DNA from: an uncultured Paracoccaceae bacterium
GTDB taxonomy: Bacteria; Pseudomonadota; Alphaproteobacteria; Rhodobacterales; Rhodobacteraceae
Direction: 5' to 3'
NCBI GenBank assembly: GCA_947497985.1
Contig: CANMIX010000003.1
Coordinates: 248,001-312,000 of the forward strand
Length of the DNA stretch: 64,000 nucleotides
The notes beneath the pieces are model-generated. The model made no database searches. It saw only the letters and a program-made list of their open reading frames with translations, and was not told where the DNA came from. Made by a program: the position numbers and the translations under genes. Shown one piece after another: positions 1-64,000 of the stretch; position 1 is the stretch's first letter, and each line of letters opens with the position of its first letter.

Positions 1-995
1 GCGCGGCCATTGGCACCTGATCCTGTCAGGGGCAGGGGCGTGCCGTGCAGTTTGATCGAGCCTTCACCGGTACGCATGCCGCCGAGCACTTCCAGAAGTT
101 CCGATTGACCATTGCCTGCAACCCCGGCGATGCCGAGGATTTCACCGGCACGCACCGTCAGGTTGATGCCTTTGACACGCTCAACACCGGCCTCGTCCGA
201 CACGCGCAGGTTTTCAATCTCGAGCACGGGTGCTGCGGGTCTGGCGGGGACTTTGTCGACCTGCAAAAGAACTTTGCGACCCACCATAAGCTCGGCCAGA
301 TGTTCTGGATTGGTCTCAGCGGTTTTGACGGTTGCAGTCATTTCACCGCGCCGCATCACTGATACGGTGTCGGTATATTCCATGATCTCACGCAGCTTAT
401 GGGTGATCAGGATGATGGTTTTGCCTTCGCTGCGCAGCCTGTCCAGAATGCGAAACAGCTGGTCGGCCTCGGCCGGGGTCAGAACCCCCGTGGGCTCGTC
501 GAGAATAAGGATATCGGCCTGACGGTAGAGCGCTTTGAGGATTTCGACCCGCTGCTGCATGCCGACGCCGATCTTGTCGATGCGGGCGTCGGGGTCGACG
601 TTCAACTCATACTCGGTTGCCAGTGTTTTCAGGGACTTGCGCGCCTTGGCCAGCGAGGGGCGTAAAAGCCCGCCGTCTTCGGCGCCCAGGATGATGTTTT
701 CCAGAACAGTGAAGTTTTCGACCAGTTTGAAATGCTGGAATACCATGCCGATGCCGGCGGCGATGGCGGCCTGGCTGTCGGGGATTTCGGTCAGTTTTCC
801 ATTTATCCAAACCTCGCCTTTGTCGGCCTTGTAGAACCCATAAAGGATGCTCATCAGCGTGGATTTGCCCGCGCCGTTTTCGCCGATGATGCCGTGGATT
901 GTACCCGGCTGGACCTGGATGGAGATGTCTTTATTGGCCTGTACCGGGCCAAAGGACTTGGAAATACTTTTGAGCTCGATTGCGGGTGCGGTCAT
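1..995 (-). CDS. ABC transporter ATP-binding protein, nucleoside/simple-sugar type (3' end off window)
   Basis: Cytoplasmic ATPase that powers import with the BMP-type binding protein encoded just upstream. The minus-strand reading frame opens at 995 with an AGGAG six bases before ATG, which I prefer to the in-frame ATG at 1016. The first ATPase domain shows Walker A GENGAGKST near residue 35 and Walker B ILILDEPTGVL near 155. A second domain starts near residue 250 with the altered P-loop GVAGNGQSE, as is usual for two-domain RbsA/YufO-type ATPases. The frame runs without a stop past base 1, so the C-terminus and the permease genes expected downstream are not seen. The substrate is inferred only from the BMP partner. 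Confidence 0.9.
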   Translation of the reverse strand, partial: MTAPAIELKSISKSFGPVQANKDISIQVQPGTIHGIIGENGAGKSTLMSILYGFYKADKGEVWINGKLTEIPDSQAAIAAGIGMVFQHFKLVENFTVLENIILGAEDGGLLRPSLAKARKSLKTLATEYELNVDPDARIDKIGVGMQQRVEILKALYRQADILILDEPTGVLTPAEADQLFRILDRLRSEGKTIILITHKLREIMEYTDTVSVMRRGEMTATVKTAETNPEHLAELMVGRKVLLQVDKVPARPAAPVLEIENLRVSDEAGVERVKGINLTVRAGEILGIAGVAGNGQSELLEVLGGMRTGEGSIKLHGTPLPLTGSGANGR

Positions 996-1087
996 CGGGG
1001 CTCCTACTGTCGTCATGGGGCGGGGGCAGTTGATGTGTTCCAATAAAATGGACGTCGCCCGCTATCACATGGTGTTTTTATGCGAAA

Positions 1088-1118
1088 CCCGGAAGACGCG
1101 GAATATGCGTCCTCCGGG
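1088..1118 (-). other. Intercistronic stem-loop between the BMP gene and the ATPase gene
   Basis: Arms at 1088-1099 and 1107-1118 pair over 12 positions with one mismatch and a 7-base loop. There is no T-run on the minus-strand side, so it is more likely an mRNA 3'-end stabiliser or attenuator that keeps binding-protein mRNA abundant than a full terminator. Confidence 0.5.
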
Positions 1119-1161
1119 TAGATTGGTGTGGGGCGGTTTCACACCCCTGATGATCGGTGAA

Positions 1162-2160
1162 TTAGAATTCCAGAACCGGGCAGCTGCTGTCCGCATAGTA
1201 GCTGGCAACGCTGACTTCACCGTCGATGATCTGTTGGCGCGTCGCGTTGACGGTGGCTGCCATTTCCTCAGAGACCAAATCAGCGTTGTATTCATCCATG
1301 GCAAAGCCGACGCCTTCTTCGGCCAGCCCCATGGTGAAGACGCCGGTTTCAACCGCTTCGCCTGCTTTCATCGCTTCATAGACCGCGACATCCACGCGTT
1401 TCAGCATAGAAGTCAGAACTTTGCCCGGGTGCAGGTGGTTTTGGTTGCTGTCTACGCCGATGGACAGGATGCCTTCATCGGCAGCGGTCTGCAGAACGCC
1501 AACACCGGTGCCGCCGGCCGCTGCGTAGACAACATCCGCGCCTTGGGAGATTTGCGCTTTGGTCAGCTCAGAGCCTTTTACCGGGTCGTTCCAGGCGGCG
1601 GGTGTGGTGCCGGTCATATTGGCAACAACGGTTGCGTCCGGGTTCACGGCCTTGACGCCTTGGGCATAGCCACAGGCAAAATGGCGGATCAGCGGTACGT
1701 CCATGCCGCCAATGAAGCCAACGGTGCCGGATTTCGACGACATCGCCGCCAGCATGCCAACAAGGTAGGATCCTTCATGTTCCGCAAAGCCGACCTGGCG
1801 CACGTTGGGCAGGTCCAGCCAGTTCACGTCGATCACGACGAATTTGGTGTCAGGATAGTCAGGTGCAACGGTGGACAGCGGATCGGCCATGGCAAAGCCC
1901 ATAGTGACAACGGGGTTGGCACCGGCTTCTGCAAAACGACGCAGGGCCTGTTCACGCTGAGCCTCAGATTGCAGTTCGATCTCGCGGTATTTGCCGCCGG
2001 TCTCTTCGGCCCAACGCTGCGCGCCATTGTGGGCGGCTTCGTTGAAGGATTTGTCGAACTTGCCGCCAAGGTCAAAGATCAGGGCGGGTTCTGCAACGGC
2101 CAGACCAGCTGTCATAGCAAGGGTTGCGGCCGCACCCAGAAAGGATTTCATCAGGCTCAT
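1162..2160 (-). CDS. BMP family ABC transporter substrate-binding protein
   Basis: Periplasmic binding protein of the Bmp/PnrA/Med family, which usually binds purine nucleosides. The 332-residue product begins with a signal peptide ending in AVA near residue 23. The mature start has the family pattern LIFDLGGKFDKSFNEAA. There is no lipobox cysteine at the cleavage point, so it is a soluble periplasmic protein rather than a lipoprotein. It is the first gene of an operon that continues into the ATPase gene. Ligand identity is inferred from the family and is not visible in the sequence. Confidence 0.9.
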   Translation of the reverse strand: MSLMKSFLGAAATLAMTAGLAVAEPALIFDLGGKFDKSFNEAAHNGAQRWAEETGGKYREIELQSEAQREQALRRFAEAGANPVVTMGFAMADPLSTVAPDYPDTKFVVIDVNWLDLPNVRQVGFAEHEGSYLVGMLAAMSSKSGTVGFIGGMDVPLIRHFACGYAQGVKAVNPDATVVANMTGTTPAAWNDPVKGSELTKAQISQGADVVYAAAGGTGVGVLQTAADEGILSIGVDSNQNHLHPGKVLTSMLKRVDVAVYEAMKAGEAVETGVFTMGLAEEGVGFAMDEYNADLVSEEMAATVNATRQQIIDGEVSVASYYADSSCPVLEF

Positions 2161-2178
2161 GGTCTACTCCCAGATTAG

Positions 2179-2246
2179 TTAATTCCGACGGATTTGTTTT
2201 TGGCCCATTTGGGGCAATACTTTGTGACGTAGGACCACGGAATTAA
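2179..2246. promoter_or_regulatory. Spaced inverted repeat upstream of the BMP gene
   Basis: TTAATTCCG at 2179-2187 is matched exactly by its reverse complement CGGAATTAA at 2238-2246. The first copy lies about 20 bases before the BMP start codon and the second sits about 60 bases further upstream. This could be a pair of operator half-sites for a regulator of the transporter. No regulator gene is adjacent, and chance cannot be excluded for a 9-base match. Confidence 0.3.
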
Positions 2247-2312
2247 GAGGGTAGCCGGTGGCGGGGTCAATGGCTTTTTGACCGTTTGGTCGAGGATTGG
2301 TGCAAAAGCTGC

Positions 2313-2759
2313 CTATACGTCGGGTAAATTATGGGCGGGCAAGATGCGGCGCATGATGATCGCGTCGCATGATGTGCCGTCAGTGCGGGTGTAGTATCCG
2401 GTCCGCGTTGCAACCTCTTCATACATGAATCGCAAATACAGCGTGCGGGCTGGCGTGTTGCCGGCTGCAACTTCCAAAAAGGCCTGGGTCGCTCCAAGCG
2501 TTGCCGCTTGTGTCTGCCATTGGCGCATCACTTGTTGAGCCAGGCCTTGACGTTGGTGGTTGGGGTGGGTCGCGATGGTCAGCAGCTCGGCTTCATCGGC
2601 AATCACACGCACCAAGGCAAAACACCGTGCGTCTCCGGTGGCAAAGACCAGCTGGCTCGACAAAAGGCTTTCGAATTCAGAGGCCGTCCAGGCGCGGGTC
2701 TGGGTGAAAGCCGCCTGGTGGGTGGCCGCCATGGTCGAGGGAGAGAGGTTTTTAGTCAT
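2313..2759 (-). CDS. rimI: Ribosomal-protein-alanine N-acetyltransferase RimI (GNAT)
   Basis: Cytosolic GNAT acetyltransferase of 148 residues. The acetyl-CoA binding segment appears as IATHPNHQRQGLAQQVM near residues 80-96, matching the GNAT pattern Q/R-x-x-G-x-G/A. A following EVAAGNTPARTLYLR stretch matches the conserved GNAT beta5-alpha4 region. The start codon overlaps the end of tsaB by eight bases, and the tsaB-rimI pairing is the normal bacterial arrangement, which supports RimI over an unrelated acetyltransferase. It would acetylate the N-terminus of ribosomal protein S18. Confidence 0.82.
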   Translation of the reverse strand: MTKNLSPSTMAATHQAAFTQTRAWTASEFESLLSSQLVFATGDARCFALVRVIADEAELLTIATHPNHQRQGLAQQVMRQWQTQAATLGATQAFLEVAAGNTPARTLYLRFMYEEVATRTGYYTRTDGTSCDAIIMRRILPAHNLPDV

Positions 2760-3363
2760 CCAACAGAGCAGGCGGGCGGTCTTTGGACGGGGCGGCGTCG
2801 GCGGGTTTCAGATACAGCGGCGCAGGCGGCACAGTGGTTTCGGCCGCGCGGCCGGCAGCGGCCCTTGCTATACGGCCTGCGATCCCTTCGGGGCTCGCCT
2901 CACACGCCAAAATCAGACCGGCACCGCGGGCAATGTCCTCGGCCTGATCATGTGCGAGCAGACGCGGTGCCTCCCCCGGTGGTGTTACATAGACATGGTC
3001 GCGCGGCGCAGGGATCGCAGGTAAGATCCCTTCTCGAGCCCGGCTTTCAAAACCATTGATGCCCACCGCAGGCACACCCAAGCCAAGCGCCAGACCGCGC
3101 GCGGCTGATACTGAAATACGGATGCCGGTGAAATTGCCGGGGCCGATACCCACACCGATGGCATCCAAGTCGTTCCAAGTTAAACCGGCCTCGGCCAGAA
3201 CCTCTTCCAACAGGATCATCAGACGTTCGGCCTGTCCGCGTGCCATGGGTTCCAGCCGTTCTACAACAATGCGACCATCACAAAGCACGGCGGCCGCGCA
3301 ATGCGCGGCCGAAGTATCAAAGGCCAGAACCTTGGGATCTGTTGGCATCTTGTCAGACGGCAA
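2752..3363 (-). CDS. tsaB: tRNA threonylcarbamoyladenosine biosynthesis protein TsaB
   Basis: Partner of TsaD in forming t6A37 on ANN-decoding tRNAs; it has an actin-like ASKHA fold. The N-terminal LAFDTSAAHCAAAVL and the central GIGPGNFTGIRISVSAARG are typical TsaB motifs. The product is 203 residues, slightly shorter than the E. coli protein. The listed start overlaps the upstream NifU-like gene by 11 bases; an in-frame ATG at 3348 would leave a short gap and is equally possible. It forms an operon with rimI. Confidence 0.9.
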   Translation of the reverse strand: MPSDKMPTDPKVLAFDTSAAHCAAAVLCDGRIVVERLEPMARGQAERLMILLEEVLAEAGLTWNDLDAIGVGIGPGNFTGIRISVSAARGLALGLGVPAVGINGFESRAREGILPAIPAPRDHVYVTPPGEAPRLLAHDQAEDIARGAGLILACEASPEGIAGRIARAAAGRAAETTVPPAPLYLKPADAAPSKDRPPALLDD

Positions 3364-3916
3364 CCGGGCGCACCTCGATCACCTCTGGGATATAATGGCG
3401 CAACAGGTTCTCGATGCCCATTTTCAAGGTCAGTGTCGAAGACGGGCAGTTCGCGCAGGCACCCTGCATATGCAAATAAACCACGCCGCGATCAAATCCG
3501 TGGAACGTAATGTCGCCACCGTCCTGTGCTACGGCGGGGCGCACGCGACTGTCCAGAAGCTCTTTGATCTGGTTGACGATCTCACCGTCTTCACCGGTGT
3601 GTTCCGCATGGCCCGAGGATTGCTCCGCATCGGATGCCATAACCGGCTGACCGGATTGGTAGTGTTCCATGACCGCGCCAAGGATGGCGGGTTTGATATG
3701 GTCCCATTCCACATTTTCGGCCTTGGTCACGGTGACAAAATCATTGCCAAAGAACACGCCTTCGACACCAGACACTGCAAAGATGCGGGTGGCTAATGGA
3801 GACTTATCGGCCGTCTCAGCGGATGGGAAATCGGCGGTGCCCGCGTCCAGTACCGTCTGGCCTGGAAGGAATTTCAGTGTCGCCGGGTTTGGCGTCGACT
3901 CTGTCTGAATGAACAT
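3353..3916 (-). CDS. NifU family iron-sulfur scaffold protein (Nfu type)
   Basis: Carrier for Fe-S clusters. The N-terminal Nfu_N domain is recognised by MFIQTESTPNPATLKFLPG, and the C-terminal NifU domain carries the cluster-binding pair in ACANCPSSTLTLKMGIE. The start at 3916 is chosen because GGAGGG lies seven bases before it; the frame is open for nine further codons upstream, but those lack family similarity. Length is 187 residues, normal for alphaproteobacterial Nfu proteins. It lies upstream of tsaB with a near overlap, so the three genes are probably co-transcribed. Confidence 0.92.
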   Translation of the reverse strand: MFIQTESTPNPATLKFLPGQTVLDAGTADFPSAETADKSPLATRIFAVSGVEGVFFGNDFVTVTKAENVEWDHIKPAILGAVMEHYQSGQPVMASDAEQSSGHAEHTGEDGEIVNQIKELLDSRVRPAVAQDGGDITFHGFDRGVVYLHMQGACANCPSSTLTLKMGIENLLRHYIPEVIEVRPVAV

Positions 3917-3995
3917 GCGGGACCCTCCGTTTGAATGCCCCAAGGGATATGCGCTTGATGCACCGATAAGTCAAGTTTTGGAACCGTTCTAAACA

Positions 3996-4029
3996 GAAAA
4001 AGACGGCCACGCAGATGCGCAGCCGCCCA
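3996..4029 (-). terminator. Rho-independent terminator after azoR
   Basis: On the minus strand a roughly 12-bp stem with a few G-U pairs is followed directly by TTTTT (plus-strand A-run at 3996-4001). It lies just downstream of the azoR stop codon. Confidence 0.75.
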
Positions 4030-4052
4030 GTGACATGCCGGAAGGCAATCGC

Positions 4053-4667
4053 TTACAGGGCTTTCAGCTCTGCCAGGGCCGCGTCGTAACCGGCTTGTGG
4101 GTCAGCGGTCAGCAGGGAAGGCTGGTAGCGCACGGTGTCGACGTCTTTGATGCCGATGGTTTCCAGCCACCACTGCAGGTAGTTGCTGTGGAAGTCGGAA
4201 CCGTATTTCGCATCCGCACCCGGTGCCCAAACGCCGGAAGAGGTGATCAGGGTCGCTTTTTTGTTTTCCAAGAGGCCAAAGTAGCCTTTTTCCGGGTCAA
4301 AACCAAACAGCATGCCCGGCTGAGTGATGATGTCGATGTAATGCTTCAGGCGGTAGGATACGCCACCGTTCCACATTGGCGCGCCGATGACGATGTGGTC
4401 TGCGGACATGAAACGTTGCGTGATAGAGGCAACCTGGTCCCAGGCTTTCTCTTTCGCGGGGTCCATTTCGCCAACGCCAAAGAAGGTCATCTTGGCCGCT
4501 GCTGGGTCACCGTCAAATGCGGGCAGCTCTTCGGCAAAAAGATCCAGAACGTCTACGTCCAGATCAGGGTTTTTCGCTTTTTGCGAGTCAACAAAAGCCG
4601 ACGCCAGCGCGTTGGATTTTGATTCTGCGCCGCGAGGGGACGCAACGATGTGCAGCAGTTTGGTCAT
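4053..4667 (-). CDS. azoR: FMN-dependent NADH-azoreductase
   Basis: Flavodoxin-like NADH:quinone/azo oxidoreductase that performs two-electron reductions in the cytosol. The product is 204 residues. The N-terminal phosphate-binding loop follows HIVASPRGAESKSNALA, and the active-site region APMWNGGVSYRLKHYID near residue 100 is the AzoR signature. It is a single-gene unit with its own terminator, transcribed divergently from a CGNR regulator that is a candidate controller. The physiological substrate is more likely quinones than azo dyes. Confidence 0.9.
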   Translation of the reverse strand: MTKLLHIVASPRGAESKSNALASAFVDSQKAKNPDLDVDVLDLFAEELPAFDGDPAAAKMTFFGVGEMDPAKEKAWDQVASITQRFMSADHIVIGAPMWNGGVSYRLKHYIDIITQPGMLFGFDPEKGYFGLLENKKATLITSSGVWAPGADAKYGSDFHSNYLQWWLETIGIKDVDTVRYQPSLLTADPQAGYDAALAELKAL

Positions 4668-4704
4668 GGATCGTCTCCGTAACTGTCTAAAATATATTTA
4701 ATAG

Positions 4705-4725
4705 GTTACATGCGACTCGCGTAAC
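4705..4725. promoter_or_regulatory. Imperfect palindrome in the azoR / CGNR-regulator intergenic region
   Basis: GTTAC at 4705-4709 and GTAAC at 4721-4725 flank an inner GCGA/TCGC match, giving an almost complete 21-base dyad. It lies about 40 bases upstream of azoR and 70 upstream of the regulator gene, so one bound protein could control both. No operator is known to me for this regulator family. Confidence 0.35.
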
Positions 4726-4797
4726 TTGTCAAACTTTGTTATGATGGTTGCAGCACAGCACACAGAGTTGTGAACTTTATCACTGGAAGGTAAAATC

Positions 4798-5379
4798 ATG
4801 GCGTCAAATTTGCCTGCTCCTTATTTGGTTGCGGACCATGTCGGACTTGAACTCGTCAATACGCTTGGCGCGCCTTATGGGGAGGAGCTGGACTGGTTGA
4901 TCAATGGTCAAGAGCTGCTGTCTTGGATGGTCGCAGTCGAATTGTTGACAGTCGGTGACGCCGAACGTTTGGCGGGTGACTTGACCGAAAGTGACCTTGA
5001 GACCGCAGCGGGTGAATTGCGGTCTTTGCGCGCTGAAATGCAAGAAAATGTCCCCGAAGCCTCTCCTGAATTCATGCAGCGTTTGAACGATCTATTGGCG
5101 TCAGGCCGGGGCCGTTATGAGATCGAGACAAGTGCCGAAGGCCAACGAAATATGAGGTTTCAGCCACTTTTAGAGACGGCAAATGATCTGGTGGTGCGTG
5201 TGGCTGTGGAGATTGCAGAGCTGTTCTGTCTGAATACGCCAGAGCGGATGCGCGAATGTGGATCGCCCACCTGCACCTATTGGTTCCACGACAATACACG
5301 CAACAACCGCCGTCGCTGGTGCAGCATGGCTGTGTGTGGAAACCGTGCCAAGGTCAAGGCGCACCGCGCCCGTCAGTAA
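4798..5379 (+). CDS. CGNR zinc-finger / ABATE-domain putative transcriptional regulator
   Basis: The 193-residue protein has an N-terminal ABATE (stress-induced putative regulator) domain, roughly residues 10-140, and a C-terminal CGNR zinc finger. The finger has two cysteine pairs, CGSPTC and CSMAVC, with the name-giving CGNR near residue 180 followed by a basic tail KVKAHRARQ. Families of this type are predicted DNA-binding proteins, but targets are mostly unknown. AAGG precedes the ATG at normal spacing. Its divergent position suggests it controls azoR, itself, or both. Confidence 0.85.
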   Translation: MASNLPAPYLVADHVGLELVNTLGAPYGEELDWLINGQELLSWMVAVELLTVGDAERLAGDLTESDLETAAGELRSLRAEMQENVPEASPEFMQRLNDLLASGRGRYEIETSAEGQRNMRFQPLLETANDLVVRVAVEIAELFCLNTPERMRECGSPTCTYWFHDNTRNNRRRWCSMAVCGNRAKVKAHRARQ

Positions 5380-5422
5380 CTGTACAGTTAAAACCGAAAG
5401 CTTGGCAGCAGGACGGAAGAGA

Positions 5423-5878
5423 TCAGGTGATCTCTTCCAGTTTTTCCTTGGACAGATCGCCGGGTACGATGGTTACCGGCACCGGCAGAGTGCCGGCGGA
5501 TTTGCTGAGCTGATTGACCAGGGGTCCAGGGCCTGAGCGTTCGTTGCCCGCACCCAGAACAAGGACGCCAATTTCCGGGTCTTCGGTGATTTGTGCAAGG
5601 ATTTCGGGCACTGCGTCCCCTTCACGGATCACAAGTTCGGGATCAATGTTCTGCCGATCACGCATCCATTTGGCAAAAACTTCGAAATGCACGGTGATCC
5701 GTTCGCGGGTCTCTTCGCGCATCACTTCGCCGACGCCGATCCAGTGATTGAACTCATCCGGGGGGATGATCGACAGGATGGTGACACCACCACCGGTGTG
5801 GGCCGCCCTCATCGCGGCAAACCGCATCGCATTCAGGCATTCGCGGCTGTCGTCCAGAACAACAAGGAATTTGCGCAT
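5423..5878 (-). CDS. Universal stress protein (UspA family)
   Basis: Single-domain Usp of about 151 residues. The N-terminus KFLVVLDDSRECLNAMRFA matches the family, and the C-terminal LVLGAGNERSGPGPLVNQL resembles the G-x2-G-x9-G-S/T nucleotide-binding loop. The start at 5878 is chosen because the alignable domain begins there; the upstream 19 codons look non-coding. It is a monocistronic gene between the CGNR regulator (convergent) and rpe (divergent). Its role in stress tolerance is inferred from the family only. Confidence 0.85.
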   Translation of the reverse strand: MRKFLVVLDDSRECLNAMRFAAMRAAHTGGGVTILSIIPPDEFNHWIGVGEVMREETRERITVHFEVFAKWMRDRQNIDPELVIREGDAVPEILAQITEDPEIGVLVLGAGNERSGPGPLVNQLSKSAGTLPVPVTIVPGDLSKEKLEEIT

Positions 5879-6072
5879 TCGATATCCATATCCTTTGTGT
5901 CGGGGGATCATGACGCAAGCGACGCGTGCGCGCAATAGAGGCGAGGGCAGGGCGTTGGGTCGGACGCAGCGGTATCTGCGACTTAAGGTACAAGTTTACG
6001 GGCTTTGTCTTGCTGTTGGTGTCCGTCAGTCGGTATAGAGGCGCCAAATCAGCACATGACAGGACCTGCCCC

Positions 6073-6762
6073 ATGTCTTTTGACCGGAAAATCAAGATTG
6101 CACCGTCTATCCTCTCGGCGGACTTCGCCAATTTTGGCCAGGAAATCCAAGCGATCGAGGCACAAGGCGCGGATTGGGTGCATGTGGATGTAATGGACGG
6201 CCATTTCGTGCCGAACCTGACCTTTGGCCCAGCCGCGGTGAAATCCTTCCGCCCGCATGTCAAAACGGTCATGGATGTGCATCTGATGATCGCACCGGTT
6301 GACCCTTATATTGACGCCTATGCGGATGCAGGCGCAGATGTGTTGACCGCGCATATCGAAGCGGGACCGCATATCCACCGCACCCTGCAAGCGATCCGTG
6401 GGGCCGGTATGAAGGCGGGTGTTGCACTGAACCCCGGCACTCCGGCTGAGGCGATTGAACATCTGCTGGATCTGACGGATTTGGTCTGTGTGATGACAGT
6501 GAACCCCGGTTTTGGCGGGCAGAAGTTCATTGATATGACCACGAAGATTCGCAAATTGCGCACAATGATTGGCGACCGTCCGATCCATATTGAGATCGAC
6601 GGCGGTGTTGATCCCAAAACCGCACCCTTGGTGGCAGAGGCCGGTGCAGATGTTCTGGTTGCGGGTTCTGCCGTATTCCGGGGAGGGTCTGTTGCCAATC
6701 CGGATGTCTATGGTGAAAATATAAAAGGTATTCGTGCGGCGGCAGAGGGCGTCTGGACCTAA
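6073..6762 (+). CDS. rpe: Ribulose-phosphate 3-epimerase
   Basis: TIM-barrel enzyme of the pentose phosphate and Calvin pathways that interconverts ribulose 5-phosphate and xylulose 5-phosphate. The 229-residue product contains VDVMDGHFVPNLTFG (metal-binding His and catalytic Asp region), MTVNPGFGGQKF, and EIDGGVDPKTAP with the second catalytic Asp. ATG at 6073 has AGGA about ten bases upstream and coincides with the first conserved residues; the open frame extending to 5926 is not family-like. It is followed by a clear terminator, so it is a separate unit from phnC. Confidence 0.95.
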   Translation: MSFDRKIKIAPSILSADFANFGQEIQAIEAQGADWVHVDVMDGHFVPNLTFGPAAVKSFRPHVKTVMDVHLMIAPVDPYIDAYADAGADVLTAHIEAGPHIHRTLQAIRGAGMKAGVALNPGTPAEAIEHLLDLTDLVCVMTVNPGFGGQKFIDMTTKIRKLRTMIGDRPIHIEIDGGVDPKTAPLVAEAGADVLVAGSAVFRGGSVANPDVYGENIKGIRAAAEGVWT

Positions 6763-6789
6763 ACTTTGCGAAAAATGCGAAAGTAAAAG

Positions 6790-6818
6790 GCGGCGCATTG
6801 CGTCGCTTTTTTGTTTTT
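6790..6818 (+). terminator. Rho-independent terminator after rpe
   Basis: GCGGCG and CGTCGC pair across a five-base loop, followed by TTTTTTGTTTTT. It isolates rpe from the phosphonate transport operon. Confidence 0.8.
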
Positions 6819-6834
6819 GAGCTCCAGACATGCG

Positions 6835-6863
6835 CTTTACAAAATCTTTACGCAAGCGTCACA
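6835..6863 (+). promoter_or_regulatory. Putative Pho box upstream of phnC
   Basis: Three seven-base units, CTTTACA (6835-6841), CTTTACG (6846-6852) and CGTCACA (6857-6863), repeat with an 11-base period separated by four-base spacers. This is the spacing of PhoB-binding direct repeats (CTGTCAT-N4-CTGTCAT type), though the sequence match is only partial. An AT-rich AATAAT follows at 6864. Position, between the rpe terminator and phnC about 55 bases upstream of the start, fits phosphate-starvation control of uptake. Confidence 0.5.
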
Positions 6864-6916
6864 AATAATTTGAGGCGCGTGCCTATGACCTCCCGCAAGT
6901 TAGATGGGAGCCGCTC

Positions 6917-7741
6917 GTGCTGCGTATTAATAAACTAACCAAACGGTTTGGCGACAAGATCGCGGTCGACAGTGCAACACTGGAGATCGACAAGCCGTGC
7001 ATGCTGGGCATCATTGGCCGTTCCGGTGCAGGTAAATCGACCCTGTTGCGGATGATGAACCGCCTTGGCGATGCCTCTGAGGGCACGATGACTTTTGAAG
7101 GGCGTGAGATCACGTCGTTGAAAGGTGCGGCCAAACGCGCGTGGCAGTCCGAATGCGCCATGATCTTTCAGCAGTTCAACCTGGTGCCGCGTATGGACGT
7201 CGTGTCCAACGTACTGCACGGAACATTGAATCGCCGCTCGACCTTGGCGACCATGTTCAACCTGTACCCGATGGAAGACATCCATCGTGCGATCAATATT
7301 CTGGACCGTCTGGGTATTGCCGAGCATGCGCCGAAACGGGCCGAGGCTCTGTCCGGCGGCCAGCAGCAGCGCGTGGCGATTGCCCGTGCTTTGATGCAGG
7401 ACCCCAAGATTATTCTTGCGGACGAGCCGATTGCTTCGCTTGACCCAATGAACGCACAGACAGTGATGCAGGCCCTGCGCCGCATTCATGAAGAAGACGG
7501 GCGCACCGTGATTGCAAACCTGCACACATTGGATACCGCGCGTCGCTATTGTGATCGTGTCATTGGCATGCGTGATGGGCGTATCGTCTTTGACGGTCTG
7601 CCTGAACAGCTGACAACCGGTGTGGCCCGCGAAATCTACGGTGCCGGATCCGAGTTTTCTGAAGCGGCCACGTCGACCGAGATCGAGACGTTGGAAAAAA
7701 CGGCCGGCACCTACAAGCCTGCCACCGTTCCAGCACAGTAA
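6917..7741 (+). CDS. phnC: Phosphonate ABC transporter ATP-binding protein
   Basis: Cytoplasmic ATPase for phosphonate import. It has Walker [10 protein letters not shown] near residue 35, signature LSGGQQQR near 145 and Walker [12 protein letters not shown] near 165, followed by an H-loop in [14 protein letters not shown]. Length of 274 residues is normal for PhnC. Translation starts at GTG (6917) preceded by GGGAG. It is the first gene of the phnC-phnD-phnE1-phnE2 operon. Confidence 0.95.
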
Positions 7742-7807
7742 CCACCTGAGTTTTCATCCCCTTCGGAGTGAAAGCGCTCCGGAGACCAACCTGGAGAGCT
7801 TTTCGAG

Positions 7808-8716
7808 ATGAAAAAAGTTATCGCGGCCGTTCTGGCCACAACCGCACTGACCACCCCTGTTTTTGCTGAGGGTATCGAAGAATTCCGTATCGGCATCCTG
7901 GGCGGTGAAAACGCGCAAGACCGTCTGAACGCGCATGAATGCCTGAAGAGCTACGTTGAAGAAACTCTGGGCGTTCCAGTGAAGATCTTCACCCCTGCAG
8001 ACTATGCCGGTGTTATCCAAGGTCTCGTTGGCGGCACCCTGGACTATGCATGGTTGGGCGCGTCTTCCTATGCAGCGACCTACCTGCAAGACCCAGAAGC
8101 GGTTGAGCCTGTTCTGGTTAAAATCAACGTTGATGGTTCTTTTGCATACCACTCCATCGGTTTTGCTCGTGCAGACAGCGCGATCGCGTCGCTGGACGAC
8201 ATGGAAGGCAAGGTCTTTGGCTTTGGTGACCCGAACTCCACTTCTGGCTACCTGATCCCCTCCATCGAGATCCCGACATACAAAGACGGCGTCACCATGG
8301 AATCCGGTGAGTACTTCGACGAAGTTAAGTTCACTGGCGGTCACGAGCAGACTGTTCTGGCTGTTGTAAACGGCGACGTTGACGGCGGTGTAACCTGGGC
8401 CGACGGTCTGGGCGAATGGGAAGATGGCTATAACTCTGGCCAGCTGCGCAAGATGGTCGACAACGGCCTGATCGACATGAACGATCTGGTTCAGATCTGG
8501 AAGTCCAAGCCGATCCCAGAGGGTCCGATCGTTCTGCGTAAGTCTCTGCCTACTGACGTCAAAGAGAAAATGACCGCTCTGATCGACAGCATGTACGAGA
8601 CCGACAAAGATTGCGCCTACAACATCTCTGCTGGTGAATCTCTGGGCTTCGACCCGATCACTCACGAAGCCTATGAATCCATCATTGGCGCGCGTTTGGC
8701 GAAGTCCAAAAACTAA
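7808..8716 (+). CDS. phnD: Phosphonate ABC transporter periplasmic substrate-binding protein
   Basis: Captures phosphonates in the periplasm. The 302-residue product starts with a signal peptide ending PVFA near residue 20; the mature protein begins EGIEEFRIGILGGENAQDR, typical of PhnD. Other family marks are DYAWLGASSYAA and GDPNSTSGYLIPS, the latter forming the phosphonate oxyanion pocket. Codon choice leans to GTT, GGT and CTG more than in neighbouring genes, consistent with high expression. A strong stem-loop follows the stop codon. Confidence 0.95.
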   Translation: MKKVIAAVLATTALTTPVFAEGIEEFRIGILGGENAQDRLNAHECLKSYVEETLGVPVKIFTPADYAGVIQGLVGGTLDYAWLGASSYAATYLQDPEAVEPVLVKINVDGSFAYHSIGFARADSAIASLDDMEGKVFGFGDPNSTSGYLIPSIEIPTYKDGVTMESGEYFDEVKFTGGHEQTVLAVVNGDVDGGVTWADGLGEWEDGYNSGQLRKMVDNGLIDMNDLVQIWKSKPIPEGPIVLRKSLPTDVKEKMTALIDSMYETDKDCAYNISAGESLGFDPITHEAYESIIGARLAKSKN

Positions 8717-8735
8717 TCTGGACCAAAGTCTATCA

Positions 8736-8770
8736 GGCGAGCCGACTTTTCCGTTGGCTCGCCAATTTTA
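8736..8770 (+). other. Stem-loop between phnD and phnE1
   Basis: GGCGAGCC (8736-8743) and GGCTCGCC (8756-8763) pair perfectly and the stem extends by three pairs inward. Only a weak T-rich tail follows. Such elements after binding-protein genes usually cause partial termination or protect the upstream mRNA, giving more PhnD than permease. Confidence 0.65.
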
Positions 8771-8786
8771 ATACGGGGGCGCCCTG

Positions 8787-9662
8787 ATGGCTGATCTGGC
8801 CACGACCAAATTGACCGCGGACACTGTTGCAGATGATTACATCGCACAGGTTTCGCGCAAGCGGCTGTATTCGGGGCTAATGCTCCTGTTTTTTGTTGTT
8901 CTTATGGTGTCCGGCTTCCAAGTCGCCTCGACGCGCAATGGGGGCAGTTTCTGGGGTGGAATCGACAATTTCTTTGACTACCCAAGTGAAGTTGTGTTGG
9001 AAGCCTGGACCAACCTGCACCTTCTGCCGGGTTTTATGCTGGAATACCTTCCAGCCTTGCTGGAAACGTTTAATATCGCGGCCTTGTCAACGCTGATTGG
9101 CGCGGCTTTTGCGGTCGTGTTGTCGCTTTTGTCGACCCGCGGGCTGGCACGGTTCCCACGCCTGATCCCGGTGTTTCGCCGGATCATGGACGCGACACGC
9201 GCCATCCCTGAAATCGTGGTGGCACTGGTCCTGATCTTTATCATGGGCGGTGGTCCGGTGCCTGCGATGATCGCAATCGCGATACATACGGCAGGTGCAC
9301 TGGGCAAGTTGTTCTCGGAAGTGAACGAGAACGCGGATTTGAAACCTATCGACGGGCTTGCGTCTGTAGGGGCCAGCTGGTCTCAGCGAATGCTGCTGGG
9401 CGTGGTGCCGCAGGTTGCGCCAAACTGGTTGAGCTATGCGCTTTTGCGTCTTGAGATCAACATTCGCGCCTCCGCGATTCTGGGTTTCGTCGGCGCTGGC
9501 GGTCTGGGGTATGAGCTGAAAAACGCGATTTCCTGGGGGGCGGGCCGTTTCGACGAAGCCGCTGCCATGTTCATCATTCTGTTCTTGACCATCATGGTCG
9601 TCGATCAGGTCTCTAGTTATTTCCGCGACCGGCTTGTGCATGGCGCGGCGGGAAGGGCCTAA
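8787..9662 (+). CDS. phnE: Phosphonate ABC transporter permease PhnE (first copy)
   Basis: Inner-membrane permease of 291 residues with about six hydrophobic segments, the first near residues 28-48. The EAA-type cytoplasmic loop for contact with PhnC is seen in GKLFSEVNENADLKPIDGLASVGAS near residue 175. The C-terminal GFVGAGGLGYEL is typical of PhnE. Its stop lies four bases before the start of the second permease, so the pair is translationally linked and probably forms a heterodimer. Confidence 0.93.
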   Translation: MADLATTKLTADTVADDYIAQVSRKRLYSGLMLLFFVVLMVSGFQVASTRNGGSFWGGIDNFFDYPSEVVLEAWTNLHLLPGFMLEYLPALLETFNIAALSTLIGAAFAVVLSLLSTRGLARFPRLIPVFRRIMDATRAIPEIVVALVLIFIMGGGPVPAMIAIAIHTAGALGKLFSEVNENADLKPIDGLASVGASWSQRMLLGVVPQVAPNWLSYALLRLEINIRASAILGFVGAGGLGYELKNAISWGAGRFDEAAAMFIILFLTIMVVDQVSSYFRDRLVHGAAGRA

Positions 9663-9665
9663 CCC

Positions 9666-10979
9666 ATGGCAATGCTTGATTCTTCTGCTGATCTGTCCTT
9701 GCAGGCCACGCGATTGTTCCGTCGCAAACGGATGACAACTTTTACTGTGCTGTTGGCGGTTGTCGCCTATCTGGCCTATATCTTTGTCGCGTTTGACATC
9801 CCGGGGCTGTGGCAACGTGCCAATGCTGAGAATGCCAAAACATTGGTGGCGGACGCATACAGCTATAAAACCCACGTCACTATGAACAATCGCAACAGCG
9901 AGATCACGGTGTCCATCGAAGGTGACCGCAAGGCGCGTTACACCGAAGAGAATGAACCCGATTGGGTCTCACGCAGCGACGAGACCACTGAAATTGACTT
10001 AGGCGACGGGCATCTCGTCACGTTTGCCCCGAATTTTATCACCTTTGACGTACCGGACTTTGGTCTGATGACATTTGAGGTGTCACGTTCTCAGGGGGTG
10101 ATCCAGACCTATCCCGTTGATGCGGACCAATTGCCGGATTGGATCAGCGCATCCAAGAACCGGGTGGGGATCACAACGGATGCAGGGCGTCTTTCGGTGA
10201 CACGCAACCGCAGCGAAGTCTTCCGTTATTTCAACGGTTGGGAGCTGTTTTTCTTTGCGCTGGAAAGCCCCTATTACGGCAAGAGCTTTGGCGAAGTGGT
10301 TGGACTGGCATTGAACGGTGAAGCGGCGGCGATCTTCCATGATTTCTGGCACAACCCTCTGTGGCGTCACGGTGCCGTGGCTTGGGCGCTGTTTGAAACG
10401 ATCCTGATGGCGTTCCTGGGCACCTTGGGGGCTGCGATCTTGGCGCTTCCTCTGGCCTTTATGGCCGCCCGCAATTTTGCTCCGTTTTTTGCTGTACGTT
10501 TTGCCGTGCGCCGCTTCTTTGACTTTGTGCGGGGTGTGGACGCGCTGATCTGGACCATTATTTTAACCCGTGCTTTTGGATTGGGACCGTTGACCGGGGC
10601 GCTGGCGATTTTGATCACCGACTCGGGGACCTTCGGTAAAATCTTCTCGGAGGCCTTGGAAAACGTGGACGGAAAGCAGATCGAAGGCATCCAATCGACG
10701 GGTGCTAAGCCGCTGCAACGCTACCGTTTTGGGGTTTTGCCACAGATCACGCCGGTTCTTTTGAGTCAGGTGCTGTATTTCCTGGAATCCAATACGCGTT
10801 CTGCCACGGTTATTGGTGCCATTACTGGTGGTGGTATCGGTCTGATGCTGGTGCAAGCGATCATCACACAGAAAGACTGGGAAGAGGTGTCCTATTACAT
10901 CGTGCTGATCATCTTGATGGTGATGTTCATGGACTGGTTCTCAGGTTGGCTGCGCAAGCGTCTAATCCGCGGTAAGTAA
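9666..10979 (+). CDS. phnE: Phosphonate ABC transporter permease PhnE (second copy, with large insertion)
   Basis: The 437-residue product is about 150 residues longer than the first permease. A hydrophobic segment near residues 22-41 is followed by a hydrophilic region to about residue 215 before the permease core starts (WALFETILMAFLGTLGAAI). The core carries the EAA loop GKIFSEALENVDGKQIEGIQSTGA and ends in AITGGGIGLML. The insertion is probably periplasmic and has no motif I recognise. It is the last gene of the transport operon and is followed by a terminator. Confidence 0.92.
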   Translation: MAMLDSSADLSLQATRLFRRKRMTTFTVLLAVVAYLAYIFVAFDIPGLWQRANAENAKTLVADAYSYKTHVTMNNRNSEITVSIEGDRKARYTEENEPDWVSRSDETTEIDLGDGHLVTFAPNFITFDVPDFGLMTFEVSRSQGVIQTYPVDADQLPDWISASKNRVGITTDAGRLSVTRNRSEVFRYFNGWELFFFALESPYYGKSFGEVVGLALNGEAAAIFHDFWHNPLWRHGAVAWALFETILMAFLGTLGAAILALPLAFMAARNFAPFFAVRFAVRRFFDFVRGVDALIWTIILTRAFGLGPLTGALAILITDSGTFGKIFSEALENVDGKQIEGIQSTGAKPLQRYRFGVLPQITPVLLSQVLYFLESNTRSATVIGAITGGGIGLMLVQAIITQKDWEEVSYYIVLIILMVMFMDWFSGWLRKRLIRGK

Positions 10980-11003
10980 ACAACACCTCCTTAGGGATAG
11001 GGC

Positions 11004-11036
11004 GACAGGCGCGGGGGCAATCCCGCGCCTTTTGTC
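11004..11036 (+). terminator. Terminator after phnE (second copy)
   Basis: GGCGCGGG (11008-11015) and CCCGCGCC (11022-11029) form a perfect eight-base-pair stem followed by TTTTG. It separates the transport operon from the next promoter. Confidence 0.75.
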
Positions 11037-11059
11037 ATGGAAGCTTCATATGGGCCCGC

Positions 11060-11117
11060 TTGTGATCATGAGCGTTGATCTGTAATATTTGTCTAGTTGT
11101 ATATTAAATCCAGACAA
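11060..11117 (+). promoter_or_regulatory. Promoter with putative PhnF operator, upstream of the hexapeptide transferase gene
   Basis: A sigma70-like promoter is visible: TTGTGA at 11060-11065, a 17-base spacer, and TAATAT at 11083-11088. Immediately after it, at 11089-11117, lies a 29-base element with outer inverted half-sites TTGTCTAG and CCAGACAA separated by 13 bases; the inner part begins TTGTATA. An element with the same half-sites, spacing and position relative to the -10 stands before phnG. Binding there would cover the transcription start, as expected for a repressor. Confidence 0.65.
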
Positions 11118-11131
11118 GTTGGAGAGGCCTC

Positions 11132-11746
11132 ATGCCTAAGCTTTCCGCCGAGACACCGCATATCAAAGACGGGTGTGATGTTGTGAACTCCCACTTTGGT
11201 CGATTTGTCGAGATCGGCATGGGCACCCGGCTCGCGCAGGTGGTGATGGGCGATTACAGCTATTGTGACCGGATGTGTGATCTGGCGAATGTGGAGGTCG
11301 GCAATTTCGCCAATATCGCCAGTTTCGTGCGGATCGGGGCGACGGATCACCCGATCGAGAAAGCCTCGCTGCATCATTTCCTTTATCGTTCGGCATCTTA
11401 TTGGGAAGATGAACCGGATGACGCTGACTGGTTCGAACGCCGCGCGTCACGGGTGGCACGGATCGGGCATGACACATGGATCGGCCACGGGGCGATGATC
11501 AAGCCCGAGGTCACGGTGGGAAACGGTGCAATCGTGGCGTCGGGGACCGTGGTGACCAAGGATGTGGAACCGTATACGATTGTCGGTGGCAACACCGCCA
11601 AGCTGATCCGCCGCCGGTTTCCTGAGGCGATAGCTGAAGCGTTGGACGAGCTTGCTTGGTGGGACTGGGACCATGATGCGCTGCAGACAGCTCTCCCAGA
11701 TTTCCGCGCGCTGCCGATTGAAGCGTTTCTGGAGAAATACAGCTGA
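11132..11746 (+). CDS. Phosphonate-type transferase, hexapeptide repeat family
   Basis: Left-handed beta-helix acyltransferase of 204 residues, of the hexapeptide type repeatedly found in C-P lyase clusters. Repeat turns are visible in the N-terminal half (MGDYSYCDRM, VEVGNFANIASFVRIGA) and after residue 110 (IGHDTWIGHGAMIKPEVTVGNGAIVASGTVVTKDVEPY, here as consecutive turns). A catalytic His is likely in GATDHPIEK. Related enzymes acetylate amino sugars or antibiotics; for this one N-acetylation of an aminophosphonate is a reasonable guess. GGAG precedes the ATG. It is expressed from its own promoter with a PhnF-type site and converges on phnF. Confidence 0.85.
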   Translation: MPKLSAETPHIKDGCDVVNSHFGRFVEIGMGTRLAQVVMGDYSYCDRMCDLANVEVGNFANIASFVRIGATDHPIEKASLHHFLYRSASYWEDEPDDADWFERRASRVARIGHDTWIGHGAMIKPEVTVGNGAIVASGTVVTKDVEPYTIVGGNTAKLIRRRFPEAIAEALDELAWWDWDHDALQTALPDFRALPIEAFLEKYS

Positions 11747-11809
11747 TTTCAGGTCCGGCGCAGCAGAAGCTCCCGCGCCGATAGGTGCCCCCTTTGGGGT
11801 CACCCAGAT

Positions 11810-11884
11810 CGCCTTGCTGGCGCAAGGCGCCCTCGCGCGCGGCACGCGTATGCGCCTTGCGCCAGCAAGGCGCTTGGCCCAACG
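11810..11884. repeat. Long GC-rich inverted repeat (intergenic element, copy 1)
   Basis: Between the transferase gene and phnF, 21-base arms at 11810-11830 and 11852-11872 are exact reverse complements around a 21-base loop. Each arm also contains its own CGCCTTG...CAAGGCG hairpin, so a cruciform or alternative folds are possible. The right flank, 11869-11884 (GGCGCTTGGCCCAACG), is found again as reverse complement at 19872-19887. It could serve as a bidirectional terminator for the convergent genes, but its shared core points to a dispersed repeat family. Confidence 0.7.
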
Positions 11885-11942
11885 GGTTTGGGCGTTTTTC
11901 AAAACGACTGAACCGGGCGGGAGTGGCCTGGGTGAGTTGTCT

Positions 11943-12659
11943 TTAAAGCTCGTCTTGGGAGAGCGTGAGGGTGATGCGCTGGCCTGCGAAGTAGGTGGTG
12001 CCAAACTCGATTGGCGTTCCGTCCTGATCGGTATTCACGCTGACCGACCGCAGCAGCGGGTCGCCTTCTTTCAGCATTAGATGCAGCGCTTGGGTTGGGT
12101 TGGCTGCCACGGCCGTCAGACGTGTCCAAGCGCGGGTATAGTCTGGCACGCCGAGTTGCCGAAAACTTTCTGTTACAGACTGGTTCTCCCAGTGGATCTC
12201 CGGAAAATTCGGGAACCGCGTGGCGGGAAAACAGCTTTGCGCCACGGTGACCGGCGCGCCATCGGCAAACGACAAAGAGTCTGTCACATGGATCGGATCA
12301 CCGGGGGCGAGGTCCAGTGCTTCGGCCTCTTTCTGATTGGCGTTGCGGGTGGTGATAGCCAAAAGTTTTGCCCCTGGCGTGCGTCCTGCAGCGCGCAGGC
12401 TTTGCCGAAATCGCACTCGTTTTCCCAAAGGATAATCAGTTGGTGCGGCGGCCACAAAGACGCCAGCCCCCCGGCGCGCGTGAACCAGACCTTTCTCGGC
12501 CATCTCTGCCAATGCACGGCGCACTGTGTGGCGGTTCACGCCAAACCGGGCAGAGAGCTGCGATTCCGGGGGAAGCTTGCTTCCGGTCTCATACTGACCT
12601 TGGGCAATCTCTTCGGTCAGGGTGAGAGAGATCGATTTCCAAACGGGGGTGCTTGCCAT
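11943..12659 (-). CDS. phnF: Phosphonate metabolism transcriptional regulator, GntR/HutC family
   Basis: DNA-binding repressor-type protein of 238 residues. The N-terminal winged helix-turn-helix covers about residues 8-72 with the typical YETGSKLPPESQLSARFGV and NRHTVRRALAEMAEKGLV. The C-terminal UTRA effector-binding domain runs from about 90 to 235 (DPIHVTDSLSFADGAP, FGTTYFAGQRI). It is divergent from phnG and its likely operator lies in between, so autoregulation and control of phnGHIJKLN are expected. The effector is probably a phosphonate or an intermediate of C-P lyase. Confidence 0.92.
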   Translation of the reverse strand: MASTPVWKSISLTLTEEIAQGQYETGSKLPPESQLSARFGVNRHTVRRALAEMAEKGLVHARRGAGVFVAAAPTDYPLGKRVRFRQSLRAAGRTPGAKLLAITTRNANQKEAEALDLAPGDPIHVTDSLSFADGAPVTVAQSCFPATRFPNFPEIHWENQSVTESFRQLGVPDYTRAWTRLTAVAANPTQALHLMLKEGDPLLRSVSVNTDQDGTPIEFGTTYFAGQRITLTLSQDEL

Positions 12660-12720
12660 GAATGTGATGCCTCAGCCGGTCAATTCACGGCCTCGTCTTG
12701 AAAGTTTCACAAATTCCCAA

Positions 12721-12778
12721 TTGGCCCAGCAGGGCAACTCAGGTATGATTTGTATAGTTGTATAGGACAAGTAGACAA
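12721..12778 (+). promoter_or_regulatory. Promoter with putative PhnF operator, upstream of phnG
   Basis: TTGGCC at 12721-12726, a 17-base spacer and TATGAT at 12744-12749 form a sigma70-like promoter. The operator candidate follows at once, 12750-12778: TTGTATAG, a 13-base centre beginning TTGTATAG, then GTAGACAA. The outer half-sites form an inverted repeat with the same spacing as the site before the hexapeptide transferase gene. It lies in the phnF-phnG divergent gap. Confidence 0.65.
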
Positions 12779-12799
12779 GCTTGCCAAGGGAACAAAGTG

Positions 12800-13252
12800 A
12801 TGACGACTGAAGTGGCGCAAGACGAGCGCAAAGCCTGGATGAGCCTGCTGGCGAAATCCCAGCCAAAACGGTTGGCCGAGCTGTGGCGGGCCTATGACGC
12901 CGACCCGGATTTCACCTGGCTGCGCCCACCTGAGATCGGCGGCGTGATGCTGCGTGGTCGGATGGGCGGCACCGGCGCGCCTTTTAACATGGGTGAGATG
13001 ACCGTAACGCGCTGTGCCTTGTCCTTGGACAATGGCGCGGTTGGCCATGGCTATGTTCAGGGGCGTGACAAGGCCCATGCCGAGATCGCAGCCAAAGTTG
13101 ACGCTTTGATGCAGGGCGCGCAGGCCGATGCGCTAGAGGCCTCAGTTCTCGCCCCGCTGCGTGACGAACAAAACGCAGCGCGCAGCGAACGCGCCGCCAA
13201 GGCCGCTGCCACCAAAGTTGAGTTTTTCACATTGGCGCGAGGGGAAGACTGA
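12800..13252 (+). CDS. phnG: C-P lyase subunit PhnG
   Basis: Subunit of the PhnGHIJ core complex; with PhnI, PhnH and PhnL it couples phosphonate to the C1 of ribose from ATP. The 150-residue product contains RPPEIGGVMLRGRMGGTGAPFN, which spans the conserved PhnG centre. ATG at 12800 is chosen over the open start at 12758 because the latter falls inside the operator and its extension is not conserved. Its stop overlaps the phnH start (ATGA). Confidence 0.93.
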   Translation: MTTEVAQDERKAWMSLLAKSQPKRLAELWRAYDADPDFTWLRPPEIGGVMLRGRMGGTGAPFNMGEMTVTRCALSLDNGAVGHGYVQGRDKAHAEIAAKVDALMQGAQADALEASVLAPLRDEQNAARSERAAKAAATKVEFFTLARGED

Positions 13253-13827
13253 TGAACGCTGCAAATCATTTCGCAGGCGGGTTCTCTGCCCCAGCCACCG
13301 ATGCAGCCCATGCGTTTCGCGCGGCGATGAACGCCATGGCGCGTCCGGGTCAAGCGTTTGAGATTACGGGCGCAACCCCGCCCGAGGGGATCTCAATTGC
13401 GGCGGGCACCTTGTTGCTGACGGTGTGTGATCCGGAAACCAAACTCTACCTCGCCAAAGACGTGGACAGCGAAGCCTTGCGGGCTTGGATCACATTTCAC
13501 ACCGGCGCGCCAATTGTGGCAGCAGGTGAGGCGGATTTCGCTTTTGGCGGCTGGGACGCGCTGATGCCGTTAGATCAATACCGGATCGGTACGTCAGAAT
13601 ATCCGGATCGTTCAACCACGCTGATTGTCGAGCAGGCTGCGTTTGGCGCCCCCAACGCCGTGTTGAGCGGTCCGGGTATCAAGGATCAGATCCAGATGAG
13701 CCTGCCGGATGTGGCGCAGCTTCAGCGCAACACGGTGATGTTTCCGCTGGGTCTCGACTTCTTCTTTACTGCGGGGGGCCAAGTGATGGCGCTGCCGCGA
13801 TCCAGCCAAATCGCTGAGGAGGTATAA
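13252..13827 (+). CDS. phnH: C-P lyase subunit PhnH
   Basis: Core-complex subunit of 191 residues, close to the E. coli length. The N-terminal FRAAMNAMARPGQ is the family hallmark, followed by LLTVCDPETKLYL and the C-terminal FPLGLDFFFTAGGQVMALPRSSQI, close to the E. coli ending. It overlaps phnG by one codon position, indicating coupled translation. Confidence 0.94.
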   Translation: MNAANHFAGGFSAPATDAAHAFRAAMNAMARPGQAFEITGATPPEGISIAAGTLLLTVCDPETKLYLAKDVDSEALRAWITFHTGAPIVAAGEADFAFGGWDALMPLDQYRIGTSEYPDRSTTLIVEQAAFGAPNAVLSGPGIKDQIQMSLPDVAQLQRNTVMFPLGLDFFFTAGGQVMALPRSSQIAEEV

Positions 13828-13830
13828 GCC

Positions 13831-14934
13831 ATGTATGTTGCTGTAAAAGGCGGTGAGCGCGCGATTGACAACGCCCATGCCTGGCTGGCCGAAGAGCGTC
13901 GGGGCGATACATCCGTCGCTGAGTTGAGCATTGACCAGATCCGCGAACAGCTGTCGCTGGCGGTGAATCGGGTGATGGCTGAAGGGTCCTTGTATGATCC
14001 GGATCTGGCCGCGCTTGCGATCAAACAGTCCCGTGGTGATCTGATCGAGGCGGTGTTCCTGATGCGCGCCTATCGCACCACATTGCCTCGGTTCGGCTAT
14101 TCCGTTGCGATGGAGACGGCTGATATGGCCTGTGATCGCCGGATTTCAGCGACCTTCAAGGACGCGCCGGGTGGGCAGGTTCTGGGGCCAACCTTTGACT
14201 ACACCCACCGTCTGCTGGATTTCAAACTGGCCGCCGATGGCGAAGTGCCCGAGGCCGCAACCGCGACCCCGCGCGAAGAGCCCACGCCGCATATTACCAC
14301 CTTCCTGAAGGGCGAAGACATCATTCAGGACGAGCCGCAATCGGGTGAGGTGCCGCGCGATCTGACGCGGGAGCCTTTGTCCTATCCGGCGGGGCGCGCG
14401 CTGCGCTTGCAGGCACTGGCACGGGGCGACGAAGGCTTCACGCTGGGTCTCGCCTATTCCACCCAGCGGGGCTATGGGCGCAACCACGCGTTTGTGGGCG
14501 AATTGCGCATCGGCAAGGTCGCGGTTGAGATGGAGATCCCAGAGCTGGGGTTTGCCATTGAAATTGGTGAGGTTGAACTGACCGAATGTGAGACAGTGAA
14601 CCAGTTCCAAGGCTCCAAGACCGAGCCGCCGCAGTTCACCCGTGGCTATGGGCTGATCTTTGGCCAGTCAGAGCGCAAGGCGATTTCCATGGCGCTGGTG
14701 GACCGGGCGTTGCGCTGGGAAGAGCTGGGCGAGGATAATGTAGGTGCGGTTGCGCAGGATGAGGAATTCGTCCTGAGCCATGCGGATAACATTCAGGCCA
14801 CCGGCTTCCTCGAACATATCAAACTGCCGCATTACGTGGATTTCCAGGCCGAGCTGGAGCTGGTCCGCAAGCTGCGCGCCGAGGCAGAGGCCAATCTGGC
14901 CGCGTCTGAGCAGGTGCAGGAGGCAGCGGAATGA
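13831..14934 (+). CDS. phnI: C-P lyase subunit PhnI (alpha-D-ribose 1-methylphosphonate 5-triphosphate synthase subunit)
   Basis: Nucleosidase-type subunit of the core complex, 367 residues. It starts MYVAVKGGERAIDNAHAWL, a near-universal PhnI beginning, and has YGFSxx-like GYGLIFGQSERKAISMALVDRAL near residue 275. The last 20 residues are alanine/glutamate-rich and variable. Its stop overlaps the ATG of a possible 29-codon gene before phnJ. Confidence 0.95.
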   Translation: MYVAVKGGERAIDNAHAWLAEERRGDTSVAELSIDQIREQLSLAVNRVMAEGSLYDPDLAALAIKQSRGDLIEAVFLMRAYRTTLPRFGYSVAMETADMACDRRISATFKDAPGGQVLGPTFDYTHRLLDFKLAADGEVPEAATATPREEPTPHITTFLKGEDIIQDEPQSGEVPRDLTREPLSYPAGRALRLQALARGDEGFTLGLAYSTQRGYGRNHAFVGELRIGKVAVEMEIPELGFAIEIGEVELTECETVNQFQGSKTEPPQFTRGYGLIFGQSERKAISMALVDRALRWEELGEDNVGAVAQDEEFVLSHADNIQATGFLEHIKLPHYVDFQAELELVRKLRAEAEANLAASEQVQEAAE

Positions 14935-15020
14935 GCCTATTTTCGAAAGCAATCATTCACCCCACCTGCGGTCGGGAACTGCCCTCTGGGGCGCACCAAA
15001 ACATGTTGGGAAAGCATTGA
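14931..15020 (+). CDS. Possible 29-residue protein between phnI and phnJ
   Basis: ATG at 14931 overlaps the phnI stop in an ATGA arrangement and the frame ends at TGA 15018-15020, three bases before the phnJ start. The product begins MSLFSKAIIHPTCGRELPSG and ends HQNMLGKH. AGGAGG at 14917-14922 provides a possible ribosome-binding site about eight bases before the ATG. I do not recognise the product. It could be a leader that couples PhnI and PhnJ translation, or just space that happens to be open. Confidence 0.4.
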   Translation: MSLFSKAIIHPTCGRELPSGAHQNMLGKH

Positions 15021-15023
15021 CCC

Positions 15024-15896
15024 ATGTCTGACTACAACTTTGCATACCTCGACGAGCAGACCAAGCGGATGATCCGTCGTGCGATCCTGAAAGGGCTGGC
15101 AATCCCCGGCTATCAGGTGCCATTTGCCAGCCGCGAAATGCCGATGCCCTATGGCTGGGGCACCGGTGGAGTGCAGGTATCAGCCGCGACGCTGACGCCG
15201 GATGACACGTTGAAAGTGATCGACCAAGGCGCGGATGATACGACGAATGCGGTCTCGATCCGGAAGTTCTTTGAACGCACGGCCGGTGTTGCCACCACTG
15301 AGGAAACGGGCGAAGCGGATGTGATCCAGACCCGCCACCGCATCCCGGAGGCGGCGCTGCGCGAAGATCAGATCCTTGTCTATCAGGTGCCGATCCCCGA
15401 ACCGCTGCGCTTTCTTGAACCACGTGAAACCGAGACCCGGAAGATGCATGCGCTGGAAGAATATGGCCTGATGCATGTGAAACTTTATGAGGACATCAGC
15501 CAGCACGGCGCGATTGCAACCTCATATGCCTATCCGGTGAAGGTTGAGGGACGGTATGTGATGGACCCGAGCCCCATCCCGAAATTCGACAACCCCAAGA
15601 TGGAGATGGCCGCGATCCAGCTCTTTGGGGCAGGGCGCGAACAGCGGATCTATGCGGTGCCGCCCTATACCAAGATCGTGAGCCTTGATTTCGAGGACTA
15701 CCCGTTTGAAGCCAGCAAGGCCGATCACGCCTGTGATCTGTGCGGCTCTGAACACAGCTATCTGGACGAGGTGATCCTCGATGACAAAGGCGGGCGGATG
15801 TTTGTCTGTTCCGACACGGATTACTGTCGCTCGCGCCGGGCCGAGGGCTATGTGGGCCGTCTGGGCACTGAAAATGAACTGGAGGCGAGCGCATGA
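15024..15896 (+). CDS. phnJ: C-P lyase catalytic subunit PhnJ (radical SAM)
   Basis: Cleaves the carbon-phosphorus bond of ribose 1-phosphonate 5-phosphate, releasing the hydrocarbon. It is 290 residues. Four cysteines at about 237, 240, 262 and 268 have exactly the spacing of E. coli Cys241, 244, 266 and 272, so both the [4Fe-4S] ligands and the thiyl-radical cysteine are present. The N-terminus YNFAYLDEQTKRMIRRAIL is typical. Its 3' end overlaps phnK by four bases. Confidence 0.97.
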   Translation: MSDYNFAYLDEQTKRMIRRAILKGLAIPGYQVPFASREMPMPYGWGTGGVQVSAATLTPDDTLKVIDQGADDTTNAVSIRKFFERTAGVATTEETGEADVIQTRHRIPEAALREDQILVYQVPIPEPLRFLEPRETETRKMHALEEYGLMHVKLYEDISQHGAIATSYAYPVKVEGRYVMDPSPIPKFDNPKMEMAAIQLFGAGREQRIYAVPPYTKIVSLDFEDYPFEASKADHACDLCGSEHSYLDEVILDDKGGRMFVCSDTDYCRSRRAEGYVGRLGTENELEASA

Positions 15897-16663
15897 CCCC
15901 TTTGTTGCAGGTACGTGATATTCGCAAGACCTATGGCAGCTTTGTTGGCTGTACGGACGTAAGCTTTGATCTTTATCCCGGTGAAGTCATGGGGATCGTG
16001 GGGGAGAGTGGCTCGGGCAAGTCGACGCTGTTGAACTGTCTGGCCGGTCACCTGCCTCCCGATCAGGGTGAGGTGGTGTTTGACACGCTGGCCGATGGGC
16101 CGGTGGATACGGTCACCATGTCAGAACCCGAACGCCGGATGTTGAGCCGTACGGACTGGGCCTTTGTTCACCAGCATGCGCGCGATGGGTTGCGCATGTC
16201 GGTGTCAGCCGGGGGCAATATTGGCGAGCGTTTGATGGCCGTGGGCGACCGTCACTATGGTAACATCCGCGAGCGTGCGGTTGATTGGCTGGGCCGGGTT
16301 GAGATCAAGGAAGAGCGGGTGGATGATCGCCCAACCGCCTTTTCCGGCGGCATGCAGCAGCGTTTGCAGATCGCCCGCAATCTGGTGACTGGCCCGCGTC
16401 TGGTGTTCATGGATGAACCCACCGGTGGCCTGGACGTCTCAGTTCAGGCGCGTCTGTTGGATTTGCTGCGCGGTTTGGTCCGTGAAATGGGTCTCAGCGC
16501 GATTATCGTGACCCATGATCTGGCGGTGGTGCGCCTCTTGGCAGATCGACTGATGGTGATGAAGGATGGCCATGTGGTGGAAACCGGCCTGACCGATCAG
16601 GTGCTGGATGATCCGCAGCATGCCTATACGCAGCTGCTAGTGTCCAGCGTGCTGCAAGTGTGA
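15893..16663 (+). CDS. phnK: C-P lyase associated ABC-type ATPase PhnK
   Basis: ABC-fold ATPase (256 residues) that docks on PhnJ in the core complex and is needed for turnover rather than transport. Walker [10 protein letters not shown] is near residue 38, the signature FSGGMQQR near 150 and Walker [13 protein letters not shown] near 170. No membrane segments are present. It overlaps phnJ at its start and phnL follows directly. Confidence 0.95.
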
Positions 16664-16674
16664 GGGTGAGAGCG

Positions 16675-17358
16675 ATGATTGAACTAAATAATGTGAGCAA
16701 AAGCTTTACCCTGCACAATCAGGGCAGCGCCGTGATCCCGGTGATGGAAGGTGCAAACCTGAAGGTTGCGCCGGGTGAATGTGTGGGTCTGGTCGGTGCC
16801 TCTGGCGCGGGGAAATCCACGTTGATGCGGCTGATCTATGGCAACTACCTTGCCGCCAGTGGTCAGATCCTGATTGGCGACGTGGATGTGGCCAAGGCGG
16901 AGCCACGTGAGATCCTTGAGCTGCGGCGCAAAACGCTGGGCTATGTGAGCCAGTTCCTGCGGGTGGTACCACGGGTTGCGACGCTGGATGTGGTGGCCGA
17001 GCCACTGCTGGCCGTCGGCGAAGATCAGGCCGTTGCACGTGACAAGGCCGCAAGCCTGTTGGCGCAGCTGAATATCCCGGAACGTCTGTGGGGGCTCAGC
17101 CCGACGACATTTTCCGGCGGCGAACAGCAGCGTGTAAACATCGCGCGCGGCTTTGCCCATGATTATCCGGCGATGCTTTTGGATGAGCCGACTGCAAGTC
17201 TGGATGCCCAGAACCGAGCAACCGTACTGGGGTTGATCAATTCAGCCAAAGCGCGCGGTGCTGCAATCGTGGGGATCTTCCACGACGAGGCCGCGCGCGA
17301 AGAGGTCTGCGACCGTTTCATCGACGTCACAGGGTATTCGCCGCAGGTGGCCGCATGA
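16675..17358 (+). CDS. phnL: C-P lyase associated ABC-type ATPase PhnL
   Basis: Second ABC-fold subunit, which together with PhnGHI is required to form ribose 1-phosphonate 5-triphosphate. It has Walker [10 protein letters not shown], signature [14 protein letters not shown] and Walker [16 protein letters not shown] at 16675 is preceded by GAGGGTGAGAG; a GTG at 16660 in frame is less likely because family similarity begins at [11 protein letters not shown]. It overlaps phnN by four bases. Confidence 0.94.
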
Positions 17359-17924
17359 ATGGCGCGGCGCTTGGGCCGGTGATTGCAGTTGTCGGCCCCT
17401 CAGGGGTTGGCAAGGACAGTGTGATGACCGGATTGGTGGCTGCTGATCCGCGCCTGACGCTGTTGAAACGTGTCATCACCCGCGCGCCGGAGGCTGGCGG
17501 TGAAGATTATACCCCCGTGACCGAAGCTGAGTTCGCCGCACGCCAAGAGGAGGGCGAGTTTGCGCTGCACTGGCAGGCGCATGGGTTGTTTTACGGCGTG
17601 CCAGCGGCTGCGGTTCTGGCGCAGCGGGCCGAGGGGCGCGGGGTCTTGGTGAACTTCTCCCGCTCGGTCCTGTTTGACGCACAAGAGGCCTTTGGCGATC
17701 TGATCGTGTTGAATGTGACCGCCAGCCCTGAGGTTCTGGCGGCTCGTCTGGCGGGGCGTGGGCGCGAAAGCGTGGAAGAGCAGGCCAAACGTCTGGCGCA
17801 GGCCGCAAAACCCCTGCCAGAGGGGCTGACGCAGGTCCATGAGATCGACAATAGTGCGGAGTTGAGCGCCGCCATTCAGGCCGCGCTCGACGTGATCTTT
17901 GCTGCTCAGGCTGAGAGCGCGTAG
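17355..17924 (+). CDS. phnN: Ribose 1,5-bisphosphate phosphokinase
   Basis: Converts ribose 1,5-bisphosphate to PRPP, returning the ribose carrier of the C-P lyase path to nucleotide synthesis. The 189-residue product has a guanylate-kinase-like P-loop [12 protein letters not shown] near residues 12-23 and [17 protein letters not shown] near 40. It is the last plus-strand gene of the phnG operon. Its end overlaps the convergent DUF1045 gene by 19 bases. Confidence 0.94.
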
Positions 17925-18589
17925 CGGTGGATCAGGTGGAAACGCCCATCCTCCGCCTCACCCATAAGGGCGAGATCGCGGATCTCAAACGGGGTGGGCA
18001 GGAGCGGAGCGAGAGCTTCGCCAAGTGCGGCCTCGATGTTGGGCAGTTCGGGCTTGGGGCGTTTGCCGGTCAGCGTGATGTGAAAGCGAAACTGATCCAT
18101 GACATAGGGGTAGCCCCATTGAACCAGATGCGCGTCCTGCTCCGGCGACAGCCCATTGGCGCGGCGCCGCTCCAGATCGGTATCGGTAAGGGGCGCGCGG
18201 AACGGATCCAGCTCGTTCACGCAAGCCGCGGCCAGCGCGTTCAGCGCAGTTGCGTCTCCCTTGGCACGCAGGGCCAGAAAACGTCCCAGACGTGCGATCT
18301 CCAACCCGTCGAGCGTGACAGGGGCCTGTTTGGCCGCAAGGGCGGCACAGGCCACGTGCAAGGCCTCAACCGTTTGGCCTTGGGCCAGGCGCATCGGCGG
18401 CTTCATGGTCGCGTGCAGCCCGTATTTGCGGGGCGTCGCGGTGATCTCTGCCACATCCAGACCGGGACACGCGGGATGCGTCACCTCTGTGCCGGTCTCC
18501 ATGTCCCAACCCAGCCAGCTGGCCCCGAATTTGCTCCACGCCGCATCGGCGGGGGGCGCGTAATAAATCGCGTATCGCGTGAATGTCAC
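17906..18589 (-). CDS. DUF1045 phosphonate-operon protein, 2H phosphoesterase superfamily
   Basis: The 227-residue protein belongs to a family found almost only in C-P lyase clusters. Two His-x-Thr motifs, HATMKPPMRL near residue 56 and FHITLTG near 170, are the paired active-site signatures of 2H phosphoesterases, which open cyclic phosphates. It is encoded opposite to the phn operon, overlapping phnN at its 3' end and divergent from phnM. No phnP is present in the window, so it may hydrolyse the 1,2-cyclic phosphate made by PhnJ; that role is inference. Confidence 0.85.
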   Translation of the reverse strand: MTFTRYAIYYAPPADAAWSKFGASWLGWDMETGTEVTHPACPGLDVAEITATPRKYGLHATMKPPMRLAQGQTVEALHVACAALAAKQAPVTLDGLEIARLGRFLALRAKGDATALNALAAACVNELDPFRAPLTDTDLERRRANGLSPEQDAHLVQWGYPYVMDQFRFHITLTGKRPKPELPNIEAALGEALAPLLPTPFEIRDLALMGEAEDGRFHLIHRYALSA

Positions 18590-18641
18590 ATTGGCCTCCT
18601 ATACGTGGCCGTTCCCATAGCCCGAAAGTTGTGAAACTGAG

Positions 18642-19784
18642 ATGACAGAAGAACTGATCTTTGCCAATGCCACGGTGGTTCTGCCAAATGAAACCATCAC
18701 AGGTGCCGTGAAATGTGAAGGCGACAGCATCGTCGATATCTCCGAAGGCGCGGCAGTGCCTGCCGGAGCGATTGATTGTGACGGGGACTTCCTGAGCCCC
18801 GGTCTGGTGGAACTCCATACAGACAATCTGGAGCGCCACATTCAGCCGCGTCCCAAGGTCGACTGGCCCCATGCGGCGGCGATCATCGCCCATGATGCTG
18901 AACTGGCGGGCACCGGGATCACCACTGTATTTGATGCGCTGCGCATTGGTTCGATCCGTCGCAAGGAAGCGAATTACGCCAAATATGCGCGTGGGCTGGC
19001 GAGTGAGCTGTGGGAGCTGCGGGCGGCAGATGCGTTGAAGATCAGCCATTTCCTGCACTTGCGCGCTGAGGTCTGTTCCGAGACTTTGGCAGAAGAGCTG
19101 AATGAATTTGGCGCCGAGGACCGGGTTGGACTGGTCTCACTGATGGATCACACACCGGGCCAACGTCAGTTCCGGGATGTGAGCAAGCTGGAAGCCTATG
19201 TGAAGGGCAAACACGGGTTTGATGACGAAGGGTTCCAACGCCATATCGCCGAACTGCGCGAAATGCGTGCGATCTATGGCGACAAGCACGAGGCCGAGAC
19301 CGTGAAGGCGGCGGCGCGTTTTGGTGCGGTTCTGGCCAGCCATGATGACACCACTGAAGGGCAGGTTGAGACCTCTGCTGGCTATGGCATTCGCCTGGCA
19401 GAGTTTCCAACCACGGTTGAGGCGGCACGCGCCTGTCACGCCCATGGGATCAAGGTGATGATGGGCGCGCCCAACCTGATCCGGGGTGGCTCACATTCGG
19501 GCAATGTGGCAGCACAAGAGCTGGCAGAGCTAGAGTTGTTGGATATCGTCTCATCCGACTATGTGCCTGCGGCTTTGTTGATGTCTGCGGTCAGGCTGGG
19601 AGAGATCTGGGGCGACATGGCGCGCGGCCTCTCGACAGTGACATCGGCGCCTGCGGATGCGGTGCGTCTGGAGGATCGGGGTCGTATTGAGGTTGGCAAG
19701 CGCGCGGACCTGATCCGCTTTGGTCTGCGCGGCGGTACGCCTGGTTTGCGTGGTGTCTGGTCACGCGGGCAGCGCGTGGCGTAA
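18642..19784 (+). CDS. phnM: Alpha-D-ribose 1-methylphosphonate 5-triphosphate diphosphatase
   Basis: Amidohydrolase-fold metalloenzyme that removes diphosphate from the ribose 5-triphosphate intermediate before C-P cleavage. The product is 380 residues (E. coli 378). VELHTDNLERHIQPRPKVDW contains the metal-binding His and conserved PhnM signature, and LMDHTPGQRQF supplies further conserved residues. It stands alone on the plus strand after the divergent DUF1045 gene, so it needs a promoter in the 52-base gap. Confidence 0.95.
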   Translation: MTEELIFANATVVLPNETITGAVKCEGDSIVDISEGAAVPAGAIDCDGDFLSPGLVELHTDNLERHIQPRPKVDWPHAAAIIAHDAELAGTGITTVFDALRIGSIRRKEANYAKYARGLASELWELRAADALKISHFLHLRAEVCSETLAEELNEFGAEDRVGLVSLMDHTPGQRQFRDVSKLEAYVKGKHGFDDEGFQRHIAELREMRAIYGDKHEAETVKAAARFGAVLASHDDTTEGQVETSAGYGIRLAEFPTTVEAARACHAHGIKVMMGAPNLIRGGSHSGNVAAQELAELELLDIVSSDYVPAALLMSAVRLGEIWGDMARGLSTVTSAPADAVRLEDRGRIEVGKRADLIRFGLRGGTPGLRGVWSRGQRVA

Positions 19785-19805
19785 CGGTTTTACGGCCGAG
19801 AGATC

Positions 19806-19835
19806 GGGGCAGGGGGAGGTTCTCCCGCCCCTTGA
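19806..19835 (+). terminator. Possible terminator after phnM
   Basis: GGGGC and GCCCC close an imperfect hairpin whose inner part pairs GGGAG with CTCCC. Only TTGAT follows, so the T-run is poor. Confidence 0.35.
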
Positions 19836-19843
19836 TCCAACAC

Positions 19844-19905
19844 CCAGCCTATCGGCTGGACCTTGGTCAAGCGTTGGGCCAAGCGCCGCGCCGAAGGCGC
19901 GGCGC
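19844..19905. repeat. Two-hairpin GC-rich intergenic repeat (copy 2)
   Basis: CCAGCC (19844-19849) and GGCTGG (19854-19859) form hairpin A. A short spacer leads to GTTGGGCCAA, then hairpin B with perfect ten-base arms 19883-19892 and 19896-19905 around GAA. The 16 bases at 19872-19887 are the reverse complement of 11869-11884 in copy 1. The element sits between the convergent phnM and methyltransferase genes. Confidence 0.65.
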
Positions 19906-19973
19906 GCGAGTCGTGCCGTTAGGCGCGAAATACCTCAAACCGGGCTTGGGTTTTTTGGCGCTGCTCTCACCTT

Positions 19974-20453
19974 TTAGGCGGCGCGATAGAACATATAGCG
20001 TCCCGGCGGGATGTCGCAGGGTTCCGGCAGCTGTTCAAAACCGGGAAGCTCCTGATCCGAGAGGATTAACCCGCCCGGAAGCATGACCTTGGCCAACAGC
20101 GGGGCCAAAAAAGCGGAGAGTTCCTTGTTGCGTTCGGGATCTCCTGTGCCGAGGTCATAATGCGCGAGCGACACACGCGGCCCATCTTCGGCAAGTTTCG
20201 CAAGCATCGCATCCGCGTCGCCTTGCAGGAAATCCTCGGCTGGTGGAACACAAGCGGGGTGGCACTGCAGGTTGCGGTCGATCACCCAGATCCGACGGTT
20301 GGATGCCAGCTCGCGTAAGTGATCATAGGTGCGCCCATTGCCAAGGCCCAGTTCCAGCACATCTCCTGATGCGTCGCCAAGCTGTTCAGCAGCCCAGTTC
20401 AGCCCAGAGCGTTGGGCGGTTAGTCTTCGAATTACACTGTCTAGACGGCTCAT
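19974..20453 (-). CDS. Class I SAM-dependent methyltransferase
   Basis: Short Rossmann-fold methyltransferase of 159 residues. The SAM-binding glycine loop is VLELGLGNGRTYDHL near residues 32-46 and an acidic residue at the next strand appears in IWVIDRN. A post-motif LILSDQELPGFE is consistent with a class I enzyme. It is the last gene of the minus-strand glycan operon, overlapping the deacetylase gene by four bases. Its substrate is unknown; methylation of a glycan or glycolipid is inferred from context. Confidence 0.75.
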   Translation of the reverse strand: MSRLDSVIRRLTAQRSGLNWAAEQLGDASGDVLELGLGNGRTYDHLRELASNRRIWVIDRNLQCHPACVPPAEDFLQGDADAMLAKLAEDGPRVSLAHYDLGTGDPERNKELSAFLAPLLAKVMLPGGLILSDQELPGFEQLPEPCDIPPGRYMFYRAA

Positions 20454-21253
20454 ATCTGCCCCTGATCGTTGTTGGTTGGCGCACCTTGGCTGGTTTGGGT
20501 CGGCGCGGAAAAATGCCAGATCTCAGCAGGGCCTGCCAAGAGTCGCCCAATCAGCGCCTCAGTGAAAGACCATATCGCAGCATCGTGAACCAAATGGTGG
20601 GTTAGAACGCCAAATGGCTCAGAGTTGTCGGTTTTGCCGGAACGGCGAGCCTGTAGATTTTGACATGTTTGTTCGATGAGCAAGCCCGGATCGACAACGG
20701 AGCGATTGCCACGCCAATTGATCGGATCCAAATGTGTATTGATCTGCAGGAGGCCTGGCGTTGCTTCAGCAGCGGTGCGTGGCTTGAACGTCGAAACTGC
20801 CTGATAGCCAAGGTCCGCCAATACTGGATACATGTCATCGCTGATCCGGTTCCACGGGGGGACGAACATTGGGGCCAATCTGTCACCAAATAGCGCCCTC
20901 AATCGGATGAGGGCGGATTTTGCCTCTTCCTGTTTGGACTTTATGGCGCGAGTGGGCGCAAATTCTGACTTCTTTTCCTTCGGGCAAGTGTGCGATTTGT
21001 GAGACCAGCCGTGAACAACAGGAATAAGATTGACAGAGAGCGTTTCCGCCAAGGATTGTTCCGCCCGTGCAGGGATCACGGCCAGATGAACCGGAATTTC
21101 CAAAGTTTTGGAGAGGGTGGAGAGCTGCGCAAGCGCGGGTGTTTGTGTAACCGCATCATCGTCACGCCACCACAGCGGAAGAGTTATCCCAGCCCGCTGC
21201 CAAGCCCCCAATTCTTCATCCAAAGGAGACCAATCCAGCCGTGTTTGTGTCAC
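20450..21253 (-). CDS. Polysaccharide deacetylase family protein
   Basis: The 267-residue product shows features of the NodB/CE4 fold: WWRDDDAV near residue 30 gives the catalytic and metal-binding Asp pair, and VVHGWSHKSHT near 80 matches the H-x3-(S/T)-H metal motif. MFVPPWNRI corresponds to the R/P-P-x-G/W segment. There is no signal peptide, so it would act in the cytosol, on a sugar precursor rather than on finished polymer. It overlaps both neighbours by four bases. Confidence 0.8.
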   Translation of the reverse strand: MTQTRLDWSPLDEELGAWQRAGITLPLWWRDDDAVTQTPALAQLSTLSKTLEIPVHLAVIPARAEQSLAETLSVNLIPVVHGWSHKSHTCPKEKKSEFAPTRAIKSKQEEAKSALIRLRALFGDRLAPMFVPPWNRISDDMYPVLADLGYQAVSTFKPRTAAEATPGLLQINTHLDPINWRGNRSVVDPGLLIEQTCQNLQARRSGKTDNSEPFGVLTHHLVHDAAIWSFTEALIGRLLAGPAEIWHFSAPTQTSQGAPTNNDQGQI

Positions 21254-22395
21254 GCGCGGCTCCTGTGCTCTTCCACAAGGCGACGGGTGAGGGCAGCGGT
21301 CTGAGCTGCGCCGTCAAAGCCTTTCTGCGTGATCTGTCGTTTTGGTTCTTTTTGTAGGTCTTCCAATCCATCAAGCAATTGCTGGGGCGTCAGGGTGGCG
21401 CGGCGCAAGGTTTTGATACCACCCAGTTTGCCAAGCGCTTCGGCCCGGATGCCTTGCTCAACTTCGGTGCCTGCATCAAAGGGGATGAAAATCGCAGGGA
21501 CCCCGGATTGCAGGACATCTAACGCAGTGTTGTAGCCACACATGGAGATCGAAGCGCGGGCATGACACATCATCTCGCGAAAATCGGGGCGCGCGGCCTC
21601 AACAATTGCAGGGGAGCCTTTGGCACGGAAGGCGGTGATCCGGTCCGCGGCGTCGGCCCCCCCCACCAGAATGCGCCATGTCAGGTCCGGTGTCTGGCGG
21701 GCCGCCTCGAGTGCTGTATTGAACAGCTCATCCCCGATGGAACCGCCACCAGCACTTACCAGGACCTCATCCTTGCCGATGCCATCAGGCTGCGGTTCAG
21801 GTGCGGCTGGGACAACATATCCGGTGTAGTGAATTTTGCTCGACCAGCTCTCGTGCAGGGGCCAGCTGAGCTCTAGCCGTGTATTGTCCGGGTCCGAATG
21901 GACAAGGATACCGTCATAGAGCTCTGCCAGGATCGCGTCGGCCTCTGCAATCCGTTCAGGCTTGGTTGGTGGGGCCAGAATATCGCGGATCGACGACAGG
22001 ATCAGTGGGCGATTTGCCGACTGGCGCGCAGTTTCGATCAGGTCACGGAATTCATGGCGCAATGTGCGGCGGCCAAAAGGATATAGCTCTGTGATCACTA
22101 CATCGGGTTCAAAGGCATGAAAGGCCGCGCGCAAGGCCGCAATGCGGCGATTGCGATACGCGTCATCCACAGCCGATCCATCTTCCCCCAGCAAACGTTT
22201 GAAGTTCACACCGTCTGACCGCAGCGGGGGCAGTTGTACCAACGTGATGCCGTCTTTTGCCAATTGTGAAACCGGAAACCCGCCCGAGACAACCTGTACC
22301 TCGTCGCCAGCATCCGCATAGGCGCGACCCAGCGTCAGCGCGCGGGACAGGTGGCCTGCACCCAAAAGATGGGTGACGATGATCTGAACCTTCAT
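21250..22395 (-). CDS. Glycosyltransferase, GT-B fold, MurG/GT28-like
   Basis: The 381-residue protein starts with IIVTHLLGAGHLSRALTLGRAYAD, the N-terminal substrate-binding segment of MurG-like enzymes. The C-terminal donor-binding part has SAGGGSIGDELF near residue 225 and ISMCGYNTALDVLQSGVPAIFIPFD near 300. The latter is the GT28 nucleotide-sugar site. Similar N-terminus and layout are found in the first glycosyltransferase of this operon (25305-26516), suggesting a duplicated pair. It shares four-base overlaps with both neighbours. Confidence 0.83.
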   Translation of the reverse strand: MKVQIIVTHLLGAGHLSRALTLGRAYADAGDEVQVVSGGFPVSQLAKDGITLVQLPPLRSDGVNFKRLLGEDGSAVDDAYRNRRIAALRAAFHAFEPDVVITELYPFGRRTLRHEFRDLIETARQSANRPLILSSIRDILAPPTKPERIAEADAILAELYDGILVHSDPDNTRLELSWPLHESWSSKIHYTGYVVPAAPEPQPDGIGKDEVLVSAGGGSIGDELFNTALEAARQTPDLTWRILVGGADAADRITAFRAKGSPAIVEAARPDFREMMCHARASISMCGYNTALDVLQSGVPAIFIPFDAGTEVEQGIRAEALGKLGGIKTLRRATLTPQQLLDGLEDLQKEPKRQITQKGFDGAAQTAALTRRLVEEHRSRA

Positions 22396-22979
22396 TCGGT
22401 GTCCTTTTTGATCAGGCGGATTGGATCTGGCACTGGGGTAAGGGTTGTGCCGTCGATTTCAACTACAAAAAGCCGGTTGCGTTTCACGGCAAAGGGCGCG
22501 GGCCCTGCGAAATCCCAGCCATGCGCGCGGGCAAGGATCACCCGCATAATACCGATATGGCAAACTGCAACCGTGTCCTGTTTCAGTGCAAATAGCCAAG
22601 GCGAGAGGCGGTCCCAGACCTCTCGCGGGCTCTCGCCGCCGGGTGGGCAGTAATCCCAGCCCCAGTCTTCGATGTCTTTGAAGCCGCTGGCCGGGTCTGC
22701 CTTGAGGTCACGCCCATGCAGCCCTTCCCAGTCGCCCCAATTCATTTCGATCAGGTTGGGTACACGTGTCGCCGGGCGGCCCGCAACCCGTTCGGCGGTG
22801 TCCCAAGCGCGTTCCAAGGGGCTTGCAACCAAATCTGCGTGTTCCCATCCTTGGGGGAGAGATTGCGCAGCAAGCTCAGCCCGGGCGTCGATGTCGAGTG
22901 CGATATCACTGCGGCCCTGAATGCGGCCCATTCGGTTCCACGGGGTATGGCCGTGACGCAGCATGGCGAGGCGTATCAT
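22392..22979 (-). CDS. Histidine phosphatase family protein
   Basis: Phosphoglycerate-mutase-like phosphatase of 195 residues. The catalytic RHG motif is in AMLRHGHTPWN near residue 8, and further active-site residues are in ASPLERAWDTAE (Arg/Glu) and CHIGIMRVILA (second His). It lies inside an operon of glycosyltransferases, where it may dephosphorylate a sugar or glycan intermediate. Overlaps of four bases occur on both sides. Confidence 0.85.
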   Translation of the reverse strand: MIRLAMLRHGHTPWNRMGRIQGRSDIALDIDARAELAAQSLPQGWEHADLVASPLERAWDTAERVAGRPATRVPNLIEMNWGDWEGLHGRDLKADPASGFKDIEDWGWDYCPPGGESPREVWDRLSPWLFALKQDTVAVCHIGIMRVILARAHGWDFAGPAPFAVKRNRLFVVEIDGTTLTPVPDPIRLIKKDTE

Positions 22980-24067
22980 GGGCGGCGCTCCAGTAATGGG
23001 GTGACGGCCGCTTGGAAAAAGTCGGCAGCAGCAGGCATCAGGTGACGGGCCTGAACATGGGCGCGCGCATCCCTTTGGAGCCTTTGCCGCAATTCAGAGC
23101 TTGTGTTTAGGTTATCAAGAGCCGCCGTAAGGGCAGTTGCATCTTTGGACGGAGCCGGTGCCAGTGCGTTGTTTGCGGGCGAAAGCACTTCGTTCACGCC
23201 GGGGCGGTTTTGAGCAACCACCGGCAGGCCAAAGCTCTGCGCTTCAAGGTAGACCATGCCAAAGGCCTCGTTCACGCCGGGCCAGAGAAAAAGACGGGCG
23301 TTTTGGTATTCCGAGGCCAGCGCGTCGGGTGCAAGCTGCCCTAGAAAGCGCACGCGCGTGTCTAAAGGTGCAAACAGTGCCTCAACCCGCTGGCGGGCTG
23401 GGCCGTCGCCGACAATGGTGAGCTGCCAGTCGCCAGTGAGCGGTATGAGGCTTTCGGCGATGATCTTGTACGAGGCAAGCTTGTCGCCTTCGCGCATCAT
23501 GCCAACACTTAGCATCGGCCCGGCTAAAGTTGAGGCCTGTGGCAGATCGGTTCGGTTTAGAAATGGGGCGAGTACTGCGAGGGATTGGTCCTGAAACCGA
23601 TCCCGGATCAGAGTTTTCTGATCGCGCTGTGTCAGCGACAAGATCAGATCAGCGTGGTCGGCGGCCTTATGAGCTGCGCGCGCAAAACGGTCCCAAGGGC
23701 CATCAAGCCGTTTCAGAGCGCGCGTGCTTTCGATCTGCACATAGGGAATGCCGCGTGCACGTGTCAGCGACGGGCCAATGAGATCGGGCGCCTTGTAGTA
23801 ATTATGATAAGTGACCCAGATGTCAAAGCGGGGCAGCTCCGCAGACAGGCGCTGGATTTCGTCGTCGGCTTCCTGAAAAAGGCGTGCCTGTACTGTACTG
23901 TCCCCGGTTTTGTCGCGGCTGCGAAAATCGCTAACCAACTCTACCTCAAACCCTGCGTGTGCCATCATCCGCATCAGATTGCGCGCGATTTCGCGGTCCC
24001 CCGAGGGCACCGGGTGGTCCGGGGATTTCATAGGCGCATAAAAGGCGATGCGGGGCGCCGAGGGCAT
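22976..24067 (-). CDS. Glycosyltransferase family 4 protein
   Basis: GT-B enzyme of 363 residues. The N-terminus IAFYAPMKSPDHPVPSGDREIARNL carries the acceptor-side glycine loop and the C-terminal half has LFLWPGVNEAFGMVYLEAQSFG near 260-282, the E-x7-E motif of GT4 enzymes. VGMMREGDKLASYKIIAE is a variant of the usual GR-x3-KG site. No membrane segment is seen. It is separated from the upstream glycosyltransferase by only two bases. Confidence 0.86.
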   Translation of the reverse strand: MPSAPRIAFYAPMKSPDHPVPSGDREIARNLMRMMAHAGFEVELVSDFRSRDKTGDSTVQARLFQEADDEIQRLSAELPRFDIWVTYHNYYKAPDLIGPSLTRARGIPYVQIESTRALKRLDGPWDRFARAAHKAADHADLILSLTQRDQKTLIRDRFQDQSLAVLAPFLNRTDLPQASTLAGPMLSVGMMREGDKLASYKIIAESLIPLTGDWQLTIVGDGPARQRVEALFAPLDTRVRFLGQLAPDALASEYQNARLFLWPGVNEAFGMVYLEAQSFGLPVVAQNRPGVNEVLSPANNALAPAPSKDATALTAALDNLNTSSELRQRLQRDARAHVQARHLMPAAADFFQAAVTPLLERRP

Positions 24068-24069
24068 GG

Positions 24070-25308
24070 TTACTGGTCCTGCAACATAGCGGTGATACGA
24101 GATTTGAGCTGGTGAATACCGGGCATCATACCAAATTCATGGCGCAAACGCGCCAGCGCGGCCTCGGCCATTTCGGCGGCATGTTCTGGAGATTGGGCGA
24201 TGCTCACAATGGCCGCCGCCAGATCCTTGGGCTGATCCGAGCTGAGCGTACCGTGGGTGCCGGTGTCGATGAACTCGGGGATTGCAGAGACCGCCGTGGA
24301 CAGGATCGGCAGACGTTGCGACGCGGCCTCCATCAAGACGTTGGGCAGACCGTCGCGGTCGCCGTCCTTGGCCACCCGGCTGGGCAGCACGAACAGATCG
24401 CTGTCACGCATGGCCGCAATCACTTCGGGTTGGTCACAGGCACCATGCCAAGTGATGCGGTCAGCAATACCCGCTTCGACTGCTTGCGCCTGCAGTTTGT
24501 CCTTTAGCGCGCCGCCACCGATATGGGTGAAATGCCAGTCCAGATCGTTCGGCAAAAGGGTCAGAGCCGCGATCAGGTTGTCAAAGCCCTTCTTCTCAAC
24601 CAAACGACCAACGGACATCAGTTTCAGCGGGGCCTCCGCCGTGCGCCAGATACGTTCAGGTGGTTTGGGGAAACGTGTCAGATCAAGACCGTGATAGATC
24701 AGATCAACCGGTGTGCCATCCGACATGTCTTGCAGGTGTTTTGCGCCAAACCCGGTGCAGGTCGCCCCAAAGGCCGCGCCAAAGCTCTTGTCAGACAGTT
24801 TTTCGGAAATTTCCCAATCGGGAGAGGTCCAAATGTCCTTGGCGTGGGCCGAAAAGCTCCACGGCATGCCGCGCATGATGGCGGCGTAACGAGCCACCGA
24901 GGACGGCGTGTGCAGGAAATGCGCATACATCGCCAGGACTTCATCTGACATTTCGGCAGCCAGAACACAGGCTTGACCGAAACGGCGCACGCGGTTGGGT
25001 GTAATATCGCGGCGTAGGTCAGCGCGCCAGATCTCATAAGCTTTGGCGTAGCCCGGCAGTTTGCGTGCAATGTCACGTGCCGCCCAAACCCGTTCCGGCT
25101 CTTCATAAAGGTATTCGGGCAGGTAATGCACCCGCGCCTTCAGCCGTTCGTGCAACGGGTGGCGTTTGATGTCGGTGGGATGGCGCAGGGACCAGATTTC
25201 GAAGTCCACGCCTTCTTCTTCGAGCGCCACAAGCTCTTGTGCGATAAATGTCTCGGACAGGCGCGGCCAGCCTTTGACCAGCACGGCAAGAGGAGGAGTT
25301 TGGGTCAT
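24070..25308 (-). CDS. Glycosyltransferase family 4, colanic-acid type (WcaL-like)
   Basis: The 412-residue product begins with VKGWPRLSETFIAQELVALEE, the common start of WcaL-like enzymes. The donor site is LMSVGRLVEKKGFDNLIAA near residue 230, and the E-x7-E region is around DGLPNVLMEAASQRLP near 325. It overlaps the upstream glycosyltransferase by four bases. The substrate is unknown. Confidence 0.87.
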   Translation of the reverse strand: MTQTPPLAVLVKGWPRLSETFIAQELVALEEEGVDFEIWSLRHPTDIKRHPLHERLKARVHYLPEYLYEEPERVWAARDIARKLPGYAKAYEIWRADLRRDITPNRVRRFGQACVLAAEMSDEVLAMYAHFLHTPSSVARYAAIMRGMPWSFSAHAKDIWTSPDWEISEKLSDKSFGAAFGATCTGFGAKHLQDMSDGTPVDLIYHGLDLTRFPKPPERIWRTAEAPLKLMSVGRLVEKKGFDNLIAALTLLPNDLDWHFTHIGGGALKDKLQAQAVEAGIADRITWHGACDQPEVIAAMRDSDLFVLPSRVAKDGDRDGLPNVLMEAASQRLPILSTAVSAIPEFIDTGTHGTLSSDQPKDLAAAIVSIAQSPEHAAEMAEAALARLRHEFGMMPGIHQLKSRITAMLQDQ

Positions 25309-26516
25309 TCAGCTGCCTTTGGCGCGCGTTGGGCCAACAGGCTTTCAACACGTGTGGTCACATAGTCCAACCCGTCCAGCAAATCAGCATGTGCGCCTGC
25401 GGCTGATGGTGGAGTTTGGGTTTCAAGGGCACGGATTGCCTTGATCATCGAGGCCGGTGTCAGCCCGTCGCGATTCTCATCCAGCATGGAGACCAGGCCC
25501 AGCTCTTCGGCGCGGCTGGCCCGGATCCATTGTTCAAGGCGAGGTTTGGTGCGCGGGACAATCACGGCGGGCCGATCAAAGGACAACAGCTCGCAAAACG
25601 TATTGTAGCCCCCCATCGCCACAACGCCCTGCGCCCCGGCAAAAAGCGTTTCGATCTGGCTTTCAAAACCAACCGCAGTCACCCGGCCATCAAGGCGCGC
25701 GACACGGGTTTCAAAATCTTCGCGTGTTTCACCGGACAAGAAGGGGCCATAGACCAAAACCGCGCGGGGACCCAATGTCGGGTCTTGCTCATAAGCCGAC
25801 AGCACCAGATCCACCATTGTGGCACCATCACCGCCGCCACCGGGGGTGATCAGCACATAAGGTTGCTGCGGCGCGGGGCCAATATCACCAAGGTCACGGC
25901 GCAAATAGCCGGTCCAATGCATGCGTGCACGTGCTTCTGCACTTAAAGGTAATCCTTGCGTCGGCTCATAAACCGAACGGGAGCCATAGACCCAGATTTC
26001 ATCATAATAGGCCTCGGTCGCACGGATCGCGTCTTTGCGCTCCCACTCGCGGGCCAGCACTTCGGGTTCATCCAACACATCGCGCAGTCCCAGAACAATC
26101 TGTGCCGAGCCATCAGTGCTGAGCCGTTCTAGTGTCGGTAGTAATTCACCGCGAAAACCGCTTGGTTCTTTGTCGACGATCAGGATGTCAGGGGCATAGC
26201 TTTCGACGGTAGACAGGATCAGATTGGCACGCAGCTGCGTCGTTTCTTCGATGTCCATGCCCATGGTGCGCGAGGCGTAAGAACCATCTGCGCGTTTGAT
26301 AACGCCGGGAAGGCGCACATGGTCCACCCGTGTCGGAAAGGTGAAGCGACCCGCCACAGGAGAGCCGGTCAGGATCAGCGCGGATGCAGACGGATCAGCG
26401 GAGGTGATCGCCTCGGCCAAAGCACGCGAGCGGCGCAGGTGACCCAAACCAAAAGTGTCGTGGCTATAAAGCATCACACGCGGACCGCGGACGGTATTAT
26501 TCGGCAATGTCGTCAT
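25305..26516 (-). CDS. Glycosyltransferase, GT28/MurG-like (COG4671 type)
   Basis: The start at 26516 is chosen because the conserved protein begins shortly after it with VMLYSHDTFGLGHLRRSRALAEAI; the 49 further open codons upstream belong to a different small gene. The 403-residue product ends with a GT28-like domain: ITPGGGGDGATMVDL near 220 and VAMGGYNTFCELLSFDRPAVIVPR near 315. It overlaps the upstream 34-codon gene by an ATGA and the next glycosyltransferase gene by four bases. Confidence 0.85.
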   Translation of the reverse strand: MTTLPNNTVRGPRVMLYSHDTFGLGHLRRSRALAEAITSADPSASALILTGSPVAGRFTFPTRVDHVRLPGVIKRADGSYASRTMGMDIEETTQLRANLILSTVESYAPDILIVDKEPSGFRGELLPTLERLSTDGSAQIVLGLRDVLDEPEVLAREWERKDAIRATEAYYDEIWVYGSRSVYEPTQGLPLSAEARARMHWTGYLRRDLGDIGPAPQQPYVLITPGGGGDGATMVDLVLSAYEQDPTLGPRAVLVYGPFLSGETREDFETRVARLDGRVTAVGFESQIETLFAGAQGVVAMGGYNTFCELLSFDRPAVIVPRTKPRLEQWIRASRAEELGLVSMLDENRDGLTPASMIKAIRALETQTPPSAAGAHADLLDGLDYVTTRVESLLAQRAPKAAE

Positions 26517-26617
26517 GAAGGGGCCTTGGCGAAAGAATAGCCTGCGAGCAGACGGGAGAACCCACGTCCGGCGGCCAAATCCATGCGCCCATATTCGTGA
26601 CCCCAATCGTTGGCCAT
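26513..26617 (-). CDS. Likely 34-residue small protein at the head of the glycan operon
   Basis: ATG at 26617 has GAGG six bases upstream, and the TGA at 26513-26515 overlaps the next ATG in an ATGA. The product begins MANDWGHEYGRMDLAAGRG and ends FAKAPS; it has no signal peptide. It is too short for similarity judgement and I do not recognise it, but the ribosome-binding site and the same four-base overlap used throughout the operon support translation. Confidence 0.5.
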   Translation of the reverse strand: MANDWGHEYGRMDLAAGRGFSRLLAGYSFAKAPS

Positions 26618-26914
26618 CTTGTGCCTCGGTTCTGGCGAGGTTGCCCATTGCGGCACCTGGCACGTGTTCTTATCTGCTCGAGTTGATGAGCAGGGTTGTG
26701 TACCCGGTGTCGCGGGATTTCGACGTCGCAAAATGACGGCTGCCAAGATATGGTGTGATGCGCCATTTCCTACCAGTCCGCTATAACGCGGGCGTGCCCA
26801 AGTTGCAATCAAGCAAAGATATTTCCAAATCGTAACCAAAATGAGCGATAGCCTTTCAACCTTTGGCTGGATAAAGTTTATCAGAAATTCGAAGATATTG
26901 GTTTAGGTGGCGAA
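26618..26914. other. Divergent intergenic region between glycan operon and mscS-type gene
   Basis: About 300 bases with no convincing gene. It must hold the glycan-operon promoter (minus) and the channel promoter (plus). The half nearest the channel gene, from about 26790, is more AT-rich. I see no Pho-box-like or PhnF-type element and no strong hairpin. Confidence 0.6.
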
Positions 26915-29239
26915 ATGGCAGGCGTTTTGCGGGGACTTCTCGGTCTTTTGATGAGTGTTGTTCTGACGGCCTCTGTGTGGGCACAAGAGGGCAACGCTGA
27001 TGTGGACGCTGATGCGCTGCAAACAGCGATTGAGCAAGCTGTTGAAAGCGGGCTTGGTGTGATTGTCATTGACCCAAGCGGTCAACCGATAACCACGGCG
27101 CCCGCGAGCGTCGAAGAGACAGATGAGACCGAGGGTGCAATGGAAGGCGCTTCGCGGTTGATGCAGGCGCAGACCCGGATGGACGCTTTTCGCCAAGCGT
27201 TGACGAACCGGTTGGAAGCGCTGCCATATTCGTTGTTCGAGTTCCAGTATATCTTGCGTCAGACCAGCCCGGATGGGCGGATTATGAAATACGTCGAAGT
27301 GCTGGGTGGGGCCTTGATCTTGTTGTTGATCGGGCGCTGGTTGTCGATCGAGATTTACGGCAAACGCATCGCCAAAAAATTCGTGGTCGCACGTATCAAA
27401 GCTGAACCGCAGGGCTATGCAGAAAAAATGCCCTTTTTGGTTATGCGGTTTTTGACTGGCATTGGCGCTACCATTTTTGCGATGCTGTTTGTCGAGATAA
27501 CGGCGCTGTTGTTTTTTGGCCGCGCCGAGGATCAATCAATCCAATTCACGATTGTTGCCATTTTCACAGCCTTCTTCTTGTCACGTACGGCGTCAGATTT
27601 GTTGCGGATGGTGCTGTCACCGTTTCTACCGCAATACCGCATTCCGATCCTGAGCGACCGGGATGCCACCCGGCTTTATTACTGGGCCTCCGCCATTGCG
27701 ACGTATGACATTTGTGCTGTGCTTTTTGCCACCTGGATTGGTGATTTTGGCCTGAACTACAATGTTTTTGTACTGGCAGCTGGTGGGTCGGCTTTGGTGG
27801 GCACATTGGCAAACCTGGCAATGGTTCTGGTCAACGGTCGCGCGATCTCAAGCGCAATTCGCGCTGGTAAGCCCAAGGACGCCTGCACCTGGCTTGTTCG
27901 GGTTCTTTCGGTCGCGTGGGGCCCGCTGGTGATGGCTTACATGGTGTTCGGCTGGTTGGAACTGGCGTTGGACTTGGTGTTGGAACGCAGTCTTTCGTTC
28001 CCGATCATGGCGGGTACCTATTTGGTGCTCACCTCAATCTTGGTTGTCTACGGCGCAATCAACTATGTGATCGAACGCTTCTTCCAGAAGCGCACGCACC
28101 TGGTTATCGAAACGGAGACGCCGACCGCCCTCGAAGCTGAGGCAGAGATGGATGGGATAGGCGAGGTCGCACCACGTCGGCGCCACCCGGTTGCCACTTT
28201 CGAAGACCTTGCGCGACGTGTTGCTGGGGTTCTGGCCTTTGTGGTCGGGGTAATTGCGTTAATCTTTGTTTGGAGGCCGGACACTGAATGGCTCAACAGT
28301 CATTGGGCTGAAAAGGGTTTGGATATTATTGCAATCCTGTTCATTGGCTACATCGTCTATCACATGTTCCGGATCTGGATCGACAGCAAGATCGAGGATG
28401 AAACCGAAGATACTCAGGAAGCGGAGCTTGGTGATGAAGGCGGAGCTGGCGGGGCCAGCCGGTTGGCGACCTTGCTGCCCTTGTTTCGGGGTGCGATCCT
28501 GGCCGTTGTTGTGGTGTCCATCATTCTGATCCTGTTGTTGGAAATCGGCATCAACGTCAGCCCGTTGTTCGCGGGGGCCGGTGTTGTCGGTCTGGCCATC
28601 GGCTTTGGCTCGCAAACCTTGGTGCGCGATATCTTTTCGGGCGCATTCTTCCTGCTGGATGATGCCTTCCGCAAAGGGGAGTACATCGACATTGGTGACG
28701 TGAAGGGCACGGTTGAGAAAATCTCGGTCCGTTCCTTCCAACTGCGCCACCATCTGGGCGCGCTGAACACGGTGCCATTTGGTGAGATCAAAGTGCTCAC
28801 CAACTACTCGCGTGATTGGGTAATGATGAAACTGCCGCTCAGGGTGACCTATGACACCGACGTGGAAAAGGTCCGCAAGCTGATCAAAAAGCTTGGCCAG
28901 AAGATGCTGGAAGATCCGGAAATCGGCGACAACTTCATCCAGCCGTTGAAGTCACAGGGTGTGATTGAAATGCAGGATTCCGCGATGATCATCCGGGTCA
29001 AATTCATGACCAAGCCGGGTGATCAATGGACAATTCGCAAAAAGGTTTTCCACGAGATCCGCGAATTGTTTGAACGCGAAGGTATCCGATTTGCCCACCG
29101 CGAAGTCACCGTGCGTCTGGCTGCGGACCAAGCGAATGAACTGTCGCCCGAACAAAAAAAGCGGGCTGCCGTGGGCGCGGCTCAGGCGGCGATTGACGAA
29201 GATCTTATGGATATCAACGACGGCTCTGATGGTGATTAA
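26915..29239 (+). CDS. Large mechanosensitive ion channel family protein (MscS superfamily)
   Basis: Inner-membrane osmotic-shock channel of 774 residues, in the size class of YbiO/MscM rather than the 286-residue MscS. A signal-like segment ends near residue 23. Several hydrophobic helices follow between about 125 and 500. The pore helix TM3 is near 545-580 (LFAGAGVVGLAIGFGSQTLVRDIFSG), then the beta domain with DDAFRKGEYIDIGDVKGTVEKISVR and the C-terminal alpha/beta vestibule. The acidic C-terminal tail ends MDINDGSDGD. Confidence 0.92.
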   Translation: MAGVLRGLLGLLMSVVLTASVWAQEGNADVDADALQTAIEQAVESGLGVIVIDPSGQPITTAPASVEETDETEGAMEGASRLMQAQTRMDAFRQALTNRLEALPYSLFEFQYILRQTSPDGRIMKYVEVLGGALILLLIGRWLSIEIYGKRIAKKFVVARIKAEPQGYAEKMPFLVMRFLTGIGATIFAMLFVEITALLFFGRAEDQSIQFTIVAIFTAFFLSRTASDLLRMVLSPFLPQYRIPILSDRDATRLYYWASAIATYDICAVLFATWIGDFGLNYNVFVLAAGGSALVGTLANLAMVLVNGRAISSAIRAGKPKDACTWLVRVLSVAWGPLVMAYMVFGWLELALDLVLERSLSFPIMAGTYLVLTSILVVYGAINYVIERFFQKRTHLVIETETPTALEAEAEMDGIGEVAPRRRHPVATFEDLARRVAGVLAFVVGVIALIFVWRPDTEWLNSHWAEKGLDIIAILFIGYIVYHMFRIWIDSKIEDETEDTQEAELGDEGGAGGASRLATLLPLFRGAILAVVVVSIILILLLEIGINVSPLFAGAGVVGLAIGFGSQTLVRDIFSGAFFLLDDAFRKGEYIDIGDVKGTVEKISVRSFQLRHHLGALNTVPFGEIKVLTNYSRDWVMMKLPLRVTYDTDVEKVRKLIKKLGQKMLEDPEIGDNFIQPLKSQGVIEMQDSAMIIRVKFMTKPGDQWTIRKKVFHEIRELFEREGIRFAHREVTVRLAADQANELSPEQKKRAAVGAAQAAIDEDLMDINDGSDGD

Positions 29240-29251
29240 GGCTGAGGGGTC

Positions 29252-30595
29252 TTAACGCCACTGCGCTTTGTGAGTGCCACATGCCGTCGCTGGCAGGGCC
29301 CAGTGCAGTTGAGTTTCATCGACGTGCAAAGGGGAGCGCAGGCGATGGCCCGGTCCCCATGTGGTAGCTTCTGTGGCATCACTGAAGTCATTGTCTTGCC
29401 AATTGCGGACGTCCGGGCCGCTGGCAGCGGGCTCCATGGTGTTTAGCTCATGCGCTGATCTGGCAAGGGAAAGATGTGCTGTGCCAACCGGGTCGCCAGA
29501 GTAAGCCGCGCGCAGCCCAGAAATCGCAGCGGCCGCCATTAGATATCCGGTTGCGTGGTCTAAGGCTTGGAATGGCAGCGGATGCGGGCGTGCGGCTCCG
29601 GCCCACTCCATTCCTGTCTGTGCAATACCGCTGCTCATCTGAACCAGACTGTCAAAACCGCGGCGCTGCGCCCAAGGGCCGGTCCACCCATAGGCGTTGA
29701 GCGTGACTTCAATTCGATCGGGTGCCAGCGCATCACGCCGTTTGAGATCCAGACCAAGGTTATCCAAGGCTCCGGGGCGGTAGCCATGCACCAAGACGTC
29801 CGCCTGTGACAGCAATTGGGACAGGCGCTCCAATCCGTCTGACGTCTTGAGATCAAGCGTTGCCATGCATTTCCCCAGTGAGATATCGGGGATCACGCCG
29901 GGCTCATCCCAATCGGGTGGGTCAATCCGCAGAACGTCTGCACCAAGGCCCGCCAAGGTGCGCGTCGCAATAGGTCCCGCAAGAACACGCGTCAAATCAA
30001 GGACGCGCAGCCCCAACAACGGTCGGGCCGGAGTGGCGTTGGGAAGCGGGCGCAGTCTGACCTGCCGCTTGCCTTGCCAATTGATCAGCGGCTCCCCGGC
30101 AACAGCACGCCCTTGCGGATGGTTGGCCCAATCTGACGCGCTGCGCAAAGCAGCCGCGACGCCTCCGTTGAAATGGATCGCGTCTTCAACTTCGGCAGCG
30201 ATTTGGCTTTGCAACGCCTGCGCAACGTCATCTCGGCGTGCGTTGCAGTCGAGCGTCGCAAGGGCTGCCCGGCGGTGGTGTGGGAGATTGGTGTGGAGGC
30301 GGATCCAGCCGTCGCGTGTCTGGTAAATCCCAGCAAGGTCGTCCCAAAGGTCTGGCATGGACCAACCCTGAGGGCGGAAACTGTATTTTCCCCAAAGTGT
30401 TGCCAGCCGCTGGTCGACGGCAACAGATGGCACCTGCGTCAGCAGACCCGTCGCTGCCATAAAGGCAGACAGCTCGAGACCAACTGCCGCAATGGAGCGG
30501 CACATCAGGTCAGTCACCCCAAATGCACTGGGCGCGATCCCGGTGCCGGTGGTTTCAAAGCCTTCTGGGGCAGGCAGCGCGCGCAGCAAGGTCAT
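29252..30595 (-). CDS. CaiB/BaiF-type CoA-transferase family III protein
   Basis: The 447-residue product matches class III CoA-transferases. The core LLGLRVLDLTRVLAGPIATRTLAGLGADVLRID, read as consecutive motifs near residue 190, contains the family's nucleotide-contact region, and the catalytic Asp is likely in the DLKT/DVLVHGYRPGAL area. It overlaps the upstream permease gene by an ATGA, so it is the last gene of the peptide-type transporter operon. It may activate the imported compound with CoA; the substrate is not evident. Confidence 0.85.
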   Translation of the reverse strand: MTLLRALPAPEGFETTGTGIAPSAFGVTDLMCRSIAAVGLELSAFMAATGLLTQVPSVAVDQRLATLWGKYSFRPQGWSMPDLWDDLAGIYQTRDGWIRLHTNLPHHRRAALATLDCNARRDDVAQALQSQIAAEVEDAIHFNGGVAAALRSASDWANHPQGRAVAGEPLINWQGKRQVRLRPLPNATPARPLLGLRVLDLTRVLAGPIATRTLAGLGADVLRIDPPDWDEPGVIPDISLGKCMATLDLKTSDGLERLSQLLSQADVLVHGYRPGALDNLGLDLKRRDALAPDRIEVTLNAYGWTGPWAQRRGFDSLVQMSSGIAQTGMEWAGAARPHPLPFQALDHATGYLMAAAAISGLRAAYSGDPVGTAHLSLARSAHELNTMEPAASGPDVRNWQDNDFSDATEATTWGPGHRLRSPLHVDETQLHWALPATACGTHKAQWR

Positions 30596-31761
30596 TGCTG
30601 ATATGGGTCCAGGCTGTCGCGCAATCCATCGCCAAGGAAATTGAAGGCGAGAACGACCACGACGATCGGCAGCATTGGAATTGCGGTCCAGGGGTAGATT
30701 TCGATACTGGCGAGGTTTTGTGCATCATTCAGCATCACGCCCCAGCTGACGGCAGGTGCACGCAAACCAAGGCCAAGATAGGACAATGCCGTCTCCCCTA
30801 GGATCATCGCCGGGATCGACAAAGTGGCGGAGGCGATCAGGTGGCTGAGGAAATTCGGCAGCAAGTGCTTGCGGATCACCCGGCCTGAGCTTGCCCCCAT
30901 CATCTCAGCGGCGCGGACGTATTCTTCTTCGCGCAGGGACAGGAATTTCGCGCGTACAGACCGGGCGAGGCCGGGCCAATCGAGCAGTCCCAGAATGATG
31001 GAAATGACAAAGAACACTGCAATGGGGGACCAGTTCGATGGCACAGCCGCTGATAGGGCCAGCCAAAGGGGCAGTTCCGGCAAGGAGCGCAGCACTTCGA
31101 TCACGCGGTTGATGACCCAGTCGATTGTACCACCAAAATACCCCGCGACCGAGCCAAAGAAGATACCCAGCACGAATGACACGGTGATGCCAATCAGACC
31201 TACTGTCAGCGACAGCTGCGCGCCATACAGGATCCGGCTAAACACATCGCGGCCCAAACGGTCTGACCCCCACAGGAAAAAGGGCACAACTTCTTCGTCA
31301 AAAACTTCGGGTGGGCAGAACAGATGGGTGTCGGATGGGATGACGCCCGCAATCTTGTAGGTTTTGCCTTCGCAGAAAAACCGCAGTTTGCGGGGGCTTT
31401 CGAGATCGGGGATGAACTCCCATTGGAACGTCTGCAGGTTTGCCTCGGACGTCATTGGATAGATAAATGGACCGAGGAATTCACCGTCGTGGAAGAAGTG
31501 AATACTTTGCGGCGGCGAGTAGAGATGCTCGGCGTGGCGTTCATTCGGCCCATATGGCGCGACAAAACCGATAACAGGGAGCAGCAAGTAGCAGAAGAGT
31601 AGAAATGCGCCCGAGATTAGCCCTAGCCGATGGGTGCGGAATTTACGCCAAACCAGCAGCCAATTCGGCGCGTCTAGGTCTTTGCGTTCCACTTCCAGCA
31701 GGGCCGGATTTGGGTCAAACGGGGCAACGCTGACAAAGCGGTCGTCTGGTGTGTGGGTCAT
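30592..31761 (-). CDS. ABC transporter permease, DppC/OppC type (YejE-like)
   Basis: Inner-membrane permease of 389 residues. The N-terminus has the YejE-like LLVWRKFRTHRLGLISGAF, then the first membrane helix. A periplasmic stretch of about 110 residues follows before FFLWGSDRLGRDVFSRILYGAQLSL, the conserved start of the permease core. The EAA loop REEEYVRAAEMMGASSGRVI is near residue 285. The extended first loop matches YejE rather than DppC. It overlaps both neighbours by four bases. Confidence 0.9.
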   Translation of the reverse strand: MTHTPDDRFVSVAPFDPNPALLEVERKDLDAPNWLLVWRKFRTHRLGLISGAFLLFCYLLLPVIGFVAPYGPNERHAEHLYSPPQSIHFFHDGEFLGPFIYPMTSEANLQTFQWEFIPDLESPRKLRFFCEGKTYKIAGVIPSDTHLFCPPEVFDEEVVPFFLWGSDRLGRDVFSRILYGAQLSLTVGLIGITVSFVLGIFFGSVAGYFGGTIDWVINRVIEVLRSLPELPLWLALSAAVPSNWSPIAVFFVISIILGLLDWPGLARSVRAKFLSLREEEYVRAAEMMGASSGRVIRKHLLPNFLSHLIASATLSIPAMILGETALSYLGLGLRAPAVSWGVMLNDAQNLASIEIYPWTAIPMLPIVVVVLAFNFLGDGLRDSLDPYQQ

Positions 31762-32786
31762 GATTTGCGCCCTTCATAGCGAATGCGCGGGTCCAGAAGA
31801 ACCAAGAGCACGTCGGATATCATTGTGCCGATCAATGTCAGCAGTGCCACAAACATCAAGACAAAGGCGGACAGGAACATGTCCTGTGATTTCAAAGCCT
31901 GCAGGAGATCAGGGCCGATGGTTTGCAGGCCAAGCACAACCGAGACCAGAACGGAGCCGGACACCATTGATGGCAGAAGGTTACCAATGTCCGCGACAAA
32001 GGGATTGAAGGCCACGCGCAGGGGGTATTTCATCAACATCCGGCGCGGCGGCATGCCTTTGGCGATCGCGGTTTCCACATAAGGTTTACCCAATTCATCC
32101 AACATATTGGCGCGCAGGCGCTGCATCATGGCGGATGCGCCCGAGGTGCCAATGACAAAAGTGGGAACGATCAGGTGCACAAGAATAGACTTCACCTTGT
32201 CCCATGACATTGGCGCGTTCTCGTAAATCGGGTCCATCAACCCGCCGATTGGAAGGTCCAGGTGTTTATGGCCGTAGTAAAACAGGATCAGTGCCAGCAA
32301 AAAGTTCGGCGTGGCCAGACCAAGGTAGCCAACAAAGGCTGACGTGTAGTCCACCCAGCTGCGCGCCCGAGCTGCGGCCAGAACACCCAGGGGCAGCGCG
32401 ACCAGATAGACAAACAATACGGCCGCCAGATTGACCATGACGGTCATCCACAGGCTGTCGCCGACAATCTCGGCCACCGGGGCGTCAAATTCAAAGGACC
32501 AGCCGAAATTGCCCTGGATCAGACCGGAAAACCCATGTGGACCCGGGAAGAAACCGACCCAGATCAGATATTGCTGCCACAACGGACGGTCCAGCGCATA
32601 TTCTTGGCGCAAAAACTCTGCCTTCGCCACTCCCGCAGATTGGCCCGAAGCCTGAAGCTCTGCAATTTGATTGGATAGGTAATCGCCGGGCGGCAAGTTG
32701 ATGATGATGAAAATCAGGATGGAGACGACCCACAAGGTCAACAACATCGTCGCGAAACGATAGATCGCGTAGCGCAGAATTTGCAT
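31758..32786 (-). CDS. ABC transporter permease, DppB/OppB type (YejB-like)
   Basis: Inner-membrane permease of 342 residues with about six hydrophobic segments. It begins ILRYAIYRFATMLLTLWVVSI with the first helix, and its EAA loop is LDELGKPYVETAIAKGMPPRRML near 235. The second helix region YLVALPLGVLAAARARSW is typical of the family. It pairs with the downstream YejE-like permease to form the channel. Its ATG shares one base with the stop of the binding-protein gene. Confidence 0.92.
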   Translation of the reverse strand: MQILRYAIYRFATMLLTLWVVSILIFIIINLPPGDYLSNQIAELQASGQSAGVAKAEFLRQEYALDRPLWQQYLIWVGFFPGPHGFSGLIQGNFGWSFEFDAPVAEIVGDSLWMTVMVNLAAVLFVYLVALPLGVLAAARARSWVDYTSAFVGYLGLATPNFLLALILFYYGHKHLDLPIGGLMDPIYENAPMSWDKVKSILVHLIVPTFVIGTSGASAMMQRLRANMLDELGKPYVETAIAKGMPPRRMLMKYPLRVAFNPFVADIGNLLPSMVSGSVLVSVVLGLQTIGPDLLQALKSQDMFLSAFVLMFVALLTLIGTMISDVLLVLLDPRIRYEGRKS

Positions 32787-34717
32787 TAGCCTTTGCCACC
32801 TTCGAAGTAGAATTCATCCACCCGATGCACGCCAAAATGCGCGCCGGGATCCCAGGCCCAGATGGCCTTGTCCGGGACGTTTCGAAGGTTCCGGTTGATC
32901 ACAACCGGCTGTGGAGCACCAGAGACCAGGCCGATGCCGTAAACTTGTTCCGCGTGAATCATTAGCATGTCGTGCCAGATTTGGCTCCGTGTGGTGTCGT
33001 CGGTGGCGTTGTTCCAATCATGCATCAGATGCATAAGCTGTTGTGCGGCAGGATCATCGGGATATTCGCCAACCTGGCCGCTGGTCTGGTGGTATTGCCC
33101 CCACTTAGGCCAGGCCAGAAAGGTTTGATCCGTTGGAGCCAAATATGACGGTGAGGTATAGGGGCCGGGCAGCCCGTTGTCCCACCCATACCAGACCGAA
33201 GCCATCGTGGTGCCTGAAAACACGCGGTTGCGCAGAATGTCACGGTCGAGCGGACGCAGTATCAGTTTGATGCCAATATCATTCCAGTCATCGGTGATAA
33301 TCTGCAGCGCGTTTTCGACCTCTTGTCGTTCGCCGGCCGTTTCCACGATCAGCTCCATCCGGCGACCGTCTGGCAAGTAGCGAATACCGTATGCGTCTTT
33401 TTTAGAAAGACCCGCCGCATCCAGCATATGGTTGGCCAGTTCCGGGTCATAAGTCGCCCAGGCAGAGCGCATTTTGTCTTTATAAAACGGGCTTTTGTCC
33501 AGAACCGACATCGCGCCTGGATGGCCGAGTTTGAAGTAGAGTGCCTTGTTAATCGCGCGACGGTTGATCGCCAAGGACAAGGCGCGGCGCACCCGGGCAT
33601 CGCGCAGCACGTCGCGCCATACTGGATCGTTGACGTTCAAGTTTGGGTAGATCGCGATTTGCGAGGCAGCGCCGCTTTGCCACAGAACTGAGCGATAATT
33701 GCCGCCTTCATTTTCACCTTTGCGCAGGATCGGAATATCGCGAAACCCAAGGCCTCGGGCCTGTAAATCAGCCTCGCCCGCATTGGACTTCGCGGCGATT
33801 AACCCGCCAGAGACGATCTCCATCTCGACTGTGTCGATATAGGGCAGCTGCACGCCATGGCTGTCGATCCGGTGGTAGAACGGGTTGCGGACAAATTGAT
33901 GGCGGATCTTTTTGCCCGAGGATGCGTTCATCCAGGGCTGCAACGTCGGCAGTTCGTGATTGTCGAACTTGTACATATTGTCGAGCTTGTTGTGCAGTGC
34001 GGCCCAAGATTTCACGCGGGCATAGTCGACCTCTTCTTCCAAAGCCTCAGGAGATGTAAAATCTGCGTGGAATTGTTTTAGATACGCAGACGGGCGATAG
34101 ATGAAGGGGGGGCGTGCCTGTGCGAGGCTTTGCATGAAGTTCGGATTGGGTTTTGACCACTCATAGACAACGGTGGTTTCATCCGGGAATGTGACGGTGG
34201 GGATTTCGCCTTCTACCCGTAAGAAATCCGGCGGACCAGCAGGGCTAAGCAAGGGATTGTTAGCCACGTTTTCCCACCAATAGCGGAAATCCTCTGCGGT
34301 GAATGGGCTGCCGTCAGACCATTTGTGTCCGGGCCGCAGCCGCATGGTGAATTTGCGATTGCCTTCGTTTTCACAGGCCAAAAGCAGATCCGGCTTTAGG
34401 TTGTAGTCCTCGTCATAACCCACGAGCCGCGCGTAGCCATAGACCACCATCTGGCGGATGTCTTTAGATCGGCTGACCATTGTATTGAGGGTGCCGCCTT
34501 GCACGCCAAAACTGCGTCCCTTGGCGGCAAGATCGACAATTAAAGGGGTGTTCGGTAACCGTTCGTCAACGGGTGGAAGAAAGTCCATTTCGACTTCGGA
34601 TTGCCAAAAGCTGCTTTCCTGATATTCGGACCGCTCGAGCGTTTGGGCATGCGCCAGATGCGCGGCGGCCACCAACGCGGTTGCGGTCAGGGAGAGATTT
34701 CGAAACAGCTTAAACAT
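32786..34717 (-). CDS. ABC transporter substrate-binding protein, family 5 (YejA-like)
   Basis: Periplasmic binding protein of 643 residues with a signal peptide ending AHA near residue 24. Family-5 features include KFTMRLRPGHKWSDGSPFTAEDFRYWWENV near residue 130-160 (read in pieces) and VRRALSLAINRRAINKALY near 380. Length and gene order suggest the YejABEF branch, which takes up peptides such as microcins in E. coli. The actual ligand here is unknown and could be a non-peptide given the CoA-transferase in the operon. Confidence 0.9.
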   Translation of the reverse strand: MFKLFRNLSLTATALVAAAHLAHAQTLERSEYQESSFWQSEVEMDFLPPVDERLPNTPLIVDLAAKGRSFGVQGGTLNTMVSRSKDIRQMVVYGYARLVGYDEDYNLKPDLLLACENEGNRKFTMRLRPGHKWSDGSPFTAEDFRYWWENVANNPLLSPAGPPDFLRVEGEIPTVTFPDETTVVYEWSKPNPNFMQSLAQARPPFIYRPSAYLKQFHADFTSPEALEEEVDYARVKSWAALHNKLDNMYKFDNHELPTLQPWMNASSGKKIRHQFVRNPFYHRIDSHGVQLPYIDTVEMEIVSGGLIAAKSNAGEADLQARGLGFRDIPILRKGENEGGNYRSVLWQSGAASQIAIYPNLNVNDPVWRDVLRDARVRRALSLAINRRAINKALYFKLGHPGAMSVLDKSPFYKDKMRSAWATYDPELANHMLDAAGLSKKDAYGIRYLPDGRRMELIVETAGERQEVENALQIITDDWNDIGIKLILRPLDRDILRNRVFSGTTMASVWYGWDNGLPGPYTSPSYLAPTDQTFLAWPKWGQYHQTSGQVGEYPDDPAAQQLMHLMHDWNNATDDTTRSQIWHDMLMIHAEQVYGIGLVSGAPQPVVINRNLRNVPDKAIWAWDPGAHFGVHRVDEFYFEGGKG

Positions 34718-36482
34718 GACATCTCACTTTATGTCCGGGTTCCACGTGAACCAACGGCGGGGCGTCGTTGCCGTCGAACCGAAAGGCGTCGGGCCAACGG
34801 TCGGGCATGCCGGCGCCTTGCGCGACCAGCTTTAGATCGATTGGCCGATCAATCTCGGGCTCCGGTTGAGCGGCAATCAATGCTTTGGTGTAGGGATGTT
34901 GTGGATTGTAAAAGAGCGTGTCAGGAGGGGCCTGCTCAACCACCAATCCACGTCGCATTACGGCAACTTCGTCTGCGATCCGCGCAACCACCGCAAGGTC
35001 GTGGCTGATAAACAGATAGGACAGTTTCTTTTGATTTCGAATCTCTTCAAGCAATTGCAAGATCTGTTCCTGTACCGAGACATCCAAGGCTGAGGTAGGC
35101 TCGTCACAGACCAATAGTTTCGGGTCCAGCATTAGGGCACGTGCGATGGACAGGCGTTGGCGTTGACCACCGGAAAACGCATGAGGGAAGCGTAGCAGCA
35201 TATCGGGACCCAACCCCACCAGACGTAGCAGATCCGCGGCTTTTTCACGCTGCTCTGCTCGACTTCCGATTTTGTGGATTTCCAGCGGTTCGGTCAGTGC
35301 GTCCTGAATGCGCATACGCGGGCTCAGCGAAGAATAGGGGTCTTGAAACACCATCTGGGCTTCGCGTTGAAATTGGAGGCGCGTCTGCTGGTCCATCGCA
35401 TGAACGGGTAGGGCTTCGCTGTCGGGACTGCTGCGAAACAGAACCTCGCCGCCAGGATCTGGAAGTTCTGCGCCAAGGGCAATGCGCGCAGCCGTTGTTT
35501 TGCCGGACCCGCTTTCCCCGACAATGGCGAGTGTTTTACCGCGCGGCAGTGCAAGGTCGACACCGCGACAGGCATGAACTTTCAGGGCGCCGGACCAGCC
35601 GCGCCCAGACCGTAGGGCATATGTCTTAGCAACCGACTTCATTTCCAGGATCATGTCATGGCCGGATGTCGGCAGCACCGGTTCGGGATTGTCGGGAATG
35701 CGAGGGGCGGCGTTGATCAAGGCCTTGGTATAGGCGTGGACAGGAGCGTTTAGGATAGGTGGCGCGTTTCCGGCCTCCATCACTTTGCCTTTGTGCATGA
35801 CCACAACTTTTTCAGCCATGTTTGCAACAACACCCAGGTCGTGGGTCACCAGGATCATCGCCATTCCGGTCTGCTGCTGCAGATCCTTCATCAACCCAAG
35901 CACTTGCGCCTGCGTTGTGACATCCAGAGCGGTTGTGGGTTCGTCCGCGATCATCAGTTTCGGACGTGCCACCATGGCCATGGCGATCATGGCGCGCTGA
36001 CGCATGCCGCCGGACAGCTCAAATGGATAAGAGCGGTAGGTCCGTTCAGGGTCAGGAAAGCCCACCTGTTCAAAGACGTCCAGCACGATTTGTTTTGCTT
36101 TGGCCCCAAACGGGCCTCCGTGCAGATGCAGAACCTCCACCACCTGATTGCCGATCCGGTGCAAAGGCGACAGGGACCGCATTGGTTCTTGGAAAATCAT
36201 CGAGACTTGGTTGCCGCGAATGTCGCGGACAGCGCGTTTGTCGAGCGTGAGCAGATCCACAGGGCCATCATCCATCCGCAGCATGATTTCACCTGAGGTG
36301 ATCTTGGCGGTGCGTGGTAGAATTCCCAAAGCGGCCCGGCAGGTCAGAGTCTTCCCCGAGCCGCTTTCGCCGACCAGCGCCAGTGTTTCCCCTTCTTCGA
36401 CCGTAAAGCTCACGTCCTCAACCACTGGCGCATTCCCGGAAAAGGCAATGCTGAGGTTATTCACCGAAAGAAGGGAGGTCAT
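34710..36482 (-). CDS. ABC transporter ATP-binding protein with two ATPase domains (YejF-like)
   Basis: Fused ATPase of about 590 residues for the peptide-type importer. The first domain has GESGSGKTL near residue 40, LSGGMRQRAMIAMAM near 160 and LMIADEPTTALDVT near 180; the second has GESGSGKTT near 320, FSGGQRQRLSIARAL near 440 and LLVCDEPTSALDVS near 460. Start 36482 fits the domain boundary and has GGAG upstream; an in-frame ATG at 36506 lacks a ribosome-binding site. First gene of the operon and overlaps the binding-protein gene by eight bases. Confidence 0.92.
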   Translation of the reverse strand: MTSLLSVNNLSIAFSGNAPVVEDVSFTVEEGETLALVGESGSGKTLTCRAALGILPRTAKITSGEIMLRMDDGPVDLLTLDKRAVRDIRGNQVSMIFQEPMRSLSPLHRIGNQVVEVLHLHGGPFGAKAKQIVLDVFEQVGFPDPERTYRSYPFELSGGMRQRAMIAMAMVARPKLMIADEPTTALDVTTQAQVLGLMKDLQQQTGMAMILVTHDLGVVANMAEKVVVMHKGKVMEAGNAPPILNAPVHAYTKALINAAPRIPDNPEPVLPTSGHDMILEMKSVAKTYALRSGRGWSGALKVHACRGVDLALPRGKTLAIVGESGSGKTTAARIALGAELPDPGGEVLFRSSPDSEALPVHAMDQQTRLQFQREAQMVFQDPYSSLSPRMRIQDALTEPLEIHKIGSRAEQREKAADLLRLVGLGPDMLLRFPHAFSGGQRQRLSIARALMLDPKLLVCDEPTSALDVSVQEQILQLLEEIRNQKKLSYLFISHDLAVVARIADEVAVMRRGLVVEQAPPDTLFYNPQHPYTKALIAAQPEPEIDRPIDLKLVAQGAGMPDRWPDAFRFDGNDAPPLVHVEPGHKVRCHV

Positions 36483-36928
36483 AGAGCAATCGCTCCGGCG
36501 CAGCATGGTCTAACGCGCAAATAGTCGTCTTTTGGGCAGCGATGCATTTTATTCCCAGTTCTAATCTCGCTTTGCAGCATCGCTTGCGTTTCCTTCACCC
36601 GTCAAACCTTTTCACATCGGACGTCGTCAAGGGGCCAATGGTTGGTCTTTGAATACTACGATACCGATGTTGTGCGGTAACAATAAAGTATCTGTTTGAA
36701 AATTTCACGATTTAACCACCAATCCAGCGCGTTCATTAACGGGCAATTGGCAAAGACCGACCACGGGAACGTGTTTCAGCTTTTGCGTGCCGGAGCGCAG
36801 GCGATAAAACGAAAGTCGCGAAGTTTGAAAATAGGGCGCAAACTTTGCAAAAGATCCGGCAGGATGAACGCAAGGTCGCTTGACGCGCGAGTTCTCTTAG
36901 TTGTGAAGCGGCGTGGAGCAAAAATGCA
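36483..36928. other. Intergenic region between the peptide transporter operon and the DUF3307 gene
   Basis: About 450 bases without a supportable gene. It is AT-richer than its surroundings, especially 36640-36740. It should hold the promoter for the transporter operon (minus). A TTG-initiated plus-strand frame at 36696-36974 gives a basic product without ribosome-binding site and overlaps the DUF3307 gene, so it is not called. Confidence 0.6.
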
Positions 36929-37378
36929 TCAAGTCAAAACAAAAACACACCAAGCCCAGCCCATGCCCAGATAAGTGGCTTGATGCAGCGCTTGGTCAGT
37001 GCCCATTGCCCACCAAAACAGCGACTGAGTCGGTTTCAGATCCTTCATTTCATTGTATCGTGCTTTGCCAAAGTCGATGTGGAAATGGGCGACCCATTCC
37101 AAGATACAAATAATGAAAGCGAATTTGAGAGGCGCTGACATGATCGCCAAAACACATGCGGTCCCGACCAAATGAACACTGGCGTGCTGTGCGCGACCCA
37201 TATGAAAATAAAGGCTCCGGCCCGAAAGCATGCGAGGGGTCTGTAAATAGAAATCCGCAAACATATGTTTGACCTGCAACAGCAGAAGCAAGGCAAGCAA
37301 CGATGCGACGTGTTCTGACAATGGTTTGTCCTTCTTGAGACCCGGAATTCGTTTGAACCTTACGGCTTTTAGTCGCAT
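36929..37378 (-). CDS. DUF3307 family membrane protein
   Basis: The product of about 149 residues has hydrophobic helices around LLALLLLLQVKHMFADFYLQ, HASVHLVGTACVLAIM and AFIICILEWVAHFHIDFGKAR, plus a C-terminal GTDQALHQATYLGMGWAW. The polar residues within helices (K-H-x-F-A-D, E-W-x-A-H-x-H-x-D, D-Q-x-x-H) are the DUF3307 pattern. Function of the family is unknown. The start is uncertain: 37378 fits the length of relatives but lacks a strong ribosome-binding site. It is divergent from the degenerate ABC gene. Confidence 0.8.
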   Translation of the reverse strand: MRLKAVRFKRIPGLKKDKPLSEHVASLLALLLLLQVKHMFADFYLQTPRMLSGRSLYFHMGRAQHASVHLVGTACVLAIMSAPLKFAFIICILEWVAHFHIDFGKARYNEMKDLKPTQSLFWWAMGTDQALHQATYLGMGWAWCVFVLT

Positions 37379-37467
37379 AGGCAAACACTGCTCGTTGCAA
37401 GAATGCACAGAACTTACAAAAGGAACAGTAACAAGTCGGTCTTGGCGTAACGTCATTCCGCAGCTAG

Positions 37468-40400
37468 ATGTACGTGGCCGATGCCACAATCGGGAGCAGG
37501 GTCATAGAACGTTCTCTTTTTAAGTTTATCTGGAAGTACTCCAAGCGCGACCAGCTCGTCCTGCTTGTGGTGACGTCCTGTCTATTTCCGCTGTTGTATC
37601 TAACGCTTGAACTGCCCAAGCGAATTATTAACGACGCCATCGGTTCGCAGAGTTCCACCATTTCCGTGATGGGTTATGAGCTGGAGCAGTTGCATTTCCT
37701 TTGGTTTTTGTGCGGTGCCTTTCTGATTTCTGTTCTGTGTCATGGTTTGTTGAAAATGCGGATCAACACCATGAAGGGGATCCTCGCCGAGCGCATGTTG
37801 CGCCGCTACCGCTTTCAGTTGATCGAGCGGGTTTTACGGTTCCCGCAGCCCTATTTTGAACGAGTTAGCCAAGGCGAATTGGTGTCGATGGTCACTTCGG
37901 AAAGCGAACCGATGGGGGGATTGATGGGGGATGCGATCAGCCAACCGGTGCTGCAGGCCGGGCAGATGCTGACGATCCTGTTCTTCTTGTTCTCGCAGAA
38001 CTTTTGGTTCGGTCTGGCTGCGGTTGCGCTGATCCCGTTGCAAGGCTGGTTGATCCCTGTGTTGCAGCGTCGGATCAATCTTTTGAATAAGAAACGTATT
38101 CATCAGGTACGTGCGCTGGCCTCTGAGATCGGAGAGAGCGCTGTTGGAGCCTCCACCTTGCGGATCAACGGCGGTTGGAGATACCGGCTTGCAGTGATCA
38201 CTGAACGTCTGGGACGTTTGTACGATATCCGGTTTGATATCTACAAAAAGAAATTTTTCATGAAGTTTATCAATAACTTCATCACTCAGCTCACACCGTT
38301 TTTCTTCTATGCGGTTGGTGGATTTTTGGTGCTGCAGGGAAAGGTGTCGCTCGGTGCGTTGGTTGCTGCATTGGCGGCTTACAAGGATCTTGCTTCACCT
38401 TGGAAAGAACTTTTGGCCTATTACAACCAGACCCAAGACATGGGGCTGCGTTGGGACGTGATTCAGGAACGGTTTGCGCCACGAGGCATGGTTGACGCAC
38501 ATCTGATGCAAGGCGAACCGGAGACGATCGAGCGCCTGAATGGTGACGTGGTTTTGCGCGCTGTAAATGTGCGTGATACGGACGGCAATTTGGTTCTGGA
38601 AGACCTGAATGCCGAGCTTCCACAGGGCAACGTTATTGGCATCGCGGCGCCTTCTGAAGAAGACCGCCGGGCTCTCGCGCAGCTTTTGACACGGGAACTT
38701 CTTCCGTCGGCGGGGCAGGTGACACTGGCCGGGCATGACTTGCGCCAATTGCATCAGGCAGTGTTGGCGGCCCGGGTTGGCTACGCCACATCGCGTCCTA
38801 TTCTGTTTCAGGGCTCTTTTGGAGATAACGTCCTGATGCCGATGCGCCCGCGTCCACAAGGGGCCGCCCGTGACGAACAACGCAATAGGGATGCCATTAA
38901 AGCAGGGAATAGCTCCGACCCAATAGATGCGACGTGGCTCGAACCTGGGCTTGCGCGTCTTAGCAGTGAAAATGAATTGCGCGAGTGGTGGCTCAGACTG
39001 GTCGAAGGGATCGGGTCGCAAACCAATTTGTTCCGACGCGGATTGGAGCACCGGTTTGAAAGCGAGATGCATCCGGAACTGGCGCAGCGGTTGGTTTCAC
39101 TGCGCCCACAGATACAGACAGCCGTTCGAGAGGCCGGTCTTCAGGACTGTACGCATTTCTTCTCGCCGCAAGACTATAACGCGGCGATGCCGGTTGCCGA
39201 AAACTTACTTTATGCCACACTTCGTCAGCCGTTGACCGAAGAACAGCTCATTCAGCAGCGCGAGTTCCTGGAAAGCCTGCGGGATCTCGGACTGGTCAAC
39301 GACCTGGTCGCCTTGACCCAGGATGTTGTGGAAATGCTACGCCAGACTTTTGGCATTGATGGTGTTGACCACCCGTTGTTTCGCAAACTTGGGATCGGGG
39401 CCAGCACCTATGAAACGGCCTTGGCGCTGACGGAAAAATCCCGCAAAAGCGGGGCCGACGCGCTGGATTTGGTTGAGCTGGCTCAGCTTTTGATCGTCCC
39501 ATTCCGGATCTCTGCCGAAAAAATCGGTCCCGCCTTCACAGATGAGATGAAGGTGCAGATCCTTGAATTCCGTCGGGCCCATGGCAATGACATGCGTGGT
39601 GCCTTGCAGGAGACATTTGTCCCGATCGCCAAAACGAAGTTTGCCCCTGGGCTGACAGTTTTGGAGAATGCCCTGTTTGGTAAGATCGCTGACGGAGCCG
39701 GGCCAAAAGGCGAAGAGTTGCGTAAACTGGTGTCGCAGGTTTTGATCGACAATGGATTGCGTGATCTGGTGGTGGAGTTGATTTTCGACTTACCGATTTC
39801 GGTAGGTGGACAAGGGTTGCCAGCCAGTCTCGCGGAACCTCTGGCATTTTCACGCGCGACGGTGAAACGCCCGGATCTGCTGATCTTGGATGACGCAATG
39901 GCCAGCTATGATCTGGAGACACGGATCGCGGTGCATAAGAACCTGCGAAAGCTATTGCCGGATACGACGCTGGTTTATCTGAGTTCAGAATTCGCCAAAC
40001 CCGAAGTTTTTGATGTGTATTATGAGCTGCAGCAAGGACGCCTTGTTACAGATGATGTGCGTATTGAGGCCGTCGAAGATGGGGCAGCCAGCGCCGACCT
40101 TGCACGAAAATTGCGCGCTTTGGAGCAAACAGAGCTATTTTCGGGTCTGAATCGCCGCCAGCTGCGTCTGTTGGCCTTTGGTGCGCGGTGGTATGAAGCC
40201 AAATCAGGACATGTCGTCTTTAACAAAGACGATGATGCGTCAGATGGCGCCTACATGATTCTCGAAGGTGAGGCCGATTTTTACCTGCCTCAACCTGACC
40301 AGGATGACAGATATATCGTGACCTTTGGTCCAGGGCGCTTGGTCGGAGAGTTGGGCTTAATCCGACGCGAACCACGCGCGCTGACCATGGTGGCCAAGAC

Positions 40401-40512
40401 GGATTTGACCTGCCTTCGCATTGGCGAAGAGGAGTTCCTCGCCGTTGTCGAGAACGATGCCCCGACGGCGTTCAAACTGTTGCAGGTTGTCGCTGGCTAT
40501 GTCTCCAACTAG
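37468..40512 (+). CDS. ABC-exporter-like protein with degenerate ATPase domain and C-terminal cyclic-nucleotide-binding domain
   Basis: A 1014-residue fusion. Residues about 30-310 form an ABC type-1 exporter membrane domain. The ATPase domain starts near 350 but the P-loop position reads GIAAPSEEDRR near 391 and lacks Lys. A Q-loop-like LFQGSFGDNVLM near 448 is followed by about 320 extra residues. The signature is SVGGQGLPASLAE near 777, Walker B is LLILDDAMASYD near 804, and the H-loop His is Ser in VYLSSEF. Residues about 890-1010 are a cNMP-binding domain with the phosphate-cassette-like GRLVGELGLIRREPRALT. It is unlikely to hydrolyse ATP; a sensor or regulated scaffold is inferred. Start codon is uncertain. 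Confidence 0.85.
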   Translation: MYVADATIGSRVIERSLFKFIWKYSKRDQLVLLVVTSCLFPLLYLTLELPKRIINDAIGSQSSTISVMGYELEQLHFLWFLCGAFLISVLCHGLLKMRINTMKGILAERMLRRYRFQLIERVLRFPQPYFERVSQGELVSMVTSESEPMGGLMGDAISQPVLQAGQMLTILFFLFSQNFWFGLAAVALIPLQGWLIPVLQRRINLLNKKRIHQVRALASEIGESAVGASTLRINGGWRYRLAVITERLGRLYDIRFDIYKKKFFMKFINNFITQLTPFFFYAVGGFLVLQGKVSLGALVAALAAYKDLASPWKELLAYYNQTQDMGLRWDVIQERFAPRGMVDAHLMQGEPETIERLNGDVVLRAVNVRDTDGNLVLEDLNAELPQGNVIGIAAPSEEDRRALAQLLTRELLPSAGQVTLAGHDLRQLHQAVLAARVGYATSRPILFQGSFGDNVLMPMRPRPQGAARDEQRNRDAIKAGNSSDPIDATWLEPGLARLSSENELREWWLRLVEGIGSQTNLFRRGLEHRFESEMHPELAQRLVSLRPQIQTAVREAGLQDCTHFFSPQDYNAAMPVAENLLYATLRQPLTEEQLIQQREFLESLRDLGLVNDLVALTQDVVEMLRQTFGIDGVDHPLFRKLGIGASTYETALALTEKSRKSGADALDLVELAQLLIVPFRISAEKIGPAFTDEMKVQILEFRRAHGNDMRGALQETFVPIAKTKFAPGLTVLENALFGKIADGAGPKGEELRKLVSQVLIDNGLRDLVVELIFDLPISVGGQGLPASLAEPLAFSRATVKRPDLLILDDAMASYDLETRIAVHKNLRKLLPDTTLVYLSSEFAKPEVFDVYYELQQGRLVTDDVRIEAVEDGAASADLARKLRALEQTELFSGLNRRQLRLLAFGARWYEAKSGHVVFNKDDDASDGAYMILEGEADFYLPQPDQDDRYIVTFGPGRLVGELGLIRREPRALTMVAKTDLTCLRIGEEEFLAVVENDAPTAFKLLQVVAGYVSN

Positions 40513-40868
40513 GAGATTTTAGCTGCGGTATTTGGGAGCCCTTTGTCGCCGTCACAGAATAAAGTGTACAGTAATTCAAGCACTTGTGCTGCATTCTGAT
40601 CTTTTAGGCTGTAATAGACGGTTTTGCCCGCTCGCCGGGTGTGAACCATGCCCTCATCGCGCAGGCGTGCAAGCATCTGGCTGACGGCGGCCTGGCGCAA
40701 ACCCAGCAAGCTCTCAAGCTCACCAACGGAGCGCTCACCATCAACGAGATGACATAAAATCATCAAGCGGCCTTCGTGAGCCAATGCTTTCAGGAAAGCA
40801 GCTGCGGAGGCTGCGCTGGTTGACATGTCTTCAGGTGCAGGTTTCGGTGTCTGGGTTGAGATATTCAT
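40509..40868 (-). CDS. ArsR-family regulator resembling SqrR/BigR persulfide sensors
   Basis: A 119-residue winged helix-turn-helix protein. Recognition region is LLGLRQAAVSQMLARLRDEGMV. Cysteines at 39 (MILCHL) and 105 (TLFCDG) are spaced by 66 residues, the same as Cys41 and Cys107 of Rhodobacter capsulatus SqrR, which form a tetrasulfide link in response to sulfide. The start at 40868 is chosen for length; an ATG at 40910 is in frame. A palindrome lies 55 bases upstream. No sulfide-oxidation gene is adjacent, so the target set is unknown. Confidence 0.82.
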   Translation of the reverse strand: MNISTQTPKPAPEDMSTSAASAAAFLKALAHEGRLMILCHLVDGERSVGELESLLGLRQAAVSQMLARLRDEGMVHTRRAGKTVYYSLKDQNAAQVLELLYTLFCDGDKGLPNTAAKIS

Positions 40869-41196
40869 AATAGTAAAGGTCTGTTGCTCGTTATGGAGGT
40901 TTGGCGGCATATTGCATAAAAAGTCTAGTATAGGCTAGACCCTTGAGGTCGATATTCTAACCGGACAAAAGGTTGCTGCATTCTCCTGCATCATGTTGAT
41001 TTTGCAAAGTTAAAATGTCTGTGCATATTCCGCCTACCAGTAGTGCCGGACCATTGGAAGGACATCTCCAAGATAAAAGCATGGTTCGAATGTCCTCCCT
41101 AAATTTCACAAAAGTGTATCAATCAGCATTTTTGTTGGATGTGGCTTCCGTTAGTTTTTGGTCTTTGACAGTGCATATGCGCAGTGCGCGCTCGTC
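40869..41196. other. Intergenic region upstream of the ArsR-type regulator
   Basis: About 330 bases without a supportable gene. It contains the palindrome at 40923-40940 and otherwise AT-rich sequence. A plus-strand frame at 41015-41200 lacks a ribosome-binding site and family features. Confidence 0.55.
40923..40940. promoter_or_regulatory. Palindromic operator candidate for the ArsR-type regulator
   Basis: GTCTAG and CTAGAC are exact inverted six-base half-sites separated by six bases (TATAGG). It lies 55 bases upstream of the regulator start, suitable for autoregulation. Confidence 0.5.
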
Positions 41197-42537
41197 TTAA
41201 TTTGAATCTGCGTACGTCTGCGCCCGTTTTGCGAACGTTCTGGCCTCGACCGGAGCTGCCCCCATCTGGTCGTGAGAGTTGAACACGTGATCCAAGGGCA
41301 GATCAGGAAACCGGGTCATTGCAACTTTAGAAAGTGATACGCCTTGAGTGGCCGCTTCAGCGCAGAGTGTTTTAACGGTAGCCTGCGCCTCGGGTCGAGT
41401 AAACCGAGCGGTCAAAGCGAAAGTCAACGCTTCTGAATGGATAACATCGAAATTACGCGATAAATCGCCGTTGATTTGATCGCTGCGTGGGGAGATTGCC
41501 TTGCTGAGGGCAACAGCGCCTTGAGCGGCCGTTGCCGAGGTCAAAACCAGCGACGGAAGGCTCAACCATTCTGCAAACCAAGCGGACGCGTCGCGTTGAT
41601 ACTGATGCGGCGCGCTGATTTGCAGGCCCGTATGTAACCCGGTACTGTGATGGGCGAGGGCGACCAGTTTTGCTGGGATCACCGGATTTTGCTTGTGTGG
41701 CAGCGTTGACGAGCTTCCGCCATGGGCAATTTCCAATGTCTCAATACCAGTTTGCACCATGGCCTGACAGTCCTGGCCCATTTTGGCCAGAGCCAGTGTG
41801 ATACGATGCATCCATCCCACAAGACGCAAGATGGGCGCGCGGTCTGTATGCCAACTGCGTTTTGGATCCGACAGCGCAAGTCCAGAGGCAAGGGCCGCGC
41901 GGGTTTCGGATGCCTTTTCCCCCAATGCGCCACTGGTTCCGATGGCTCCAGACAATGAAACCAACAAATTTGATGACCGTAGGTTTGGCAATTCTTCAAG
42001 CGCGTCCAACAAAGGTGCGCCCCAGCTTGCGACAATTGCACCAAATGACGTCGGCGCCGCATGTAGACCAAAACTTCGTCCGGCTATGGGGAGATCTGCA
42101 TGGGTTTCCGCCAGGGAGGCCAGTTGCAAGACGGTTGTTTTCACATCAGTTTCAATCAGCGCCAGCACTTGGCGCAAACGCAGCATCAGGGCGGTGTCCA
42201 TTATGTCCTGAGACGTCGCGCCCCAATGAATGTATTGAGCATGCTCGGGCGCACTCATCTCACTGCGCAAGGCTGCCACCAGCGCGGGCACAGGAACCCC
42301 GTTTTGGGCGGTCTCAGCCCGCAGCGCACCGGGGTCGATAGCGACCTCCATTACGGCGCGTTGGATTGCGGCGGCGCTTTCAGCGGGGATGACACCCAAT
42401 GCGCCTTGTGCCTTGGCCAGAGCCCCTTCGACCAACAGCATGGCACGCACTTCGGCACTGTCTGAGAACAAGCGTCCGGCATCGCCGGCAGAAAACACGC
42501 CGCTGTAAATCTGGCTTTCGAAAAGGGATGCGGCCAT
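41197..42537 (-). CDS. pcaB: 3-carboxy-cis,cis-muconate cycloisomerase
   Basis: Fumarase/aspartase-superfamily enzyme of the protocatechuate branch of the beta-ketoadipate pathway; it lactonises 3-carboxymuconate. The 446-residue product has the superfamily signature GGSSSTLPHKQNPV near residue 278 and HWGATSQDIMDTAL near 104. Its N-terminal ALAKAQGALGVIP is typical. It follows pcaD by 23 bases on the same strand. Confidence 0.92.
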   Translation of the reverse strand: MAASLFESQIYSGVFSAGDAGRLFSDSAEVRAMLLVEGALAKAQGALGVIPAESAAAIQRAVMEVAIDPGALRAETAQNGVPVPALVAALRSEMSAPEHAQYIHWGATSQDIMDTALMLRLRQVLALIETDVKTTVLQLASLAETHADLPIAGRSFGLHAAPTSFGAIVASWGAPLLDALEELPNLRSSNLLVSLSGAIGTSGALGEKASETRAALASGLALSDPKRSWHTDRAPILRLVGWMHRITLALAKMGQDCQAMVQTGIETLEIAHGGSSSTLPHKQNPVIPAKLVALAHHSTGLHTGLQISAPHQYQRDASAWFAEWLSLPSLVLTSATAAQGAVALSKAISPRSDQINGDLSRNFDVIHSEALTFALTARFTRPEAQATVKTLCAEAATQGVSLSKVAMTRFPDLPLDHVFNSHDQMGAAPVEARTFAKRAQTYADSN

Positions 42538-42560
42538 CTGGGCCTCCTGTTGCGTCTCGA

Positions 42561-43355
42561 TTAATCCTCGATATGGCCGATCTGTTGTAGGAATTCCACC
42601 AGACGCGCAGTAAATTCTTCGGGCTGCTCGACACAGGGCATATGACCGGATTTACGGATCAGGTGAAACTGGCTGCCTGGGATCAAACCGACAGTTTCAC
42701 GCACAAGATCAGCTGGGGTGGAGCCGTCTTCGGTGCCACATATCCCAAGGGTCGGCAGGCGCAACCCGCTGGTCGGCGTATAAAAATCGGTACCCGAAAT
42801 CGCCGCGCAGCAGCCAACGTAGCCGGGCTGGGATGTGGCGGTGATCATGGCGCGCAGCCTATCGGCCAACGGACCTTGACGGTTGCTGCGGGCCAGCCAG
42901 CGATCCAATGTGGGGTCCGCAATGGCCGACAGACCCTTGTCCTGGATCATCGCGATCCGGTCTTGCCAAATTGCGGGTGTGGCGATCTTTGCAGCCGTGT
43001 TTGACAGGACCAAACCGCGGAGCTGGTCCAGACGTTTCACCGCCAGCCCCTGCGCCACCATGCCACCGATTGACAGGCCGACACAGACTGCATCGCGGAT
43101 GTTGAGGTAATCAAGCAATCCTTCGACGTCCTTCACCAAAGCGCCCATGCTGTAAGGGGCCTCTGGCGCGCTGGATTGCCCATGGCCGCGCAGGTCAAAG
43201 CGCAAGATCCGAAGCCCCTCAGGAAGACGGTCGACCACGCCGTCCCACAGATCTAACCGCGTGCCCAATGCATGGATAAACACCAAGGGCGCGCCGGTCT
43301 CAGGGCCGTCGAGGCGGTAGTGAAGGTCGATCCCTCCAACGGTGGCAATGGGCAT
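42561..43355 (-). CDS. pcaD: 3-oxoadipate enol-lactonase
   Basis: Alpha/beta hydrolase of 264 residues that opens 3-oxoadipate enol-lactone. The nucleophile elbow is VGLSIGGMVAQGL near residue 92, and the catalytic His is in KSGHMPCVEQPEEF near 240. The N-terminus IDLHYRLDGPETGAPLVFIHALGT is typical of PcaD. It is first in the pcaD-pcaB pair. Genes pcaC, pcaH and pcaG, which often lie between or beside them, are absent here. Confidence 0.88.
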   Translation of the reverse strand: MPIATVGGIDLHYRLDGPETGAPLVFIHALGTRLDLWDGVVDRLPEGLRILRFDLRGHGQSSAPEAPYSMGALVKDVEGLLDYLNIRDAVCVGLSIGGMVAQGLAVKRLDQLRGLVLSNTAAKIATPAIWQDRIAMIQDKGLSAIADPTLDRWLARSNRQGPLADRLRAMITATSQPGYVGCCAAISGTDFYTPTSGLRLPTLGICGTEDGSTPADLVRETVGLIPGSQFHLIRKSGHMPCVEQPEEFTARLVEFLQQIGHIED

Positions 43356-43400
43356 CGGGGTCTCCTGCAGCTGGACTGAGGCTTTTTGCCGCCTGAAGCC

Positions 43401-44600
43401 CTATGAGCGCAAGCGCATATGCGCCATGATCTGCCCGTGATCAGAGGCCAATTTGTTATAAGGCGCCTCTGGGTGGCTTCCGTCCGTCAGGTGATCGTTC
43501 AAAACGGTGTAATACTCCATCTCTCCCAATGCGCTGCTCCACGTTGGGTCAAAGTGGCGGGACATATAGATCTGGTCGATGCTTTCATGCACCCCGCCAA
43601 AGGCCGTGGTATAGACCACATCGCGTAGGGATTTGCGCAGGAACATGTTTTCCGCAGACCGCAGCCGCATGGAATCGATAGCCTCGGAAATGCTGGTGTT
43701 TTCATCGTCGGTGTAGCGGTCGTTGCGGTGGCGGGCGTCATGGCGCAGCATCCAGGCATAGTTGCGAAAGGGTGTTTCGCCGCTGATGATCTCACTGCTG
43801 ACGGCGTGTTCCCCATCGTTGAAATCACCCATAACCATGACGGGGCGGCCAAGTGCCAGCTCGTCTACGATAGTTTTGCGCAGGACATAAGCCTCGGCCA
43901 TTCGGCGCAACGCCGCGCGCAGGGCACCCAAGGCACGGCCAGGCGCGTCATAGGATGTGAGATCCGCCTCGGCTGCGTTGTTGGCCCCCTCTGGGGTGAT
44001 GAATTCCCCGAGTTTCGATTTCAGATGGCAGTTGAAAACGGTCACAATCTGGTCGCCGATTGGCACGCGCGCCTTGAGGATCGGGCGAGATAGGCTTTGC
44101 ACGCGGTAGGTGCCGCCTGCATCCGTATCACCGCTCAGTGCGGTAAGGGGGATGTCCAGTGGTGTGTCCAACTTCTGGATCACAATGGGGTCTTCGGCAA
44201 ACCCAAAGCGCGACAGGATAGCCAGGCCGGGGCGACGTGCACCGGGTTTGCCCGTGTCCTTGACGTTTGGTGCAAAAGCAAGCGCCGCATCGGTATAGGG
44301 TGTGTAGGCAATTTTGCGAAAGATTGCCCGGCGATGGTACCGTTTGGAAGCATCCGGTACAGTGGCGGCGTTTGAGGCGATGCCGCGTTGATCCGCCTCG
44401 GAAATCACATCCCGCAGAGCCGTCTCGTCAAAGATCTCCTGAAAGCCGACAATGTCGGCGTCCAGCGTCAGCAGCTGGTCCGCCATCCAGTCGACTTTCC
44501 ACGCGTATTCCTCGGGCGTGTAGCTTTGAAACCGATAATATTCCTGATCCGCACCAATCAGGTTTTTGACGTTAAAGGAGGCGATCGTGAAGTCTGTCAT
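43401..44600 (-). CDS. Endonuclease/exonuclease/phosphatase family protein
   Basis: A 399-residue member of the EEP superfamily. It shows IASFNVKNL at the start (metal-site Asn), DIVGFQEIFDET near residue 50 (catalytic Glu), VFNCHLKSKLGE near 190 (His/Lys) and VMGDFNDGEHA near 255 (Asp/Asn). The C-terminal SDHGQIMAHM gives the last His/Asp pair. There is no signal peptide. Substrate may be DNA, RNA or a phospho-compound; the sequence does not say. Confidence 0.85.
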   Translation of the reverse strand: MTDFTIASFNVKNLIGADQEYYRFQSYTPEEYAWKVDWMADQLLTLDADIVGFQEIFDETALRDVISEADQRGIASNAATVPDASKRYHRRAIFRKIAYTPYTDAALAFAPNVKDTGKPGARRPGLAILSRFGFAEDPIVIQKLDTPLDIPLTALSGDTDAGGTYRVQSLSRPILKARVPIGDQIVTVFNCHLKSKLGEFITPEGANNAAEADLTSYDAPGRALGALRAALRRMAEAYVLRKTIVDELALGRPVMVMGDFNDGEHAVSSEIISGETPFRNYAWMLRHDARHRNDRYTDDENTSISEAIDSMRLRSAENMFLRKSLRDVVYTTAFGGVHESIDQIYMSRHFDPTWSSALGEMEYYTVLNDHLTDGSHPEAPYNKLASDHGQIMAHMRLRS

Positions 44601-44614
44601 GTGCTCTGCTTTGG

Positions 44615-45595
44615 TTAACCTGTGAATTCGCTAAGCGCGGTTTGGAACGTTGCAGGATCGATATTGCCGCCGGTTGCAACTGCGATCACTGTGTCGCTTT
44701 CAAAGGCGTCAGGATGGAAAAGCGCCGCCGCGAGGGAGACCGCACCGCCGGGTTCCACGACCAATTTTAGACGCAAGAACGCCTGGGCAACCGCACGCAT
44801 TGCATCAGTATCCGTGACCGCGACACCGGCGCCAGCGAGACGTTTGAGAATAGGAAATGTAGTGGCCCCAGGTTCGGGCGTCAGAATGGCGTCGCAAATG
44901 GATCCGGTCGCCGCAGAGTTTGACACGATTTTACCCGCCGCAAGCGACCGCGCGACATCGTCAAAACCAACCGGTTCCGCAGGGCGGACACGCATGATTG
45001 GCGCGTATTTCTCAAGCGCCAGTGCCACACCAGAGGCAAGTCCACCGCCGCCACAGCAAATTGCAATTTCTGCATCGGTAATGCCAAGCGCCGCAGTCTG
45101 CTGTGCGATCTCCAATCCGACGCTGCCTTGACCCGCGATAACTTCGGGGTGTTCGTAGGGTTCGATCAGTGTCAGGCGGCGCTCTTCGGCGAGTTTTGCG
45201 CCAATGGCTTCGCGGTCTTCGCCGCCAACGCGATCATACAGCACCACCTCGGCTCCAAGGGCGCGGGTGTTGTCAATCTTGAGCTGGGGGGCATCTGCGG
45301 GCATCACAATCACCGCAGGCGTATTATGGGCCTTTGCGGCGGCTGCAACGCCTTGGGCATGGTTGCCGCTGGAATAGGCGATGACGCCCCGTTTGCGTGC
45401 GTGAAAGCCAAGCGAGGAGACCGCCGCCCAGCCACCGCGGAATTTGAAGGATCCGGTGTGTTGGAGGCATTCGGCTTTGACCAAGACCCGACGGCCGGCG
45501 ATCTCATCCAGAAAAGGAGAGGACAGCAAGGGCGTGACACGTGCGTTTCCGTGCAAACGTTTGGCGGCGGCTTCGATTTTTTCTATTGTGGCCAT
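44615..45595 (-). CDS. Pyridoxal-phosphate dependent threonine/serine dehydratase family protein
   Basis: A 326-residue fold-type II PLP enzyme with no regulatory ACT domain. The PLP lysine is in HTGSFKFRGGWA near residue 52, the substrate loop is SSGNHAQGVAAAAK near 75, and the phosphate loop is CCGGGGLASGVALAL near 180. It could be a catabolic threonine or serine dehydratase, a serine racemase or a hydroxyaspartate ammonia-lyase. It overlaps the upstream hydrolase gene by 13 bases. Confidence 0.85.
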   Translation of the reverse strand: MATIEKIEAAAKRLHGNARVTPLLSSPFLDEIAGRRVLVKAECLQHTGSFKFRGGWAAVSSLGFHARKRGVIAYSSGNHAQGVAAAAKAHNTPAVIVMPADAPQLKIDNTRALGAEVVLYDRVGGEDREAIGAKLAEERRLTLIEPYEHPEVIAGQGSVGLEIAQQTAALGITDAEIAICCGGGGLASGVALALEKYAPIMRVRPAEPVGFDDVARSLAAGKIVSNSAATGSICDAILTPEPGATTFPILKRLAGAGVAVTDTDAMRAVAQAFLRLKLVVEPGGAVSLAAALFHPDAFESDTVIAVATGGNIDPATFQTALSEFTG

Positions 45596-46443
45596 TTGAT
45601 CTGCTCCAGGGTGGAATGAATTGCGTCTAATGCGTCGGGCTCGTCCAAAAAGGGAACGTGGCCGCGATTGGGGATTTCCTGAAAGGTGCCGGTGGGGAGG
45701 GCACGTGCCATTTTATCAAAGGTGTCGCGGGCTAAAATGTCAGAGTTGGCACCGCGCAGCACGGCAAGCGGCAGGCCATTCAGCGCACGAAACAGTGGCC
45801 AAAGATCCGGGATTGGCCCGGCCTCGGCCTGCGCCAGAAGCGCGTCGCGCAGTTTTGCGTCATACCGCAGTTCCAGCCCGGACGGCGTTTCGGTGTAAAA
45901 TGTCGCAACTTCTTCGAACCAACGATCCGCGCTGACATCTGGAAAGGCCGTCTGCATCGCCGTTTCCAGTTGCTTGGCCGCTTGGTCGAGGGTCTTGGCC
46001 GCGGGTTTGCGGCCCAGATAATCCATAATGCGCGCAATGCCGTCGGGGGGGAGTTCGGGGCCGACGTCGTTGAGGATCACACCAGCCAGGCGGTCTTTGG
46101 CCATTACGGCAAGCGTCATGGAAACCAAACCGCCCCGTGATGTGCCTAGAAGCGCGGTCCGAGCGATCCCAAGGTGATCCAATAAGGCAATAACGTCCTG
46201 CGCTTCTTGCGGCACGTTATAGGTCGCGAAATTAGGGTCATACTCGGATTGCCCGCGTCCGCGAAAATCAAGGGTGATAATCCGGTAGCGGGCTGTGTGC
46301 GGTGCAAAGTACCGAAAGTCCAGACCACAGCGTGTAAGGCCCGGCAGGCACAGAAGCGGCAGGCGGGCCGAGGCGGATGGGTCCTCTTGGGCGCTGTCGG
46401 TGAAGTATAGTTTGAGGCCGTCAGCGGTTTGAAACTTAGGCAT
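45583..46443 (-). CDS. Alpha/beta hydrolase
   Basis: The 286-residue product has an oxyanion-side LCLPGLTRCG near residue 32, the nucleophile elbow ALLGTSRGGLVSMTLA near 97, and a C-terminal NRGHVPFLDEPDALDAI containing the catalytic His. The fold is clear but the substrate is not. It overlaps the dehydratase gene downstream and the HAD gene upstream, so the three are probably expressed together. Confidence 0.84.
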   Translation of the reverse strand: MPKFQTADGLKLYFTDSAQEDPSASARLPLLCLPGLTRCGLDFRYFAPHTARYRIITLDFRGRGQSEYDPNFATYNVPQEAQDVIALLDHLGIARTALLGTSRGGLVSMTLAVMAKDRLAGVILNDVGPELPPDGIARIMDYLGRKPAAKTLDQAAKQLETAMQTAFPDVSADRWFEEVATFYTETPSGLELRYDAKLRDALLAQAEAGPIPDLWPLFRALNGLPLAVLRGANSDILARDTFDKMARALPTGTFQEIPNRGHVPFLDEPDALDAIHSTLEQIKWPQ

Positions 46444-47131
46444 CTTTTGGGCCTACGAGATCTGGGATGGGCCGCAAGTTCGAGAGGGTATAATCTGGGG
46501 TCCACGGCAGGCGGTCTGTTGGCTCACCCATCCGGTTGGCCCAAGCGGTGGTGAAGCCGTAACCGGCCGCCGCTGCCGCATCCCACCCGTTTGAGGAGAC
46601 AAACAGAACCTCATGTTTAGCGCATTTAAAACATGCGCCGACCAGATCGTATACGGCGGCAGCGGGTTTGAAGATCCCGACGCTTTCGACTGACAAGACA
46701 TCATCCAAGGATGGGCCAATGCCGGCGGATTGAACAGCTCCATTCAGCATGTCCGGGGAGCCGTTGGACAGGATCGCCACGTTAAACCCGCGTTCTTTGA
46801 GCGTTCTGAGGACTTCAGGAACTTCTGGATAGGCCTGCAACTCCCAAAACAGATCCATCAGTCGCTGGCGCATCGTGCTATCGCCAGATAGGCCACATGC
46901 TTCCAAGGCCCAATCGAGGCTCTCTTCAGTCACTTGCCAAAAATCCGTATGCGCATCCGTGATGGCGCGCAGCCAGGTGTATTGCAGCTGCTTCAATCTC
47001 CAATGGGTAGCCAGTTGTACCCAATGGTCCTGCAGATGTGGGAAGTCGGGTTCTTGAGCCGCTTGGCGCGCTGCAGATGTGACGTCAAACAGAGTTCCAT
47101 AGGCGTCGAAGATGCAAGTTGTGATGGGCAT
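46436..47131 (-). CDS. Haloacid dehalogenase type II
   Basis: HAD-superfamily hydrolase of 231 residues. The nucleophile motif is IFDAYGTLFDV near residues 7-17, motif 2 is AILSNGSPDML near 118, and motif 3 with the SSNGWDAAAA segment near 175 is characteristic of L-2-haloacid dehalogenases. This match is better than to phosphatases of the same superfamily. It heads the three-gene run with the hydrolase and the dehydratase. Confidence 0.87.
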   Translation of the reverse strand: MPITTCIFDAYGTLFDVTSAARQAAQEPDFPHLQDHWVQLATHWRLKQLQYTWLRAITDAHTDFWQVTEESLDWALEACGLSGDSTMRQRLMDLFWELQAYPEVPEVLRTLKERGFNVAILSNGSPDMLNGAVQSAGIGPSLDDVLSVESVGIFKPAAAVYDLVGACFKCAKHEVLFVSSNGWDAAAAAGYGFTTAWANRMGEPTDRLPWTPDYTLSNLRPIPDLVGPKDA

Positions 47132-47241
47132 AAGATACTCTCCTGCGCAGCACAGTTACATACGGAATCGAATCCGAAAAGGGCGAAAACTCCAAATTGA
47201 AGTGCGCTGTTTGAGTCGGAAGAGGCTCCCGCCGATTGTGG

Positions 47242-47302
47242 TGCAGCCAGAGGCTGCATCCGCATCTGTTGGGCGTGGCAGCGCGCCTTGGCAGGCGCGC
47301 TG
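47242..47302. repeat. Two-hairpin GC-rich intergenic repeat (copy 3)
   Basis: TGCAGCC (47242-47248) and GGCTGCA (47252-47258) form hairpin A. GTTGGGCGTGG follows after about nine bases, then hairpin B with CAGCGCGCC (47279-47287) and GGCGCGCTG (47294-47302). The order hairpin A, spacer, GTTGGGC, hairpin B is the same as at 19844-19905 although the stem sequences differ. Confidence 0.5.
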
Positions 47303-47327
47303 TGGGCGTGCGGCAACCGTGCGGTGG

Positions 47328-47361
47328 AAAAGAAAAAGGGCCGCCCGAAGGCCGCCCTTTG
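47328..47361 (-). terminator. Terminator after fabI
   Basis: On the minus strand AAAGGGC and GCCCTTT pair, with further inner pairs and a TTCG loop, followed by TTTTTC. It ends the fabB-fabI transcript. Confidence 0.75.
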
Positions 47362-47387
47362 AAAACATGTGCTTGTGCGCCTGGGGA

Positions 47388-48179
47388 TCAGAGATGATCT
47401 GGCTGTGGCATGCCCAGAACATGGAAGCCACCATCGACGCGGATGATCTCACCGGTGGTGCAGGCACCAGCATCAGAGGCCAGGTAAACGGCCGTGCCGC
47501 CAACTGCATCCAATGTTGCGTTTGAGCGCATAGGTGCGTTTTGATCCGTATGTTTGAACGTCTTGCGCGCGCCGCCAATCGCAGCGCCGGCCAGCGTTTT
47601 CATCGGACCGGGTGAGATCGCATTGACGCGGATGCCTTCGGGGCCAAGGTCGTTCGCCAAGTAGCGCGTTGCTGACTCCAAAGCGGCCTTTGCCACACCC
47701 ATCACGTTGTAGTTCGGTACAACGCGATTAGAGCCGAGATAGGTCAAGGTCAGCAGCGTGCCGCCATTTTCCTGCATCATCGGATAGGCGCGACGCGCAA
47801 CTTCGATGAGCGAGTAAGCCGAGATATCCATCGAGTTTTTGAAATTCGCGCGGCTCGTGTCCAGGAAGCGGCCTGTCAGCTCGGATTTATCGGAATAGGC
47901 AATCGCGTGTACAACAAAATCGATCGTGGGCCAGCGTTCGCCCAATTGGGCAAAGGCTGCGTCCAGCGATGCGTCATCGGTCACATCCACATCGACCATA
48001 AAGTCACTGCCAACGCTTTCCGCCAGGGGCTTCAAGCGGCTGCCGAAAGCCTCCCCTTGATAGGTGAAAGCCAGTTCCGCACCAGCCGCGTGCATGGCTT
48101 TTGCGATGCCCCATGCAATAGAGCGATCATTTGCGACACCCATGATGAGGCCGCGCTTGCCTTGAAGAACTCCAGACAT
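47388..48179 (-). CDS. fabI: Enoyl-[acyl-carrier-protein] reductase (NADH)
   Basis: Last reductive step of fatty-acid elongation; a short-chain dehydrogenase fold of 263 residues. GLIMGVANDRSIAWGIAKA near residue 10 is the FabI cofactor signature. The active site TYLGSNRVVPNYNVMGVAKAALE, seen in pieces near 145-168, has the Tyr-x6-Lys pair and the second Tyr as in E. coli FabI. It follows fabB by six bases on the same strand. Confidence 0.96.
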   Translation of the reverse strand: MSGVLQGKRGLIMGVANDRSIAWGIAKAMHAAGAELAFTYQGEAFGSRLKPLAESVGSDFMVDVDVTDDASLDAAFAQLGERWPTIDFVVHAIAYSDKSELTGRFLDTSRANFKNSMDISAYSLIEVARRAYPMMQENGGTLLTLTYLGSNRVVPNYNVMGVAKAALESATRYLANDLGPEGIRVNAISPGPMKTLAGAAIGGARKTFKHTDQNAPMRSNATLDAVGGTAVYLASDAGACTTGEIIRVDGGFHVLGMPQPDHL

Positions 48180-48185
48180 TGGACG

Positions 48186-49415
48186 TTACCCTTTGTACTT
48201 GCTTAATACCATCGACCCGTTGGTGCCACCAAAGCCAAAGCTGTTGGTCATCACGGAATCAAGGCCTGCGTTTTCAACCAGATCGGTCGCAACTTCGCCC
48301 GGCAGGATACCTTCGGCGAGCGTGTCGACGTTGATCGAAGGTGTAATGAAATCATGTTCCAGCATCAGCAGGCAGAAGATCGCCTCGAGCGCGCCGGCGG
48401 CACCCTGTGCGTGGCCGGTCATCGATTTGGTCGAGGAGATCGGCGGCACTTTGCCTTCGCCAAAGACGCGGCGGGCTGCTTCGACTTCGCCCACATCACC
48501 AACAGGGGTCGATGTGCCGTGTGCGTTAATATAGTCGACCTTGCGGCCTTCGGGCAGGGTCTGCAGGGCCAGACGCATCGCGCGCTCTCCGCCTTCACCA
48601 GAAGGTGCGACCATGTCGTGGCCGTCGGATGTGGCTGCAAAACCAGTGACTTCGGCATAGATTTTCGCACCACGGGCCTGCGCGTGTTCCAGATCTTCCA
48701 GAACCACAATGCCACCACCGCCAGAGATCACAAAACCATCGCGGTCCTGATCAAAGGCGCGGGAGGCTTTGGTTGGGTCGTCGTTTTTCTTCGACGACAT
48801 TGCGCCCATCGCATCAAAGAGACAGGAGAGCGTCCAGTCCAGCTCTTCCCCGCCGCCTGCAAACATAACGTCCTGTTTGCCCATCATGATCTGTTCTGCC
48901 GCGTTGCCGATGCAGTGCAGGGAGGTCGAGCAAGCCGAGGTGATGGAATAGTTGATGCCCTTGATTTTGAACGCGGTTGCGAGGTTTGCCGAGATCGTGG
49001 AGGACATGCATTTGGGAACCGCAAACGGGCCGATCCGTTTGGTCGCGCCGGTTTTCTGCACGGTTTGGTGCGCGGTCAGCATCGCAGATGTCGACGGGCC
49101 GCCCGAGCCTGCAACCAGACCGGTGCGCTCATTCACGACCTGATCGTCGCTGAGGCCGGCATCCGCAATCGCCTGGTTCATCGCGATATGCGCATAGGCT
49201 GCGCCGGGACCCATGAACCGCAGCGTGCGTTTGTCGACCAGCTCTTTCACGTCCAGCTTGAGCGTGCCGGCGATCTGGCTGCGGAAGCCATGTTCGGCCA
49301 TCTCGGGGCTGGCTTCGATGCCGGATTTCCCGGCTTTCAAAGAGGCCAAAACCTCTTCGGCATTGTTCCCGATCGAGGAAACGATCCCTAGACCGGTGAC
49401 GACGACACGACGCAT
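48186..49415 (-). CDS. fabB: 3-oxoacyl-[acyl-carrier-protein] synthase I
   Basis: Condensing enzyme of 409 residues needed for elongation of unsaturated acyl chains made by FabA. The active-site Cys is in SITSACSTSLHC near residue 162; the two His lie in NAHGTSTPVGDVGE near 300 and TKSMTGHAQGAAGA near 335. The start RRVVVTGLGIVSSIGNN is typical of FabB/FabF, and pairing with FabA supports FabB. It has its own promoter because a terminator and an opposite gene separate it from fabA. Confidence 0.94.
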   Translation of the reverse strand: MRRVVVTGLGIVSSIGNNAEEVLASLKAGKSGIEASPEMAEHGFRSQIAGTLKLDVKELVDKRTLRFMGPGAAYAHIAMNQAIADAGLSDDQVVNERTGLVAGSGGPSTSAMLTAHQTVQKTGATKRIGPFAVPKCMSSTISANLATAFKIKGINYSITSACSTSLHCIGNAAEQIMMGKQDVMFAGGGEELDWTLSCLFDAMGAMSSKKNDDPTKASRAFDQDRDGFVISGGGGIVVLEDLEHAQARGAKIYAEVTGFAATSDGHDMVAPSGEGGERAMRLALQTLPEGRKVDYINAHGTSTPVGDVGEVEAARRVFGEGKVPPISSTKSMTGHAQGAAGALEAIFCLLMLEHDFITPSINVDTLAEGILPGEVATDLVENAGLDSVMTNSFGFGGTNGSMVLSKYKG

Positions 49416-49591
49416 ACGTGCACTCCCTTTTCTGTTAAAGCCTTACTAGGCTGTGTGAAGCAGGGGTGCAAGGTGGGACGGATTGTTAGAGAGTGGCGCA
49501 GCTTTAGGGCGCACATGTGCGAACTTAGTGCCTGTTGGGGATTTCAACAAAATTTGTTATCTGCACAGCTCGGCAATTCTGTGAGGTTTGG

Positions 49592-50113
49592 TTGAAAAAG
49601 TTGATAGTTACAGGAGCAAATGGCGTCGGGAAAAGCCATTTCGCTGAAAAGTTGGTTCTGGCCCGACCAGAGATTCCCTTGATCTCTTTTGATGCCATCA
49701 AGCTCAAAGCGGACTGGCAACAGCGACCTCGTGATGAGATCGACGCCGACCTTGCTGCTGCACTGGAAACAGAAGCATGGGTGCTTGAAGGTGGTCCAAG
49801 TCTTTTACCTCAAGCCATTGAAAAGGCAGACGCTCTCGTTTGGTTAGACCCACCGGACCATGTCAGGGCATGGCAGCTCGCCAAACGCCCCTGGAAACAC
49901 TTTGGTCGCACCAGGCCAGAACTCCCGCCAGGCAACGTCGATTGGCCTTGGCAGCAATACAAATTCGCCCTTCGCAGCCTAAAGAACGGTTCGAAGTTCC
50001 GCACGAATATTTCGGACGTCTTCAGTAATGCTGATCGGCTTCAAAAGTGGCGATGCCGCAACGAAAATGACCGTATTGCAGTTGTGACCGAGTGGATCAA
50101 GGCTCAAGGCTGA
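49592..50113 (+). CDS. P-loop kinase-like protein (adenylate-kinase/FlaR type)
   Basis: Small nucleotide-binding protein of about 173 residues. TTG at 49592 is chosen because GAGG lies upstream and the product then starts KKLIVTGANGVGKSHFAEKL with the P-loop. A lid or substrate strand appears as WVLEGGPSLLP and LVWLDPPDHVRAWQL, which resembles FlaR-type DNA topology modulation kinases. It is inserted, in opposite orientation, between fabA and fabB. Substrate is unknown. Confidence 0.75.
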   Translation: MKKLIVTGANGVGKSHFAEKLVLARPEIPLISFDAIKLKADWQQRPRDEIDADLAAALETEAWVLEGGPSLLPQAIEKADALVWLDPPDHVRAWQLAKRPWKHFGRTRPELPPGNVDWPWQQYKFALRSLKNGSKFRTNISDVFSNADRLQKWRCRNENDRIAVVTEWIKAQG

Positions 50114-50144
50114 CAGATTTGGGGGGCTTCGGGATACCGTCGTA

Positions 50145-50170
50145 CAAAAAAGAGGCCCTTAGGCCTCTTT
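50145..50170. terminator. Bidirectional terminator between kinase-like gene and fabA
   Basis: AAAGAGGCC (50149-50157) and GGCCTCTTT (50162-50170) pair perfectly around CTTA. In the minus direction a run of six T follows, so fabA transcription ends here; in the plus direction it can end the kinase-like gene. Confidence 0.85.
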
Positions 50171-50194
50171 GGAATTCCGTAAATGGCCTGCAAG

Positions 50195-50704
50195 TCAGCT
50201 CTCGCTGAGCGCCACTTTCATATCTTTGACCTGATAGATCACTTCGCCATCGGCTTCGACAATACCGTCGGCCACGCCCATGGTCAGGCGGCGGGTTTGG
50301 ATCGCTTTGGTAAAGTCGATCTTGTAAGTCAGCATCTTGCGGTCGGGGCGGACCATGCCGGTCAGTTTGACTTCGCCCACACCCAGCGCATAGCCGCGAC
50401 CCTGCCAGCCACGCCAGCCCAGGTTAAAACCGGTCAGCTGCCACAGGCCGTCCAGACCCAAACAACCGGGCATGATCGGGTTGCCGGGGAAGTGGCAGTC
50501 AAAGAACCACAGGTCTGGTGTGATGTCGAATTCCGCAACAACGTGGCCTTTGCCATGGGCTCCGCCATCGCCGCTGATGTCGGTGATCCGATCCATCATG
50601 AGCATAGGGGGCGCGGGAAGCTGCGCATTGCCGGGGCCGAATAACTCACCACGGGCACATTTTAGCAGATCTTCCTTGTCAAAGCTGTTGGGGTATTCGG
50701 CCAT
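50195..50704 (-). CDS. fabA: 3-hydroxydecanoyl-[acyl-carrier-protein] dehydratase/isomerase
   Basis: Introduces the cis double bond in unsaturated fatty-acid synthesis. The 169-residue hot-dog-fold protein has catalytic His71 and Asp85 in [21 protein letters not shown], read in two pieces, matching E. coli His70 and Asp84. ATG at 50704 has AGGAG ten bases upstream; the frame open to 50782 is not conserved. It is divergent from irr and ends at its own terminator. Confidence 0.95.
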
Positions 50705-50891
50705 ACTGGCGCTTCTCCTGCCTGGTGCGTCTGTTTTATCTGGCCTCCTGTAACACCGGCGTAACGGGTCCTGCAAGTGCACAGGGAGTATTCGGTTGGG
50801 GGAATAACACTCAGTTGCGAGTGAATTTCATTTGAACTCGGAGGGCAGGTGGCCTTATATATACGATCAGCAATAAGAGCCAGGAACAGAC

Positions 50892-51308
50892 ATGACGCCC
50901 AATAGCGTGGAAAAGGCGACAGAGTGGCTGGTCACGGCGGGCCTGCGCCCGACGCGACAGCGCGTTGCTTTAGCTGAATTGCTGGTCGGAGACGGCAAGC
51001 ATCGCCATGTGACAGCCGAAAGCCTGTTTGAATCCGCCAAAACACGCGGAGCGGCCGTGTCGCTTGCAACAGTCTATAACACGTTGCGTGCCTTCTGCGA
51101 GGCCGGTGTGTTGCAGGAAATCACGGTGGATGGTTCCAAAAGCTACTTTGACACCAACACGCACGATCACCCGCATTTCTTCATGGAAGGCGAAGCCTCG
51201 CTTTCGGATGCCCCGTCTGAGGAGCTGGTGATCAAACAATTGCCAGAAGCCCCCGAAGGGTTCGAGATCGCTTCGGTGGATGTTGTGATTCGACTGCGCA
51301 AGATCTGA
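50892..51308 (+). CDS. irr: Iron response regulator Irr (Fur family)
   Basis: Fur-family transcription factor of 138 residues that controls iron and haem genes in alphaproteobacteria. The winged helix shows LRPTRQRVALAELLVGDGKHRHVTAE and VSLATVYNTLRAFCEAGVL, and the sensing region has the HDHPHFF histidine cluster typical of Irr. It lacks the cysteine pairs of classical Fur. AGGAA precedes the ATG. The irr-fabA divergent pairing is usual for Rhodobacterales. Confidence 0.88.
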   Translation: MTPNSVEKATEWLVTAGLRPTRQRVALAELLVGDGKHRHVTAESLFESAKTRGAAVSLATVYNTLRAFCEAGVLQEITVDGSKSYFDTNTHDHPHFFMEGEASLSDAPSEELVIKQLPEAPEGFEIASVDVVIRLRKI

Positions 51309-51317
51309 ACGGGTGCG

Positions 51318-52256
51318 CTAAAACCACTGTCCGGGTTCCATCAGGCCCAAATCAAGAAGTTGGCGCGAATGCCATTCAAACGGTGTGGAATTGTGCCAAC
51401 GAAAGCTGTCGATAGCAAAGCGTGATCCTGGATTGCGCTTTAACGCTTTTGCAGTTCGGAATGAACATATCGCTGCCGTCAGGTTGTGGTGCCAAGGGCA
51501 GGCAAATGTGTTGTATTCCTGATCATTGAAGGTGTGATCCTCTTGCAGCTTTAGACCCTGTTTGCTTTTGAACAACGCGATGCGGTCGATCTTGCGGCTG
51601 GCTTGCGGGATATGCTCTTCATATCTCCAGCGGACGCCGCCGAAAAAATCAAGCTGACGTTCGCAGGGATGGCCGGTTTCAGGGTCTTTGCGAGCCTGGG
51701 CATAGTAGCCTGATTTATCCAGATGCGCCTGTCTCAAGGACACCGCCGAAGGGGTCTCTGCCAAGTCGCCGGCATAAAGGTCGATCACATAGGTCAGCAT
51801 TGCATCGCGGCGTTCTTCGGTGTGGAAAGCCAGCATTTCGCCAATCGTACGCGTTTCGCAGAACGGGTAGAACAGAAATTCTGCGTTGTAGCAGTAGTAC
51901 AGCCAGCACCCTTGGGGCACGCGGGCGACGATGGCGTTGACAGCATCGGGCACCGCAGTTTTTGGCACGCAGTCAAACGGCACACGATGAACCTTGGATG
52001 CGACGTCTTTGGGAATATCAAAAGCATCCGGGGTAAGTGCGACCACATGTTTGAAGCCACAGTCCAAGTGGTGCCGCAGAGTGGTTGCGATTTCGACGTC
52101 ATCTTCAACAAAGACAAGCGCAATGGGACCCTTGCCCAACTGTGAAGCCTGGCTGAGGAAATCGTCAAACGAAAGATACATAGTGCCGGTCATCGCGCCT
52201 GGTCCGTAAATGCCATTCTGGCCTTTTGTTGTAAAATCGAGTAATTGCGCCTCCAT
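51318..52256 (-). CDS. Unrecognised 312-residue protein, possibly glycosyltransferase-like
   Basis: Cytosolic protein without signal peptide or membrane segments. The beta-strand/turn [28 protein letters not shown] near residues 45-72 resembles the start of GT-A glycosyltransferases of the type that describes changes in far-off places on a nucleotide-sugar fold, and several aromatic-rich stretches ([25 protein letters not shown]) follow. No DxD motif can be assigned firmly. It is convergent with irr and divergent from miaB with 66 bases between starts. Function remains unknown. Confidence 0.65.
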
Positions 52257-52322
52257 TGCAAGCGGTACGGTTTCACGCTATGTGCCGCGGCTGATCTCAC
52301 CCTGTTTGGAAGGCTGACCGCG

Positions 52323-53648
52323 ATGAGTGCTCCAAAGAAGCTTTATATCAAGACCTACGGCTGTCAGATGAACGTCTATGACAGTGAACGCATGGCGGAA
52401 ACGCTTGGCGGGCAGGGCTATGTTGAGACCAAAAGCCCCGATGATGCGGATATGATCCTGTTGAATACATGTCACATCCGGGAAAAAGCGGCTGAGAAAG
52501 TCTATTCCGAGCTGGGACGTTTCAAAGGGTTGAAAGCGGACAAACCCGATCTGAAAATTGGTGTCGCTGGCTGTGTGGCCCAGGCCGAAGGTCAAGAGAT
52601 CATGCGCCGCCAGCCTTTGGTGGATCTGGTTGTAGGGCCGCAGAGCTATCACCGGTTGCCGGAAATGGAAGCAAAGGCGGGGCAGGGTGAAAAGGTGCTG
52701 GACACTGATTTCCCCGAAGAAGACAAATTTGAAAAGCTAAAGAGACGCCCCAAGGCCAAGCGTGGCCCAACCGCGTTTCTGACGGTTCAAGAAGGCTGTG
52801 ACAAATTCTGTGCATTTTGCGTTGTGCCTTATACACGCGGCGCCGAAGTCTCCCGCCCGGTGGACCGGATCCTGACCGAAGCGCGAGATCTGGTTGAGCG
52901 GGGCGTGCGTGAGATCACGCTGCTGGGCCAGAACGTCAACGCTTATCATGGGGAAGGTCCCCAAGGTGGGGATTGGTCGTTGGCGCAGTTGATCTGGGAG
53001 CTGGACAAGGTCGACGGGCTGGAGCGCATTCGCTTTACCACCAGCCACCCCAATGACATGCAAGACGACCTGATCGAGGCGCACGGAACTTGTAAAAAGC
53101 TGATGCCTTATTTGCATTTGCCCGTTCAGGCAGGATCCGACCGGATCCTGAAGCGGATGAACCGCAGCCACACGGCCGAAAGCTATCTCCGCGTGATCGA
53201 ACGCATTCGTGCGGCGCGCCCGGATATTTTGATCTCGGGTGACTTTATTGTGGGCTTCCCGGAGGAGACCGAGGAAGATTTTCAGGCCACCCTCGATCTG
53301 ATCGAAGAAGTGAAATACGGCACCGCCTATTCCTTTAAGTATTCGACCCGTCCGGGGACACCAGCAGCGGAGCGTCCACAGGTCGATGTGGCCGAAGCAG
53401 ATGACCGTTTGCAGCGTTTGCAAGCACTGTTGACCCGGCAACAAAAAGAGATCCAAGACAGCATGGTTGGTCGTGAAGTCGGAGTCTTGTTCGAACGGGC
53501 CGGACGTAAACCGGGACAGATGGTTGGAAAGTCGGACTATCTACACTCGGTCCACGTTGAGGATTGCGGTCGTGCAATCGGCGACCTGGCGCGTGTGCGG
53601 ATTGTTGAATCGCGCACCAACTCCTTGGCTGGTGAATTGATCGACTAA
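52323..53648 (+). CDS. miaB: tRNA-2-methylthio-N6-dimethylallyladenosine synthase
   Basis: Radical-SAM methylthiotransferase for A37 of tRNAs reading UNN codons. The 441-residue product has the three N-terminal cluster cysteines in [23 protein letters not shown] and [11 protein letters not shown], and the radical-SAM triad in [17 protein letters not shown] near residue 155. A TRAM domain closes the C-terminus. ATG at 52323 matches the conserved start; the upstream open frame overlaps the divergent gene. Confidence 0.96.
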
Positions 53649-53672
53649 GTACGCTAGACCTTTGAGTGAGAG

Positions 53673-53700
53673 AACCGCCGCAACTGTGGCGGTTTATCTG
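53673..53700 (+). terminator. Terminator after miaB
   Basis: AACCGCC (53673-53679) and GGCGGTT (53688-53694) form a seven-base-pair stem followed by TATCTGTTT. The gap after it, to 53927, is AT-rich and should hold the ompA-type promoter; a second weak AT hairpin stands at 53741-53761. Confidence 0.65.
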
Positions 53701-53927
53701 TTTCAGCGTCAAAGTGAGTCTCTATTGCATCGGTTCGGGCAACAATTTCCTTAAAATTGTTTTAGTGTTCCCAATTCTGAATTAACGTGTTTGGAAATGA
53801 TTAATTTAATCCGCGCCCTGCGTCCTTAAAAAGGGTATGTTTGTGCGGAATTAGGTCATTACCCGTCTTCGTACGGGGTGGTTTTGTGGCCTTGTTGAGG
53901 GAAAAACGGAGCGAAGGATTTCGGGTC

Positions 53928-54497
53928 GTGGTGATTGAAAAAGCAAAAACACTAGGTGCAGTCGTTGCAGCGGGTGCATTGGCGCTGGCTCTTGGGGTTT
54001 CTGGTGCTGCGGCCCAGACGCGTACAATTGTAGGTGAACGTTATATTCCAACCATCTGGGTCGACCCGGATGGATGTGAACATTGGGTGATGGATGATGG
54101 CGCCGAGGGTTTTATGACCCCGCATGTTACGCCGGATGGCAAGCCAGTCTGCCGTCGTGGTGAGCTGTGCGGTATGATGCCAACGGATCAGTTCTTTGCC
54201 ACGGACAAGCATTACATCAACACTGCGGGTCGCAAACGTTTGGAAGATTTCTTTAACTCCAAAAAAGGTAGCTTCCGCGGGTTCGTCGTCGCAGGTCATA
54301 CTGACAGCCGCGCGTCTGATGAATATAACATCGGCCTGTCCGAACGTCGCGCCGGTGCTGTTGCACAAGTTGCCCGTTCCGTCGGAGCACGCCTGTTTGA
54401 CGTCCGCGCCTATGGCGAACGTGATCCACGCAAGCCGAATACAAACGCTGCAAACATGGCGGAAAACCGTCGTGTTGAAATCTACTGCCTGCGTTAA
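53928..54497 (+). CDS. OmpA family outer-membrane protein with N-terminal cysteine-containing domain
   Basis: GTG at 53928 with AAGGA upstream gives a 189-residue product with a signal peptide ending in AAA near residue 28. A short domain follows, TIWVDPDGCEHWVMDDGAEG to TPDGKPVCRR, with two cysteines. The C-terminal OmpA domain has the peptidoglycan-binding FVVAGHTDSRASDEYNIGLSERRA, read in pieces, and AENRRVEIYC at the end. No beta-barrel is present. The first domain recurs in the next gene. Confidence 0.85.
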   Translation: MVIEKAKTLGAVVAAGALALALGVSGAAAQTRTIVGERYIPTIWVDPDGCEHWVMDDGAEGFMTPHVTPDGKPVCRRGELCGMMPTDQFFATDKHYINTAGRKRLEDFFNSKKGSFRGFVVAGHTDSRASDEYNIGLSERRAGAVAQVARSVGARLFDVRAYGERDPRKPNTNAANMAENRRVEIYCLR

Positions 54498-54509
54498 GGG
54501 AGAGTGAGT

Positions 54510-54821
54510 ATGAAAGTTACCAAGGTTTTCGCCCTGATCGCAGTTGCTGGACTGACCAGCGCTTGTTCATCCGGTCACGGTGTAGTTGGGCCAAATAAAT
54601 CTCTCGACCGCGGCACCGACAGCAAAGATCTGTCACAGCTGACCGCCGGGATCTGGGTTGATCCAAACGGATGTGAACATTGGATCATTGATGACGGTGT
54701 CGAAGGCTATGCGGACCTGCGCCGCACACCTGATGGCAAGCCTGTCTGCAACAGCGAACTGCCGCGCAATGTTGCAACTGGCCCGTTCAAACAGGGTTCA
54801 CCTATCGCTGATAGCCTTTGA
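54510..54821 (+). CDS. Small lipoprotein sharing the cysteine-containing domain of the OmpA-family neighbour
   Basis: The 103-residue product has a lipoprotein signal with lipobox LTSAC near residue 20. The mature part contains GIWVDPNGCEHWIIDDGVEG followed by TPDGKPVC, almost the same as the domain in the preceding gene. There is no OmpA domain. GGGAG lies about eight bases before ATG 54510; a GTG at 54504 is also in frame. The two genes are 12 bases apart and probably co-transcribed. Confidence 0.75.
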   Translation: MKVTKVFALIAVAGLTSACSSGHGVVGPNKSLDRGTDSKDLSQLTAGIWVDPNGCEHWIIDDGVEGYADLRRTPDGKPVCNSELPRNVATGPFKQGSPIADSL

Positions 54822-54847
54822 TCTTATTGGCAATAAGCTGCTTAAAT

Positions 54848-54875
54848 GGCCGCCCCTTGGGGCGGTCTATTTGTT
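54848..54875 (+). terminator. Terminator after the lipoprotein gene
   Basis: GGCCGCCCC and GGGGCGGTC pair around a short loop, followed by TATTTGTTT. Confidence 0.7.
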
Positions 54876-54964
54876 TCACTTACATGAAATCTCGTGATCG
54901 GTGCTTGCGCGACGGCGGGGACAAGGGCAGACTTAACCTGTAACGCCGGAAACAGGAGAACCGC

Positions 54965-55978
54965 TTGGCCTTTGGTGCCCCGAACCCTGCAGATGACCAG
55001 ATCACAACTCATGACGTGCTCTTGGAATTCCCTGACAATCGCTTGTTGATCGACCTTTGTGGTGAATACGATCGACATCTGGCTGAAATCGAACAAAAAT
55101 TAGGTGTTCAAATCGTCCGACGAGGCAACCAGCTCTCGGTCATGGGTGATGCTGAAATGCGTGAACAGGCGGCGGCGGTGCTGACCGCGCTCTACGACCG
55201 ATTAGAGACCGGGCGTAGCGTTGAGGTTGCCGATGTTGACCGTGAACTGCGGATGGACACCAAGGCGGCTGAAGAACCCTCGTCGGGCGATCAGCTTGAA
55301 ATGTTCCGTGGTGGCAAGGTTGAGATAAAGACCCGCAAGAAACTGGTTGAGCCGCGCACTGATGCCCAGAAAGCCTATGTGCAGGCCTTGTTTGAACATG
55401 AGATGGCCTTTGGTATCGGCCCGGCGGGTACTGGTAAAACCTATCTTGCGGTGGCTGTTGGCGTGTCGATGTTCATTACTGGACATGTGGACAAGATCAT
55501 TCTGTGTCGCCCAGCCGTTGAAGCAGGCGAACGCCTCGGCTTCTTGCCGGGCACGCAGGAGGAAAAGGTCGATCCCTACATGCAGCCGCTTTATGACGCG
55601 CTGAATGATTTCCTGCCCGGCAAACAGCTTGCCAAGCTGAAGGAAGAAAAGACGATCGAAATCGCGCCGCTGGCGTTTATGCGCGGGCGTACCCTGTCTA
55701 ACGCGTTTGTGGTGCTGGATGAGGCGCAGAACGCCACGACCATGCAGATGAAGATGTTCTTGACCCGCTTGGGGGAAGGCTCCCGTATGGTGATCACGGG
55801 TGACCGCAGTCAGGTTGACCTACCGCGCGGCGTGACCTCTGGTTTGCGTGATGCAGAACGTCTGCTGGGTGATGTGCCAAAGATCAGCTTTAACTACTTC
55901 ACTTCGCGCGATGTCGTGCGCCACCCTCTTGTGGCGGCTATCATTGAAGCCTATGAGGCCGACGAAACACCGGCATAA
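54965..55978 (+). CDS. phoH: PhoH-like ATPase (YbeZ family)
   Basis: ATP-binding protein of 337 residues associated with YbeY and RNA/ribosome metabolism. Walker A GPAGTGKTY is near residue 155 and Walker B FVVLDEAQNAT near 250, with conserved TGDRSQVDLP near 280. Translation starts at TTG 54965, preceded by AGGAG; the N-terminal domain shows KH-like features. First gene of the phoH-ybeY-corC-lnt run. Confidence 0.92.
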   Translation: MAFGAPNPADDQITTHDVLLEFPDNRLLIDLCGEYDRHLAEIEQKLGVQIVRRGNQLSVMGDAEMREQAAAVLTALYDRLETGRSVEVADVDRELRMDTKAAEEPSSGDQLEMFRGGKVEIKTRKKLVEPRTDAQKAYVQALFEHEMAFGIGPAGTGKTYLAVAVGVSMFITGHVDKIILCRPAVEAGERLGFLPGTQEEKVDPYMQPLYDALNDFLPGKQLAKLKEEKTIEIAPLAFMRGRTLSNAFVVLDEAQNATTMQMKMFLTRLGEGSRMVITGDRSQVDLPRGVTSGLRDAERLLGDVPKISFNYFTSRDVVRHPLVAAIIEAYEADETPA

Positions 55979-56002
55979 GGCCCGTGTCCGTTGGGTGAGA
56001 GC

Positions 56003-56497
56003 ATGTTGGACATCGAAATTGCGGACAGACGCTGGCAGGACGTGGCGCTGGACGATCTCGCGCAAGAGGCCGTTGGTGCCACGCTTGAACATATGTCGCT
56101 GGAGGTTGAGACCTGCGAATTGGTCATCCTCGCGTGCGATGATTCCCGCATTGCAGAGCTGAATGCAGAATTCCGTGACAAGCCCAAGGCAACAAACGTG
56201 CTGAGCTGGCCTGCAGAAGAGCTCGCGGTGGACGTGCCGGGCGCGATACCTTTGGTGCCCGAAGCTGATTTTACTGGGGAAATTGCTTTGGGTGATATCG
56301 CAATTGCATATGAAACCTGCTTGCGCGAAGCCAAAGAAGCACAAAAACCAGTTTCCGATCACGTACGGCATCTGGTCGTTCACGGAACGTTGCATCTTTT
56401 AGGTTATGATCACATTCGTGACGAAGATGCCACTTTGATGGAAAGAATAGAGGTGGAGATACTTGGCAAACTGGGTATCCCCAACCCATATATGTAA
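56003..56497 (+). CDS. ybeY: Endoribonuclease YbeY (rRNA maturation factor)
   Basis: Metal-dependent RNase for 16S rRNA 3'-end processing and ribosome quality control. The 164-residue product has the zinc-binding HLVVHGTLHLLGYDHI motif near residue 125 with all three His. ATG at 56003 is chosen over the TTG at 55991. It is followed by the corC gene after about 40 bases. Confidence 0.94.
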   Translation: MLDIEIADRRWQDVALDDLAQEAVGATLEHMSLEVETCELVILACDDSRIAELNAEFRDKPKATNVLSWPAEELAVDVPGAIPLVPEADFTGEIALGDIAIAYETCLREAKEAQKPVSDHVRHLVVHGTLHLLGYDHIRDEDATLMERIEVEILGKLGIPNPYM

Positions 56498-56536
56498 ACA
56501 GACGACCCCATGGTGGGGCCTTAACGGATAGGATTG

Positions 56537-57439
56537 ATGGGCGACATTGAAGGCAGTTCTAACGCGGCGCAACGCGCGCTGCAGAACGACAACGAAGAGG
56601 CTATGAGGCCAATCGATACCTCAAAGCCTAGTTTTTTCAGCCGATTTTTCGGTAATCTGTCGGCTAACGAGCCTTCCAAACCCGTTGATGTGAATGGTGT
56701 TGCACCCGTTCCTCAGCAGTCGCATGGGATGATAAATCTGCGCCGCTTGCGGGTGGAGGATGTGGCTACACCCACCGCTGAAATCGTGTCGGTCCCCGCC
56801 GGGATTTCTCAGAACGAACTGGTGCAGGTCTTCCGTGACAGTGGTTTCACGCGAATCCCCGTTTACGAAGGCACTCTTGATACGCCGATTGGCATGGCGC
56901 ACCTGAAAGATTTTGCACTGACGCACGGGTTCAATGGTATTTCCAACGATTTTGACCTGACACAGATGTTGCGACCGCTGCTCTTTGTGCCGCCTTCCAT
57001 GCCGATCGGTGTGCTTTTGACCAAGATGCAGGCCGAACGTCGGCACATGGCCTTGGTGATTGACGAATATGGCGGTGTCGACGGACTTGTGACGATCGAG
57101 GATCTGATCGAACAGGTTGTCGGTGAGATCGAGGATGAGCACGACGCAAACGAGCTGCAGACCTGGTTCCAGGAAAAGCCCGGGTGTTTTGTGGCCCAGG
57201 CGAAAACGCCTTTGCCAGAGTTCGAGGCTGAACTGGGCCGGTCGCTGACTGCCCATGAGGACATCGATGAAGAAGAGATCGATACTTTGGGCGGGCTGGT
57301 CTTTATCCTATGTGGACGGGTGCCGGCGCGCGGCGAAGTGATCCGCCACCCCGAAGGCGTTGAGTTCGAAGTAATGGATGCCGACCCGCGCCGGATTAAA
57401 CGGCTGCGTGTGCGTTTGCCCCAGGCCGCGGCGGAGTAA
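56537..57439 (+). CDS. corC: CorC/HlyC-type transporter-associated protein with CBS pair
   Basis: Cytosolic protein of 300 residues. Two CBS domains lie about residues 70-185 (EDVATPTAEIVSVPAGISQNE, DEYGGVDGLVTIEDLIEQVVGEIEDE, each read in pieces), and a CorC_HlyC transporter-associated domain fills the C-terminus. It lacks the membrane domain of longer hemolysin-type relatives. Family members relate to magnesium/cobalt efflux. ATG at 56537 follows AGGA. Confidence 0.9.
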   Translation: MGDIEGSSNAAQRALQNDNEEAMRPIDTSKPSFFSRFFGNLSANEPSKPVDVNGVAPVPQQSHGMINLRRLRVEDVATPTAEIVSVPAGISQNELVQVFRDSGFTRIPVYEGTLDTPIGMAHLKDFALTHGFNGISNDFDLTQMLRPLLFVPPSMPIGVLLTKMQAERRHMALVIDEYGGVDGLVTIEDLIEQVVGEIEDEHDANELQTWFQEKPGCFVAQAKTPLPEFEAELGRSLTAHEDIDEEEIDTLGGLVFILCGRVPARGEVIRHPEGVEFEVMDADPRRIKRLRVRLPQAAAE

Positions 57440-57446
57440 GCGGAAC

Positions 57447-58958
57447 ATGCTGGCGCGCTTTGGGCCACTGGGCGTTGCGCTTGCTCTTGGCGCTGTCATG
57501 GCCCAGGGACTTGCGCCACAAAACTGGGTTTTGGCTGCCCCGATTGGGCTTATCGGCATATCGTTTTTGTTCTTGCGCGAGACCACGCATGGGCGAGCAT
57601 GGTGGTTGGGCTGGTGTTTTGGTGCTGGGTATTTTGCCACAGGGCTGTCCTGGATCGTTGAACCTTTTCAAATTGATGCGGCGACCTATGGTTGGATGGC
57701 TCCATTTGCTTTGGTGTTTCTGGCGGGTGGGCTTGCTCTGTTTTGGGGAGGCGCCTTCTATGTGGCGCAGCGGGTGAGCCGGGGCAATTGGCGTATCCTT
57801 GCGCTGATTGGTGCCTGGTCGCTGATGGAATTTCTGCGCGCCTATGCCCTGACCGGTTTTCCTTGGGCCGCTTTGGGGCAGCTCGCAGTCGGGGATCTTA
57901 CATTGCGGCTGTTGCCGTGGATTGGCCCCCATGGGGTCGCATTGGCGAAGCTTTTGGTCTGTCTCCCTTTGCCGCTGTTGGCGCAGCGAAAATTGTGGGC
58001 GCTTATTCCATCCGGTGCCGCAGTGGCGATTGTAGGCACAGTGCTGCCGTCGCTGCCGAAACCGGAAGATGTCACAATGACCGACCACATGGTGCGCTTG
58101 GTCCAGCCGAATGCGCCCCAGGATGAAAAGTGGGATCCCGAAAAACGGTGGGACTTTGTGCGCCGTCAGGTCGGCTATTCTGCGATCGCGCCGCAACCAG
58201 ATTTGATTGTCTGGCCAGAAACGGCTGTGCCGCAATTGTTGAACTACGCCACTGATACACTCGAAGTAATTTCTCAATCCGCTCATGGCACGCCGATTTT
58301 GATGGGTATTCAGCGCGAGGAAGATGGGAGCTACTTTAACTCTGCTGTGCTGCTTGACGCCGACGGAGAACCTCAAGCGACGTATGACAAAGTGCATCTG
58401 GTTCCTTTTGGCGAGTACATGCCCTTCCCAGATCTTGTCGCGCGCTTTGGCATCTATGGTCTCGCGGCGCGGGCAAATTCCGGATACTCGGCTGGGGCGG
58501 GCCAGCCTGTGTTGCCCTCTCCGGTTGGGCGCTTTTTGCCGTTGATCTGTTACGAAGGCGTGTTCCCGCATGAGGTCCCAACCGTTGCGGATCGCCCCGA
58601 TTTTCTGGCCTTGCTGACCAATGATGCGTGGTTTGGCACCTATTCCGGGCCACAACAACATCTGGTTCAGGCACAGATGCGCGCGGCCGAACAGGGTTTA
58701 CCGATGGTTCGGGTGGCGAATACCGGGGTGTCTGCCATGATTGACCCCTTTGGCCGGATCGTGCCCGATGCCATGATACCCCTTGGGCAGGCCGGGTTTG
58801 TTGACGCAGCTCTACCCTCGCCGCTGCCTGCGACTCTGTATGCGCACACCGGTGACTGGCCTTGGTTTGGGATTTGCGTCTTTTTTCTGGGAATACCGGC
58901 ATTTTTCGGTATTTATGTGACGCGGCGCAAACAGGCGGTTAAGGTCTCGTCGCTATAA
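57447..58958 (+). CDS. lnt: Apolipoprotein N-acyltransferase
   Basis: Integral inner-membrane enzyme that adds the third acyl chain to lipoproteins. The 503-residue product has about six hydrophobic N-terminal segments and a periplasmic nitrilase domain with the Glu-Lys-Cys triad in IVWPETAVPQ, YDKVHLVPFGEYMPF and LICYEGVFPHE. A final helix precedes TRRKQAVKV. ATG at 57447 follows the corC stop by five bases. Confidence 0.95.
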   Translation: MLARFGPLGVALALGAVMAQGLAPQNWVLAAPIGLIGISFLFLRETTHGRAWWLGWCFGAGYFATGLSWIVEPFQIDAATYGWMAPFALVFLAGGLALFWGGAFYVAQRVSRGNWRILALIGAWSLMEFLRAYALTGFPWAALGQLAVGDLTLRLLPWIGPHGVALAKLLVCLPLPLLAQRKLWALIPSGAAVAIVGTVLPSLPKPEDVTMTDHMVRLVQPNAPQDEKWDPEKRWDFVRRQVGYSAIAPQPDLIVWPETAVPQLLNYATDTLEVISQSAHGTPILMGIQREEDGSYFNSAVLLDADGEPQATYDKVHLVPFGEYMPFPDLVARFGIYGLAARANSGYSAGAGQPVLPSPVGRFLPLICYEGVFPHEVPTVADRPDFLALLTNDAWFGTYSGPQQHLVQAQMRAAEQGLPMVRVANTGVSAMIDPFGRIVPDAMIPLGQAGFVDAALPSPLPATLYAHTGDWPWFGICVFFLGIPAFFGIYVTRRKQAVKVSSL

Positions 58959-58976
58959 CATTGACCTTGAAGCACA

Positions 58977-58994
58977 CTCCGCTTATGCGGGGAG
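58977..58994 (+). other. Hairpin in the metK 5' leader
   Basis: CTCCGC pairs with GCGG(GG)AG around TTAT, directly 5' of the SAM/SAH riboswitch. It may stabilise the leader or be part of its fold. Confidence 0.4.
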
Positions 58995-58999
58995 AACCT

Positions 59000-59047
59000 C
59001 TTGTCACAACGGCTTCCTGGCGTGACAAGTTAAACCAATGGAGCACC
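59000..59047 (+). promoter_or_regulatory. SAM/SAH riboswitch in the metK leader
   Basis: CTTGTCAC and GTGACAAG form the P1 stem around the conserved ACGGCTTCCTGGC-like core, and a downstream AATGGAGCACC segment can pair with the loop as a pseudoknot. This motif class is known from metK leaders of Rhodobacterales. The metK ribosome-binding site GGAG (59040-59043) lies within the 3' strand of the structure, so ligand binding would hide it and repress translation. Confidence 0.85.
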
Positions 59048-59052
59048 TCCCA

Positions 59053-60234
59053 ATGACACGATTGAATTACACGTTTACTTCGGAGTCGGTATCCGAAGGT
59101 CACCCAGACAAAGTCTGTGACCGGATTTCCGACGCTGTGTTGGACGCATTCCTGGCTGAAGAGCCGGAAGCCCGCGTCGCAGCAGAGACCTTTGCAACCA
59201 CAAATCGCGTGGTTATTGGGGGCGAAGTCGGCTTATCCGATCAGGATAAGTTGCACGACTATATGGGCAAGATCGACGCGATCACCCGCGCTTGTATCAA
59301 AGACATCGGATATGAGCAGGACAAATTCCACCACGAGACGGTGGAAATTACCAACCTGTTGCACGAGCAATCCGCTCATATTGCTCAAGGCGTCGATGCC
59401 GCTGCGGACAAGGACGAAGGCGCCGGCGACCAAGGGATCATGTTTGGCTATGCCACCAATGAGACCGACGCCCTGATGCCAGCGCCGATCCAATATTCGC
59501 ATGCCATCCTGCGCCGTCTGGCTGAGGTGCGCAAAGATGGCACCGAGCCTGCGCTGGGACCAGATGCGAAATCGCAGCTCTCGGTGTCTTATTGTGATGG
59601 TAAGCCGGTTGGCGTCAGCTCGCTGGTTCTGTCGACACAGCACCTGGACGAGACGCTGACCTCAAACGACATCCGCGCCATTGTGGAGCCTTACTTCCAT
59701 GAGGTTCTGCCCGACGGTTGGCTGACAGATGAGACGGTCTGGCACGTAAACCCAACCGGAAAATTCGTAATTGGCGGTCCGGATGGCGATGCGGGTCTGA
59801 CGGGTCGTAAGATCATCGTGGACACCTATGGCGGTGCGGCACCCCATGGTGGAGGCGCTTTCTCTGGGAAAGACCCGACCAAAGTGGACCGGTCTGCAGC
59901 TTATGTTGCGCGTTACTTGGCGAAAAACGTGGTCGCCGCAGGCATGGCAGAACGCTGCACCATTCAATTGTCTTACGCGATTGGTGTCGCCGCGCCTCTG
60001 TCGATCTATGCGGATCTGCACGGCACAGGCAAGGTAGAAGCGGCAGCGATTGAAGCTGCGATCCCACAGGTAATCGATTTGACCCCCCGTGGCATTCGCA
60101 CCCATTTGGGTCTGAACAAGCCAATCTACCAACGCACCGCTGCCTATGGTCACTTTGGCCGGACACCGGATGCGGATGGTGGTTTCAGCTGGGAACGGAC
60201 CGATCTGGTGGATGCATTGGCCAAAGCTGTCTGA
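59053..60234 (+). CDS. metK: S-adenosylmethionine synthase
   Basis: Makes SAM from methionine and ATP. The 393-residue product has [20 protein letters not shown] (read in pieces, N-terminal methionine/ATP site), [12 protein letters not shown] near residue 125 and the P-loop-like [19 protein letters not shown] near 270. The ATG at 59053 is used rather than the in-frame ATG at 59038 because the latter lies inside the riboswitch structure and its extra residues are not conserved. Confidence 0.96.
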
Positions 60235-60261
60235 CGCAGTGCTTGGCTTAAGGACTGAATG

Positions 60262-60287
60262 CGGGCCTCTGAGGGGCCCGTTTTTCT
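60262..60287 (+). terminator. Terminator after metK
   Basis: CGGGCCTC and GGGGCCCG pair around TGA, followed by TTTTTCTTTT. Confidence 0.85.
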
Positions 60288-60347
60288 TTTGTGGCTTTGT
60301 ACAGTTTATGATCGCAGACCAACGTGATTGGGGCTAATCAAGGGCGC

Positions 60348-61466
60348 ATGGATAACACAGCAGACTTTGAGATCTTTTTAATGGTGCCCCCTGGGTTGGA
60401 ACACCCGCTGGCGGCAGAGGCGCGCGAACTGGGTTTTAAGGTTTCGCAGATCATCCCGGGTGGTGTTGTGACACGCGGCGACTGGCAGGATGTCTGGCGT
60501 GCGAACCTATGCCTGCGCGGAGCCACACGGGTTCTGGCCCGTATCGGGGAGTTTCGTGCTTTCCATTTGGCGCAGCTGGACAAACGTGCGCGCAAGTTTC
60601 CCTGGGCGGAGGTGTTGCGCGCCGATGTGCCGGTCAAGGTCGAGACCAGCACAAACAAGAAGTCCAAAATCTACCACGCCGGGGCTGCCACACAACGTAT
60701 TGAGCGTGCGCTTTCCGAGGAAATGGGCATTCAAATCTCAGAAGATGCGCCCATCACGCTGAAACTGCGTATCGATGACAACACCTGTGTCTTTAGCATC
60801 GATACATCGGGAGAGGCGTTGCACAAGCGTGGCCATAAAGCCGCCGTTGGTAAAGCGCCCATGCGCGAGACGATGGCGGCGATGTTCCTGCGCGAATGTG
60901 GATACTTGGGGACAGAGCCTGTTGTCGATCCAATGTGCGGATCCGGGACATTTGTGTTAGAGGCGGCTGAGATCGCGGCGGGCGTACGCCCCGGCCGCAG
61001 TCGTTCTTTTGCGTTTGAGCAACTCGCCAATTTTGATGCGACCACGTGGCAGAAAATGAAACACGACGTGGCGCAAACGCCGCCTGCGATCTCCTTTTAT
61101 GGATCTGACCGCAATACGGGTGCGGTTGACATGGCGCAGAAGAATGCGACGCGTGCGGGTATTGAAGAGTTATGTCACTTTACCCATGCTTCCATTAGCG
61201 ATCTGCATCCCCCTAAAGGCCCCAAAGGATTGGTGATGATCAACCCGCCTTATGGCGCGCGGATCGGCAACAAAAAGCTGCTGTTTGCTCTGTACGGCAC
61301 AATGGGAGAGGTTTTGATGAGTCGTTTCAAAGGATGGCGTGTTGGGATCGTCACCAGCGACACCAGCCTGGCCAAGGCGACCAAATTGCCATTCCTGCCA
61401 ACAGGCGCGCCGGTCGCGCATGGAGGGTTAAAAGTGCGGTTATTCAAAACGGATCCGTTGGTCTAA
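60348..61466 (+). CDS. THUMP-domain class I RNA methyltransferase (RlmL N-domain-like)
   Basis: The 372-residue protein starts with a ferredoxin-like and THUMP RNA-binding part (to about residue 155) and ends in a Rossmann methyltransferase. SAM-binding motif VVDPMCGSGTFVLEAAEIA is near 190 and the amino-methylation motif MINPPYGARIG near 295 indicates guanine-N2 or adenine-N6 methylation. Related proteins modify 23S rRNA G2445. ATG at 60348 has AAGGG upstream; GTG at 60324 is in frame. Confidence 0.9.
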   Translation: MDNTADFEIFLMVPPGLEHPLAAEARELGFKVSQIIPGGVVTRGDWQDVWRANLCLRGATRVLARIGEFRAFHLAQLDKRARKFPWAEVLRADVPVKVETSTNKKSKIYHAGAATQRIERALSEEMGIQISEDAPITLKLRIDDNTCVFSIDTSGEALHKRGHKAAVGKAPMRETMAAMFLRECGYLGTEPVVDPMCGSGTFVLEAAEIAAGVRPGRSRSFAFEQLANFDATTWQKMKHDVAQTPPAISFYGSDRNTGAVDMAQKNATRAGIEELCHFTHASISDLHPPKGPKGLVMINPPYGARIGNKKLLFALYGTMGEVLMSRFKGWRVGIVTSDTSLAKATKLPFLPTGAPVAHGGLKVRLFKTDPLV

Positions 61467-61627
61467 CCGTTGTAATCGGTCAATAAGACACATTCATTTT
61501 TACTTATTTTAAGACCGCATAGGGCGAATTCCGGCATTTCTTGCCCAAATATATTCAGATTTCCACATTACAAGTGACCTCTGGCACACGGCCAAATGTT
61601 TCCTGGTTCTAGGTAGTGGAGGTAACG

Positions 61628-62641
61628 ATGGATGGGGCAATGACCGATCGTGTGCGGTTGATCTCAGGTATCGCCGCCAGCCATTTTGGCAAGGATGTTG
61701 TTGAGGTCAAAGCGCTGAAAGACTCGCCTTTTTCATCTGTGCGAATTCAATTTTCTGATGAAACGGTTATTGCCTCGCAGCGGCGCAGTTTTCGTCGCAC
61801 GCATTTGGAAGCTCTAATACTGGAACAACTCTCGCCGGTTTGCGATGATGTGCCTACGTATCTTGGCATGACTGATGGGATTTTGTTTCAAACAGATCTT
61901 GGTGGTATTCGCCTCGACGAAGAAGTTTCGTCCCATGAGCGTGTTGACCAACTTGAATTGGCGGCGGAGGCCTGCGCGTCGATATTTCGGTTTCAGGCCG
62001 CGGCGCGGCAAACAGGTGTAGGGCGCTTGGTGCCTAAGATTGGCACAACCCAGGAATGGATGGAAAATCTGGTCTGCTCTGTGGACGCACTGCAATTGTT
62101 TTCAAGCGGCATTCCCGACAGCTTTGATTATCAAGCCATTGCTGACAAGATGACGGTGTCGCAATGGGAGTTTGTCAAATGGCATTGCCGCCCCAGCTAC
62201 GCGGTCATTTGCGACGACGGTTTTTTGCGTTGGAACGGCTTTGAACTCTCCGGCGCACGTCATGGTGCCGAAGATCTGGCGTGGCTGTTGGGTGATGAGA
62301 GTTGGCCTCTGGCCCCGGAAGATCTGATCAAAGTCGTGCAAGATACCTACGATCAAACTTCAGAAGTGGCGTTTGATGACTACTTTGAATACCTCGCGAT
62401 TTATACAACGCTGCACTGTGTGCAGCGCTTCAAGCTGATCATAAAAGACGCGCAGGAGAATGGCTGGCATCGCGAGATGGATAATTCACGCAAAGAACAT
62501 CCAGGGGTCGATCCGGTTTTCGCCCATCAACTGTGCCAGGTCGGAGCGTTCATGTCGGATCAATCGAAACTGACCCGTGCTTTGGTACCCAACTTCGAAT
62601 TGACGGCGCGGACCATTGGCACGATTTCCGGGGCGCGATAA
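61628..62641 (+). CDS. Divergent aminoglycoside-phosphotransferase-like protein, catalytic residues altered
   Basis: The 337-residue protein resembles APH/choline-kinase folds. RWNGFELSGARHGAEDLAWLLGDE near residue 205-228 aligns with the metal-binding and following helix region of APH enzymes. The catalytic H-G-D loop position reads VKWHCRPSYAVICDDG, without the Asp and Asn expected, and no N-lobe Lys is evident. GGAGG precedes ATG 61628. A pseudokinase or a protein with another function is likely. It is convergent with the next gene. Confidence 0.65.
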   Translation: MDGAMTDRVRLISGIAASHFGKDVVEVKALKDSPFSSVRIQFSDETVIASQRRSFRRTHLEALILEQLSPVCDDVPTYLGMTDGILFQTDLGGIRLDEEVSSHERVDQLELAAEACASIFRFQAAARQTGVGRLVPKIGTTQEWMENLVCSVDALQLFSSGIPDSFDYQAIADKMTVSQWEFVKWHCRPSYAVICDDGFLRWNGFELSGARHGAEDLAWLLGDESWPLAPEDLIKVVQDTYDQTSEVAFDDYFEYLAIYTTLHCVQRFKLIIKDAQENGWHREMDNSRKEHPGVDPVFAHQLCQVGAFMSDQSKLTRALVPNFELTARTIGTISGAR

Positions 62642-62647
62642 CAGGCT

Positions 62648-63484
62648 TTACCGGCGAAGACTACGTCGCCGTTCGGCTGCCAGACCGGCCAAAACCATCT
62701 GCTCGCTTGATGCCACCGTGACGGGCAAAAATTGGCTGTCAAAAGCGGCTTGGTAGATGGCTGACTTGGCAGGGTCTGCGATCAGAGCCAAGTTCTGACC
62801 GAGCCAATAGGGGCGGGTTGCGGCAAACTCCGCACCCAGCAGAAAACCCCAGACCTTAGAAGAGGTGTCACTGTTTGCGGCGGCTCCAACTTCAGCCGCC
62901 CACTGAACACTGCTGAGCCGGGACGCGAGAGCCTCTGGGCGAGACAGGCCATCCTGCAGAGCGTCCTGTAGCTGGCCTATGTCCACGGTGTCTTGTGCGC
63001 CAAATGCAGCGGCGAGTTTGGGTGTTAGGGTACTGTCGAAACTGACCACTTCATTCGCACTGACCATCACCCAAAAGCTTCGCTCCTGTACAATACAAAT
63101 GACGCCGTCCCATCCGGGATTGAGCGACAGAAAACCATTTATCTGACACGTGGCACTGTCCAAACGGCCCGCAGGTTTCGCCTGCGCAATACCGGGGACA
63201 ATCATAATGTCAAAAGCGTCGAAGCTCTGTGACTGCAGCGGCAGTTCTAGGCTTTTTGCGGGCGTCATCACGCTTGTTGCATCCGCTAAACCACAGGCAT
63301 AGGTCGGCGCCGCTGGCCAGCCAATCTCTGACAATTTATCGGCCACTTCTGAGGAGGACGGCGCATCAGGCGTAACATGGCGGGTTTGATCAACGACGCC
63401 GGTGCCGTTCAAGTGCCACAGAGTGAGAGTCTGGCCCACATAGGATGCGGCTACCCAATTGTCCGAATTCGAATCTCTCGCCAT
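62648..63484 (-). CDS. Divergent 2-dehydro-3-deoxygalactonokinase-like protein (DgoK family)
   Basis: The 278-residue product aligns in outline with DgoK: IMIVPGIAQ, ERSFWVMVSANEVVSFDSTLTPKLAAAFG (in place of GTHSKW...), and a good C-terminal match in GFLLGAEFAATRPYWLGQNLALIADP. The N-terminal phosphate motif DWGTT is replaced by ASYVGQTLT, and GTHSKW by QERSFW. Sugar kinase activity is therefore doubtful. ATG at 63484 is preferred to 63556 because homology begins just after it. Confidence 0.6.
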   Translation of the reverse strand: MARDSNSDNWVAASYVGQTLTLWHLNGTGVVDQTRHVTPDAPSSSEVADKLSEIGWPAAPTYACGLADATSVMTPAKSLELPLQSQSFDAFDIMIVPGIAQAKPAGRLDSATCQINGFLSLNPGWDGVICIVQERSFWVMVSANEVVSFDSTLTPKLAAAFGAQDTVDIGQLQDALQDGLSRPEALASRLSSVQWAAEVGAAANSDTSSKVWGFLLGAEFAATRPYWLGQNLALIADPAKSAIYQAAFDSQFLPVTVASSEQMVLAGLAAERRRSLRR

Positions 63485-63777
63485 ATCGTTGCCTGTCTCA
63501 CTGCTGCGTCGAAGCAGAAGGCATACATTCCTGCGCGTTTGTGGTAAACTCCTCACCGTTCACCATGTCAAATGGATCGGCCTTTTGGCGAGCGATGAAT
63601 ACCTTTGGATATGTCACGGCGCAGAAGCCAAGGCTGACTGAGCTTCAGTGGACCCGTGCTTTTCACCTAAACCCCTATTCTCGGCGCCACAAGGGACGGC
63701 GTTCTCCGTCCTGGTGCATCTGAAGTCCGAATTCATTGTTTGACGACAATGGACGCCGGACTGTGGGAGGACTGGAA
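63485..63777. other. Divergent intergenic region before the right-edge gene
   Basis: About 290 bases with no convincing gene; a 92-codon plus-strand frame at 63445-63723 overlaps the DgoK-like gene and has no family features. No clear operator was seen. Confidence 0.5.
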
Positions 63778-64000
63778 ATGTCGAAGGCTTTTGAACATCC
63801 ATCAAACGTTATTGTACCGCAGCGGCGTTTGTCGCTTCCGGCACAAGAGGTCGCACGCAGTCTTACTGAGAGTGGTCGAGATGTCAGAGAAATCGTTGCA
63901 ACTGGGTGCTCTTTGCAGGATTTTCTCACTGAAGAAAATCCAATTTTGAGCTTTCGCCAAAACGCCGCATTTTTCGAGCGATGTGCCCATTTCACGGACA
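63778..64000 (+). CDS. N-terminus of a gene cut by the window edge, possibly AraC-type regulator
   Basis: ATG at 63778 has GGAGG seven bases upstream and the frame is open to the last base (74 codons seen). The N-terminus MSKAFEHPSNVIVPQRRLS is followed by QDFLTEENPILSFRQNAAFFERCAH. The segment around FLTEENP...FFERC resembles the start of the arabinose-binding-like domain in AraC regulators of the OruR/ArgR-like type, but no DNA-binding domain is visible in the window. Confidence 0.55.
   Translation, partial: MSKAFEHPSNVIVPQRRLSLPAQEVARSLTESGRDVREIVATGCSLQDFLTEENPILSFRQNAAFFERCAHFTD

Follow-up and report, generated by a model that had tools for sequence, protein, structure and literature searches.

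ABC exporters are defined by a conformational change that is driven by ATP. What, then, is the role of a protein that has the exporter fold, lacks key residues of the ATPase site and ends in a domain for the binding of cyclic nucleotides (cNMP)? The question is raised by a gene in the window, the 64,000-nt stretch of DNA from an uncultured Paracoccaceae bacterium analysed here. This gene (positions 37468–40512, forward strand, like all its features given below) is an intact open reading frame with an ATG start, specifying 1014 amino acids: an MsbA-like ABC exporter half with a degenerate ATPase domain, an insert and a cNMP domain, according to Pfam and an AlphaFold2 model (pLDDT 87.7, pTM 0.77). 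The protein family was absent from the literature searched, i.e., titles and abstract openings outside subscription papers.

The membrane domain (residues 13–340; 37504–38487) includes a match to ABC_membrane (PF00664; residues 51–302, 64.4 bits, Pfam cut-off 28) and is the best conserved large part of the protein, its identity to relatives exceeding that of the ATPase core. In the first part of the ATPase domain (residues 341–455; 38488–38832), ABC_tran (PF00005; residues 377–468) scores 22.8 bits, below the Pfam cut-off of 25 by which an ATPase domain would be recognised. No C39 peptidase domain occurs among the four Pfam families matched up to E 1. The architecture of one membrane and one ATPase domain is that of the MsbA-type half-transporters (TIGR02203, PF00664), and TIGR02203 gives the best NCBIfam score of the protein, 128.4 bits, yet the equivalog cut-off is 602. 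Likewise, the NHLP bacteriocin exporters TIGR03796 and TIGR03797 are its second and tenth best NCBIfam matches, but at 106.5 and 75.2 bits against cut-offs of 853.3 and 709.4. With the full-length model, the 50 Foldseek matches listed, with E from 2e-17 to 1e-14, all belong to ABC exporters, an observation that concerns the exporter part of the protein only.

The ATPase motifs of ABC exporters are the Walker A Lys, the Q-loop Gln, the LSGGQ signature, the catalytic Glu and the H-loop His; all five are absent from the window protein. The original prediction had read a Walker A without Lys, a replaced Walker B Glu and an H-loop His changed to Ser, and the alignment bears it out in these three respects. 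Arg400 stands at the Lys position in the Walker A region GIAAPSEEDRRA (former motif GNVIGIAAPSEEDRRA, residues 387–402; 38626–38673), the Walker B remnant LILDDA (residues 805–810; 39880–39897) keeps its Asp (808) and has Asp809 in place of Glu, and the former H-loop, YLSSEF (residues 837–842; 39976–39993), has Ser840 for His. The loss of the Q-loop Gln, replaced by Ser442 in GYATSRPILF (residues 438–447; 38779–38808), had been overlooked, and the signature GGQ, said to remain, was misplaced. When the window sequence SVGGQGLPASLAEPLAFSRA is aligned with its relatives (VAGSRLSGAQRQK and IAGSRLSAAQRQK), GGQ (residues 780–782) lies in the loop preceding the signature, which itself reads LPASL (residues 784–788; 39817–39831); GGQ is therefore ruled out as the ABC signature, and the signature is lost. 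The Asp of a later ASYD is also kept.

We counted these residues in 147 distinct ORFs with a length of 700 amino acids or more, 91 with the cNMP domain fused and 56 from the wider family, where near-identical sequences were kept, so that the counts are not independent; five split or partial copies (L076, L080, L158, L159 and L169) fell outside because of the length threshold. A quick tree, which carried long-branch warnings, was used only to recognise the fused clade, which comprises 18 of its 68 rows and has a support of 100. None of the 91 fused proteins has the Walker A Lys, the Q-loop Gln, the signature Gln or the H-loop His; the catalytic Glu occurs in four, the Walker B Asp in 53, and Arg is found at the Lys position in 84. 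Among the 56 wider relatives, 23 retain the Lys, 9 the Q-loop Gln, 42 the signature Gln, 31 the Glu and 17 the His. Homologues with intact residues, which would have counted against the original prediction, thus turned up only in part and among distant relatives: in the window's own clade at most two of eight key residues are kept, while ten relatives keep five and the best-kept one (L163) has six, with a GDGNSGKT Walker A, LSGAQ, LDEAT and the His.

The pattern of conservation is inverted as well: in 4334 family pairs with 30–50% identity in the membrane domain, the ATPase core was the more alike of the two in only 58, whereas amongst the genome's canonical exporters the ATPase was more alike than the membrane domain in 15 of 15 pairs. 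Unlike an MsbA-type exporter, the window protein is without Lys, Gln, signature, Glu and His, and it carries an insert as well as a cNMP domain at its C-terminus.

The insert lies between the Q-loop and the signature (about residues 456–765; 38833–39762). The distance from the Q position to the signature is 343 residues, as compared to 57 in two canonical exporters from the window genome (of six examined, those in which the Q-loop was located by a simple pattern, with a further match, to a Gln at 64, in one). About 286 residues are thus extra, fewer than the 320 or so predicted for an insert that is itself real. Although its model is confident (pLDDT 92.4), the insert is a fold without a PDB match in Foldseek at E 0.001 (best E 0.33), and a Pfam search with 16 members gave no match at E 0.001. 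Against PDB sequences at E up to 1, one insert profile (A2) found ABC ATPases, the best 60 of 185 nearly all through its generic end (profile positions 276–365), and another (A4) a single chance match at E 0.28. Of the 292 genomes sampled from the order, 82 have the insert region; 53 of the 82 have two family members and one has three. Profile searches scored the best five to six candidates per genome, and their weak matches were mostly generic ATPase ends.

Three segments of the form (D/E)NxL, starting at residues 452, 577 and 732, had been taken as signs of internal duplication. Profile–profile comparison upholds this for the second and third, which constitute a tandem duplication (98.9%, E 1e-17, 88 columns; 13 control pairs 0.1–2.7%). 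The first copy of the module spans residues 532–620 (39061–39327) with AENLLYATL at 577–585, and the second, which continues into the ATPase domain's second part, residues 688–775 (39529–39792) with LENALFGKI at 732–740. The first segment is weakly similar to the other two (62–64%, or 71–86% with longer segments), and we have set aside a three-fold repeat, with only two copies firmly supported.

That a cNMP-binding domain ends the chain was correctly foreseen: it occupies about residues 894–1014 (40147–40509), with PF00027 at 57.4 bits over residues 912–997 (cut-off 27.5). The phosphate-binding cassette of such domains is recognised by Gly-Glu and an Arg, and in the window protein the cassette VGELGLIRREPRAL (residues 959–972; 40342–40383) keeps both Glu and Arg. 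In the wider alphaproteobacterial family, the domain is encoded by a separate gene downstream in 40 of 50 loci and fused in four; one further locus is cut by a contig end, and in five (three Marinobacterium, one Oceanospirillaceae and L186) no cNMP gene is visible. In roseobacter-type loci, it is fused in 59 of 60. The Arg is kept in 94 of 95 fused rows and in all 18 separate cNMP proteins, and the Glu in 79 (15 have Asp) and 17 (one has Asp), respectively; the sole fused row without Arg is a wider relative, L161, in which the tail is perhaps not a cNMP domain. One separate cNMP protein (L200:10335-10790) also matches TIGR03896, for bacteriocin-type transport-associated proteins, at 45.2 against a cut-off of 161. 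As judged from these sequences, the pocket is conserved and binding of a cyclic nucleotide is predicted; the window genome has eight matches to class III cyclases (PF00211). The 91 out of 91 losses, the kept pocket and the separate partner gene lend good support to the predicted coupling of a dead ATPase to a cNMP sensor.

HetC of Nostoc is likewise reported to be an ABC exporter with a fused cNMP domain on which its function depends (PMC10986499). HetC differs by an N-terminal cNMP domain, a peptidase domain and an essential ATPase catalytic residue (PMC10986499), and its cNMP part is described as binding ppGpp, while cAMP gave no significant protection (PMC10986499).

Where the protein may act is suggested by its genomic company. 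A glycosyltransferase operon (20450–26663, reverse strand) lies in the window, 10.8 kb from the transporter gene, and includes, from its first gene on, the glycosyltransferases GT28a (25305–26663; 49% identity to GT28a of L200, which matches PF04101, and itself without a Pfam match at E 1e-5), GT4a (24070–25308; PF00534) and GT4b (22976–24067; PF00534), a histidine-phosphatase-like protein (22392–22979; 44% to an L200 protein with PF00300), GT28b (21250–22395; PF04101) and a polysaccharide-deacetylase-like protein (20450–21253; 39% identity to its counterpart in L200 and 47% to that in L067), named as annotated in a related locus, the L200 relative being without a Pfam match at E 0.001.

At E ≤ 1e-100, GT28a was found in all 82 genomes with the transporter gene and in one of 210 without it (83 of the 292 sampled), a co-occurrence established for one operon gene amongst related genomes of one order, with a threshold set after a gap in E-values was visible, so that a p-value calculated for it carries no meaning. 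At E 1e-40, 92 genomes match, ten of them amongst the 210 without the gene: in nine the matches are weaker (E 6e-73 to 4e-55), and the remaining one is G222. GT28a lies within 50 kb of the transporter gene in 36 of the 82 genomes; the 46 where it does not include fragmented assemblies. In the wider family, at least three of seven operon families are present in 33 of 50 loci. The impression that roseobacters had lost the glycosyltransferase link (present in 2 of 60 loci when the flanks reached about 8 kb at most) is overturned by the operon at 10.8 kb and the 36 genomes with GT28a within 50 kb. Closer to the gene, a divergent DUF3307 protein (36929–37489, reverse strand; PF11750), whose start codon is uncertain and whose longest ORF shares 22 bases with the gene, is among the clustered neighbours in 30 of 51 sources, the window included; an obligate partnership is not supported, as 148 of the 292 genomes have DUF3307, far more than the 82 with the gene.

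Co-inheritance with the operon points to the handling of an envelope glycan or glycolipid, whether or not it is transported; the original prediction of a receptor or scaffold instead of a pump goes further than this. The explanation we lean towards, giving it somewhat less than an even chance, is that the window protein is a cyclic-nucleotide-responsive pseudo-ATPase gate or assembly partner for the glycan of the operon. The ATPase domain of an MsbA-like half-exporter would have turned into a non-catalytic scaffold, and two copies of the protein would form a membrane path or platform for the glycan or glycolipid that the operon makes. Binding of cAMP or cGMP to the C-terminal domain would be passed on through the pseudo-ATPase and the insert and make the membrane domains change state; the signal would then gate either assembly or a passage that runs downhill or is energised from elsewhere, in place of a drive by ATP.

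Several observations weigh against this explanation. Pseudo-ATPases can still bind ATP, and the Walker B Asp is kept in 53 of 91 proteins. Relatives with near-intact sites may hydrolyse ATP, and the founding mechanism may therefore have been that of an ordinary pump. The operon link is absent from 17 of the 50 wide loci as fetched, five of the 50 show no cNMP gene, and cNMP domains can bind other ligands, as reported for HetC and ppGpp.

Doubtful, in our estimation, is a pure receptor or scaffold without transport, in which cNMP binding would control the assembly or activity of glycosyltransferases at the membrane. It would agree with the loss of the ATP engine, the large and confidently modelled insert, and the co-inheritance of GT28a even where unlinked; the membrane domain is, however, the most conserved large part, as expected of a path, albeit this does not separate path from receptor. 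A heterodimer in which the protein supplies the non-catalytic half and an active half-transporter is encoded elsewhere, with the cNMP domain merely regulating, we think unlikely. The genome does have six further exporters whose Walker A contains the Lys, and one of them could supply the hydrolysis, which also counts against the gate or assembly partner. But no exporter gene was found among the window neighbours scanned or seen to recur in the layout of named neighbour clusters, and the aligned second copies of the family (L030–L036) have likewise lost the Lys, the Q-loop Gln and the His. Moreover, the dead half of mixed ABC dimers usually retains the Walker A Lys, unlike the window protein. 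Decay towards loss is highly improbable: an internal TAG in the second copy of G004, one TAG flagged in the L025 match and the split of L076 over two ORFs are outweighed by the presence of the insert region in 82 genomes, the kept cNMP pocket and, for the window copy, a dN/dS of 0.033 (against L008), which refutes it and indicates strong purifying selection.

The cyclic-nucleotide-responsive gate or assembly partner may be one form of a broader scheme, which we put forward with considerable reserve: an ABC exporter family, widespread in alphaproteobacteria, in which the ATP site was dismantled and rebuilt, the cNMP partner became fused and the duplicated insert locks the pseudo-ATPases, making a ligand-gated glycan conduit, with an ATPase-free version in copper loci. 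Free-standing relatives of the membrane domain, without an ATPase, amount to 19 copies in 17 of 292 genomes, and no ABC ATPase ORF was found in 18 of their 19 loci. All 19, which are the listed close relatives of L233, are in copper loci, and these loci, taken for contrast, hold none of the seven operon families. Of the first five free-standing membrane domains found, three were in copper loci, and the same search found no copper gene at L236 and L237, the most distant ones.

In a family that combines the exporter fold with a graded loss of ATP chemistry and a domain for a second messenger, one could test directly for which parts of the cycle ATP is required. The family further offers a handle on an uncharacterised envelope-glycan operon, with a wider-family relative, HB773_24135, in the tractable symbiont Sinorhizobium meliloti; this gene we take to be different from the pSymB gene for MsbA2 of the same species. 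MsbA2 is reported to be a polysaccharide ABC exporter, the removal of which is deleterious only while upstream glycosyltransferase genes remain (PMC12239276). HB773_24135 specifies 903 amino acids without a Walker A Lys, and it adjoins a Crp/Fnr-type gene and a glycosyltransferase.

The studied gene lies at exactly the predicted coordinates, 37468-40512 of the forward strand, as a single open reading frame of 1014 amino acids. Pfam matches over their cut-offs identify an ABC exporter membrane domain (residues 51-302) and, as anticipated, a cNMP-binding domain at the end of the chain (residues 912-997); the ABC ATPase domain match falls under its cut-off. The structure predicted for the whole chain is good (AlphaFold2, 79 sequences; mean pLDDT 87.7). 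The genome carries one copy, its six other matches being more ordinary exporters. The closest named relatives are found in Epibacterium ulvae (95% identity) and Tritonibacter litoralis (86%), which suggests that the window stems from this group of marine roseobacters; relatives are publicly annotated as “ABC transporter transmembrane domain-containing protein” or “cyclic nucleotide-binding domain-containing protein”.

The original prediction held that the ATPase had lost the Walker A Lys, the catalytic Glu and the H-loop His, and all three losses are borne out: the Walker A loop reads APSEEDRRA, and Asp809 and Ser840 replace the Glu and the His. It was mistaken in taking GGQ for a surviving signature, as GGQ precedes the true signature, LPASL, and it had not listed the loss of the Q-loop Gln (Ser442). 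In the fused clade, i.e., roseobacter-type relatives with the cNMP domain in the same chain, the Lys, Q-loop Gln, signature Gln and His each occur in 0 of 91 sequences; the catalytic Glu is kept in four and the Walker B Asp in 53, while Arg occupies the former Lys position in 84. Among 56 wider relatives, the Lys is present in 23, the Q-loop Gln in 9, the signature Gln in 42, the Glu in 31 and the His in 17. Homologues with intact catalytic residues, proposed beforehand as counterevidence, thus exist in near-intact form in the wider family, where the best-preserved relative (L163) has six of eight key residues, with the whole Walker A, LSGAQ, LDEAT and the His among them; the fused clade offers none for the four residues absent throughout. 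The motif counts therefore indicate a family that spans nearly intact to dismantled ATPases, and the ATPase of the window protein is very probably dead.

The Q position and the signature are separated by 343 residues; the same distance measures 57 in each of two canonical exporters. Three (D/E)NxL segments were taken as a hint of internal duplication, which holds for the second and third: residues 500-620 match residues 655-775 with 98.9% probability over 88 columns, against at most 2.7% in 13 control pairs, and a module with the ENxLFG segment has therefore been duplicated. The first segment, which is the exporter’s own Q-loop region, is weakly similar (62-64% and 71-86% in two profile comparisons). 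Modelled alone, the insert reaches a pLDDT of 92.4; a Foldseek search of the PDB gave no match at E 0.001 (best E 0.33), and a Pfam search with 16 members yielded nothing better than E 0.015.

Against the 95%-identical relative, the gene has a dN/dS of 0.033 overall, with values of 0.012-0.056 for its individual parts; judged from these substitutions, the gene is no relic. Where two family members share 30-50% identity in the membrane domain, the mean is 0.434 for that domain vs 0.263 for the ATPase core, and the core is the more alike part in just 58 of 4334 such pairs, which are not independent. For the genome’s six other exporters, all 15 pairs are closer in the ATPase than in the membrane domain. 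As read from these alignments, the family’s conservation pattern is upside down relative to the ABC exporter norm.

The cNMP domain is fused in 59 of 60 roseobacter-type loci, the remaining one being cut by a contig end. At 40 of 50 wider loci, a cNMP-domain gene follows just downstream in the same orientation, with its end 150-1600 bases beyond the family gene (fused in four, none in five, one locus cut); so, too, a 903-aa relative lacking the Walker A Lys on the Sinorhizobium meliloti megaplasmid (L276:9001-12273) is followed by a Crp/Fnr-type cNMP gene. By this gene arrangement, the fused domain has a counterpart encoded by a separate gene. The cassette for the cyclic phosphate is conserved at the residue level: the Arg is retained by 94 of 95 fused rows, all but the wider relative L161, and by all 18 separate copies, the Glu by 79 of 95 (15 Asp) and 17 of 18 (one Asp). 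The genome has eight class III cyclase matches, and a Mesorhizobium plasmid carries two cyclase genes within 7 kb of a family gene. The window protein’s domain is rather likely to bind cyclic nucleotides. HetC is likewise an ABC exporter with a cNMP domain, so that combination is already known; its cNMP domain bound ppGpp (PMC10986499).

The neighbourhood was scored for seven gene families, namely two glycosyltransferases of GT28 type, two of GT4 type, a histidine phosphatase, a polysaccharide-deacetylase-like protein and a small protein; 33 of the 50 wider loci have three or more of them. Six, each matching its counterpart and in the same order, form a glycosyltransferase operon in the window (20450-26663, reverse strand), where the small protein found no match. 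Its first gene, GT28a (25305-26663, reverse strand), was sought in 292 genomes of the order and is matched at E ≤ 1e-100 in all 82 that carry the studied gene vs 1 of the 210 that lack it, statistics that the genomes’ shared ancestry weakens; the sole exception, G222, matches the membrane-domain query at E 8e-31. Relaxing the threshold to E 1e-40 adds nine gene-lacking genomes, with a clear gap in E-values. The two genes lie within 50 kb in just 36 of the 82 genomes, and joint inheritance even where the genes are not linked points to one pathway, in which gene and operon quite likely act together. An oligopeptide-type ABC importer (30592-36506, reverse strand), located among other genes between the two, may possibly recycle a product; at 44-54% identity, its binding protein and permeases have counterparts close to the locus in S. 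meliloti (L276) and in two other alphaproteobacteria (L178, L185).

The lost ATP motifs, the kept sensor pocket, the constraint on the gene and its co-inheritance with the operon are firm as sequence observations; we advance only tentatively, at somewhat less than an even chance, the full reading of a gated conduit, or partner. The protein would act as a homodimer, with ligand driving the switch between states and a glycan or glycolipid as the proposed cargo. The strongest rivals are a heterodimer in which the protein pairs with an active half, and a pure receptor or scaffold. Exporters with one degenerate ATP site are already known. The literature searches turned up no family in which a dismantled site occurs together with a duplicated insert that lacks known relatives and with a former partner fused to the chain.

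The membrane domain alone is encoded at a minimum of 19 places in at least 17 of 292 genomes (ORFs of 402-493 aa). All 19 listed copies (L279-L297) lie among multicopper oxidases and cupredoxins, and an ABC ATPase ORF was not found at 18 of these loci. In an earlier set of five, three (L233-L235) sit in copper loci beside multicopper oxidases; plastocyanin/azurin-like proteins are mostly present too in both sets. Around the other two, more distant membrane domains (L236, L237), the sought copper genes were not found; any such gene occurs near full-length family genes at 2 of 110 loci. These copies support, without proving, ATP-free uses of the family membrane domain.

The immediate neighbours of the studied gene are a divergent DUF3307 protein gene (36929-37489, reverse strand), clustered with it in 30 of 51 sources, and a converging ArsR-type regulator gene (40509-40910, reverse strand) that shares its last four bases; the regulator is in the same cluster in nine of 51 sources, at most 70 bases away in seven of the nine. 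In many of the loci L047-L064 (mostly Shimia), a ketoacyl-synthase gene, its family named after the window member at 48186-49415, lies upstream of the relative (15 loci counted), and many have a small upstream protein that, judged by eye, resembles an acyl carrier protein.
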